IMG/VR virus record: IMGVR_UViG_3300048691_000025 | Location: 1-29,923 of that record | Reading direction: 5' to 3' (one strand) | DNA from: a virus | DNA: 29,923 nucleotides | Shown: piece by piece, positions 1 to 29,923 of the stretch | Layout of the letters: the number at the start of each line of letters is the position of its first letter | How positions within the stretch are numbered: the stretch's first letter is position 1 | The notes under the pieces: generated by a model | Seen by the model: only the letters and a program-made list of their open reading frames with translations | What the model was told of the DNA's origin: nothing | Database searches by the model: none | Made by a program: the position numbers and the translations under genes

Positions 1-1
1 A

Positions 2-334
2 TTGGTCCCATCAGGGACAGTTGGTCGGGTCACCCATGTATTTTTGGACATTCAAAAGTGGATTGCTGTTGTTGAAGTTGGCACCGATTGCTGCGAAATT
101 CACTATCCGTTAGGCACATTGGTCTATCTCCCACAACTTCAATTTGCGAATGTACAATTAGGCGTTGACCAAATCAAGCAGGGTGCTTTGGTTATGGATA
201 GGAACAATCGGTTTCACTACATCGTGCGACTTATTGACGTACCTAAAGCCGGGTGGGAAATCAACACAATGATAGTTACGACAAATACAGCAATATCTTT
301 TTACTCACCAGACGACTTGACTTACATCGGGTAA
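2..334 (+). CDS. Hypothetical protein, cut by the window edge
   Basis: The reading frame is open from the first bases, so the true start probably lies outside the window; the TTG at 2 is only the first possible start. The visible 110 residues have a P-S-G-T-V-G-R-V turn followed by alternating beta-type segments, and later residues L-G-V-D-Q-I-K-Q-G begin what may be a second similar beta unit. This suggests a small SH3-like or OB-like barrel, but I do not recognise a family. The stop is followed directly by a promoter-like element for the next gene, so it is probably the last gene of its transcription unit. Confidence 0.6.
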   Translation: MVPSGTVGRVTHVFLDIQKWIAVVEVGTDCCEIHYPLGTLVYLPQLQFANVQLGVDQIKQGALVMDRNNRFHYIVRLIDVPKAGWEINTMIVTTNTAISFYSPDDLTYIG

Positions 335-342
335 AGCTGTGC

Positions 343-348
343 TACAAT
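343..348 (+). promoter_or_regulatory. Promoter -10 box (TACAAT)
   Basis: TACAAT lies 29 nt before the ATG at 377, preceded by TTGACT at 317-322. The 20-nt spacing is longer than ideal for sigma70. The leader carries an AAAGGA ribosome-binding site. It resembles the promoter family found on the minus strand. Confidence 0.5.
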
Positions 349-376
349 ACGCACATCTAAACTTCAAAGGACTATT

Positions 377-535
377 ATGACTTGGGCGCTTATTATCATG
401 ATTTGTCAGAGGGCTTGTGTGCCACAGTTCGTAGAGGTGCACCCAACAAGAGCAGCGTGTATTGAAAAGGTCGATAAAGATACGTCGGTATTCCACAACC
501 CCCGCAGTTATTGTGTCCCTATCATCAAAGAGTAA
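377..535 (+). CDS. Small cysteine-containing hypothetical protein (52 aa)
   Basis: This short frame has ATG at 377 with AAAGGA five bases upstream and TAA at 533-535, between a promoter-like element and the next gene. The peptide begins with a short hydrophobic stretch (M-T-W-A-L-I-I-M-I) and has four cysteines (residues 10, 14, 28 and 46), so it may be exported or membrane-associated and disulfide-bonded. No family recognised. The good ribosome-binding site and tight spacing to its neighbours support it as real. Confidence 0.6.
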   Translation: MTWALIIMICQRACVPQFVEVHPTRAACIEKVDKDTSVFHNPRSYCVPIIKE

Positions 536-540
536 TAATT

Positions 541-723
541 ATGAAAACTGAATTGATTGAATCACCAAACCAAGCATACGAATTTGTAAAGACCGGTCAC
601 TGGTCGTTTGCCGAGTTTAATAAATGGGTAACCTTTTCTCGTACAGTAGTTGACCGTGCGTACAGTGAAGGCTACAATGACGGTCGAAAAGACGAAGCTG
701 ATATGGTCTACACCGGAGATTAA
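541..723 (+). CDS. Hypothetical protein (60 aa)
   Basis: I chose the ATG at 541 because the preceding gene stops at 535; the longer frame from 511 would overlap it. The protein (M-K-T-E-L-I-E-S-P-N start) is soluble and acidic at its C-terminus, with W-S-F-A-E-F-N-K-W in the middle. No known domain seen. The next gene starts two bases after its stop, so the two are probably co-transcribed and translationally coupled. Confidence 0.65.
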   Translation: MKTELIESPNQAYEFVKTGHWSFAEFNKWVTFSRTVVDRAYSEGYNDGRKDEADMVYTGD

Positions 724-725
724 AA

Positions 726-968
726 ATGACACAAACAATTGATAGCCTTATCTCGGAAGCAGAAGTAGAATTATTTGAAATTAGCCCGTTCGATGGTCAG
801 CCAGAGTTTGTGGGATATAAAGTAGACCAAAAAGAATTGGTTCGACTCACTGCACAAACCATTCTATCTCTCATCGCAATTGAGCAAGACAAAGCGGACC
901 AGAACTGGCAGTGCAAAGACGGAATCCACATTTCTTGGAAGATTATGGATAAGTTTGGGTTGAAGTAA
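726..968 (+). CDS. Hypothetical protein (80 aa)
   Basis: ATG at 726 is preceded by GGAG inside the end of the previous gene. The protein is acidic and soluble, with a helical middle (residues about 36-55) and a C-terminus reading I-H-I-S-W-K-I-M-D-K-F. No family recognised. It belongs to the early-looking run of small plus-strand genes. Confidence 0.65.
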   Translation: MTQTIDSLISEAEVELFEISPFDGQPEFVGYKVDQKELVRLTAQTILSLIAIEQDKADQNWQCKDGIHISWKIMDKFGLK

Positions 969-983
969 GATTATGTTCCTAAA

Positions 984-1457
984 ATGAAACTCGAACCAAT
1001 CAAATCTCTGTTCACTAAAGGTAAGATGAACAAGGATTGCTTCGAGAACTATCCAGTCAAAGCAACTGATTATCCTAACTTGACTAAAGCTATGGATGCT
1101 GCGTTATTGCTGAATCAAACTACTGCTAACCTAAAGCCCATTGCAAGTCCTCCTAGTGGTGCTGAAGTGGGTAAGGGTAGGATTGAGTTTCAATGGCATA
1201 GAGCCTCTATTGACGAGCATACGGATGATGTGGATAGGGACGTATTCTTCCAGATGTACGTTGTGGATTTAATCAACAAAATTGATTCATATTCTGATAA
1301 GCGTCCGCAATTTTCATGGTATAATTCAGACAAGGAAAAGATGACTTGTAGACTAGATAAGCACTCTACAGTTATCTTTATGCCTAGACTTGAGCACTCA
1401 ATGATTTATTACGGTGCTGAGTACCTCGTTGCAATTCGCTCTGTTGTTAAAGGATAA
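984..1457 (+). CDS. Hypothetical protein (157 aa)
   Basis: The frame runs from ATG 984 to the stop at 1457. There is no clear Shine-Dalgarno for ATG 984. A four-codon minicistron (ATG at 973, stop at 985-987) overlaps the start, so initiation could depend on termination and restart. The protein contains a hydrophilic middle, a tryptophan-containing F-Q-W-H segment and a probable beta-rich C-terminal half (V-I-F-M-P-R-L). No domain recognised. Confidence 0.65.
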   Translation: MKLEPIKSLFTKGKMNKDCFENYPVKATDYPNLTKAMDAALLLNQTTANLKPIASPPSGAEVGKGRIEFQWHRASIDEHTDDVDRDVFFQMYVVDLINKIDSYSDKRPQFSWYNSDKEKMTCRLDKHSTVIFMPRLEHSMIYYGAEYLVAIRSVVKG

Positions 1458-1460
1458 ATT

Positions 1461-2003
1461 ATGAAACGTAAAGGTAACACCGCAATTCTTGAAACCCTAG
1501 ATGAAGTTGATGAAGTATTCTGGGGGCCGACTAATTGGGATTCTCGTCGGGGAGGTACAAAATGTGGACACTACGCCGCATACCATTGCTTGAAACTTCC
1601 CGAAAATGAATCTAAGAAGTTTGGAGTCGAATTTGCGACAGATGAGTTAGCAGAATATTGGAATGCTCTTTATAGCGTAGAAACCGGATTCGCACCTTTC
1701 GACTTTTTTCTTGGAAAAGAAAATACAACATATGAGAAGAAGGTTCGTGGGGAAGACGATACCTATTTGATTGCTGCAAAGCACATTGCAACGGTTGGGG
1801 TAGACAACTTTGATATTGAGATTTCAAATGGAATCAACTATCGCGGTGTGAAGTTCACTAATAAGCAGACAAAGAAATCTTTTACTTTCAAAGATACGGT
1901 TGATCACGATTTAACTACGGATGCTCTGAATCTGTATTATTTCGTTCAATCGGTCGAATATGAAAAGTCGCTAGAAGAAGATTTGAATAATTTTATAAAT
2001 TAA
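1461..2003 (+). CDS. Hypothetical protein (180 aa)
   Basis: ATG 1461 has AAAGGA seven bases upstream, formed by the end of the preceding gene. The protein is acidic and soluble. Its N-terminal half has F-W-G-P-T-N-W-D and C-G-H-Y-A-A-Y-H-C-L, a Cys/His-rich patch that could bind metal or form an active site, and its C-terminus is acidic and helical. No family recognised. It ends the first plus-strand transcription unit before a new promoter at 2038. Confidence 0.65.
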   Translation: MKRKGNTAILETLDEVDEVFWGPTNWDSRRGGTKCGHYAAYHCLKLPENESKKFGVEFATDELAEYWNALYSVETGFAPFDFFLGKENTTYEKKVRGEDDTYLIAAKHIATVGVDNFDIEISNGINYRGVKFTNKQTKKSFTFKDTVDHDLTTDALNLYYFVQSVEYEKSLEEDLNNFIN

Positions 2004-2037
2004 CCGTATGATACGTCGCGATTCAGTAAATCAGTGT

Positions 2038-2043
2038 TATAAT
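2038..2043 (+). promoter_or_regulatory. Promoter -10 box (TATAAT)
   Basis: A perfect TATAAT sits 31 nt before ATG 2074. The intervening leader holds an AAAGAGG ribosome-binding site. No convincing -35 box is visible. Confidence 0.5.
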
Positions 2044-2073
2044 TAAGTTACTTAAACTCAAAGAGGAAAAATT

Positions 2074-2364
2074 ATGATTAAACTACCTGAACCACTCTCT
2101 GAAGTTTCGGAAGAGTTAGACGAGAAAGAAGGGTTTTCCTATAAAACAGTGCAACTTTCATGGGATTCTGCACCTACAGGAACAAAACTTTTCACCGAAG
2201 AGCAGATGCTGCAATTCCGGCGCGATGCTTTGGAGGAAGCAGCGAAGGTCGCACAAACGACTATCTGTGATACCCACACGCCAACTGGTGTAAAAATTTA
2301 TGGGCAACGTGCAGGCAAAGCCATCCGCGCACTACTAAAGGAAACCAATGATAAAACTACCTGA
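2074..2364 (+). CDS. Hypothetical protein, paralogue of the next gene
   Basis: 96 aa, with a strong GAGGAA ribosome-binding site. It starts M-I-K-L-P-E-P and has F-T-E-E-Q-M-L-Q-F-R-R-D-A-L-E-E-A-A near residues 46-63, a motif shared almost exactly by the next gene. The remainder (A-G-K-A-I-R-A-L-L-K) looks helical. Similar motifs (hydrophobic start, then a T-x-x-Q-M helix) occur in many small phage proteins of unknown function. Its 3' end overlaps the next gene by 17 nt. Confidence 0.7.
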   Translation: MIKLPEPLSEVSEELDEKEGFSYKTVQLSWDSAPTGTKLFTEEQMLQFRRDALEEAAKVAQTTICDTHTPTGVKIYGQRAGKAIRALLKETNDKTT

Positions 2365-2539
2365 GCCAGCACATTGCTGCTGCCTAAGAGAACCTATTTA
2401 CACCAAAGCCCAAATGCTGCAGTTCCGGCGCGATTTGTTGGAGGAGGCGGCTGACACACTTGAGCATGGGTTTGTCGATGATGAAGGGCACCATATTCAG
2501 TATGCAGCAGAAATCAGAAAACTAAAGGATTACCTATGA
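2348..2539 (+). CDS. Hypothetical protein, paralogue of the previous gene
   Basis: 63 aa, with AAAGGA six bases before ATG 2348. It shares the opening M-I-K-L-P-E-P and the helix Q-M-L-Q-F-R-R-D-x-L-E-E-A-A with the gene at 2074, at DNA as well as protein level. The middle has a C-C-C run (residues 10-12). The two genes look like a tandem duplication that has since diverged. Function unknown. Confidence 0.7.
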   Translation: MIKLPEPAHCCCLREPIYTKAQMLQFRRDLLEEAADTLEHGFVDDEGHHIQYAAEIRKLKDYL

Positions 2540-2766
2540 CAAAAATTTACCTTGTTTGTGAAAATGTTGACTTGGGTTATCATGTAGTCAAAGCATTTAA
2601 AGAAGAATCTGCTGCTATCAACCATGCGAAGTACCTAGATGATCAGTATCAGAAGGATAAAATTGCAAATATGCTAAAATATGGCTGGACTAAAGAAGCC
2701 GTAGAAAACCATATGAGATGGTTGAAAGAAGAAATCTATGTTGTCGAAACAGAATTGACTGAATAA
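2536..2766 (+). CDS. Hypothetical protein (76 aa)
   Basis: The start ATG overlaps the previous stop and has AAAGGA upstream. The protein begins K-I-Y-L-V-C-E-N-V-D-L-G-Y with a following helix containing A-I-N-H-A-K-Y-L-D, a beta-alpha arrangement seen in small phage proteins with motifs such as 'Y-L-V-x-x-x-x-x...A'. It ends in acidic residues. Function not recognised. Confidence 0.65.
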   Translation: MTKIYLVCENVDLGYHVVKAFKEESAAINHAKYLDDQYQKDKIANMLKYGWTKEAVENHMRWLKEEIYVVETELTE

Positions 2767-2767
2767 T

Positions 2768-2935
2768 ATGACAAATGAAATTGATTTTACTAAAATTGAA
2801 GCTGAATATAAGCTACAATTACTGGCTTATGAGCGCAGGTTCCAGACCCAGAAAGCTATGGTTGATAGCTTGCTTTCGGAACTTGAAGCGGCTAACATCA
2901 AAATTCGAGAACTAAAGAATGAACAACCGAATTGA
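2768..2935 (+). CDS. Small coiled-coil protein (55 aa)
   Basis: This frame starts at ATG 2768, just after the previous stop, and ends at TGA 2933-2935, overlapping the next gene by 17 nt. Most of the 55 residues form a charged helix with heptad-like leucines (L-L-S-E-L-E-A-A-N-I-K-I-R-E-L-K), typical of a coiled coil. There is no strong ribosome-binding site, but the overlap suggests translational coupling. Function unknown. Confidence 0.6.
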   Translation: MTNEIDFTKIEAEYKLQLLAYERRFQTQKAMVDSLLSELEAANIKIRELKNEQPN

Positions 2936-3128
2936 CGAACTTATGGTTCAGGCGGGAGCAAGGTTTGAATTTCTACACGGAGTTCACTACGATAATTTCC
3001 AATATAGGAAGTTCGCCGAGTTGATTATTAAAGAGTGTGCGGCTATTGCAAATCGTGCAGAAAATGACGAATACTGGATAGCACCAGTTGGCGATTTGAT
3101 TGACCAACACTTCGGAGTTAAAGAATGA
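2919..3128 (+). CDS. Conserved small phage protein of unknown function
   Basis: 69 aa. The pattern M-N-x-R-I-D-E-L-x-x-Q-A-G, then F-A-E-L-I-I-K-E-C-A and a C-terminal H-F-G-V is familiar from a small protein found across many tailed phages, whose role is unknown. It overlaps the preceding gene, and its ribosome-binding site (CTAAAG) lies inside that gene. Family recognition is from memory only. Confidence 0.75.
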   Translation: MNNRIDELMVQAGARFEFLHGVHYDNFQYRKFAELIIKECAAIANRAENDEYWIAPVGDLIDQHFGVKE

Positions 3129-3182
3129 TTCCCTTTCTAAAATAACGATTCAAGAAATTTTTGCAGCTAACCAAAACCGTGA

Positions 3183-3188
3183 TATAAT
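3183..3188 (+). promoter_or_regulatory. Promoter -10 box (TATAAT)
   Basis: TATAAT sits in the 83-nt gap before the gene at 3212, followed by an AAAGGA ribosome-binding site. The sequence TATAATTC matches the start of the minus-strand promoter family. Confidence 0.55.
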
Positions 3189-3211
3189 TCAATTTTAACA
3201 AAGGACCAACC

Positions 3212-4087
3212 ATGACAACACTTAATGAAATTTTAGACAACCTCGTAACTAACCCAGTGGAAGTAACTAAAACGCCGCCAACGAAATCTTTTGCAGAGAT
3301 TGCAAAGAACCTCGAAATGTACAAAGGTGTCGATAACGCAAACCGATACAAAGTGCGTAGTGCAGTTGACGAATTCTTTGGAGTAAAGGAATCTTTTGGT
3401 CGCTATAAAAAATTTGCAGAACTTGGATTGATGCTTGCTGGCGGCACAATCAATTCCATCTACAGTGGTCGTAGCATCAACGACTTAGATTTCTACCTTC
3501 GTGATGAAACGAAACTTGAAGATGCTATTGCCTATGTGGAATCAGTATTTGGTAAACCAGTTTACAAATCTGACAACGCACTAACATACAAGCGAGTGTC
3601 TGGAAAGAATAAGTACGAAGTTCAGCTTATTACCCGATTCTACGGAACACCAGAAGAAATCCTAAACACGTTCGACTTCACAATCGTACAAGGCTGCTAT
3701 GACTTCCAAACCGAATCATTTGTACTTGCTGAAAACTTTTTGACGGATATTGCAAAGCGAGTGTTGCGATATTCCAACAATAGTCGATACCCATTGTGTG
3801 CATTGATTCGCACAAAGAAATACCAAGCCCGTGGCTATGTCTTGCCAAACTCAACAATCATCGCCATTGCTTTTGCTCTAAACCGGGTTGACATGTCAAC
3901 CTACAAGGCAATTAAAGAACAGTTACTAGGCGTTGATACAATCTTCCTATCGAACTTCCTAGAAACTTTGGATGCGGAAGGCGAACTTGACGATGCCAAA
4001 AAGATGGAATTTATCGAACAGTGCTGCACAGTGATCGACAACCAAATTGCGAAAAGTTTTTGGAATTCTGATAGCGACGAAGATTAA
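3212..4087 (+). CDS. Nucleotidyltransferase-fold protein
   Basis: 291 aa with its own promoter and ribosome-binding site (AAAGGA). Residues 72-95 read L-M-L-A-G-G-T-I-N-S-I, then S-I-N-D-L-D-F-Y-L: the glycine pair followed by an acidic D-x-D pair, as in polymerase beta-type nucleotidyltransferases (DNA polymerase beta, tRNA CCA-adding and antitoxin/toxin enzymes). D91 and D93 would bind metal; the third acid may be in the F-D-F segment after residue 150. Similar stand-alone proteins occur in large phages without an assigned substrate. Its end overlaps the convergent holin-like gene by four bases and no terminator is visible between them. The fold is fairly sure; the reaction is unknown. Confidence 0.7.
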   Translation: MTTLNEILDNLVTNPVEVTKTPPTKSFAEIAKNLEMYKGVDNANRYKVRSAVDEFFGVKESFGRYKKFAELGLMLAGGTINSIYSGRSINDLDFYLRDETKLEDAIAYVESVFGKPVYKSDNALTYKRVSGKNKYEVQLITRFYGTPEEILNTFDFTIVQGCYDFQTESFVLAENFLTDIAKRVLRYSNNSRYPLCALIRTKKYQARGYVLPNSTIIAIAFALNRVDMSTYKAIKEQLLGVDTIFLSNFLETLDAEGELDDAKKMEFIEQCCTVIDNQIAKSFWNSDSDED

Positions 4088-4443
4088 CCCATCCTAGACA
4101 AGTTTTCCTTGGTTCTACCGAATGCAGACACACCGAGGATAGCTCCAAAGGCTAGGTGAAACAACCCTCCACCAGAAAGGGTCATTGGTTGCCAAACAGT
4201 CAATGACCCTTTGGTGTATATTTGCGCAGCATTCCATAAAATTGGGAAAATTATAAAGTCTGTGCAGCAAATAACGATGTAAGTATTAGCCGCTAATGCC
4301 CTCCAATACTTATTGAACCAAGGTTGAGTGTTCTGCCAATCTTGTTGTGTACTTACAACAGTCATATCAGATATTGGCGATTGCTTATCTTGATGGATTG
4401 GTCTGGTTTGGTTGACCGGACCTTGTGGTAGTCCTATTGCCAT
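4084..4443 (-). CDS. Probable holin-like membrane protein
   Basis: 119 aa. The first 45 residues are polar; then two or three hydrophobic segments follow: T-Y-I-V-I-C-C-T-D-F-I-I-F-P-I-L (about 54-69) and F-H-L-A-F-G-A-I-L-G-V-S-A (about 95-107). The stretch W-Q-P-M-T-L-S-G-G-G-L-F-H and the ending G-R-T-K-E-N match, from memory, a family of phage and gene-transfer-agent holins. Such a protein would open the inner membrane late in infection. The start overlaps the spike gene by 10 nt, so it is translated with the baseplate genes. An alternative is another structural membrane protein. Confidence 0.6.
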   Translation of the reverse strand: MAIGLPQGPVNQTRPIHQDKQSPISDMTVVSTQQDWQNTQPWFNKYWRALAANTYIVICCTDFIIFPILWNAAQIYTKGSLTVWQPMTLSGGGLFHLAFGAILGVSAFGRTKENLSRMG

Positions 4444-5351
4444 GTCGGAATTGGCTCGGTTGTGATACCGTGCGCCCCTTGGTGTTTATGTAGGTTAAGT
4501 GATACGGTTTGTGTCCGTACATCGGATTTCGACAGCACATTACCATCAACGGTAACTTCACCAGTAACTTTCAAATCCCCTGTAATTACAACTGTGTCAT
4601 TAGGGGTAATATTCACATTACTTTCTGCCCAAATATTCAGTGTGCCTCCGGCGACAATGTTCACATCCCCTTTGGCGTAGATATTCTTACCCTTTGCCGA
4701 TAGCTCATAAGAATCCCCAATAGACTTCATTACTACTGTACCATCTGGGTGCATCTCGACAAAGCTGCCAGCCCTGTGAAAAATGTGGACTCGTTCTTTA
4801 TCGGGTGTATCGTCTAGTTCAATCACATGACCAGATTCGGATTGTCTTGTATGGTTATATGGGTAAGTAGCAGCATATGGGTCGCTAGGTTCGTTGCCGA
4901 TAATTGGCATCCCTGTGATAGGCGAACTCTTTGCAACTTTTGTAGGCCTATTGATACCTGTAGAACACCCGGAAAGGCTTGTAGAACCGATTTCGTTAGC
5001 CTTTGTAGGGCTAGGTAGCACAGGGGCATTCCCATCGGCTACAGAGGCTATAATCCCCGGCACTACACCAAGAATCATGGGAACCTGCATTTCTTCCCCA
5101 TCTACAAAAAATCCAAACACATTACAGCCGATTTTCAAATCCGGTATAGACGATTCATTCTCGGTTGTTGGGACGACCACAGAAGCCCAAGGTAGGTGCT
5201 CTGTGGGAATATCTACTTTAGATGGATTGTGTAGGCCGTGGCACCGCACTCGAACCCGACCAATCCCCATAGGGTCTTGTCTATCTTCTACAACACCGAA
5301 GAAGAAGAAGAATCCATGTTGGCCTAAAGTGTTAACATTCTTATACGACAT
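4434..5351 (-). CDS. 5: Baseplate central spike protein, gp5-like without lysozyme
   Basis: 305 aa. Residues about 13-100 form an OB-fold of the gp5/VgrG/gpV type (G-V-V-E-D-R-Q-D-P-M-G-I-G-R-V-R-V-R, then L-P-W-A-S-V). A linker follows, then a repetitive beta region (about 175-275; G-H-V-I-E-L-D-D-T, I-Y-A-K-G-D-V-N-I-V-A-G-G) like the triple beta-helix needle of T4 gp5. T4 gp5 carries a lysozyme domain between these parts; none is seen here. Near the end is H-K-H-Q-G-A-H, which could bind a metal at the needle tip. The start overlaps the hub gene by 11 nt. It should sit at the tip of the tail tube and pierce the outer membrane. Confidence 0.85.
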   Translation of the reverse strand: MSYKNVNTLGQHGFFFFFGVVEDRQDPMGIGRVRVRCHGLHNPSKVDIPTEHLPWASVVVPTTENESSIPDLKIGCNVFGFFVDGEEMQVPMILGVVPGIIASVADGNAPVLPSPTKANEIGSTSLSGCSTGINRPTKVAKSSPITGMPIIGNEPSDPYAATYPYNHTRQSESGHVIELDDTPDKERVHIFHRAGSFVEMHPDGTVVMKSIGDSYELSAKGKNIYAKGDVNIVAGGTLNIWAESNVNITPNDTVVITGDLKVTGEVTVDGNVLSKSDVRTQTVSLNLHKHQGAHGITTEPIPTWQ

Positions 5352-6606
5352 TTTTAACAGTCAATCTTTCAATTAAATCGGCACTATCATCCACATGGGT
5401 ATCAACAGAATCTTTGCAAAGTTCCATGACAGTCCTATAGCCACCAAGACCGGACCGCATAGAGTGCTTCAAAGATGATACAATATATTTACCCTTTAGA
5501 AACCTTTCGCGGGTATATGTTTCCATATCGGCTGTGGTGTTTGAGGGGAAGTCTAGTTCGACAATGTGACCTACACGAAGTTTACTGTTACCAGCAACAT
5601 CAGCAACAATCTTTACTGTGTTGAATAGTTGCTCAAACTTCGCATTCCTGTGTAGATAACTTTCATCCTTAGTCCCGGCAACGACATACTTGAACACAGA
5701 AGACTTTGCGGATTTTTGGATAGCGTCATTGTTAGGAATTTTGCGATGTTCTCCTAAGTAGTTGAAGTCCTCTTTGTTCTCTAGCAAGTCGTATGTAGAT
5801 TCTGTATAAGACCTTGTGATAGGGTCGTAGACACCAATGGTGCCCCCATAGCCACCAGAAGCGATAGAAGAAATTGGTGCGGCCTCTTGAATTATCTGAA
5901 AGTCATTAAGGACTAGGAATTCATCTTCTACTGGGGCTTTATCGGATGACCGGTTTAGCCTACCAACTTTATAAACCCATTCAGGGGATTTCGTCACTAG
6001 GTTGCTAAGACTTTTGATGCTATAACCGTCTACAGTCTCATACAGAACAATGTCGGTATGTGTAGAACTTGTCACCGCCTTTGCACGGTTTAGCATCGTG
6101 TTAATGGCCTCGAATGGGGCTTGTCTAGGTGGTATGAACGTGATCGAATTAGCCGCCTTATCGGAATCAATAGCCTTGACAGAACCCAGTTCAGTTCTTA
6201 GGATAGATTCCACATTGTCGGTAATGTTCCCGGACAAAGACCTAGCAACAATTTTAGTCTGGTTAGTAAGTCCCTCCGCCGACATGAATGACATTGTGTA
6301 GAATTGATGCTTCGCTTTTATCTGAGTCCTAGTAGGGACTAAGTAACAATCTAGTTCTACACGAACAGCGTCAAACCCTCTAGTAGAGTACGATATGATT
6401 AGCTTCTCTTTCCCAATGATAGGAAAATTTTGGAAAAGGTCAACTGCGTCCTCTATGGCAATTTTTGCAGATAAAGTTGTGGAGAAAATGTCCTCATACA
6501 ATTCGATGTAGCTAAAAATCCCAGCAAGGTCGAATGGTTGACCACGGTAGTTAACCAAGGTCAATTCGTGTAGCTTATAGTTACCACTTTCATAGAATTC
6601 TGCCAT
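5341..6606 (-). CDS. 27: Baseplate hub protein, gp27-like
   Basis: 421 aa. Beta-rich protein beginning L-H-E-L-T-L-V-N-Y-R-G and L-A-G-I-F-S-Y-I-E-L-Y-E-D-I-F, the kind of opening seen in T4 gp27 and gpD-type hubs, with a later E-A-I-N-T-M-L segment and a C-terminal G-K-Y-I-V-S-S-L-K-H. It lies between gp53 and the gp5-like spike, where the hub is expected; gp27 trimers hold the gp5 trimer and connect it to the tube. The start overlaps the gp53 stop as TAATG, indicating coupled translation. Assignment is from sequence pattern and gene order. Confidence 0.8.
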   Translation of the reverse strand: MAEFYESGNYKLHELTLVNYRGQPFDLAGIFSYIELYEDIFSTTLSAKIAIEDAVDLFQNFPIIGKEKLIISYSTRGFDAVRVELDCYLVPTRTQIKAKHQFYTMSFMSAEGLTNQTKIVARSLSGNITDNVESILRTELGSVKAIDSDKAANSITFIPPRQAPFEAINTMLNRAKAVTSSTHTDIVLYETVDGYSIKSLSNLVTKSPEWVYKVGRLNRSSDKAPVEDEFLVLNDFQIIQEAAPISSIASGGYGGTIGVYDPITRSYTESTYDLLENKEDFNYLGEHRKIPNNDAIQKSAKSSVFKYVVAGTKDESYLHRNAKFEQLFNTVKIVADVAGNSKLRVGHIVELDFPSNTTADMETYTRERFLKGKYIVSSLKHSMRSGLGGYRTVMELCKDSVDTHVDDSADLIERLTVKNVV

Positions 6607-7115
6607 TATAGAACTCGCTTGATGTTACGGAAGAATTCATCTATTTCTTTGGCAATGTCTGCTAGGTAGATTTTTGAGATAAGTTTGATGTACCTACGAG
6701 ATTCATTTTGCTCAAATTCATAGTCATAGATAGAAACTGTGCCACCGGCATCTACAAAGTCCCCATCGGCATCTACGTAGTGCTTTGTAGCAGCTTTGGC
6801 AGCATCTACAGACATTCCGTACTTATCGACAATGTAGTTATCTAAAGATTCATTGTCCAAAGGGAAGTCCGATAGGTAGTGCGAAAGACCACCCGAGACT
6901 AACACCAACCATGCGTAATCGGCGCTACCATAGTATTGATGTGCGATTGAATCTGGTCTATCAAAGTCTTTTAGCTGATAGTTGTAGGTTGTGAGGTACT
7001 TTTCGGCAATTGCTGCAACAGGGGCAAACCTAATGGACAAATCCACCGATGTGAATGTAAGCCCGGATGGTAGCTTATAGGTAGCTTGTGGGAATGGTTT
7101 AAAATAATTTTTCAT
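6606..7115 (-). CDS. 53: Baseplate wedge protein gp53
   Basis: 169 aa. N-terminus Y-F-K-P-F-P-Q-A-T-Y followed by D-L-S-I-R-F; around residues 52-75 is D-R-P-D-S-I-A-H-Q-Y-Y-G-S-A-D-Y-A-W-L-V-L, the LysM-like segment that marks gp53 proteins (T4 gp53 is about 196 aa). gp53 joins neighbouring wedges during baseplate assembly. It lies three bases after the tail-tube cap gene and overlaps the hub gene by one base. Confidence 0.85.
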   Translation of the reverse strand: MKNYFKPFPQATYKLPSGLTFTSVDLSIRFAPVAAIAEKYLTTYNYQLKDFDRPDSIAHQYYGSADYAWLVLVSGGLSHYLSDFPLDNESLDNYIVDKYGMSVDAAKAATKHYVDADGDFVDAGGTVSIYDYEFEQNESRRYIKLISKIYLADIAKEIDEFFRNIKRVL

Positions 7116-7117
7116 AG

Positions 7118-8212
7118 TTAGTCCAAATCAATCACCGATGACCTACGAGTTAATGTGTGCTGCTCTGTGAACGTGATGTTCAGTGTGGTAGATATTGGGT
7201 CGTTGTCGTGCATCCTACCTGCCATACTATTGACCGTGAATTCTGATATAAAACAGTCTGGGATGTGGGGGATAGAGTCAATCCGGTTCCCCATATGGTC
7301 ATTGAATTCTACGACGAACTTGTCGGGGTAGCCATACAAAAGATCATCCACCAATTCGCTGGGGTGAATAGAGTATCGAAGTTGTCTAATGATTTTGTTG
7401 ATAATGGCGGCTTCTTCCCGAGAAGTTGGCACCAAAGGGAATTGAAAGCTATGCCGACGCAACTCCATGCTATCGAAAGATGTTTCGTACCGTGGGTTGA
7501 TGCTTATGCCAGCGGCACTAGAAATTTGATTTCTCGTTTCGGCCCCAATTCCACCAAATGCAACATTGTGAATACCTTGTGCCAAAGTTTGTGATTTCAT
7601 TTTGTCAAGATATGAATTAAGTGCAGCAGACAATGCAAACGCCGCACCAGCCCCTGCTGCGCCAACAACTGCACCCGCCATAGCACTTTTGATGCCTCCA
7701 TTTTCGGACTGGTCAAATGCATTCATGGCTTTATCAACAAGGTATGAGCCAGAAAAGTTTGTTGTATGTGCCGAATAGCCCTGCATGATGTTTGGGGGCA
7801 TTGGTAGACAAATCCTGTACAAAGGTTTGTCTTGTTCTTTAGAATCAATCCTACGCTTATATGAATAAGCCTTGATGACCATATATGGACCAGATTGAAC
7901 TTTGTCACGGCTTCGCAACCCTATAGGGAATTCTAAGGTTTCGATTTTGTTCTTTTGGGTTTGATTTATTAGTCGCTTAGGGTCGAACTTATTTTCGGTT
8001 GATTCTGTGGTGGCAGCATTTGCGCCAGATGAAGTTACTAATGTATTTTTCTTTGTTGTTTCGTTTGTTTCGAAAGTATCGGCGGGAACAACCCCAATGA
8101 CATTACCAGCTTCGTCAAATATGGGTTTCATAGGAATACCATCTATGAAATTTTTTGTTGGCGTTGCTTTATTAGCTTCATACCGTGCGCGGTTTGTATC
8201 GACTCCTGCCAT
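7118..8212 (-). CDS. 48: Baseplate tail-tube cap protein, gp48-like
   Basis: 364 aa, near the T4 gp48 length. The first 95 residues are polar; the middle has an Ala/Gly-rich hydrophobic stretch (about 180-197); the C-terminal third has I-N-P-R-Y-E-T-S-F-D-S-M-E-L-R-R-H-S-F-Q-F and P-T-S-R-E-E-A-A-I-I-N-K-I-I, then Y-P-D-K-F-V-V-E-F, the typical gp48/gp54 pattern. gp54 is a possible alternative, being related. In T4 it sits on the baseplate and starts the tail tube. The ATG at 8212 has AAAGGA upstream, and that site lies in a hairpin shared with the end of the hydrolase gene. Confidence 0.75.
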   Translation of the reverse strand: MAGVDTNRARYEANKATPTKNFIDGIPMKPIFDEAGNVIGVVPADTFETNETTKKNTLVTSSGANAATTESTENKFDPKRLINQTQKNKIETLEFPIGLRSRDKVQSGPYMVIKAYSYKRRIDSKEQDKPLYRICLPMPPNIMQGYSAHTTNFSGSYLVDKAMNAFDQSENGGIKSAMAGAVVGAAGAGAAFALSAALNSYLDKMKSQTLAQGIHNVAFGGIGAETRNQISSAAGISINPRYETSFDSMELRRHSFQFPLVPTSREEAAIINKIIRQLRYSIHPSELVDDLLYGYPDKFVVEFNDHMGNRIDSIPHIPDCFISEFTVNSMAGRMHDNDPISTTLNITFTEQHTLTRRSSVIDLD

Positions 8213-8238
8213 AATAGTTCCTTTGTTTTGGAACTATT
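8213..8238 (-). promoter_or_regulatory. Hairpin covering the gp48 ribosome-binding site
   Basis: A perfect 9-bp inverted repeat, AATAGTTCC and GGAACTATT, separated by 8 nt. In the minus-strand RNA its second arm contains the GGAA of the ribosome-binding site and its first arm contains the stop codon of the upstream hydrolase gene. Ribosomes ending there would open the stem, so this may couple the two genes. Confidence 0.6.
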
Positions 8239-8698
8239 TACCGACCAACCTATAAAACTGGTGACCACCGATAGCGACAGTCTTTACCATTTTGCTAGAC
8301 GACCAATCAACATCTAATAAAGAACTATGAAAGTGCGTAGAACCATTCGTCACATCGGCAACCCCATATAGAACTTGCATGGCTACCTTGTTAGCCAATT
8401 TCCATTGTGATGATTCTGTGATACTAACACCAGAACCAACCCAAGAAAATTGCATGGGTTGGTTTATGACTTGGCAAATACCACTAGGGAACTTTGGGTG
8501 CTTTGTACGGTTAAGCACAACATGACCTACTGCGACCATGCTGCGCTCACCAGTACCCCTTGCTTCGTGGTAGATTACCTTTGCCAAGCAATCCACCACC
8601 TCTTTCGATTCTACTTTAACGAATATTGGATTCTGCGAATAAAGAGTCTTCGGGATAAGGCTCGTCGAAAATAGTAGAATCGAAATCGCTATCTTCAT
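8234..8698 (-). CDS. SleB/CwlJ-type cell-wall hydrolase (probable endolysin)
   Basis: 154 aa from ATG 8698. An N-terminal hydrophobic segment (A-I-S-I-L-L-F-S-T-S-L-I-P, residues 3-16) looks like a signal peptide or signal anchor. The rest matches the Hydrolase_2 (SleB/CwlJ) family: C-L-A-K-V-I-Y-H-E-A-R-G with the likely catalytic Glu45, then G-H-V-V-L-N-R, F-P-S-G-I-C-Q-V-I-N, Q-F-S-W and V-T-N-G-S-T-H-F-H. This family cleaves peptidoglycan glycan strands. An in-frame ATG at 8725 is possible; neither start has a good ribosome-binding site. The gene lies just before the baseplate block. It could be the endolysin, exported by the host Sec system. Confidence 0.85.
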   Translation of the reverse strand: MKIAISILLFSTSLIPKTLYSQNPIFVKVESKEVVDCLAKVIYHEARGTGERSMVAVGHVVLNRTKHPKFPSGICQVINQPMQFSWVGSGVSITESSQWKLANKVAMQVLYGVADVTNGSTHFHSSLLDVDWSSSKMVKTVAIGGHQFYRLVGK

Positions 8699-8834
8699 AA
8701 AGACTTTGAAACTTGCTGTTGACATAGGTGTTCGTTTTCTTGACGTAGTTATACAAAGTGCCATCAAGAACAAACTGGCTCCCTAGATAACTTGGGGAGT
8801 AGTCGCCGACAGCTTCGATTAAAATTTTGCTCAT
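8616..8834 (-). CDS. Hypothetical protein (72 aa)
   Basis: I chose ATG 8834 because GAGGAA lies eight bases upstream; the longer frame to 8864 would overlap the preceding gene. The C-terminus is strongly acidic (E-D-S-D-F-D-S-T-I-F-D-E-P-Y-P-E-D). It overlaps the start of the hydrolase gene by about 80 nt in another frame, unusual even for this compact genome. Function unknown. Confidence 0.6.
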   Translation of the reverse strand: MSKILIEAVGDYSPSYLGSQFVLDGTLYNYVKKTNTYVNSKFQSLYEDSDFDSTIFDEPYPEDSLFAESNIR

Positions 8835-8838
8835 AATA

Positions 8839-8988
8839 TCATTCCTCGTTAGTAATAATTGCACACTGAGATTTCAAGAAGATCAATTGTTCGGTTTCGG
8901 AAAGAATCTTTAACAAATCTTCGCGGGTTGGTTGAACACCATCGTCAAACGCCTCGATGACTTTGGTGATATGATTATCGACCAACAT
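8839..8988 (-). CDS. Hypothetical protein (49 aa)
   Basis: Started at ATG 8988, which has GAGG upstream and overlaps the previous gene by 14 nt; the longer open frame to 9072 would lie mostly inside that gene. It looks helical (I-T-K-V-I-E-A-F-D-D-G and L-L-K-I-L-S-E-T-E-Q-L). Function unknown; reality supported mainly by spacing and the ribosome-binding site. Confidence 0.5.
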   Translation of the reverse strand: MLVDNHITKVIEAFDDGVQPTREDLLKILSETEQLIFLKSQCAIITNEE

Positions 8989-9304
8989 TATAGCATGCCT
9001 CAATAATTTCATTTGCCTTTGCAGCAGCCGCAGGTGATGCATTTCCAGTACCAAGCCGTTCAGCTTCGTCATAAGGAATACTATTTACCATACCACCGTA
9101 CATACACTCGCACCTAGCACGGCTAAGGGTTCGTATAGAGCATGAACTCATAAACCCATCGTGGTCTGCCTGCGTCCATAATGATGGGGTTGGCTTACCA
9201 ATGGTCGGGACTTTTACCTCGTTGTTTTTGTAATGTGCATAAGCCCCACACATCATCATTGTAATAAAAAGGCAAGCGCCATATTTTTGAACATCAGAAA
9301 TCAT
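8975..9304 (-). CDS. Exported cysteine-rich hypothetical protein (109 aa)
   Basis: The N-terminal hydrophobic segment (A-C-L-F-I-T-M-M-M-C-G-A-Y-A, residues 9-22) is a likely signal peptide or anchor. The body has five cysteines, including C-S-I-R-T-L-S-R-A-R-C-E-C-M-Y-G-G-M, followed by an Ala-rich helix and a last cysteine. The spacing resembles small periplasmic proteins with a C-x-C-x(n)-C core. AGGG lies nine bases before the ATG. Its position among membrane and wall-lytic genes suggests an envelope role, perhaps in lysis, but I have no specific match. Confidence 0.6.
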   Translation of the reverse strand: MISDVQKYGACLFITMMMCGAYAHYKNNEVKVPTIGKPTPSLWTQADHDGFMSSCSIRTLSRARCECMYGGMVNSIPYDEAERLGTGNASPAAAAKANEIIEACYNVGR

Positions 9305-9305
9305 A

Positions 9306-9494
9306 TTATAGACCCTTCTTAGGAAACTTTCCGGTTAATAAAAACTTGGCATTTGCATACACTACGGCAATACTAGCCAAAACAATAATCAATGGGATTA
9401 AGACCGCATTACCAATCACCAGTAGTATCAACCTACTAATGATAGTCGTAATTGTATCATACATTTCTGCAAGTGATTCTGATAATTTTTGCAA
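9306..9494 (-). CDS. Small membrane protein (62 aa)
   Basis: The likely start is TTG 9494, with AGGA at suitable spacing; an ATG eleven codons later lacks a ribosome-binding site. One long or two short transmembrane segments span residues about 18-50 (L-I-L-L-V-I-G-N-A-V-L-I-P-L-I-I-V-L), ending with a basic tail (G-K-F-P-K-K-G-L). Function unknown; it may belong to the lysis or envelope cluster. Confidence 0.55.
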   Translation of the reverse strand: MQKLSESLAEMYDTITTIISRLILLVIGNAVLIPLIIVLASIAVVYANAKFLLTGKFPKKGL

Positions 9495-9657
9495 TTCGAG
9501 TCCTTTCGATGGTTGTTTTCATTTCTGTTATAGCGGCATCTGTACATGGACCTGCTAGTACGTGTTCAGAAGTGCTTTCTACGATTTTTGTAGTTGGTAG
9601 TTTATCACCAATTACAAATGTTGTCAAGGTTGTTGCTAATATTACTTCAATAATCAT
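9457..9657 (-). CDS. Small signal-anchored hypothetical protein (66 aa)
   Basis: ATG 9657 overlaps the previous stop as ATGA. A short N-terminal hydrophobic segment (residues 2-16) precedes a polar, Thr-rich body with two cysteines. Its 3' end overlaps the next gene by 38 nt. A TM plus short soluble body is compatible with a spanin-type protein, but no coiled coil or lipobox is clear. Weak call. Confidence 0.5.
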   Translation of the reverse strand: MIIEVILATTLTTFVIGDKLPTTKIVESTSEHVLAGPCTDAAITEMKTTIERTRIAKIIRITCRNV

Positions 9658-10241
9658 ACCATAAATTTCTTGAAGATTTCTACTTGCTTGTCTTTCATAG
9701 CAGCAGCAGCAATACGAGCAGCAGCAATACGAGCAGCAGCAATACGAGCAGCATTAGTAGCAGCATAAGCAGCAATACGAGCAGCAGCATTAGTAGCAGC
9801 ATCAGCAGCAGCATAAGCAGCATAAGCAGCATCAGCAGCAGCATCAGCAGCATTAGTAGCAGCATTAGTAGCAGCATAAGCAGCATAAGTAGCAGCATTA
9901 GTAGCAGCCCAAGCGGCATCATAAGCAGCCTTCAATTCTTCTACAGTAGCATCACCATGAGCAAACCGTTCGGCTACATCAAGTGCAGCAATACTACGCC
10001 GGTCCGTCATCAGGTGCTGCACTTCCCGAGCAAAGGCAACCGCCATCAGCCGCTTCTCCTTGTCGTAACCATCTACAGCACGTAGGCACCACAAAGCATC
10101 ATCAATGCCGTTGCTTTCTAGGATTGTTAAAAGGCTTAGTTCTACATCGTCTGCTTGAGTTTTGCCCAAGTGCTTCAATAACTTATCCCAACCATCTTTA
10201 CAAGGTTCTTGTTCACGGATTTTGTTCAAAGTAGTTTTCAT
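9654..10241 (-). CDS. Conserved phage protein with Ala-rich repeat tail
   Basis: 195 aa from ATG 10241, which has GGAG five bases upstream and a promoter in front. The N-terminal 110 residues include C-K-D-G-W-D-K-L-L-K-H-L-G-K-T, D-D-A-L-W-C-L-R-A-V and M-T-D-R-R-S-I-A-A-L-D-V-A-E-R-F-A-H-G, a pattern I know from many phages, sometimes labelled an immunity-like protein. From about residue 113 to 187 the sequence is almost only Ala with Tyr, Thr, Asn, Asp, Arg or Ile (A-A-Y-A-A-T-N type units), forming a long helix. The C-terminus (K-Q-V-E-I-F-K-K-F) is ordinary. Function unproven. Confidence 0.8.
   Translation of the reverse strand: MKTTLNKIREQEPCKDGWDKLLKHLGKTQADDVELSLLTILESNGIDDALWCLRAVDGYDKEKRLMAVAFAREVQHLMTDRRSIAALDVAERFAHGDATVEELKAAYDAAWAATNAATYAAYAATNAATNAADAAADAAYAAYAAADAATNAAARIAAYAATNAARIAAARIAAARIAAAAMKDKQVEIFKKFMV
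9700..9915 (-). repeat. Imperfect GCTGCT-based tandem repeats inside a gene
   Basis: The minus strand repeats GCT codons with TAT, AAT, GAT or CGT ATT at regular intervals. Three near-identical 15-nt units (codons A-A-A-R-I) lie at about 9704-9750. Units are multiples of three, so length changes would keep the frame. Confidence 0.85.
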
Positions 10242-10267
10242 AAAGGCTCCAAAAGTTCGATAGACGA

Positions 10268-10273
10268 ATTGTA
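10268..10273 (-). promoter_or_regulatory. Promoter -10 box (TACAAT), TCGT family
   Basis: TACAATTCGTCTATCGAAC on the minus strand, 27 nt before ATG 10241. A TTTACT sequence 18 nt further upstream may be the -35 box. The leader is nearly identical to the one before the gene at 24809. Confidence 0.7.
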
Positions 10274-10304
10274 GCACACCTTTCTACATAAAGTAAATAC
10301 TTTT

Positions 10305-10937
10305 ATGAATATTTCACAAACCTACCTACACCTTATCGCAGAAGACCTAGAAGAAGGAATTATCAAACAGGCAATCGGTGCCACTTTGATTGCAGGAACG
10401 TCCCTACTTGCTTATAAGGCTATGCACAATACCCCTAGTACACTAGAAACCCCCGCTAGGGTTTCTGCCGGGATTGTGAAGAAAATTGGCCTAACCCCAA
10501 TGAGCCAAGAAGAAGCCACTAAGAAAATTGTTGAGCATTGGAAAGTCCACCCAAACACAGCACACCAAATTACTACCGCTGCTTGGAAATATGGCAATAC
10601 GCCACATGTGACCCCGCACGTTTTACTAGGGCTAATGGCTACAGAAAGTTCATTCGACCCTAGCCAAAAAAGCAAACTAAAATCAGATGCCGCTGTGGGG
10701 CTTATGCAGGTTAGACCAAAGATGCACGGATTGAAGTCAAAAGATTTATCCTCTATTGACGCTCAAGTCAAGCATGGGTCGGAATTGCTAAAAAGATTCC
10801 ACAATAGAATGGGTAATATATCTAGTGGCCTAACCGCCTATAACAATGGTGTTACGGCAACCTTGATGAATAAGCCATCATTGAATATGGATTACGCACC
10901 AAAGGTTTTGAGCAATGTTGAAAAGTTTCACAAGTAA
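10305..10937 (+). CDS. SLT-type lytic transglycosylase with virion-leader-like N-terminus
   Basis: 210 aa. Residues about 104-200 form a lysozyme-like SLT domain: L-L-G-L-M-A-T-E-S-S-F-D-P with catalytic Glu114, A-V-G-L-M-Q-V-R-P, and later L-T-A-Y-N-N-G. It should cut glycan strands of peptidoglycan. A hydrophobic segment spans residues about 22-40. The first 20 residues (Y-L-H-L-I-A-E-D-L-E-E-G-I-I) resemble the leader of the protein at 27055 and contain (L/I)-x-E sites like those cut by T4 prohead protease, so it may be packaged in the virion and help genome delivery. No Shine-Dalgarno is visible; GTAAATAC lies 5 nt before the ATG, so it may be leaderless. It is transcribed opposite to its neighbours. 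Confidence 0.85.
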   Translation: MNISQTYLHLIAEDLEEGIIKQAIGATLIAGTSLLAYKAMHNTPSTLETPARVSAGIVKKIGLTPMSQEEATKKIVEHWKVHPNTAHQITTAAWKYGNTPHVTPHVLLGLMATESSFDPSQKSKLKSDAAVGLMQVRPKMHGLKSKDLSSIDAQVKHGSELLKRFHNRMGNISSGLTAYNNGVTATLMNKPSLNMDYAPKVLSNVEKFHK

Positions 10938-11153
10938 TTAGGCAACTACAGCCGAAGAACTTTCTACGACAACAGTTTCATTTGATTGTAGGATTTCGTC
11001 ACAAACTGACTTGTAGTAAATCGTCGCAGTTGGGTATCGGTTCTTAACTACCAGTGATGCAATTGTGCTTGACGTTGCTACAACACATGCATCAAACCTA
11101 GCATCCCCATTGATGATTTGATAGATATGTGCCTTAACTTGAATCTGGTTCAT
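10938..11153 (-). CDS. Hypothetical protein (71 aa)
   Basis: ATG 11153 overlaps the previous stop as ATGA. The body alternates beta and helix (A-C-V-V-A-T-S-S-T-I-A-S-L-V-V) and ends in small residues. Function unknown. It ends next to the convergent transglycosylase gene with no terminator seen. Confidence 0.6.
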   Translation of the reverse strand: MNQIQVKAHIYQIINGDARFDACVVATSSTIASLVVKNRYPTATIYYKSVCDEILQSNETVVVESSSAVVA

Positions 11154-11467
11154 ACGGTTTCTTCCAATGGGGTTTCAGTTTCAAATTTTTCTGGGGTAGA
11201 AATGCCTCGAATAGGTTGTAGCCAAGCGTCTGGGAGTACAGCATGAAACGTTTCTCCACCAAGCCCACTTATCAACGGGAATCTGGTCGGTACAACATAC
11301 CAATGAACCCCATCGGCTACGGCCTCTCTAGTAATACCATCACCAATGTCGTATTCTTGGAACATGGTAAGGTCGCCAACTAACTTGACAACCTTAACCA
11401 TCCTACCAATATTTTCGGTGTTTATAGCTTTGATAATGATTGCGTCGTCGCCACTTTTACAATTCAT
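11150..11467 (-). CDS. Conserved small beta-barrel-like protein (105 aa)
   Basis: The start ATG 11467 overlaps the RNA ligase stop (TATGA). The pattern M-N-C-K-S-G-D-D-A-I-I-I, N-I-G-R-M-V-K-V-V, W-Y-V-V and the ending P-D-A-W-L-Q-P-I-R-G is one I associate with small proteins in beta-proteobacterial genomes and their phages, probably an SH3-like fold. Function unknown. It is the best host hint in the window. Confidence 0.65.
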   Translation of the reverse strand: MNCKSGDDAIIIKAINTENIGRMVKVVKLVGDLTMFQEYDIGDGITREAVADGVHWYVVPTRFPLISGLGGETFHAVLPDAWLQPIRGISTPEKFETETPLEETV

Positions 11468-12555
11468 AGTCCATTTTCCTTTGTGAAAGTTTCCCACAAT
11501 GGGATTGTAGCAGAATTCTTGTGGATGTGTTTGCGAACAACCTCATCAATAGAACTTTTACCATCAACCACCCGAAGGATTTGTGAAAAGTATTTGTGAC
11601 CACTAATAGAGGCCACAATAGTCTTGCGGTCAACCCCAAACCAGATTAGCTTAGATACGATTGTGGAAACTATCTCGATTTCCTTAGATGCACCCAAGAT
11701 GAATCCCACAATGTTCTTGCGCAAGGACTCTATTTCACCTTTACGTGGTTCTGGTGTCAACGCCAAAGCGTCATCAATAGTCCCATCAATAATCATGCGA
11801 GCAACATCTTTGTCGAATTTCAAACCATCCAAAGTCTTGTGCAACTGGCAGTATTCGGAAGTCTTTAGCTTGACCCACCCAGTTTCTGTACGGACGACAA
11901 AGCCTTCGATACCAGTCATGTCCGCATAGCTATCCAAAGTTTCTTTGAAACTATGCTTGCTACGGGCAGCACACGGGATTTCCAAATTATCGGCAAAGTA
12001 CACCATATTTTCGTAGTTCCAGTAAACCCCGGTTGGGCCACGAACGGCAAGTAGCTTCAAGAATGGTTGGTTGTACTTCAACACCACAGAATTCTGTGGA
12101 CTCCAAAACTCAAAGACCGGCCATGCGCCGACCTCTACACACAAATCAATGAATACTTTGTACTTTGTACTATCAATGCTTTCGATGTAGTTCTGTGCAA
12201 GTTTTGATACATCGGTTTCCCCGGCACGGGTTCCGAGAACCCAAGACCCATCAGGCAACACAATAGGTCGCACCATAGACCCATCGAGTTTTTCCAAAAC
12301 CTCTTCGTGACCATTGATATACAATTCTACAGGCTTTTCGCCATAGTTGAAAAACTTATGCAATGGTAGGCCAACTAACTTCCCATCTGCGTGGAATGCA
12401 ATACCCCGCATCTCTAAAGCCAACGGGTTATCGAATGTATTGCTATGGGAAATCGCATAGTCGAACACAATGTACCCATTCTTGTTGATTTCGCGGAACT
12501 CTGGTTTCGCGGCAACGATTTCCCGGCACTGCTCTAATGTTGGAATTTTGTTCAT
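11464..12555 (-). CDS. rnlA: RNA ligase 1 (T4 RnlA-like)
   Basis: 363 aa; T4 RnlA has 374. Ordered ligase motifs: E-K-L-D-G-S with adenylated Lys89 (motif I), E-M-R-G-I-A-F before it, F-F-N-Y-G-E at 68-73, V-F-E-F-W (motif IIIa region), G-I-E-G-F-V-V-R (motif IV) and W-V-K-L-K-T (motif V). The remaining C-terminal part corresponds to the tRNA-specificity region of Rnl1. In T4 it reseals tRNA cut by host anticodon nucleases. Its start overlaps the stop of the preceding gene by one base. No polynucleotide kinase is seen in the window. Confidence 0.9.
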   Translation of the reverse strand: MNKIPTLEQCREIVAAKPEFREINKNGYIVFDYAISHSNTFDNPLALEMRGIAFHADGKLVGLPLHKFFNYGEKPVELYINGHEEVLEKLDGSMVRPIVLPDGSWVLGTRAGETDVSKLAQNYIESIDSTKYKVFIDLCVEVGAWPVFEFWSPQNSVVLKYNQPFLKLLAVRGPTGVYWNYENMVYFADNLEIPCAARSKHSFKETLDSYADMTGIEGFVVRTETGWVKLKTSEYCQLHKTLDGLKFDKDVARMIIDGTIDDALALTPEPRKGEIESLRKNIVGFILGASKEIEIVSTIVSKLIWFGVDRKTIVASISGHKYFSQILRVVDGKSSIDEVVRKHIHKNSATIPLWETFTKENGL

Positions 12556-12935
12556 TACGATTTCCCCACGATTGCACGAATAGCCTTTGCATAATTTTCG
12601 GCATCATCTTTATGTTCAAAGGTTGCATGAAGATTTACGACATACTCTGTCGTATATACGTCTAATATCAAACCAGTCCCAGTGACAAGGTGTTTATTTT
12701 TACCCCACACTGGGGTAGGTTTTCTAAACTCATGTTGCACCCCATTGATAAGCACTTTCGTAAAATCTTCAATTCGTCGGTATTGGTTCAACGAATGCCA
12801 AGTTGGGTGAGTTAACAGAGGTCGCCACCCGGCCTCTGCTATATCCAAAACCTCCCATTTATCCCAAGGGGTCGCGGATTCGGCGGCATCCTCTGCATAT
12901 TCCATCATCAAATCAGCGTGTATATGTTTTCCCAT
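12555..12935 (-). CDS. Conserved hypothetical protein (126 aa)
   Basis: A good ribosome-binding site (AGGAGA) and promoter precede ATG 12935. The motif H-A-D-L-M-M-E-Y-A-E-D-A-A, then W-x-x-x-x-x-W and Y-R-R-I, resembles small phage proteins with an H-A-D/E-L-I-x-x-W-A-x-G-A start and a Y-R-I ending. The C-terminal half (F-E-H-K-D-D-A-E-N-Y-A-K-A-I-R) may be a separate small module. Function unknown. It leads the RNA ligase operon. Confidence 0.65.
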   Translation of the reverse strand: MGKHIHADLMMEYAEDAAESATPWDKWEVLDIAEAGWRPLLTHPTWHSLNQYRRIEDFTKVLINGVQHEFRKPTPVWGKNKHLVTGTGLILDVYTTEYVVNLHATFEHKDDAENYAKAIRAIVGKS

Positions 12936-12963
12936 AATATTCTCCTAAAAGTTCAATAGACGA

Positions 12964-12969
12964 ATTGTA
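12964..12969 (-). promoter_or_regulatory. Promoter -10 box (TACAAT), TCGT family
   Basis: TACAATTCGTCTATTGAAC on the minus strand, 29 nt before ATG 12935, in front of the RNA ligase transcription unit. Confidence 0.7.
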
Positions 12970-12975
12970 GCACAA

Positions 12976-13593
12976 TTACTTAGATTTTACGCGATACTCC
13001 ATCAAATATTTGAACTTAATTTGTTCTGGGTCAACGCGAACCCACGTTTTGTTAATTTGATGGTGACCAGAATCATGATCGTACCAAGGGATATCCAACT
13101 GAATTTCGATATCTTTACCTTCTTTGATAGCAGCCTGAAGTTTAACAAATTGTGTAATCTCTGGGTTAGTCTCGACCAACTCAAAGAATGTTGCGGCTTG
13201 GTCTTTATCAATATAGATAGCACCTTCTTCAGTGCATATAGCCATAGAGTGATTGACCGGAATTACTCCAACAGAAAAGTCTACAACACCTTGACCGAAC
13301 GCTTGGAATGGAGACTCTTTTCCTTCTGGGAGGGTATTGAATTCACATTCACAGAATTCTTCATCTTTGACTTCCATAAACATTACTGTGTTGAACGAAC
13401 AACCGGGGTAATCTACAAGATAAACTTCAGAATACAAGTTACCGATTTGAACATAACTAACTTCGTAGATTTCACCTTCTACTAAACCCCGGTTAATTGC
13501 GTAGGCGCGATGGTATTCTCCACCTTGGCTATTCATAAACATCACTTTAGTTCCGGGTTTAGAAAAAATGTCCATGTCTTTAAAGTTTTTCAT
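12976..13593 (-). CDS. Conserved hypothetical phage protein (205 aa)
   Basis: ATG 13593 was chosen for its GGAG seven bases upstream; the longer frame to 13644 lacks one. The N-terminal part (K-V-M-F-M-N-S-Q-G-G, G-L-V-E-G-E-I-Y-E-V, Y-P-G-C-S-F-N-T-V-M-F) follows a pattern seen in small phage proteins of unknown function. The rest is beta-rich, with a W-Y-D-H-D-S-G-H-H patch near residue 170. Its last 17 nt are identical to the last 17 nt of the gp47 gene upstream, suggesting insertion by recombination. A weak -10 (TATATT) is at 13643-13648. Confidence 0.65.
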   Translation of the reverse strand: MKNFKDMDIFSKPGTKVMFMNSQGGEYHRAYAINRGLVEGEIYEVSYVQIGNLYSEVYLVDYPGCSFNTVMFMEVKDEEFCECEFNTLPEGKESPFQAFGQGVVDFSVGVIPVNHSMAICTEEGAIYIDKDQAATFFELVETNPEITQFVKLQAAIKEGKDIEIQLDIPWYDHDSGHHQINKTWVRVDPEQIKFKYLMEYRVKSK

Positions 13594-13660
13594 AGTAGTA
13601 GCTCCGGTCGTTTGATTTAAGAGATTCGTCGTACTTGTGTTCAATATAATCTACCCACTT

Positions 13661-14680
13661 TTACTTAGATTTTACGCTATCCATAGCTTCTTGTAAAATT
13701 TTCAGTACACCCTGCCTGCGACTTTCTGTTACGGATTGTACACCATCGACTAACATCGTGTCAATACTCTTTACAACAATTTCATCAATAATCAATTCAG
13801 GTGGTTTGATGTTAACTTGTAAGTCTTCTACCTCACCGATAGTTTCGCAAATTTGTTTGACTAGTTTCTTATCGGTGCATGCCGAATCCACCATCACAAA
13901 CTTACCAGAAAGGCTTGTGTCGGCTTTTAGTGGTGGAGTGTAGGTAACGACACCATCGGCGGCAATAGAAGCCTTGTAGAACAGTTTGGTGGGGTTCTCT
14001 ATGAACTCTAGTTCTCCAGTAACATCATCAAATACATGGAAGCCCTTTTTGTCATTCCAATCAGCCCATGTGTACTCGAAAGGGCTACCCAAGTATTCGA
14101 TATTCCCTATGGTTGACTTTGTGTGAAAGTGACCAGAGAAAACTTTGTCAAACTTTTTCACAACAATAGGGTCTATGCCATGTGTGCTAATCTGGTCATA
14201 CTTGTTAAACTTTGCACCAAGGAAATCGAAGTGACCGAACAAATATTTTGCAGTCGTTTTCTCTACATAGCTAATAAAGTCCTCCATATTGTTTTTGTTG
14301 ACCCAAGGGACAAACCCGAAGTGGCTAACTTTCCCATTCTTGTCATGTACGACTACATTATCAGATTTTAACAAGGTGCTAGTGGCATCATAGTTATTAT
14401 CAGACTTGTTTGGAATGTCATGGTTGCCTACAAGGATGTGCATGATTAAGTCGCGCTGTTCAAGCTGCTCCACAAACCACTTAGCAGTCCAAATGACCTT
14501 ATGAGAGATTGCGGACCGAGTATCGAAGAAATCCCCTAGGTGAAAGATTGCATTGATTTTTTTCTGCTTCATGTACTTGAACAGAACATTCTCATAGAAG
14601 TCTAGCTGGTGGTCTAGGATTGCTTGGTTGCCATTGCGCACACCAAGGTGGGTATCAGTAATCAGAATTATTTTGGACAT
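13661..14680 (-). CDS. 47: Recombination endonuclease subunit gp47 (SbcD/Mre11-like)
   Basis: 339 aa; T4 gp47 is about the same size. Metallophosphoesterase motifs are in order: T-D-T-H-L-G (residues 7-12), G-D-F-F-D, G-N-H-D, G-H-F-D and S-G-H-F-H-T. With gp46 (not in the window) it resects DNA ends and supports recombination-dependent replication, and in T4 helps degrade host DNA. I favour ATG 14680, as family members begin just before the first motif; an ATG at 14695 is possible. The start overlaps the small preceding gene. Confidence 0.9.
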   Translation of the reverse strand: MSKIILITDTHLGVRNGNQAILDHQLDFYENVLFKYMKQKKINAIFHLGDFFDTRSAISHKVIWTAKWFVEQLEQRDLIMHILVGNHDIPNKSDNNYDATSTLLKSDNVVVHDKNGKVSHFGFVPWVNKNNMEDFISYVEKTTAKYLFGHFDFLGAKFNKYDQISTHGIDPIVVKKFDKVFSGHFHTKSTIGNIEYLGSPFEYTWADWNDKKGFHVFDDVTGELEFIENPTKLFYKASIAADGVVTYTPPLKADTSLSGKFVMVDSACTDKKLVKQICETIGEVEDLQVNIKPPELIIDEIVVKSIDTMLVDGVQSVTESRRQGVLKILQEAMDSVKSK

Positions 14681-14874
14681 TTTGGGTGCTCGCATTGTAC
14701 TTTACCGTGGCTAACAACTTCTAGCCAACAATTCCTAGAACATTTCTGCCACGAATTTCCATGACCATCCTCGATAGATGGGTTGGCAAAAATCTTGGCA
14801 AAATTCTCGGCATATAGCGCATCGTTGCGCTCTAATCTTGGTAAAGAACCTTTACCACCATCAGACATTTTCAT
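14668..14874 (-). CDS. Conserved small phage protein with M-S-D-G-G-K-G-S motif
   Basis: 68 aa from ATG 14874, whose TATGA overlaps the stop of the polymerase C-part. It begins M-K-M-S-D-G-G-K-G-S-L-P-R, which I recognise from a widespread small phage protein of unknown function (usually M-S-D-G-G-K-G-S-x-x-R-P). The C-terminal 20 residues hold four cysteines (K-C-S-R-N-C-W and Q-C-E-H-P-K-C), a possible zinc site. Start could also be ATG 14868. Confidence 0.7.
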   Translation of the reverse strand: MKMSDGGKGSLPRLERNDALYAENFAKIFANPSIEDGHGNSWQKCSRNCWLEVVSHGKVQCEHPKCPK

Positions 14875-16202
14875 AGGACAAACCTTCTTTCTGTACTCCA
14901 ACCAACTACATCAGCAACCCTCTGTAATGGTTCCTTAAAAAACTTGGCAAACATTGCATGCCTATCGACAAATTGTTCGATTCCAAATTCAGGCGGAATC
15001 TTGTCGGAGAATGCAATGCACTCCGCTTTTGTGGGGTTTGGTGTAACCAACGCAGCAACCTTTATCTTGTCACCAGACTTGATCAATTGGTACTTCCCAG
15101 TCAGCTTCTTGGATTGTATCATATTGTTGTATGCACATGCTCCCTTCAAGTGGTATGGTGTCCCTTTGGTTGGAACCCCATCAATAATGTACTGGGTAAG
15201 GTTGTTGGCAGAACTTGCAGCGGTCAGTAGCGATAATTCTTCGTTCATATAATCACTCTCGACCTTTTTGCAAAATGCTTGGAAGGTTTTTTCATCACCA
15301 GAGAAGAAAATCTTGTAGGCATCTTTAAGCCTATCTCGACACCATTTAGGCGTAGAAGACCTTTGCGATTCCAGTCCAGTAACCTTCTGGTCCGGTGTGG
15401 CGTACCGTACACCTTCCATATCAAAGACCTCAAACACAAACCGCTTCTTGGCTACAATGATGCCTGTAGAGATTGCTTCTCGCTTCATGTATAGGCGCTG
15501 CTTCATCCCATTGGTGTCTTTGGTGATTTCGTCCATACCACCAGCAATCACTTGGGCAAGTTTTCCTTGGCAGAACTTGTCAAGAATATCGACCTGCTTT
15601 TCTTTGGGAATATCTTTGGAGACATTCTTCATCAGATTTGTCATGTCAATATAATTTGAGTCCGTATCTCCTGCTATGACTTTGATAGCGGGTTCGCCAC
15701 TTTGACCAATTTTCAGACCATATGCATTGACAATGTTTTCATTGTTTTGGATAACGGCTTGTCCAGTCAATGTGATAGCACTTGCCAAATCCACATCGAA
15801 GAACCTGAAATGTTTGTTGCCTAACGCACCATAACCTATATGTTAAATGTGATACGCTACGACCACACTGAAGTTTATTACAACTTTCCTGTATGTCACC
15901 ATACAGAGCAGACTATCTCTTAGGCTGTTCTAGCCCCCGCGCACTTCCCATCGCTTGATGGTACGGTATTTCTACCTAGTCGTTACACCCGATTTAACTT
16001 GGCACGGTATTGTCTTGCTTAACAAGAGTTCCACCGTTTTCACGCGGTTTTCTATTGGTATCCCTACCAAAAGCGCCTATCAATTAAGCGAATTTGCTAA
16101 AACTTTGTAAGCAGAATCAAGGGTGCCATAAGTGGATATGAGTCCATCTACGCGCTCTTTTTCTGATAGCAACCCCTCTAATGACATTGAGGATAAATCC
16201 AT
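14871..16202 (-). CDS. 43: DNA polymerase C-terminal part (gp43B), spliced gene
   Basis: Join of exon 1 (16202-16087) and exon 2 (15834-14871), 359 aa. Exon 1 begins at ATG 16202 with AAGGAG upstream and ends K-V-L-A-N-S-L; exon 2 begins Y-G-A-L-G-N. Together they give motif B of T4-type family B polymerases. Exon 2 then has G-D-T-D-S (motif C, D95 and D97), the K-K-R-F site and a thumb region. Without splicing the frame stops after 40 codons, losing motif C. The other half, with exonuclease and motif A, is encoded at 24848-26296; the two must associate to form an active enzyme. The gene lies downstream of 62 and regA, its usual place in T4. It has its own promoter at 16232. Confidence 0.88.
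15835..16086 (-). ncRNA. Group I intron in the DNA polymerase gene (252 nt, no ORF)
   Basis: Boundaries follow from restoring the N-S-L-Y-G-A-L-G-N codons. The 5' exon ends in U and pairs with an internal guide: C-G-C-U then U pairs with AGGCG at 16074-16078, giving the usual U-G pair at the splice site (16087 with 16077). The intron ends in G (15835). Core elements are a Q-like AATACCGTGCCAAG (15998-16011), an R-like GTGTAACGACTAGG (15975-15988) and an S-like AAGAGATAGTCTGC (15908-15921); GACTA and TAGTC pair as P7. No homing endonuclease is present, so mobility would depend on one supplied elsewhere. Confidence 0.85.
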
Positions 16203-16231
16203 AAAACTCCTTGTAAAATTTCCAGAAAACG

Positions 16232-16237
16232 ATTATA
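16232..16237 (-). promoter_or_regulatory. Promoter -10 box (TATAAT) for polymerase C-part
   Basis: TATAAT on the minus strand, 29 nt before ATG 16202, with TTTACA about 15 nt upstream as a possible -35. It lets the C-terminal polymerase gene be transcribed on its own. Confidence 0.6.
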
Positions 16238-16300
16238 CCACATATGCAAAATTGTAAATACACCAGTCCTAATAATTTTAACAATAAGGGTAAACCCCTA

Positions 16301-16468
16301 ATGTCCAACTACATTAACTTCGCCACTGGCGCATTGATACTAACTTTAGTTATGTCATACGTCAGCTACCTAGCCATAGAATTCATTGATGAATCCGTTG
16401 GTGTAACGCTTCTATTTGTACTGTTTATTTTTTCCACTATCGGCATGTGTGGGTGGGTCTTGGCATGA
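16301..16468 (+). CDS. Small membrane protein (55 aa)
   Basis: Two hydrophobic segments: A-T-G-A-L-I-L-T-L-V-M-S-Y-V (residues 7-20) and V-T-L-L-F-V-L-F-I-F-S-T-I (about 33-45). I favour ATG 16301 over ATG 16244, which would add a polar 19-residue tail and has no ribosome-binding site; AAGGG precedes 16301 at a long spacing, inside a small hairpin. First of three plus-strand membrane genes placed against the surrounding replication genes. Function unknown. Confidence 0.6.
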   Translation: MSNYINFATGALILTLVMSYVSYLAIEFIDESVGVTLLFVLFIFSTIGMCGWVLA

Positions 16469-16821
16469 ATCAGGTTATCAAGCCGATGTTGCCGCAAGAC
16501 ACCCAAGCAATTGATGTAATGAGCTTTGGCAATATCATCATAATGCTTCTACTATCTTTTCTATCTACCAAGCTAGAAACCGATCTACCAACCAGTGCTA
16601 TTGCCGCAGTAGCCGCCCTATCATTCATATCTATCTACATAAATAGAATGACCCCTCTAAGAGTCTTTACACAATGGATTCTTGGAATGCTCTTTGCATA
16701 TACCGCCACAAGCGAGATTGCAAGAACATTTAATTCACATTCTGCGACAATGTTAATCCTAGGGTTATCGAACTTTTATGCAGCAATAATCAACATCAAC
16801 TTACTACTAGAAAAAGAATAA
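16465..16821 (+). CDS. Multi-pass membrane protein (118 aa)
   Basis: ATG 16465 overlaps the previous stop (ATGA), implying coupled translation. Four hydrophobic stretches at about residues 21-34, 45-59, 69-86 and 96-115 suggest a four-helix inner-membrane protein with very short loops. No family recognised. It could be a holin, or a superinfection-exclusion protein like those often found near replication genes; nothing decides. Confidence 0.65.
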   Translation: MNQVIKPMLPQDTQAIDVMSFGNIIIMLLLSFLSTKLETDLPTSAIAAVAALSFISIYINRMTPLRVFTQWILGMLFAYTATSEIARTFNSHSATMLILGLSNFYAAIININLLLEKE

Positions 16822-16825
16822 TAAA

Positions 16826-17152
16826 ATGGATAAGGCTGCACCACTATTCCTTCAATTGCTAACAAGTCTACCTGTCTGGTTCACTATTGTTTTGGGCCTA
16901 GGTTCTCTAGGCATTTCAGCATATGTGTACTTCAAGCAAATTAGCATCAAAGAGGCCACATCAGTAGGCGATATTCAGTCCAAGCAAGTTGAGATGTTGA
17001 TTTCACAACTGACTGCACAATCTTCTGAACTACACAGCCTAAGTGAACAACTAAGCGAAGCCCGTAAAGAACTTCGTGAGTTATATGAGCAGAACGTGGA
17101 CTTGATGAAACGAATCCGCGAACTAGAAGAAATTATCAGGTCGAAGCCATAG
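16826..17152 (+). CDS. Membrane-anchored coiled-coil protein (108 aa)
   Basis: One transmembrane helix (W-F-T-I-V-L-G-L-G-S-L-G-I-S-A-Y-V, residues 18-34) is followed by a long charged coiled coil (about 46-105; L-S-E-Q-L-S-E-A-R-K-E-L-R-E-L). This is the architecture of inner-membrane spanins such as lambda Rz, though no partner outer-membrane lipoprotein is evident. It closes the plus-strand membrane cassette and its end overlaps the convergent gene by 17 nt. The spanin role is a guess. Confidence 0.65.
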   Translation: MDKAAPLFLQLLTSLPVWFTIVLGLGSLGISAYVYFKQISIKEATSVGDIQSKQVEMLISQLTAQSSELHSLSEQLSEARKELRELYEQNVDLMKRIRELEEIIRSKP

Positions 17153-17351
17153 GCCAATCAAACGGGCTAGTAGGTTGAACAAGGGGCTTCCATTCGGAGG
17201 CCTCTGTGTTTGTGACGTAGCGGCTACTGATAACCCCATCGGAAGTTTTTAGATATTCTGCCGCAGCAACAAATTGTGGACGAGTCCCCCAAAAACCTAA
17301 TGTGGCATGCCACATCATAGGGACGTTCATTGGTAGCATATCTAATTTCAT
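17136..17351 (-). CDS. Hypothetical protein (71 aa)
   Basis: Strong ribosome-binding site (GGAAGGAAG) before ATG 17351, which lies directly after regA. The protein is rich in Trp and Pro (G-F-W-G-T-R-P, E-W-K-P-L-V-Q-P, F-D-W-P) and contains A-A-E-Y-L-K. No known family. The 3' end overlaps the convergent coiled-coil gene. Confidence 0.6.
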   Translation of the reverse strand: MKLDMLPMNVPMMWHATLGFWGTRPQFVAAAEYLKTSDGVISSRYVTNTEASEWKPLVQPTSPFDWPMAST

Positions 17352-17353
17352 AA

Positions 17354-17761
17354 TTACTTCCTTCCGATTTTGTACTTCTCAATAAGTTGCCATTCTTGTG
17401 CCCACTTGGATGTTAACACAAAAACGAACTGGTCTGCAACTTCTTTAATATTATCTGGTGTATGGAGAATCTTCACCAAACCCCAGTCAGACAGCATTGT
17501 AGCAATCTTTTTAGTTCTTCCCAAGTCAATATCGTCTAGTGTTGTTTTTCTACCATCTAGCGCCATTAGCTGCTTGAAGTGGCAGATGTAGTATTTGCCA
17601 CGCTTGAATAGGATGTTGCAAGATTGATAGATGATCTTTTCTTGCTTATTCGCAATCCCCATCCGGCGTAATGTTTCTCTAATGATTAGGAAGTCGTCGT
17701 CCGATTCTATAGAAACCTCAATGAAACCTGCGATGATTTGTTGTACTTGTTCTTCAGTCAT
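17354..17761 (-). CDS. regA: RegA translational repressor
   Basis: 135 aa; T4 RegA has 122. Strong resemblance through D-F-L-I-I-R-E-T-L-R-R-M-G-I-A-N, I-Y-Q-S-C-N-I-L, G-K-Y-Y-I-C-H-F-K, the M-L-S-D-W-G-L-V-K-I segment and the ending W-Q-L-I-E-K-Y-K-I-G. RegA binds near start codons of early phage mRNAs and blocks translation, including its own. The N-terminus is about 10-15 residues longer than in T4. It follows gene 62, as in T4. A hairpin upstream takes up part of its ribosome-binding site. Confidence 0.92.
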   Translation of the reverse strand: MTEEQVQQIIAGFIEVSIESDDDFLIIRETLRRMGIANKQEKIIYQSCNILFKRGKYYICHFKQLMALDGRKTTLDDIDLGRTKKIATMLSDWGLVKILHTPDNIKEVADQFVFVLTSKWAQEWQLIEKYKIGRK

Positions 17762-17768
17762 AATTATC

Positions 17769-17795
17769 CCTATGTTCTGCCAAATGGCGCATAGG
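17769..17795 (-). promoter_or_regulatory. Hairpin overlapping the regA ribosome-binding site
   Basis: Minus-strand CCTATG pairs with CATAGG, with GCCA/TGGC stacked inside. The last arm includes the AGGG used to start regA eight bases downstream of it. This fits autogenous control of regA translation, known in T4, but the binding is inferred. Confidence 0.55.
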
Positions 17796-17813
17796 ACTAT
17801 TTACGACAAGAGC

Positions 17814-17849
17814 TATATGTAGGGTAATTGCAGCATCACCCTACATATA
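17814..17849 (-). promoter_or_regulatory. 12-bp inverted repeat between genes 62 and regA
   Basis: TATATGTAGGGT and ACCCTACATATA form a perfect 12-bp stem with a 12-nt loop, just after the gene 62 stop. There is no U-run, so it is not a standard terminator; it may stabilise or mark processing of the 62-regA mRNA. Confidence 0.6.
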
Positions 17850-17855
17850 TGTTTG

Positions 17856-18242
17856 CTAGACAGTACCGCCATATTCTTTATCCGCAACTAATGTGGCTAG
17901 TTGCTGCTCTGTAAGGACGTAGCAAATCTCTCCAGCAGACTTTTCAGAGATGCCATAGGTATCCATCAAAGTCTTTGTGTAGGTGGCCTTCTCGGGCTTC
18001 TCCAGCCTTGCAAACCTACGACCTTTTGGGATAAGGTATAGCATAGTTTCATAATGCTCTTTGTTACCAAGGCTATGCAGATTAACCTCATTGACCAACC
18101 CTATCAATTGCTTCTGGTAGGAGAGCAGTCTAGCAATGGGAAACTGTGGGTATATCTTTGCTGCGGCCTGTGGAGAATCAGAAGTCGCAATGAGGTTTAC
18201 TTTAGTCTCGTTGATAGACTTGATAAAATCAACTAGCGTCAT
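17856..18242 (-). CDS. 62: Clamp-loader small subunit gp62-like
   Basis: 128 aa. The opening D-F-I-K-S-I-N-E-T-K, a mid-segment with L-V-N-E-V-N, L-I-P-K-G-R-R-F-A-R-L and T-Y-G-I-S-E-K-S-A-G-E-I-C-Y-V-L-T-E-Q-Q pattern matches gp62 of T4-like cyanophages (F-D-Y-L-K-S-I-N, A-N-E-M-N, K-R-F, Y-Y-G, L-S-x-x-Q). T4 gp62 itself is longer (187 aa). It works with gp44, not seen here, to load the gp45 clamp. Its position directly upstream of regA supports the call. Confidence 0.75.
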   Translation of the reverse strand: MTLVDFIKSINETKVNLIATSDSPQAAAKIYPQFPIARLLSYQKQLIGLVNEVNLHSLGNKEHYETMLYLIPKGRRFARLEKPEKATYTKTLMDTYGISEKSAGEICYVLTEQQLATLVADKEYGGTV

Positions 18243-18414
18243 TGGTGACTTCTTCTGGCTTTTGTTCTGGTTCCGTGATAGCAGACCACAGCGTCATCAA
18301 CAGAAAGTATGTAAAAAACCACGCCAATGTAGAGGCAATTTGGTCTTGCTTTTCGTTATGTACAAGAATCGACATACCCGTACTAAGCAACCCGACAATC
18401 ATAGCAACAATCAT
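18229..18414 (-). CDS. Small membrane protein (61 aa)
   Basis: Two hydrophobic segments: M-I-V-A-M-I-V-G-L-L-S-T-G-M-S-I-L-V (1-18) and L-A-W-F-F-T-Y-F-L-L-M-T-L-W (30-43), then a polar acidic tail. AGGA lies seven bases before ATG 18414. Overlaps gene 62 by 14 nt. Function unknown. Confidence 0.6.
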   Translation of the reverse strand: MIVAMIVGLLSTGMSILVHNEKQDQIASTLAWFFTYFLLMTLWSAITEPEQKPEEVTNDAS

Positions 18415-18426
18415 AAAATTTCCTTT

Positions 18427-18810
18427 TTAATAAGAGATATCACCAGACCTCGAATAAGAGGTCTTTCCGGTTAGTTTGGCATCGAGTACATATACAATCT
18501 TTTGTTTGTAATTCCCTTTGTCAATGTCTTCTTGGTAGACATAAGAATTTTCTTCGTACTCGAAACTTTTATAGAGGTCTGTTAATCGTTCCACTTTTTC
18601 TTGAGGCAGTTGATAAGACCAATCTTTTTTATCACGGCAGTCCTGAAGTCTGCACATTTCAAGATAGAACGCTAGAGTTTGTTTTACCAACCTAACTTCT
18701 ACTAGATTTGGGGTTAAATCCATAACATCACCAACGATACCGTTCCAGAGCATTATATCTGGATTACCTTCTATGGTTTGTAGAAGTTCGATCAGTTTTG
18801 ATTTTTTCAT
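18427..18810 (-). CDS. Conserved hypothetical phage protein (127 aa)
   Basis: The N-terminus K-L-I-E-L-L-Q-T-I-E-G-N-P-D-I-M-L-W-N-G and following G-D-V-M-D-L pattern is common in small phage proteins (E-L-I-x-x-L-x-x-I-x-G-x-x-x-x-x-x-W-N-G). The C-terminal half is charged, with V-Y-V-L-D-A-K-L near the end. AGGAC precedes the ATG. Function unknown. Confidence 0.65.
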   Translation of the reverse strand: MKKSKLIELLQTIEGNPDIMLWNGIVGDVMDLTPNLVEVRLVKQTLAFYLEMCRLQDCRDKKDWSYQLPQEKVERLTDLYKSFEYEENSYVYQEDIDKGNYKQKIVYVLDAKLTGKTSYSRSGDISY

Positions 18811-18859
18811 TTTACTTGTCCTGAGAAAATTTTATCAAATTGTTGAAACATTCGGTAGC

Positions 18860-19027
18860 TTAAATTTTTACAAGGTAACCCAAATGGGCCAATGAAGCGA
18901 AAATTCCATAAATTGTCATCGAAAACAAAACAATTTTGATGGATAGGTTCACTAGAGTTTTAGAACTCCACGCCAACATAATCCACGCCATAAAGATTGT
19001 AGAGAGAATCAGGTAAGTAGTAATCAT
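18860..19027 (-). CDS. Small membrane protein (55 aa)
   Basis: ATG 19027 has AAGGAA seven bases upstream and a TATAAT promoter further up; the frame ends at TAA 18862-18860. Two hydrophobic segments are visible: L-I-L-S-T-I-F-M-A-W-I-M-L-A (6-19) and I-K-I-V-L-F-S-M-T-I-Y-G-I-F-A (30-44). Function unknown. It fills what would otherwise be an empty gap. Confidence 0.65.
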   Translation of the reverse strand: MITTYLILSTIFMAWIMLAWSSKTLVNLSIKIVLFSMTIYGIFASLAHLGYLVKI

Positions 19028-19055
19028 AACAATTTCCTTAGAGTTTAATAAACGA

Positions 19056-19061
19056 ATTATA
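19056..19061 (-). promoter_or_regulatory. Promoter -10 box (TATAAT), TCGT family
   Basis: TATAATTCGT on the minus strand, 29 nt before ATG 19027, overlapping the stop codon of the upstream gene. Confidence 0.65.
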
Positions 19062-19524
19062 ACACGGGTTTCAACTTAAATTTCAAAATAGATGCATTGG
19101 TAGGAATCTTAAAAGATTTTCCCAACTTTCTGGAAGGCCCATCAATGTGCTGCATCAGTGTAAATTTGCAGTCGGGAAACATCTTTGATGCCTCTACGAT
19201 TACATCAATAAAATCAGTATCGTTAGAAACTATCGTAACAGACTTAGCGCCATCCGAACAAACCTTCACCACCGCCATTGCAATATAGCTATCTGTAGAC
19301 TCTTTACCCTCGCAAGATGGTTCAATAATCGCAATATTCTTGTTTTGTAAAATCTTCTTTGGTGTCGTTGCTCTTGAATCCTTGACCCAAGCATAGTCAT
19401 ATGAACTATCTGTAGATAGTTTCGCAGCTACTTGAACCGCCACATTGTCGCCATCAAAGAAGACTACATTCTTCTTGGTGGGAACTTTAGTTTTAATAAA
19501 AAGAGATTTTAAAAATTCTATCAT
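19057..19524 (-). CDS. NYN/PIN-like ribonuclease-fold protein
   Basis: 155 aa from ATG 19524 (GTG 19530 also possible; no clear ribosome-binding site). V-V-F-F-D-G-D-N-V (residues 20-28), an acidic middle (E-G-K-E-S-T-D-S-Y-I-A-M) and S-V-T-I-V-S-N-D-T-D-F-I-D match the NYN branch of PIN-like domains, which cut RNA with three or four metal-binding acids. These are D24/D26, the mid-protein E/D and the N-D-T-D pair. The N-terminal 15 residues are basic and hydrophobic. Its target is unknown; it could take part in phage RNA turnover or defence escape. Confidence 0.7.
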   Translation of the reverse strand: MIEFLKSLFIKTKVPTKKNVVFFDGDNVAVQVAAKLSTDSSYDYAWVKDSRATTPKKILQNKNIAIIEPSCEGKESTDSYIAMAVVKVCSDGAKSVTIVSNDTDFIDVIVEASKMFPDCKFTLMQHIDGPSRKLGKSFKIPTNASILKFKLKPVL

Positions 19525-19550
19525 CGACACATGAATATTTCTGTAGACGA

Positions 19551-19556
19551 ATTGTA
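19551..19556 (-). promoter_or_regulatory. Promoter -10 box (TACAAT), TCGT family
   Basis: TACAATTCGTCTA on the minus strand, 26 nt before ATG 19524. Confidence 0.6.
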
Positions 19557-19567
19557 GCATGAATACT

Positions 19568-20032
19568 TCACTCAGCATCAATGTTGTTGCAATTGAATAT
19601 GTGCGTGAAATCAAATGTTGCATAGACATGGGACTTTGCATTTATCAAAGATTTGTCTATGATCTTGCCATCAATAACTGTAGTTGCATGGCGGCTAATA
19701 ATCAGCACAAAACGACCCTTTGGGTTTTCTTGAATAAACCGACCAACGCTAATGCCGAGTTTGTGCGTCTTGTTGATTTCTAAAGTCTTAAAAATCCGTC
19801 CCCACTTTTCACCATGAACGGCAATGTTCTTTGCGCCAGCCAATTCGTAAGCCTTTGCAAAGTTACGGAATTGAGCACCTTTGCGGTCTTTGCGCTTGCC
19901 GATGGTTTTTAAAATTTGATGAGATTCGTTGTATTGAATTCCAGAAGCATTCGACAATGAACGGACGGTGCAGTCGTTCAGTTCGGCAGAAGATGTTGCA
20001 CCTGCGTATTCTGGTTTGATGTAAGTTGTCAT
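19568..20032 (-). CDS. Conserved phage protein with cysteine-peptidase-like motifs
   Basis: 154 aa from ATG 20032 (TAGGAGA upstream). The N-terminal L-N-D-C-T-V-R-S-L-S-N-A-S-G-I-x-Y pattern and the later G-R-F-V-L-I-I-S-R-H-A-T-T-V-I-D-G-K-I-I-D are conserved in a phage family. They place Cys21, His115 and Asp126 in the order of a papain-like catalytic triad. A peptidase, deamidase or transglutaminase-like activity is possible but unproven. It has its own promoter. Confidence 0.65.
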   Translation of the reverse strand: MTTYIKPEYAGATSSAELNDCTVRSLSNASGIQYNESHQILKTIGKRKDRKGAQFRNFAKAYELAGAKNIAVHGEKWGRIFKTLEINKTHKLGISVGRFIQENPKGRFVLIISRHATTVIDGKIIDKSLINAKSHVYATFDFTHIFNCNNIDAE

Positions 20033-20060
20033 ATACAATCTCCTAAAGTCGATAGGACGA

Positions 20061-20066
20061 ATTGTA
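20061..20066 (-). promoter_or_regulatory. Promoter (TTGCAA, 17 nt, TACAAT)
   Basis: Minus-strand TTGCAA and TACAAT with exactly 17 nt between them, followed by TCGTCCTAT. It lies before the gene at 20032 and is nearly the same as the promoter at 21148. Confidence 0.75.
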
Positions 20067-20124
20067 CATGACTTTCCTAGGTCTTGCAATAGTCGTTAAA
20101 TATTTCTAAACAATTGGAATAATT

Positions 20125-20880
20125 ATGTATCAAACAAACTACAGCATTGCAGACATTCTTCGTACAATGAACGAATCTACGATGAATGAAATTAAAAATA
20201 CCAAGTCCAAGAAGTCGGTTACCCCAATTCAACAGCCTATGGATGGACTTACCATAGACCAACACAAGAATAGAAATTCCAAGCACATATTTTGGAAAGG
20301 TCATCTTCCAAAATTCAATCGTGGAACTCAAGAATGGGAATATTCTGGAGACAATATTTGGGGAGGGTCGGCAAACATTAGACGCGATGACGGAAAGTTA
20401 CTTTACACAAGAACTTCACCAGATAAGATTGTTTTAGAACATCAGCTAATCTCAAAAAGCAACGGGGTTGATGGAGAACCAGTTATCAAATATGCAGCGG
20501 TTCATAAGATTCCAAATTCAAACCACGAAGTTCAATATTCACAACATTTTATGGCTAGGGTTCACGACTACAACGATAATGGAACTCAAATTACAAAAGA
20601 CAACAATCCTAGGAGAATCCCCTCCGCAAGTGATATGCATGAAGTATTGAACTCCCTACATAAGAACATAGTCAAACAAGGAATCATTCCATCTAAAGGA
20701 AATGCTGGTTGGGTGGCACATTCGTTAAAACATAACATTTATATACCAATCGTGGGACATTCCCATAACGGAGTACATACACTTCACGTTAATACAATTG
20801 TTCCAAACATCTCGGAGCATGAAACAAAATCTATATTTCTTATCGAAGGGATTTTAGACTTCCCAAGATTCGACATATGA
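20125..20880 (+). CDS. Hypothetical protein, possible virion cargo (251 aa)
   Basis: Lone plus-strand gene, with GGAA eight bases before ATG 20125. The first 20 residues (Y-S-I-A-D-I-L-R-T-M-N-E-S) resemble, more weakly, the leaders of the other candidate cargo proteins. The body has W-K-G-H-L-P-K-F-N-R-G, an aromatic middle and a His-rich C-terminal part (H-S-H-N-G-V-H-T-L-H-V-N) that could be a metal or catalytic site. No family recognised. It overlaps the convergent gene by 27 nt. TTAAATAT precedes it by about 22 nt. Confidence 0.65.
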   Translation: MYQTNYSIADILRTMNESTMNEIKNTKSKKSVTPIQQPMDGLTIDQHKNRNSKHIFWKGHLPKFNRGTQEWEYSGDNIWGGSANIRRDDGKLLYTRTSPDKIVLEHQLISKSNGVDGEPVIKYAAVHKIPNSNHEVQYSQHFMARVHDYNDNGTQITKDNNPRRIPSASDMHEVLNSLHKNIVKQGIIPSKGNAGWVAHSLKHNIYIPIVGHSHNGVHTLHVNTIVPNISEHETKSIFLIEGILDFPRFDI

Positions 20881-21120
20881 TTCTTCTATGTCATTCTCAT
20901 CTATAGATGGATTAGCAATTTCCGAGACATAGCATTCATAGTATTCCAGATCGGGTTCACTATCATAGTCGGTTGGGGTACTATCGTACTTGGTATACAA
21001 GACACCATCTTCATGAATCAACGTCTTTGGAAATTCCTTTGTGTCGATAGGAAAATCCGTTAGCATTACCAATAAGGTTTTGTTTTCCTTGACGTGCTTG
21101 AATGTTGGTTTGAATGTCAT
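20854..21120 (-). CDS. Acidic hypothetical protein (88 aa)
   Basis: AAGGAA precedes ATG 21120, and a strong promoter lies upstream. The C-terminal half is very acidic (D-E-N-D-I-E-E-S and similar); the N-terminal part has T-L-L-V-M-L-T-D-F-P-I-D. Small acidic early phage proteins often inhibit host enzymes, but nothing specific supports that here. The 3' end overlaps the convergent gene. Confidence 0.6.
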   Translation of the reverse strand: MTFKPTFKHVKENKTLLVMLTDFPIDTKEFPKTLIHEDGVLYTKYDSTPTDYDSEPDLEYYECYVSEIANPSIDENDIEESYVESWEV

Positions 21121-21147
21121 ATTTGATATTCCTTGTGGTTAGGACGA

Positions 21148-21153
21148 ATTGTA
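21148..21153 (-). promoter_or_regulatory. Promoter (TTGTAA, 17 nt, TACAAT)
   Basis: Minus-strand TTGTAA and TACAAT separated by 17 nt, followed by TCGTCCT. Spacer and flanks closely match the promoter at 20061. Confidence 0.75.
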
Positions 21154-21182
21154 CATGACTTTTTGCAGTCTTACAAGAATTA

Positions 21183-21614
21183 TTACAAATTTACTTTATG
21201 TTGCTCAACCACAACGCCACCATCTATAAGGTCTTCGACCCCCTGCATGTCCCTATAAGCATCACCATAGACAACCCGGCGAATGCCTACAGCAAGCATG
21301 TTGGCGGCACAATGACCACAGGGTGCCAAACTCACGTACAAAGTTGCTCCATCCAGCGATACGCCTTCTCTAGCAGCCTTATTGATACAGGCTTGTTCTG
21401 CATGGATGACATTCGGTTTAGTTACAAGAACTCCACCAATATCGTCTTCTAAAACATTACCCAAAGCCTTTGGTAAGCCATTTACACCGGGGATGATGAT
21501 GCCGTTGCTTGTCACAATGGCGGCACCAACCTTTGCACGAATGCCCCTAGAAAGGCTTGCATGTGCCATTGCACAAGCCATGTAGGTCTGGTCTAGTTCA
21601 AGCTGGGTTGCCAT
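21183..21614 (-). CDS. dCMP deaminase-like zinc enzyme
   Basis: 143 aa from ATG 21614. The zinc and catalytic motifs are H-A-E (H71, E73) and P-C-G-H-C (C99, C102), with the N-terminal helix Y-M-A-C-A-M-A-H-A-S-L-S-R. Such enzymes deaminate dCMP to dUMP, supplying thymidylate synthase. The ThyX gene is directly upstream, giving a two-step dCMP to dTMP pathway in one unit. It is shorter than T4 Cd (193 aa); cytidine deaminase of the same superfamily cannot be ruled out. A TTG start at 21623 is possible. Confidence 0.8.
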   Translation of the reverse strand: MATQLELDQTYMACAMAHASLSRGIRAKVGAAIVTSNGIIIPGVNGLPKALGNVLEDDIGGVLVTKPNVIHAEQACINKAAREGVSLDGATLYVSLAPCGHCAANMLAVGIRRVVYGDAYRDMQGVEDLIDGGVVVEQHKVNL

Positions 21615-21619
21615 ATTCT

Positions 21620-22561
21620 TCAATCAAACTTGCAGTGGTTTGGAATGAATTGGCGATACTGGAACCAGCCTCGCAAATTACCCGAGTAAGTAGCACCATC
21701 TCGTCGGATGTGGGTGACACCTTCGGGCCATGCCATGATGTTCATAAACTTTACATCGGGACTGATTGGGCTACCTTGGTGCTCGGTTGGACTTGCATGA
21801 ACCCGACTACCTTCCAACAACCTACCAAAGATTTCTTCGGCCTTTTCCATGTTAGTATTAGTGTTCCTGTAAGAAACTTGCGCACAGCAACTTGCCGATA
21901 ACTTCAATGCATCTTGTGCACCAATCATGGCACCAGTATCTGTGTAGTAGCTACGGATGCCGTATTCGTTGTATGCTGTATCCACATAAGGGACGTGCCA
22001 TTCGCCTTCTAGCAAAACTTCCGGGACACTTGTATCCATTGCGACTTGTATGCACTTAGCAAGTTCTCGAATCTCCGGCAATGCATCTTCGTGGTCGCGT
22101 AGCCATAGGAAGTTATTCCAGTCGGTTGCTGTAACAACAACCTTCATCATCTGGAATGGTTCTAGTGGCCTAGAGGCCCACTGCTTGTGACCACCAATCA
22201 CATCCAAAGCTGCGCAGGTTTCTACGGCATCTTTGATAGCCAGTCGCCACTCGCCAACAGCATCGGTCAATTGGTCACCAGACAATTCTTCTTTAGCCTG
22301 CATGCCAGATTGTTTCTTACCCCAATGCACCGGGATTGCCGGAAAATCTTTTACTTGTTGAATAGCTTTGTTCAAAGGCACTGCACGAGAACTTGAAGAA
22401 TTTTTAGATAGGGCGCGATGGGTTAGCAGTTCGGCGTGTGCATAGCGATGATACACCAATTCTAATGTAGTAAGTCGGATTCCTGCTTCTGTAATGCTAT
22501 CAGCAATCACCGTACAAGAAATCCCATTAGGGCCATCAATTTTAGTTTTTTCTTTGGTCAT
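21620..22561 (-). CDS. thyX: Flavin-dependent thymidylate synthase ThyX
   Basis: 313 aa. The ThyX signature R-H-R-x-x-S-x-N-x-x-S-x-R appears as T-H-R-A-L-S-K-N-S-S-S-S-R (residues 47-59), preceded by R-Y-A-H-A-E-L. Later W-G-K-K-Q-S-G-M-Q-A, R-P-L-E-P-F, D-W-N-N-F, L-R-D-H-E-D-A and E-G-E-W-H-V-P-Y-V fit the family. The enzyme makes dTMP from dUMP using FAD and methylene-tetrahydrofolate, unlike the ThyA-type enzyme of T4. The first signature Arg is Thr here. The start overlaps the Lar-like gene (ATGA). Confidence 0.9.
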   Translation of the reverse strand: MTKEKTKIDGPNGISCTVIADSITEAGIRLTTLELVYHRYAHAELLTHRALSKNSSSSRAVPLNKAIQQVKDFPAIPVHWGKKQSGMQAKEELSGDQLTDAVGEWRLAIKDAVETCAALDVIGGHKQWASRPLEPFQMMKVVVTATDWNNFLWLRDHEDALPEIRELAKCIQVAMDTSVPEVLLEGEWHVPYVDTAYNEYGIRSYYTDTGAMIGAQDALKLSASCCAQVSYRNTNTNMEKAEEIFGRLLEGSRVHASPTEHQGSPISPDVKFMNIMAWPEGVTHIRRDGATYSGNLRGWFQYRQFIPNHCKFD

Positions 22562-22809
22562 ATTCTATTGTTCCATTTCATAATAGCTTCGTTTTTTGTG
22601 TCGCCCGACATTTCCGCACCACAACCACCAGAGGTAGTAGGGCAGTGCATACTGTAGCACCATTGCTCTTTCGGTACTTCTCTAAACGGATGATAAGACC
22701 TACCATATGGCTTATCTATCCAACCAACCCCATTTGGGTAAATCGTATCCCCATTATCTAGGTCAACATCTTTGCCACAAAAGGGACAAGGCTTCATAAC
22801 AATATTCAT
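22558..22809 (-). CDS. Lar-like zinc-ribbon protein
   Basis: 83 aa from ATG 22809, which overlaps the previous stop. K-P-C-P-F-C-G at the start, C56 and C63 with C-G-A-E, and the ending T-K-N-E-A-I-M-K-W-N-N-R match the Lar (restriction alleviation) family layout: C-P-F-C-G, C-x-x-C-G-A, E-A-I-x-x-W-N-R. Rac-prophage Lar moderates type I restriction-modification. Many phages encode members whose activity is untested. The insert between the cysteine pairs is longer than usual. Confidence 0.7.
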   Translation of the reverse strand: MNIVMKPCPFCGKDVDLDNGDTIYPNGVGWIDKPYGRSYHPFREVPKEQWCYSMHCPTTSGGCGAEMSGDTKNEAIMKWNNRI

Positions 22810-23060
22810 TTTGCAAAAACCACATGCTTCTTGATAAACCACTTTGAAATTACGGGATTCTCGTTGGTATCTTCATCAATGCAAATGTCTGCCACAGTTT
22901 TGCGAATGTTTCCAAAACGAATACTATCCCAACCACAGTCAATCTCGTGCTTCAGACCATGAGACAGCGCCCACTCATTCTTAGTCAGTCGGTATGTGAA
23001 ATTCTTACCATAATCGCATTCGTAGAACTCACCGACATTTTCTTGGTTGTAACGGTACAT
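22806..23060 (-). CDS. Hypothetical protein (84 aa)
   Basis: AGGAG before ATG 23060 and a promoter upstream. Soluble, with E-I-D-C-G-W-D-S-I-R-F-G-N-I-R near the middle and two other cysteines. Its last codons overlap the Lar-like gene. Function unknown. Confidence 0.65.
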   Translation of the reverse strand: MYRYNQENVGEFYECDYGKNFTYRLTKNEWALSHGLKHEIDCGWDSIRFGNIRKTVADICIDEDTNENPVISKWFIKKHVVFAK

Positions 23061-23091
23061 AGAAACGCTCCTGTTGAATTAAGATGTTTCA

Positions 23092-23097
23092 ATTATA
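23092..23097 (-). promoter_or_regulatory. Promoter -10 box (TATAAT)
   Basis: TATAATTG on the minus strand, 32 nt before ATG 23060, leading the unit that runs through thyX. Confidence 0.6.
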
Positions 23098-23102
23098 ACG
23101 TA

Positions 23103-23369
23103 CTAATAATCCAGAATCCAAGAATCTTCCAAAGAAAGTTCTACTGTTTCAGTTCCAGATAATAAGAGTCGCCATTTTTGTGCTGTGTCTTTGGCCCGAT
23201 TTAACATTGCGTAATCGAACCAACCCCATCGCTCGTACTGGCTTCTAGAACGCACGAGAACCGCGATTGCGTCAATTTCTATCGACCGCTGGTACTCAGC
23301 TACCTTCTTGGCTTCGTAACGCTCTACGCACGCTAGAATACGTCGAGATGAATGTGTTGTGTGAGTCAT
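23103..23369 (-). CDS. Hypothetical protein (88 aa)
   Basis: ATG 23369 overlaps the previous stop (TATGA) with GAGG upstream. Basic, mostly helical N-terminal half (A-C-V-E-R-Y-E-A-K-K-V-A-E-Y-Q-R) and an acidic C-terminus. No family recognised. Confidence 0.65.
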   Translation of the reverse strand: MTHTTHSSRRILACVERYEAKKVAEYQRSIEIDAIAVLVRSRSQYERWGWFDYAMLNRAKDTAQKWRLLLSGTETVELSLEDSWILDY

Positions 23370-24367
23370 AGAACCTCGTCAAATTGTTTAGCATTCTTCA
23401 TAACGATATCTGCAATCTTAGCATCATCTAGTAAAGGGATAGAATGTGGTTGTAATAGGAACTCATTCTTTTTAAGGTACTGCATAAATTGACCTAAACC
23501 CTTGCCGGTATATCCCGTTAGCTTAGAAACAATGTCACCATTGAATCGAGTCTTGATGTAACGGGTTGCCGCAAGGTCTTTGGTGACACTTTGATACTTC
23601 TCCAAAGCAACGAACCCAAAATAGTCAAAGATATGCTGAAGGTGGACCGTTTTATCTTTAGACTTTACATAAGGGTTGATGACTGGGTTTGCTTCGTTGT
23701 ATGCAAGAAATTCGCGGTATGTTGTGCGTTTCTTGTCGCGCATCTTTGCAATGGTGTTAAGGTTCTCTAGTTTATAAGACTCTGGACTAAAATACTTTGA
23801 GGTACGGACAAACTCAAAAATGTCTTCAAGTGTATCAAAGCCAGCATCAAACCTATCGGCATCAAGCCCCAAAAACTCTAATGTGGTTCTATGGCGTAGC
23901 GTCAACACAACTTCACCAACGATATTATCACCATCGCGGATTGGCATAGTTAGGCCACGATGACCGTGCTTCAACCCTAGCTGGTGCGCAAGTTTCCCTA
24001 TAATGTTGCCCAAATCGTTGTACGAAAAATAGCTCAATGCATAGTCGAACTCACTTTTGTTGACATGAATAATGTCTACTTGTAGTTCATCGTACTCAAA
24101 TGAAATTACAGAACTATTCCTAGAGATTTCTTTTGACTCTGGGAATATTTTCCTTACAGCATCAGTCGAAAATGGTTTGTTGTCATAGGTAGAATATAGA
24201 ATGTCGGCATCTCCAAATGATGCCTTACTTCTATATGATTCTATCAACTGACTGCGCAATATGCCATTTGCATATTGCATATGGTTAATTACTTGACCAA
24301 TCTTGTCGAAGTATTCGGAGGCATTATGTCGGCGAGTTAGGCCTTCGGTTAGTGCGTTTCCTCCCAT
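23366..24367 (-). CDS. Nucleotidyltransferase-fold protein (333 aa)
   Basis: ATG 24367 overlaps the previous stop (TGATG). Residues 47-57 read S-K-A-S-F-G-D-A-D-I-L and 93-102 D-E-L-Q-V-D-I-I-H-V, giving D53, D55 and D98: the acidic triad of polymerase beta-type nucleotidyltransferases. The N-terminal M-G-G-N-A-L and the mid-region K-L-A-H-Q-L-G-L-K-H-G-H-R-G-L are typical of a phage family related to tRNA nucleotidyltransferases. The C-terminal 150 residues are helical. Substrate unknown; one more nucleotidyltransferase lies at 3212. Confidence 0.75.
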   Translation of the reverse strand: MGGNALTEGLTRRHNASEYFDKIGQVINHMQYANGILRSQLIESYRSKASFGDADILYSTYDNKPFSTDAVRKIFPESKEISRNSSVISFEYDELQVDIIHVNKSEFDYALSYFSYNDLGNIIGKLAHQLGLKHGHRGLTMPIRDGDNIVGEVVLTLRHRTTLEFLGLDADRFDAGFDTLEDIFEFVRTSKYFSPESYKLENLNTIAKMRDKKRTTYREFLAYNEANPVINPYVKSKDKTVHLQHIFDYFGFVALEKYQSVTKDLAATRYIKTRFNGDIVSKLTGYTGKGLGQFMQYLKKNEFLLQPHSIPLLDDAKIADIVMKNAKQFDEVL

Positions 24368-24558
24368 CACACTACCCCAACTTTATGTGTGCAGGTTGGG
24401 CACTCGATAAATTTGAAATTGTCGGTTCCGCCAGTGTAGTCATAATGGATTTCTTGTTTAATATCTTTTGGAACGTACTCAAGAGTTGACCCACAGTTAC
24501 GACAAACTACTTCTTTTACAACTGAGTGGTGCGGAACTGTAGAAATTACTTTTACCAT
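24367..24558 (-). CDS. Small zinc-ribbon protein (63 aa)
   Basis: Two C-x-x-C pairs, C-R-N-C (19 and 22) and C-P-T-C (53 and 56), make a zinc ribbon. A GAGAAG site precedes ATG 24558. The stop overlaps the next start, so it is translated with the nucleotidyltransferase. It may bind nucleic acid or protein; no specific role known. Confidence 0.7.
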   Translation of the reverse strand: MVKVISTVPHHSVVKEVVCRNCGSTLEYVPKDIKQEIHYDYTGGTDNFKFIECPTCTHKVGVV

Positions 24559-24560
24559 AA

Positions 24561-24809
24561 TTACTTCTCGATGCTCAGGGTTGAAGAATAATGACCAAGA
24601 TCAACAGCATAGTCGTGCATCATACGCTTTTTCACAAGTTCGGTAGGGATGAATCCAAACCTGTCGGCGGTCCCTTCCGGGAACCAGATTGTCCAGTTGT
24701 CATTCTCGTTGAAGTAGCCCTTTGTAACTGTTACTTTGGTGCGACCATCTTTCAACTTCACAAACTCTGCGCGAGATTTATCAATTTTAATAATTTTGCG
24801 ATTTTTCAT
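24561..24809 (-). CDS. Hypothetical protein (82 aa)
   Basis: ATG 24809 follows an AGGAG site. The basic start K-N-R-K-I-I-K-I-D-K, and the sequence T-I-W-F-P-E-G-T-A-D-R-F-G-F-I-P, suggest a small beta-rich protein. No family recognised. Its leader and promoter are almost the same as those of the gene at 10241. Confidence 0.65.
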   Translation of the reverse strand: MKNRKIIKIDKSRAEFVKLKDGRTKVTVTKGYFNENDNWTIWFPEGTADRFGFIPTELVKKRMMHDYAVDLGHYSSTLSIEK

Positions 24810-24835
24810 AAAGGCTCCTAAAGTTCAATAGACGA

Positions 24836-24841
24836 ATTGTA
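24836..24841 (-). promoter_or_regulatory. Promoter -10 box (TACAAT), TCGT family
   Basis: TACAATTCGTCTATTGAAC on the minus strand in the 38-nt gap just downstream of the polymerase N-part stop. Confidence 0.7.
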
Positions 24842-24847
24842 CCACAA

Positions 24848-26296
24848 TTATCCACGGCGCTTGATAATTTCAGCCTCAATCAATTCCAGTTCTCGCTTAT
24901 ATTCCAACTTCTTTTTCTTCGCCGCCTTGCGCTTGTCAAAAATTCTTTCTGCAAGGATTGGAATGAACCCAGCAACTTTCCGACTACACAAAACCCCATT
25001 GCCAGATAAGGTTGCATCATGGCTTTCTGCAAATTCTTTCGCAGCGGCCCATTTTTCCGTTCGGTCAATTATATCACTGGGTCGGATAGAGGGCCACAAA
25101 TCCTTGCGCAAAACCGTTTCTGGGGAGATGTTGTTCTGAATAATGATAGATGGGTATAGCGACTCCAAATCGAAGCTGACTAACCACTCATAGAAGCCCC
25201 TAATCGGGTCTTTGACGAACGCACCTTCATACCCCTCACCTACCCCACCAGCCTTCGTAAAAGGGACGCATACGCCCAATTCTAGCAGGTAGTTGTGAAT
25301 CATCACATCCCATACTCGCACATTGCTCAAAGTGTCTTCGTAGTTCACCTTGGCAATGTATGCAACCGACATAACCATGTCAATAAAGTTTAGCTTGTCA
25401 TTAAGGTTCTTTACAAGCCTTACATCATGAATGTTGTACTCTACAAATTTTGCAGGGTGGTTTGTGTATTGCTCATAGAAACTTCCGGGAATTTCGATTT
25501 TCTTGTCCTTTAGCTCAACTTCGGCAATGAAGTCCAGCTTGTAACTTTCCCGAGTAATTAGTCGAAACTTTTTGTACAAGACCATCATATCAAGGTTCTG
25601 TACCCCGGCAATGTTTACCGAATGCTGCACCCTTCCAGTGTCATCGGTTTCTATGTTGAACTTCACCAAGCCAAATGGAGACAATCGCTTCATATCATCT
25701 TTACCTAAGACGACTTCGACCCGCTTGGCAATATACGGCATATCATAGCCTTGGCAATTCCACCCAGACACCCAATCTGGTCGAATCATAGACCAGTGCT
25801 GTACAAACTTTGCAAGCAACTCGGCCTCTGAATTGAATCGAACAATCCTTGCCGATGGGATTTCAATGCCTGTAATGTCTAGGGTTGTGTAGCAGAAGTA
25901 GGTGCCATTGAAAAACAACGTGACGCAATTGATTGGCGTATCTGCTGTTTCGATGTTTGGGAAAGCGTCCGTAACGGCATTCTCAATGTCTATGTAAACG
26001 CCTTTAATCTTTTTCAAATCATAGTCGTTACCATAGGTGTCATTGATAAGGGCGTATGAGAACCTATCAAAGCCATAGCAACCATTACCAAAAGACTTTG
26101 CAAAATCCCGTGCAGATTTTGTGTCGTTGAATTTGATGGGCTTTAGAACTTCTCCGTGGATGGTCTTGAAGTCTCCACGACCAGAAACGTATAGGGTTGG
26201 CTCTAGTGGGATTTCGCGGTAAAAGTCTTTGCCGTTATCATGCTCTACTACAAGAGCCTTGGTGCCGTACTGGGTGAATGATTTAAAAAATTTCAT
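24848..26296 (-). CDS. 43: DNA polymerase N-terminal part (gp43A)
   Basis: 482 aa from ATG 26296 (AGGAT upstream; the longer frame to 26335 lacks a site). It has the T4-type family B N-terminal domain, then exonuclease motifs I (Y-I-D-I-E-N, D103/E105), II (W-N-C-Q-G-Y-D, N180/D185) and III (Y-N-I-H-D, Y287/D291), and polymerase motif A (S-F-D-L-E-S-L-Y-P-S, D376). It ends after basic helices at A-E-I-I-K-R-R-G, in the fingers region. Motifs B and C are missing and are encoded at 14871-16202. T4 gp43 is one 898-residue chain; both parts here total 841. Alone it could proofread but not polymerise. Confidence 0.93.
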   Translation of the reverse strand: MKFFKSFTQYGTKALVVEHDNGKDFYREIPLEPTLYVSGRGDFKTIHGEVLKPIKFNDTKSARDFAKSFGNGCYGFDRFSYALINDTYGNDYDLKKIKGVYIDIENAVTDAFPNIETADTPINCVTLFFNGTYFCYTTLDITGIEIPSARIVRFNSEAELLAKFVQHWSMIRPDWVSGWNCQGYDMPYIAKRVEVVLGKDDMKRLSPFGLVKFNIETDDTGRVQHSVNIAGVQNLDMMVLYKKFRLITRESYKLDFIAEVELKDKKIEIPGSFYEQYTNHPAKFVEYNIHDVRLVKNLNDKLNFIDMVMSVAYIAKVNYEDTLSNVRVWDVMIHNYLLELGVCVPFTKAGGVGEGYEGAFVKDPIRGFYEWLVSFDLESLYPSIIIQNNISPETVLRKDLWPSIRPSDIIDRTEKWAAAKEFAESHDATLSGNGVLCSRKVAGFIPILAERIFDKRKAAKKKKLEYKRELELIEAEIIKRRG

Positions 26297-26300
26297 GGTT

Positions 26301-26317
26301 ATCCTAATCCGAATTAG
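26301..26317 (-). promoter_or_regulatory. Hairpin at the polymerase N-part ribosome-binding site
   Basis: CTAAT and ATTAG flank the loop TCGG on the minus strand (stem 26313-26317 with 26304-26308); the second arm overlaps the AGGAT site before ATG 26296. T4 gp43 represses its own translation through a similar leader hairpin, so this may be an operator. Inferred. Confidence 0.5.
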
Positions 26318-26323
26318 ACTAGG

Positions 26324-26329
26324 ATTATA
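26324..26329 (-). promoter_or_regulatory. Promoter -10 box (TATAAT) for polymerase N-part
   Basis: TATAAT on the minus strand, 27 nt before ATG 26296, in the short gap after the upstream gene. No clear -35. Confidence 0.6.
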
Positions 26330-26340
26330 CCACAAAAGTT

Positions 26341-27051
26341 TTATAAAGGAATTCCGGCTTGATTGAAGTGGTTTGCTACAGCCTTAACGTCATTGCTGTG
26401 TGCAATGGCGCGACCATACTGAATCTTGAAACTTGGGGCGACTGCTTTAATGTCATCCCGGTTCTTGATTGCATGGAACATTTGGGCATTCGACAGAAGT
26501 TCGGAACTATGTTCGCCTTCTTTGTTTGGAGAACTATTCTCAAACGTTTGTTTGTGCTGGGCAGTTTGTGGTGCCAACTTTGGGATGTGTTCCGAGGTGA
26601 CATGGCCTAGGTACTTTGGTTCTACATCCTTACCCAATACAACTGCCATTTGGTCTGTATGGTAGCCTTCATAGCCGTGGTTCAATACGGCGCTCTCAAA
26701 GGCGTTTAGACGGTCTGCTCCGGCATCTACAAGGGTTTGTCTAGTCTTGTTGATAGACTTTGTATTGTGGTCGCCCTTCATTGCATCATACATCTTGGAT
26801 GACCTGTATTCATAGGCGTGGTTACCTAGACCAGCCTCTTTGTATGGCAACCCACTAGCAGGTTTTGGGTAGAAGTAAACCCGCTTCTTGATGCGCTGGT
26901 CATTGGATAGTGCAACCCGGTCTGCTTCCTTACCCTTGATACCACGACCATAGAATGCCCCTGCAAGCACCCCTAGGTTCGGCTTCGTGGAGTAATGCAC
27001 CCCAACGAATTCTTGGGTAGATTCTAGCAAAAATTCTGTAAGGGTTTTCAC
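26341..27051 (-). CDS. Probable virion cargo protein with ADP-ribosyltransferase-like domain
   Basis: 236 aa, probably from GTG 27051 (an upstream in-frame stop excludes longer forms). The first 11 residues, M-K-T-L-T-E-F-L-L-E-S, look like T4 internal-protein leaders (M-K-T-x-x-E-F), with an (L/I)-x-E cleavage pattern at L-L-E. After it comes V-G-V-H-Y-S-T-K-P, Y-G-R-G-I-K-G-K-E-A-D-R and R-V-Y-F-Y-P, then A-V-L-N-H-G-Y-E-G-Y-H. I recognise this from domains in phage polyvalent and head-associated proteins, sometimes thought ADP-ribosyltransferase-like; this is from memory. If right, it could be injected with the DNA to modify host proteins. Confidence 0.6.
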   Translation of the reverse strand: MKTLTEFLLESTQEFVGVHYSTKPNLGVLAGAFYGRGIKGKEADRVALSNDQRIKKRVYFYPKPASGLPYKEAGLGNHAYEYRSSKMYDAMKGDHNTKSINKTRQTLVDAGADRLNAFESAVLNHGYEGYHTDQMAVVLGKDVEPKYLGHVTSEHIPKLAPQTAQHKQTFENSSPNKEGEHSSELLSNAQMFHAIKNRDDIKAVAPSFKIQYGRAIAHSNDVKAVANHFNQAGIPL

Positions 27052-27054
27052 ATT

Positions 27055-27732
27055 TCATTCGTCGTTTAGTTTTTTATAGTCTGATAAATTATCTTGAGTC
27101 AAATATTTTCGGTTCAACGCCCGTGTGCGGTGTAATTCCTGCTCTCCGTGTGGGGTAATTGTATCAATATCACCTCGGTTCGTTTTGTATGTCAATCGGT
27201 TAATATTACCAGTCTTGTCTATATAAGTGCTCTTGTGCATAAAATTCACAGCATCTTTTGCTTGGTCTTCTATGGTATCCCCAGATGCGCCTTCAATTTT
27301 TAGTTTACCACCATCCGACGACATTGCGCCGAGAATATGACCAACTTTAGGATGAATGTTATCTTCTAATGACCTCGCAACTTCAACTCCGTGGTTTGCA
27401 TCTTCGTCAGATACTCCGGTTTTTGATTTCAATATAGAAGCTAATTCTGGCTTTGATTTATTTTCGTAATCTTTGGCATGAATTGCTACGCTGTCGATGA
27501 GTTTTGAATTGTGGATTTCGTTGTGAACATGAACACCCAACCCACCTAGACCTAGTGCGGCGGCTGCACCAAACCCAACAGCAGTGGCGGCTAATGGAAG
27601 GTCATCGCGAACGTGATCTTTATATGCAGATTTTAATTTATCTACTACTCCTTCAGACAATTCCTCTTGGACAATATCAATATACGATTGTTTAAATGAT
27701 TCTGATATCACATTATACTCCTTGTTAAACAT
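27055..27732 (-). CDS. Probable virion cargo/internal membrane protein
   Basis: 225 aa from ATG 27732; GTG 27711 is an equally good start, with AAGGAG at ideal spacing. The N-terminus Y-I-D-I-V-Q-E-E-L-S-E-G-V-V parallels the transglycosylase leader at 10305 and has L-S-E-G as a possible prohead-protease site. A Gly/Ala-rich hydrophobic segment follows (L-A-A-T-A-V-G-F-G-A-A-A-A-L-G-L-G-G, about 47-66), then a polar body with N-H-G-V-E-V-A-R-S-L-E. No enzyme domain recognised. It lies between gp15 and the ART-like gene, behind a 22-bp repeat array that repeats its ribosome-binding site. Confidence 0.6.
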   Translation of the reverse strand: MFNKEYNVISESFKQSYIDIVQEELSEGVVDKLKSAYKDHVRDDLPLAATAVGFGAAAALGLGGLGVHVHNEIHNSKLIDSVAIHAKDYENKSKPELASILKSKTGVSDEDANHGVEVARSLEDNIHPKVGHILGAMSSDGGKLKIEGASGDTIEDQAKDAVNFMHKSTYIDKTGNINRLTYKTNRGDIDTITPHGEQELHRTRALNRKYLTQDNLSDYKKLNDE

Positions 27733-27787
27733 AGTTATACTCCTTGTTAAACATATTTATACTCCTCGTTAAACATAGTTATACTCC
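27713..27787 (-). repeat. Three tandem 22-bp copies of a ribosome-binding site and start codon
   Basis: Copies at 27713-27734, 27735-27756 and 27757-27778, plus a 9-bp partial at 27779-27787 that overlaps the gp15 stop. On the minus strand each copy has GGAG, TATAA and ATGTTTAAC. The first two copies open 9-codon minicistrons (starts 27776 and 27754); the third opens the next gene. The middle junction contains TATAAATA, the T4 late promoter octamer. Confidence 0.9.
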
Positions 27788-28561
27788 GGTGATCGTTTCT
27801 TTAATTGTGTATGGGTCATTTGCACCAATATTTGCCAATGACACCCCATTGATATAGGGGACAAAGTTGTAGTTGACCAAGAAGTTCCTCAATGCTGGGT
27901 TCACATCAAGCTGGCTATAATCGTACAAGGTTACATCCACCGTCTTGATTATACCTGATTCCCGTACAGGCCCAAACAAGAACCCCTTTACGACAAAATC
28001 AAACCGCCACTGGATTGTACGACGCTGCTCAAACTCCCCATCATATGTGTCTGTAGAAGAATTAGAAACCAGCGTGATAGGCACATCATAGCCAATTTCA
28101 GGATTACCAACCCCGCGCATTGCAATGGTGTAATCTGGTGTGAAGAATGGCGCAAGTTGTTCTACGACTTGGTACGCATCTGACTTAGATTTTGCAATCA
28201 ATGTTGCCGAATATGTAATATCATATGGGACTGGGGTGTAGACTGTAGATGACTTATTAGTCTCATTGAAATAAACAAACCTATGCTTACCAGAAATCTT
28301 CCTATCAGGTGCATAGGATAGGCTTGTCATCTCGTAGCCGATTCTTGGCAAAACTATTGCAGGTTGCCGAAGCAAGTCGGTATCAGCCTGTGTGCGCTGG
28401 ATGAACTTTTCTTTTTCGGAATAGACTACGGGAACCCGCTGGCGGCTATTTTCGGTCCCATCGGTGTTATACCGGACTACATCAATGCCATCCAGCAATG
28501 CCCCCATGACTAGAGAGTATTTTTTGAGTAGTTCGTGATAAAAATGTGTTTTATAAATCAT
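27779..28561 (-). CDS. 15: Tail sheath stabiliser and completion protein gp15
   Basis: 260 aa; T4 gp15 has 272. The pattern F-Y-H-E-L-L-K-K-Y-S-L-V-M-G-A-L-L-D-G-I, R-V-P-V-V-Y-S-E-K-E-K-F-I, L-P-R-I-G-Y-E-M-T-S-L-S-Y and V-V-E-Q-L-A-P-F-F-T-P-D matches gp15 closely, as does R-R-T-I-Q-W-R-F-D-F-V-V-K-G. gp15 caps the top of the tail tube and sheath before head joining. Its ATG overlaps the phosphatase stop (ATGA), and its end lies in the 22-bp repeat. Confidence 0.9.
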   Translation of the reverse strand: MIYKTHFYHELLKKYSLVMGALLDGIDVVRYNTDGTENSRQRVPVVYSEKEKFIQRTQADTDLLRQPAIVLPRIGYEMTSLSYAPDRKISGKHRFVYFNETNKSSTVYTPVPYDITYSATLIAKSKSDAYQVVEQLAPFFTPDYTIAMRGVGNPEIGYDVPITLVSNSSTDTYDGEFEQRRTIQWRFDFVVKGFLFGPVRESGIIKTVDVTLYDYSQLDVNPALRNFLVNYNFVPYINGVSLANIGANDPYTIKETITGV

Positions 28562-28968
28562 GCACTATTTAGTGCTGCTAACATCAACTGGGTTACTCGT
28601 TGATTTGGTTCCCTGCGACCACCAGCATCATCAAACCCCATCATGACCCCAATGGCGGCAACGGCACCAGACCTACTGATACCACGGTTGCAATGCACGA
28701 CCACGTTTGCATTATTCGCCAAAGCATTGCGCAGTATTGCCACCAAATGACTAGCTTGTTCGTGGCTAATCATACATTCTTCGTCAAACCCCGGGTCATC
28801 AGATTCTATATCAAGGAATTCAAACTGATGAACTTCGGCAAAGTTATGTGCAGGTGTAGGCCAGTGGTATGGGCAAATGTCCATAATCTGAATGAGTACA
28901 GCATTAGCACCGGGTTCAACGTGGTTTGCTGTTGTTACATCTAAGGCTGATATGTTTTGAATGTGCAT
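28558..28968 (-). CDS. Dual-specificity protein phosphatase-like protein
   Basis: 136 aa from ATG 28968. The signature H-C-N-R-G-I-S-R-S-G (H92, C93, R99) is the H-C-x5-R loop of cysteine-dependent phosphatases. Upstream L-D-I-E-S-D-D-P could supply the acid, and G-V-M-M-G-F follows as usual. It may act on phosphorylated host proteins, RNA ends or nucleotides. TATAAT lies only 6 nt before the ATG, so the mRNA would have almost no leader; an upstream ATG at 28995 would be inside the promoter. It is coupled to gp15. Confidence 0.8.
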   Translation of the reverse strand: MHIQNISALDVTTANHVEPGANAVLIQIMDICPYHWPTPAHNFAEVHQFEFLDIESDDPGFDEECMISHEQASHLVAILRNALANNANVVVHCNRGISRSGAVAAIGVMMGFDDAGGRREPNQRVTQLMLAALNSA

Positions 28969-28974
28969 GTACGA

Positions 28975-28980
28975 ATTATA
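28975..28980 (-). promoter_or_regulatory. Promoter -10 box (TATAAT), TCGT family
   Basis: TATAATTCGTAC on the minus strand, directly before ATG 28968; transcription would begin at or next to the start codon. Confidence 0.6.
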
Positions 28981-29003
28981 CACGATTATAGACAATTATA
29001 GAA

Positions 29004-29023
29004 AAAGGGGCCGAAGCCCCTTT
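29004..29023 (-). terminator. Intrinsic terminator after the sliding clamp gene
   Basis: Minus-strand AAAGGGGC, loop TTCG, GCCCCTTT, followed by more T. A stable UUCG tetraloop and U-run directly after the clamp stop codon make this a standard rho-independent terminator. It is the only one seen in the window. Confidence 0.9.
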
Positions 29024-29024
29024 G

Positions 29025-29678
29025 TTAACCGATGATAATTTCTGCCGCAATGTTGTATGTTACAAGGTTGCCGATAAACTTTGTGATGATACCATTAGAA
29101 ATTTGCAAGTCATAGTCATCGCTAATCATCTTAAAGTCCTCTAGGCGGTAGTTCACCGAGAACTTAGCGTCGCTTTCTTTGATGACAACTTTATAGCGGT
29201 CAGCCGACTTGTTGCGCAGGTCATGTGCAATCAGCGAGATTGTCTTGCCATCACCAATCACCGAGATGTTTGGAGAACCGATTACAGATGCTGCTTGGCG
29301 AATCTTCTGTAGACGCAATTGAGTAATCTCTAGGTCTGCAAATACATCATCAATCGCATAGGCCTTTTGATAGTTTGCGCCATCAAACAGCGATGGGTCT
29401 GTATAGCCATATCGAATGGAATTGTTCTCACCCTGCATCATCACAAAGTTGTCGTGGAATTCTAGGCTTGGTTGGTCTAGTAGGTTTGCACAAGCGATGA
29501 AGCGAGACAAGTCATAGATTGCAAAGTCTTGTGGGAATTCTTCGGCAACCTTTGCAACGGCAACCATTTCGCCACCTTGGGTGACAGAACGGATTTCATT
29601 ACCAGCTTGAAATTTAATGCTGTTGTTGATTGATGAAAAGTTTTTTAGGATGGCTGTGGTTTGTTCAGTAAGTTTCAT
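29025..29678 (-). CDS. 45: DNA polymerase sliding clamp gp45
   Basis: 217 aa from ATG 29678; T4 gp45 has 228. The start M-K-L-T-E-Q-T-T-A-I-L-K-N-F-S-S-I-N, with Y-D-L-S-R-F-I-A later and the ending L-V-T-Y-N-I-A-A-E, is typical of gp45. A trimer encircles DNA to tether polymerase, and in T4 it also activates late transcription. The longer open frame to 29825 overlaps the upstream gene and was rejected. The ribosome-binding site is weak. In T4 gene 45 is followed by 44, 62, regA and 43; here a terminator and gp15-related genes follow instead. Confidence 0.9.
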   Translation of the reverse strand: MKLTEQTTAILKNFSSINNSIKFQAGNEIRSVTQGGEMVAVAKVAEEFPQDFAIYDLSRFIACANLLDQPSLEFHDNFVMMQGENNSIRYGYTDPSLFDGANYQKAYAIDDVFADLEITQLRLQKIRQAASVIGSPNISVIGDGKTISLIAHDLRNKSADRYKVVIKESDAKFSVNYRLEDFKMISDDYDLQISNGIITKFIGNLVTYNIAAEIIIG

Positions 29679-29688
29679 AATTAGTCTT

Positions 29689-29916
29689 TCAAAAGTTTTC
29701 GTATGGTTTAGAAAAAAGGTCGCGCAAAAACTCTGCTGGCTGAGAAGCCACTTGCATTGGTTTTGTGTATGGTATTGTAACACACTTTCCAGATGAGAGA
29801 TTTTCAACTGCCATAGACGAACCAACAGATTTCACAAATTTGTCTTGGATAGAACAAATTGCAGTTGCAACCCGAATGAACGAATCTGTCTTATTCCAAG
29901 AGTATGCAATAGTCAT
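29689..29916 (-). CDS. Hypothetical protein (75 aa)
   Basis: ATG 29916 lies seven bases from the window end, so its upstream context is cut off. The protein is soluble, with A-T-A-I-C-S-I-Q-D-K-F-V-K and a C-terminal F-L-R-D-L-F-S-K-P-Y. The gene ends 11 nt before the sliding clamp start and is probably co-transcribed. No family recognised. Confidence 0.6.
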   Translation of the reverse strand: MTIAYSWNKTDSFIRVATAICSIQDKFVKSVGSSMAVENLSSGKCVTIPYTKPMQVASQPAEFLRDLFSKPYENF

Positions 29917-29923
29917 CCCACCA

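Follow-up and report, generated by a model that had tools for sequence, protein, structure and literature searches.

Two accounts (PMC2993671, PMC2988022), both citing a 2010 study by Petrov, Ratnayaka and Karam, describe for Aeromonas phage 25 a divided DNA polymerase gene together with an endonuclease-less group I intron, 25.g43B, within 43B, whose mobility is predicted to depend on a free-standing endonuclease; according to the same accounts, the 43A and 43B products copurify and show polymerase activity. Split and intron are likewise annotated in GenBank for phages Aes508 and Aes516. Pairs of an intron lacking a homing endonuclease gene (HEG) and a free-standing endonuclease nearby are known from the cyanophage psbA intron, the T7-like DNA polymerase intron and the ICP1 terminase (PMC10448857, PMC2814812), and the origin of such collaborative-homing arrangements has been stated to be unclear (PMC10448857).

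Here we describe a gp43 locus in a 29,923-nt stretch of DNA from a T4-like bacterial virus (IMG/VR record IMGVR_UViG_3300048691_000025), referred to in full as the window. Like Aeromonas phages 25, Aes120, Aes508 and Aes516, it combines a fingertip split, a short first exon and an endonuclease-less group I intron within motif B of the C-terminal half. The Aeromonas phages differ in that 43A and 43B are adjacent, separated by a GIY-YIG endonuclease gene in Aes120 and Aes508 and by a mere short gap in Aes516, and in that their intron (73–78 bits by Rfam) is 276 nt long and interrupts GCT T|TA GGT, 11 nt downstream of the site used in the window, as judged by comparison with the intronless 50AhydR13PP. 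Some phages of this 43A-43B group also carry split inteins at motif C. A group I intron has been reported in another T4-type gene 43, that of JSE (PMC2993671), but it lies in motif A (SFDLTSL|YPS) of a gp43 without the fingertip split. The SPO1-type DNA polymerase introns (I-HmuI) also occupy a phage DNA polymerase gene, although of family A and with the endonuclease inside the intron (table in PMC3073962). Unlike in the collaborative homing pairs, no endonuclease is recognised in the window, and the host gene itself is split.

Structure of the C-terminal half

The C-terminal half of gp43 is encoded by two exons (Table 1). Exon 1 starts at ATG 16202, with the ribosome-binding site AAGGAG just 5' of it, and translates as MDLSSMSLEGLLSEKERVDGLISTYGTLDSAYKVLANSL (16202-16087, minus strand); left unspliced, its frame meets a stop at most two codons into the intron and ends after 40 codons. 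Exon 2 reads YGALGNKHFRFFD... as far as the stop at 14871, and the only start codon of its own, GTG 15794, falls within a conserved part of the protein. Joined, the exons read ...AYKVLANSL-YGALGNKHFRFFD..., which is motif B of the family-B polymerases in its T4-type gp43 form (KVLANSL-YGALGN). The first tyrosine of exon 2 aligns with Y567 of the RB69 polymerase, so that the junction separates the motif-B lysine (exon 1) from the tyrosine (exon 2). The splice predicted from the U-G pair and the terminal G restores the frame exactly and with it the motif-B codons KVLANSLYGALGN, with AATTCGCT-TTATGG as the predicted spliced junction. Exon 2 matches Pfam DNA_pol_B with 27 bits, phrog_1918 with 307 bits and phrog_262 with 322 bits (profile positions 524-844 of 856), and catalytic motifs A, B and C of gp43 are present: SLYPS in the N-terminal half, KVLANSLYG across the splice and GDTDS in exon 2. 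An intein in place of the intron was ruled out, since exon 1 is preceded by a stop and opens with an ATG of its own, and every frame of the insert contains stops.

Table 1. Features of the gp43 locus in the window
Feature	Position	Strand	Remarks
gp43 N-terminal half (exonuclease and start of palm/fingers)	24848..26296	-	482 aa, ATG 26296
Extended -10 promoter-like site TGGTATAAT	26324..26332	-	before N-terminal half
regA	17354..17761	-	Pfam Translat_reg 124.8 bits; usual upstream neighbour of gene 43
Opposite-strand ORFs	16244..17152	+	between regA and exon 1; one Rz-spanin-like
Extended -10 promoter-like site TGGTATAAT	16232..16240	-	before exon 1
gp43 C-terminal half, exon 1	16087..16202	-	38 codons + 2 nt, ends KVLANS-L
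Group I intron	15835..16086	-	252 nt; helices P1-P9 and P7.2; no endonuclease ORF
P7 strands and the P7.2, P3' and P8 elements between them	15911..15981	-	15981-15977 (GACUA) / 15915-15911 (UAGUC)
gp43 C-terminal half, exon 2	14871..15834	-	YGALGN... to stop; motif C GDTDS

That the polymerase gene is split, that a 38-codon exon with a ribosome-binding site is hidden before an exon 2 lacking a proper start, and that the insertion falls within motif B had all been proposed in the original prediction; these points are borne out, and the proposed junction (16087/15834) and length of 252 nt proved exact. Automatic annotation misses the 38-codon exon, and the C-terminal half would consequently be deposited lacking both the lysine of motif B and any start codon.

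A group I intron within motif B

A focused Rfam search matched RF00028, the group I intron model, over its full length (1-253) at 16096-15889 on the minus strand with 62.5 bits (E 2.2e-15), against a gathering score of 50 bits. The default whole-window scan at the gathering threshold did not list the intron; as the focused search of a short stretch scores it well, this null result was dismissed as a loss in the fast filters of Rfam. The introns of two relatives, L214 and L226, were likewise missed with the default filters, yet matched on short stretches. Besides the P3-P9 core with its P7, the insertion has the splice-site wobble U16087-G16077 in P1 and a terminal G (G15835). A P7.2 helix is found as well, and by eye a P7.1 can be drawn for the window intron, in agreement with subgroup IA. 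No P10 pairing was established for the window intron.

Comparative evidence came from an alignment of 16 introns, all from gp43 genes, built by sequence and not fitted to structure. The group I structure including P7 is paired in 94.9% of the cells, with two-sided changes in 44 of the 60 pairs, the P1-P9 helices of this test being taken partly from the consensus of the alignment itself; RNAalifold alone recovers the expected helices, with covariation in 44 of 55 pairs. The covariation score was 0.671 versus 0.206 in shuffles, none of 500 shuffles attained the pairing or covariation of the real alignment, and when the partner columns were slid by 1-3 positions, the paired cells fell to 34-41%. 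Because shuffling never reaches the observed values and sliding makes the pairing collapse, the intron at 16086-15835 is not due to chance. P7 is invariant across the 16 introns and hence contributes no covariation signal. The U-G splice pair, the R/S core with P7 and the lack of an endonuclease ORF, all claimed from the sequence at the outset, stand after this analysis, and the group I covariance search proposed alongside them as a check was positive.

It is very improbable that the intron is dead and the C-terminal half a pseudogene, an explanation in whose favour it can be said that no placement of P6a was found on the window intron. The core helices P3, P4, P6, P7, P8 and P9 and the splice sites are nevertheless intact, the frame of exon 2 is open over its full length and retains GDTDS, no second copy of the motif-B codons was seen in the window, and gp43 is essential in T4-type phages. 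Most probably the intron RNA splices itself, with guanosine attacking after U16087 and the freed exon being ligated to U15834, which would restore motif B, and the C-terminal half made from the spliced message would assemble with the separately made N-terminal half into one polymerase.

Among phage records, exact-DNA relatives of the region amounted to a single weak match. A search with the P7-P9 pattern alone returned 119 stretches, none of those examined lying in gp43, so the intron class is widespread and uninformative about the site.

The N-terminal half and its surroundings

The N-terminal half matches Pfam exo1 (73.4 bits) and DNA_pol_B (57 bits) as well as phrog_262 (457 bits, positions 1-495). 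It can be aligned with the RB69 polymerase as far as residue 500 and ends at HMM position 485, next to 481 for Aeromonas 43A. The polymerase is accordingly divided at the fingertip into two ORFs, of which the N-terminal one matches phrog_2062 and the C-terminal one phrog_1918. ATG 26296 is the likely start of the N-terminal half, because the alternative TTG 26335 overlies the promoter-like site.

The two halves are 8.6 kb apart. The C-terminal half is still near the genes for clamp loader gp62 and RegA, matching the Aeromonas order (clamp-clamp loader-regA-43A-43B in Aes516). A free-standing N-terminal half also occurs in three relatives, L279 and L280 (99% amino acid identity each) and L281 (78%), and where these contigs continue, the sequence after it differs from that of the window, resembling window position 10278 onwards in L280 and containing thyX in L281. 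These comparisons point to a fluid gene order rather than to an assembly error.

The motif TGNTAYAAT, to which the promoter-like sites before both halves belong, occurs 21 times in the window versus 3.7 expected, and none of 100 shuffles contained as many; judging from this distribution, it is probably the promoter type of the phage. Its sites include 10276, 12972, 16240, 24844 and 26332 on the minus strand and 340, 2035 and 3180 on the plus strand, and it often sits in a repeated block of about 35 nt, GTGCTACAATTCGTCTATTGAACTTTTAGGAG, upstream of many genes. At exon 1 it is the extended -10 motif that is found, a sigma-70 scan requiring a -35 box having returned no site there.

Several other features of the window were recorded. 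The window has genes for the clamp (gp45) and for clamp loader gp62 as well as regA, the gp44 large clamp-loader subunit being unrecognised among the ORFs scanned (17856-29825). A 334-aa protein at 23366-24370 (minus strand) matches phrog_24943, labelled DNA polymerase, and in sequence resembles a nucleotidyltransferase of the pol-beta type, not a replicative polymerase. Dense periodic repeats of 9-15 nt occupy 9684-9965, inside ORF 9654-10277, which perhaps encodes a low-complexity structural protein.

Split and intron in related phages

Two pattern scans of IMG/VR, with patterns built from P7 and the exon-2 codons and hence blind to any split, revealed 11 further gp43 lineages that have both the fingertip split and a motif-B intron. 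The combination, regarded as unusual in the original prediction, is therefore a recurrent one, as phage 25 (PMC2993671, PMC2988022) and Aes508/Aes516 also attest. The exact insertion site of the window is used by two lineages, L214/L224/L231/L223 and L226/L213, whose introns score 73.4 and 70.0 bits by Rfam. In L214/L223 and L226/L213 the insertion likewise follows nucleotide 2 of the codon before YG, the U-G pair is formed with CGCU and the fingertip split is present; they differ in their intron core, 65% identical to that of the window, and in the spacing of the halves, which either adjoin or are separated by about 1.2-1.5 kb, the gaps of L226 and L223 containing antisense ORFs. Most other introns lie 12 nt upstream (L232, the L233 group, L253, L258/L235, L243, L239, L234 and L267), and that of L271 lies 9 nt upstream. 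Matches in L215, L219, L225 and L260 were discarded as chance matches to the patterns with no motif-B intron.

The fingertip split was found in 11 of the 12 scan-found intron lineages with readable context, compared with 2 among the 77 control gp43 loci that could be assessed, none of which (0/77) has a motif-B intron (Fisher p 2.5e-11, relatedness ignored). On a tree of 94 N-terminal halves, built by a quick method and with long branches, one of them bearing the window, split and intron need eight changes each; L232, which has both, is sister to L186, which has neither, and L233 is near L206, again with neither. Among independent pairs on this tree, the two traits change together in six of seven and in opposite directions in none (sign p 0.03). 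The nearest kin of the window is unsure, given its long branch. No close relative with an empty insertion site was found, a search with KVLANSLYGA matching only L323, which was rejected as a different, unsplit polymerase.

Split and intron might instead be independent accidents, the intron having arrived at motif B by reverse splicing or in an old event, with motif B and the fingertip simply being sites that tolerate or keep insertions. Group I introns generally persist longer at conserved sites (PMC2814812), intronless splits exist (L147 and L161 have the split alone), and in L268 a motif-B intron occupies a gene that is not split at the fingertip. We nonetheless regard this explanation as unlikely, since the traits change together six times to none, a sign test only at p 0.03 on a quick tree, and since the gap between the halves holds endonuclease-like genes of several types. 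Still less probable is that the intron has been kept as a regulator, with splicing at motif B delaying or gating polymerase production, for example in concert with exon 1 translation or GTP supply. Translation of exon 1 does stop just inside the intron, and a C-terminal half with its own promoter-like site could be tuned separately; however, no conserved regulatory element was identified, and intron-bearing lineages have intronless near relatives (L186 for L232, L206 for L233 and L210 for Aes120).

Genes in the gap and the proposed invasion cycle

Homing-endonuclease genes of phrog_655 stand between the halves in L232, L253 and L258 (107-146 bits), and the gap of L235 holds a 72-aa remnant of the same family. 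Vsr-like ORFs, weaker endonuclease matches, occur in the gaps of L243, L234 and L311, a GIY-YIG match in that of Aes120 and an HNH match in that of L210, the latter two slightly below the Pfam cut-off. By eye, the antisense ORFs in the gaps of L226 and L223 resemble GIY-YIG endonucleases, and no endonuclease family of Pfam or PHROG matched them. L214, L239, L233 and L271 have short gaps with no endonuclease gene, and L311 and L210 combine split and endonuclease with no intron. Several relatives thus have a free-standing endonuclease beside a HEG-less intron. No endonuclease, and so no free-standing one adjoining the intron, was recognised among the window ORFs scanned, and homing in the window phage is for this reason argued from its relatives only.

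We consider it likely that the intron of the window is self-splicing, lacks an endonuclease and owes its spread to collaborative homing, in a phage in which no endonuclease is recognised and the gp43 halves have moved apart. A free-standing homing endonuclease in the 43A/43B gap would have cut intronless motif B and so introduced split and intron jointly into further phages. Most simply, endonucleases would invade the fingertip, an intron would be gained at motif B by collaborative homing, and the endonuclease would then decay, all in a recurring cycle; the window, with no recognised endonuclease, halves 8.6 kb apart and a promoter-like site for each, would represent the last stage. From sequence comparison, split and intron look like the trace of repeated mobile-element invasion and not of a one-off event. 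With somewhat less assurance, we lean towards a convergent state of T4-type replicative polymerases: endonucleases of several unrelated folds would have lodged time and again in the fingertip gap and brought group I introns to three or four neighbouring positions in motif B, spaced by about 11-12 nt. The window would then be a late stage, its endonuclease lost and its gp43 halves no longer linked and under separate promoters.

Among the relatives, a single gene can be seen in most of the stages that a mobile-element cycle would produce: unsplit intronless polymerases, split genes with only an endonuclease, with both endonuclease and intron, with an endonuclease in decay or with only the intron, and unlinked halves. 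Such loci make the origin of collaborative homing directly testable.

Other interruptions of gp43 were observed in the same phages and beyond. In several phages with motif-B introns, the gene is interrupted at motif C or beyond it by inteins or intein fragments with endonuclease-like ORFs (L226 11393-11944, L223 2131-4853, L258 about 6409-8783, and Aes508/Aes516, here L010 and L009). A different split point, just after motif A, is seen in L169 (about 5036-5686) and L181 (about 5041-5710), with nuclease-like ORFs in the gap, that of L169 showing HNH-like residues by eye. Finally, gp43 is interrupted at HMM positions of about 288-297 in two lineages, L170 (2385-2775) and L234 (3677-4651; also L276).

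Follow-up and report, generated by a model that had tools for sequence, protein, structure and literature searches.

A tandem array of candidate translation-start modules between a tail sheath stabiliser gene and an accessory gene in a T4-like phage

Introduction

Why should the junction between a tail gene and its downstream neighbour carry a translation start signal several times over, and does the number of copies matter to the neighbour? The question is raised by a 22-bp repeat near one end of the window, by which we mean the whole stretch of DNA analysed, 29,923 bases that make up an entire IMG/VR virus record from an uncultivated phage. The window is a fragment of a T4-like myovirus, and its T4-like genes include those for the gp15 tail sheath stabiliser, the gp45 clamp, the gp43 polymerase, a baseplate hub/lysozyme protein and RegA, among others. 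The repeat is probably, though far from certainly, a translation-initiation region that slippage amplified in tandem where gp15 meets a recently gained accessory gene, P0001, and that forms a chain of short leaders like those of bicistronic designs (BCD). The features needed for the argument are the following, the units and small open reading frames (ORFs) being taken directly from the sequence and the energies being those of the Shine-Dalgarno (SD) duplex.

27779-28561, minus strand: gp15-like proximal tail sheath stabiliser gene (PF16724, E=2.4e-58; PHROG 227, E=5e-62)
27713-27787, minus strand: 22-bp tandem array of 3.4 copies, a full unit being GGAG, 7 nt and ATG (TRF score 136)
27766-27787, minus strand: repeat unit 1, GGAGTATAACTATGTTTAACGA
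27744-27765, minus strand: repeat unit 2, GGAGTATAAATATGTTTAACAA, carrying the only TATAAATA found in the window by pattern search
27722-27743, minus strand: repeat unit 3, GGAGTATAACTATGTTTAACAA
27721-27709, minus strand: partial copy after unit 3, GGAGTATAATGTG
27747-27776, minus strand: mini-ORF 1, MFNEEYKYV* (SD energy -6.1)
27725-27754, minus strand: mini-ORF 2, MFNKEYNYV* (SD energy -8.4)
27055-27732, minus strand: P0001, the gene downstream of the array, with an 88% identical homologue in the related contig L002
26341-27051, minus strand: P0003, the gene next after P0001

Anatomy of the array

An earlier note on this DNA described three 22-bp copies with GGAG and ATG, the first two opening nine-codon peptides and each copy lying in a different frame, and pointed to a GTG after a further GGAG inside the gene as a fourth start site. 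TRF, the sequence itself and a pattern search bear out this anatomy: mini-ORFs 1 and 2 have nine sense codons each, the three array ATGs (27776, 27754 and 27732) fall in three different frames, and the GTG is found at 27711, in frame with P0001. The same note placed the beginning of the array at the gp15 stop, which is nearly correct; the exact start is six bases before the stop, in the last codons of gp15, GGA GTA TAA, which open repeat unit 1. The first ATG (27776) consequently sits two bases past the gp15 stop (27779), a gap of +2 nt.

TRF gives a period of 22, 3.4 copies and 94% matches for 27713-27787. Its score of 136 places the array far above chance, since shuffling the window 40 times with dinucleotides preserved gave a best score of 50 for any array with a period of at least 10. 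GGAG, spacer and ATG are intact in the units, with just two point differences, and on the minus strand the three units are followed directly by GGAGTATAATGTGATATC. The sequence GGAGTATAA occurs four times in the window, always inside the array, so there are no dispersed copies in the record. An assembly artefact is unlikely, as the array spans 75 bp, probably less than the length of the reads, and its copies differ at two positions. A search of Rfam gave no match.

Relatives and the history of the array

A search for gp15 in viral contigs gave three close contigs, L002, L003 and L004, in which gp15 is 98%, 98% and 76% identical to that of the window, respectively. While L002 has a P0001 homologue, the gene is absent from L003 and from L004, which serves as the outgroup. 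The difference from L003 is a single block, identified by blastn and from the L003 sequence:

27051-27784, minus strand: segment absent from L003, corresponding to the gain of P0001 plus the array

L003 is without this 734-bp segment, and positions equivalent to 27785 and 27050 of the window are joined, with the blastn alignment gap-free on either side. The end of gp15 in L003 reads ACTGGATGA, and there the gp15 stop overlaps the ATG of P0003 (GGATGA). The L002 junction, ACAGGAGTATAATATGTTTAACAAAGAGTATAATATGGTATCAGAA, has one unit and then, 21 bp on and in frame, a second box. The box sequence GAGTATAATATG occurs twice in this junction at that 21-bp spacing, the second box being the weaker, so that matching boxes stand at both ends of the single unit, one at the end of gp15 and the other in codons 5-8 of the downstream gene. 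At the junction the window is longer than L002 by exactly 45 bp, or two units plus one base, the two having about 94% DNA identity overall. With three full units in the window and one in its nearest relative, the locus is a variable-number tandem repeat, and the variation in copy number among relatives that had been looked for is present.

The simplest series suggested by these sequences would begin with no insert, continue with an insert that has a single unit and a pair of boxes, and end with the three units and four boxes of the window. The insert is common to one relative only, so that gain as opposed to loss of units is read from L002 and an outgroup without the gene, which counts against this account. 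Misalignment would find an obvious substrate in the matching pair of boxes in L002, and we infer that the copies arose by replication or recombination slippage between them. Growth by slippage from the gp15 end had been proposed earlier; slippage-type duplication is supported, but growth from the gp15 end alone fits less well than misalignment between boxes, because L002 has matching boxes at both ends of its unit.

Scans with gp15-end and P0003-start patterns gave only L002 and the L003 contig as further relatives, the junction region has no DNA-level relative in the phage collection, and the two-unit motif was not found in viral_contigs. The single-unit motif is present in 10 stretches of the viral contigs, about the chance expectation by a rough estimate, and L002 alone has it at a gp15/P0001 junction. 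In L104 the GGAG-ATG opens a 117-residue ORF (MFNTSTTSNST...) unrelated to P0001, and in the remaining matches the ATG opens at most 27 codons. No other tandem SD-ATG array was found in 111 loci (0.96 Mb), two extra rows being in-gene repeats of L072.

The downstream gene and its start

P0001 has two candidate starts, both in frame: one is the copy-3 ATG (27732), the other the GTG that follows the fourth GGAG (27711). The context of the GTG is AUGUG (AAGGAGUAUAAUGUGA), in which the AUG runs straight into UGA (AUG UGA); in an AUGUG context the choice of AUG or GUG depends on the SD spacer (PMC9841429).

The product of P0001 had no family match in PHROG and Pfam searches and no match in phage records, and its AlphaFold model was unusable (pLDDT 34). 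Its N-terminus (SFKQSYIDIVQEELSEGVV) resembles that of the protein encoded at 10305-10937 (NISQTYLHLIAEDLEEGII), with a local score of 47 that was reached in 1 of 5000 shuffles. The shared module begins at residue 2 of the latter protein, which is transglycosylase-like, and at residue 5 of P0001 when counted from the GTG or residue 12 when counted from the copy-3 ATG. The likeness suggests a common targeting module for virion proteins, and the sequences hint that the fourth site, which is an ATG in L002, may be the older P0001 start. Packaged internal proteins of the T4 type have an N-terminal targeting sequence and then a prohead protease site. Residues 25-28 of P0001 are LSEG, which fits a loose pattern for the cleavage consensus that 8 of 47 proteins match. 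P0001 may be a packaged 'cargo' protein.

Start strength and possible coupling through the leaders

The strength of each SD was expressed as its duplex energy with the 3' end of 16S rRNA, in kcal/mol. Array starts 1-4 have energies of -6.1, -8.4, -8.0 and -8.0, and no SDs elsewhere in the window are as strong as those at copies 2-4; among the 36 called genes, P0001 has the strongest (-8.0 kcal/mol). The two L002 starts have energies of -6.9 and -2.4, so the SDs of the window allele are both stronger and more numerous.

Each leader stop overlaps the next ATG in an 8-nt overlap (ATGTTTAA), the stop of mini-ORF 2 overlapping the ATG of copy 3, and the SD for the next start lies inside the leader codons (GAG GAG or AAG GAG, with duplex energies of -8.0 to -8.4). 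The distance from an upstream stop to the next start is in each case between about -8 and +3 nt, which is the geometry of a coupled junction of the BCD kind. The frame of P0001 is independent of copy number, the last ATG being in every case that of the unit adjoining the gene. Each unit brings its own start, and the stop is located in the unit after it. Thus gp15 and P0001 stay intact with any whole number of units, and additional units would be tolerated even if they were idle.

This anatomy points to a relay from gp15 through leader 1 and leader 2 to P0001. Ribosomes would finish gp15 two bases upstream of the first ATG, or load at any strong SD, and translate a 9-residue leader whose codons hold the next SD; they would then stop 8 nt into the next ORF, restart, and so proceed to the ATG or GTG of P0001. 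The leader peptides themselves are probably by-products. Copies beyond the first probably add little, and are probably tolerated because, with a start and a stop in every unit, they leave the frame of gp15 and P0001 unaltered at any number.

Reported properties of coupled genes agree with parts of the relay. Coupling is most efficient at -4 to +3 nt, drops with growing overlap and is influenced by the SD, and an overlap of -8 nt is one of three enriched spacings (PMC12548453). The gap of +2 nt between gp15 and the first ATG is inside the most efficient range and so supports the relay, whereas the -8 steps may be inefficient, since overlaps longer than -4 nt lower coupling in E. coli (PMC12548453). 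Nor is the relay required, because each start has its own strong SD. Coupling based on RNA structure is without support, as the array RNA is no more stable in its fold than shuffled sequence (z -0.11) and contains no stable hairpins presenting the GGA motifs.

Comparison with known systems

BCD leaders and other cases of termination-reinitiation coupling share with the array a strong first SD, a short leader ORF, a second SD inside the leader codons, and a leader stop overlapping the next start. The array differs in being natural, in its head-to-tail repetition (leader-leader-gene), and in an overlap of 8 nt rather than the 1 or 4 of BCD. Short ORFs at integron attI1 (ORF-11, ORF-18 and ORF-17) likewise bring ribosomes to a newly gained downstream gene, with GGAG about 8 nt before the ATG, and leaders of this kind (ORF-11) raise downstream expression (PMC8876359). 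However, ORF-11 is located at a site of recombination and acts for whichever cassette is present, while the leaders of the array derive from the duplicated start region of the gene itself. MIRUs are short repeated units at gene junctions whose ORF ends couple to neighbours (PMC12548453), but they are dispersed, apparently mobile, and have a -4 spacing. The array is a 22-bp tandem at a single locus, and the confinement of GGAGTATAA to it within the record is unlike the occurrence of MIRU copies at several junctions. A further parallel is a 10-nt tandem duplication over the ribosome-binding site (RBS) at an intercistronic junction, selected in E. coli, which raised ascB expression 5-6 fold (PMC4488073); that unit, a product of laboratory selection, lacks a complete start-stop leader, whereas the units of the array hold complete leaders.

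The elements are of known kinds. What is new, within the sequences and literature searched, is the repetition in series of complete start-leader-stop modules, an arrangement with no match in the collections searched. The related sequences line up as stages of a short evolutionary path, from absence of the gene to the gene with a single start unit and then with three. They illustrate how a phage can integrate a newly gained gene into an operon of tail genes, the final codons of the upstream gene doubling as an SD site. Slippage can then multiply the start signal with all frames undamaged. If copy number matters, nature would have in this array its own version of engineered bicistronic leaders.

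Does copy number matter?

Slippage could change the number of start modules and with it the output of P0001, selection keeping the variation. We consider this unlikely, although it is the foremost of the alternatives to an amplified initiation region. Copy number does differ between the window and L002, the SDs became stronger, the design of the unit preserves the reading frame whatever the copy number, and duplication of an RBS raised expression in laboratory-evolved E. coli (PMC4488073). However, there are two alleles only, ~6% different elsewhere, with no sign of selection or of rapid switching; leaders that occupy three frames could lead ribosomes astray as easily as supply them; and the 111 loci hold no second such array. 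Selected tuning of copy number is unsupported, and neutral expansion explains the data.

Second among the alternatives, and doubtful as well, is that the extra units are neutral or slightly harmful debris of slippage, the translation of P0001 needing the last SD and start only. The position is frame-safe, the leader peptides amount to no more than near copies of the N-terminus of P0001, and the shared N-terminal module begins near the GTG and not at the copy-3 ATG, so the GTG/ATG there may be the original start. Yet the units retain GGAG, spacer and ATG with two point differences only, and a gp15 stop 2 nt from the first ATG is typical coupling geometry. Lower again in our ranking is a broader proposal, that slippage-prone start-leader-stop modules act as a rheostat in which unit number sets the flow of ribosomes from a structural gene to a new accessory gene and varies within a population, with frames unbroken.

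It is very improbable that the TATAA boxes are promoters and the array a cluster of late promoters. One box, in copy 2, does read TATAAATA (27754-27761), which is the T4 late promoter core, and this is its sole occurrence in the window. That single occurrence compares with 1.97 expected and is no enrichment, copies 1, 3 and 4 and both L002 boxes are without it, and the array accordingly does not show the conservation of TATAAATA upstream of late genes that characterises T4 late promoters; sigma-70-like sites in the region are not enriched either (7 against 9.6 expected).

The least probable reading is a candidate binding array for a translational repressor, either phage RegA or host CsrA acting on spaced GGA: the window carries a gene for a RegA homologue (17354-17761, PHROG 242) and a GGA motif recurs every 22 nt, but stable hairpins do not present these motifs and, as far as we know, the late-gene position is unlike known RegA targets, which counts against it. 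In favour of such a reading, CsrA is known to control iraD by way of a short ORF that lies upstream and is coupled to it (PMC5574718).

Other features of the window

The gp43-like DNA polymerase appears to be split between genes at 24848-26335 and 14871-15794, ~9 kb apart with other genes between them, the N-terminal part matching positions 5-495 of PHROG 262 and the C-terminal part positions 538-844. Between the two parts, the gene at 23366-24370 matches PHROG 24943, which is labelled DNA polymerase.

The start of the phosphatase-like gene at 28558-28995 carries three TATAAT boxes at 10-bp spacing (28974-29002, a CTATAATTGT-like repeat), and similar 10-bp repeats are found in L002 (1412-1439) and L003 (133-160). 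A related sequence of 35-45 bp around TACAATTCGTCTATTGAAC is present at 10235-10278, at 12942-12978 and at about 24800, upstream of several genes, and has matches in L002 and L003; this recurring sequence may be a shared promoter. At 9702-9930 there are in-gene repeats of AGCAGCA-type units with periods of 9-54, which have a partial match (81%) in L003.
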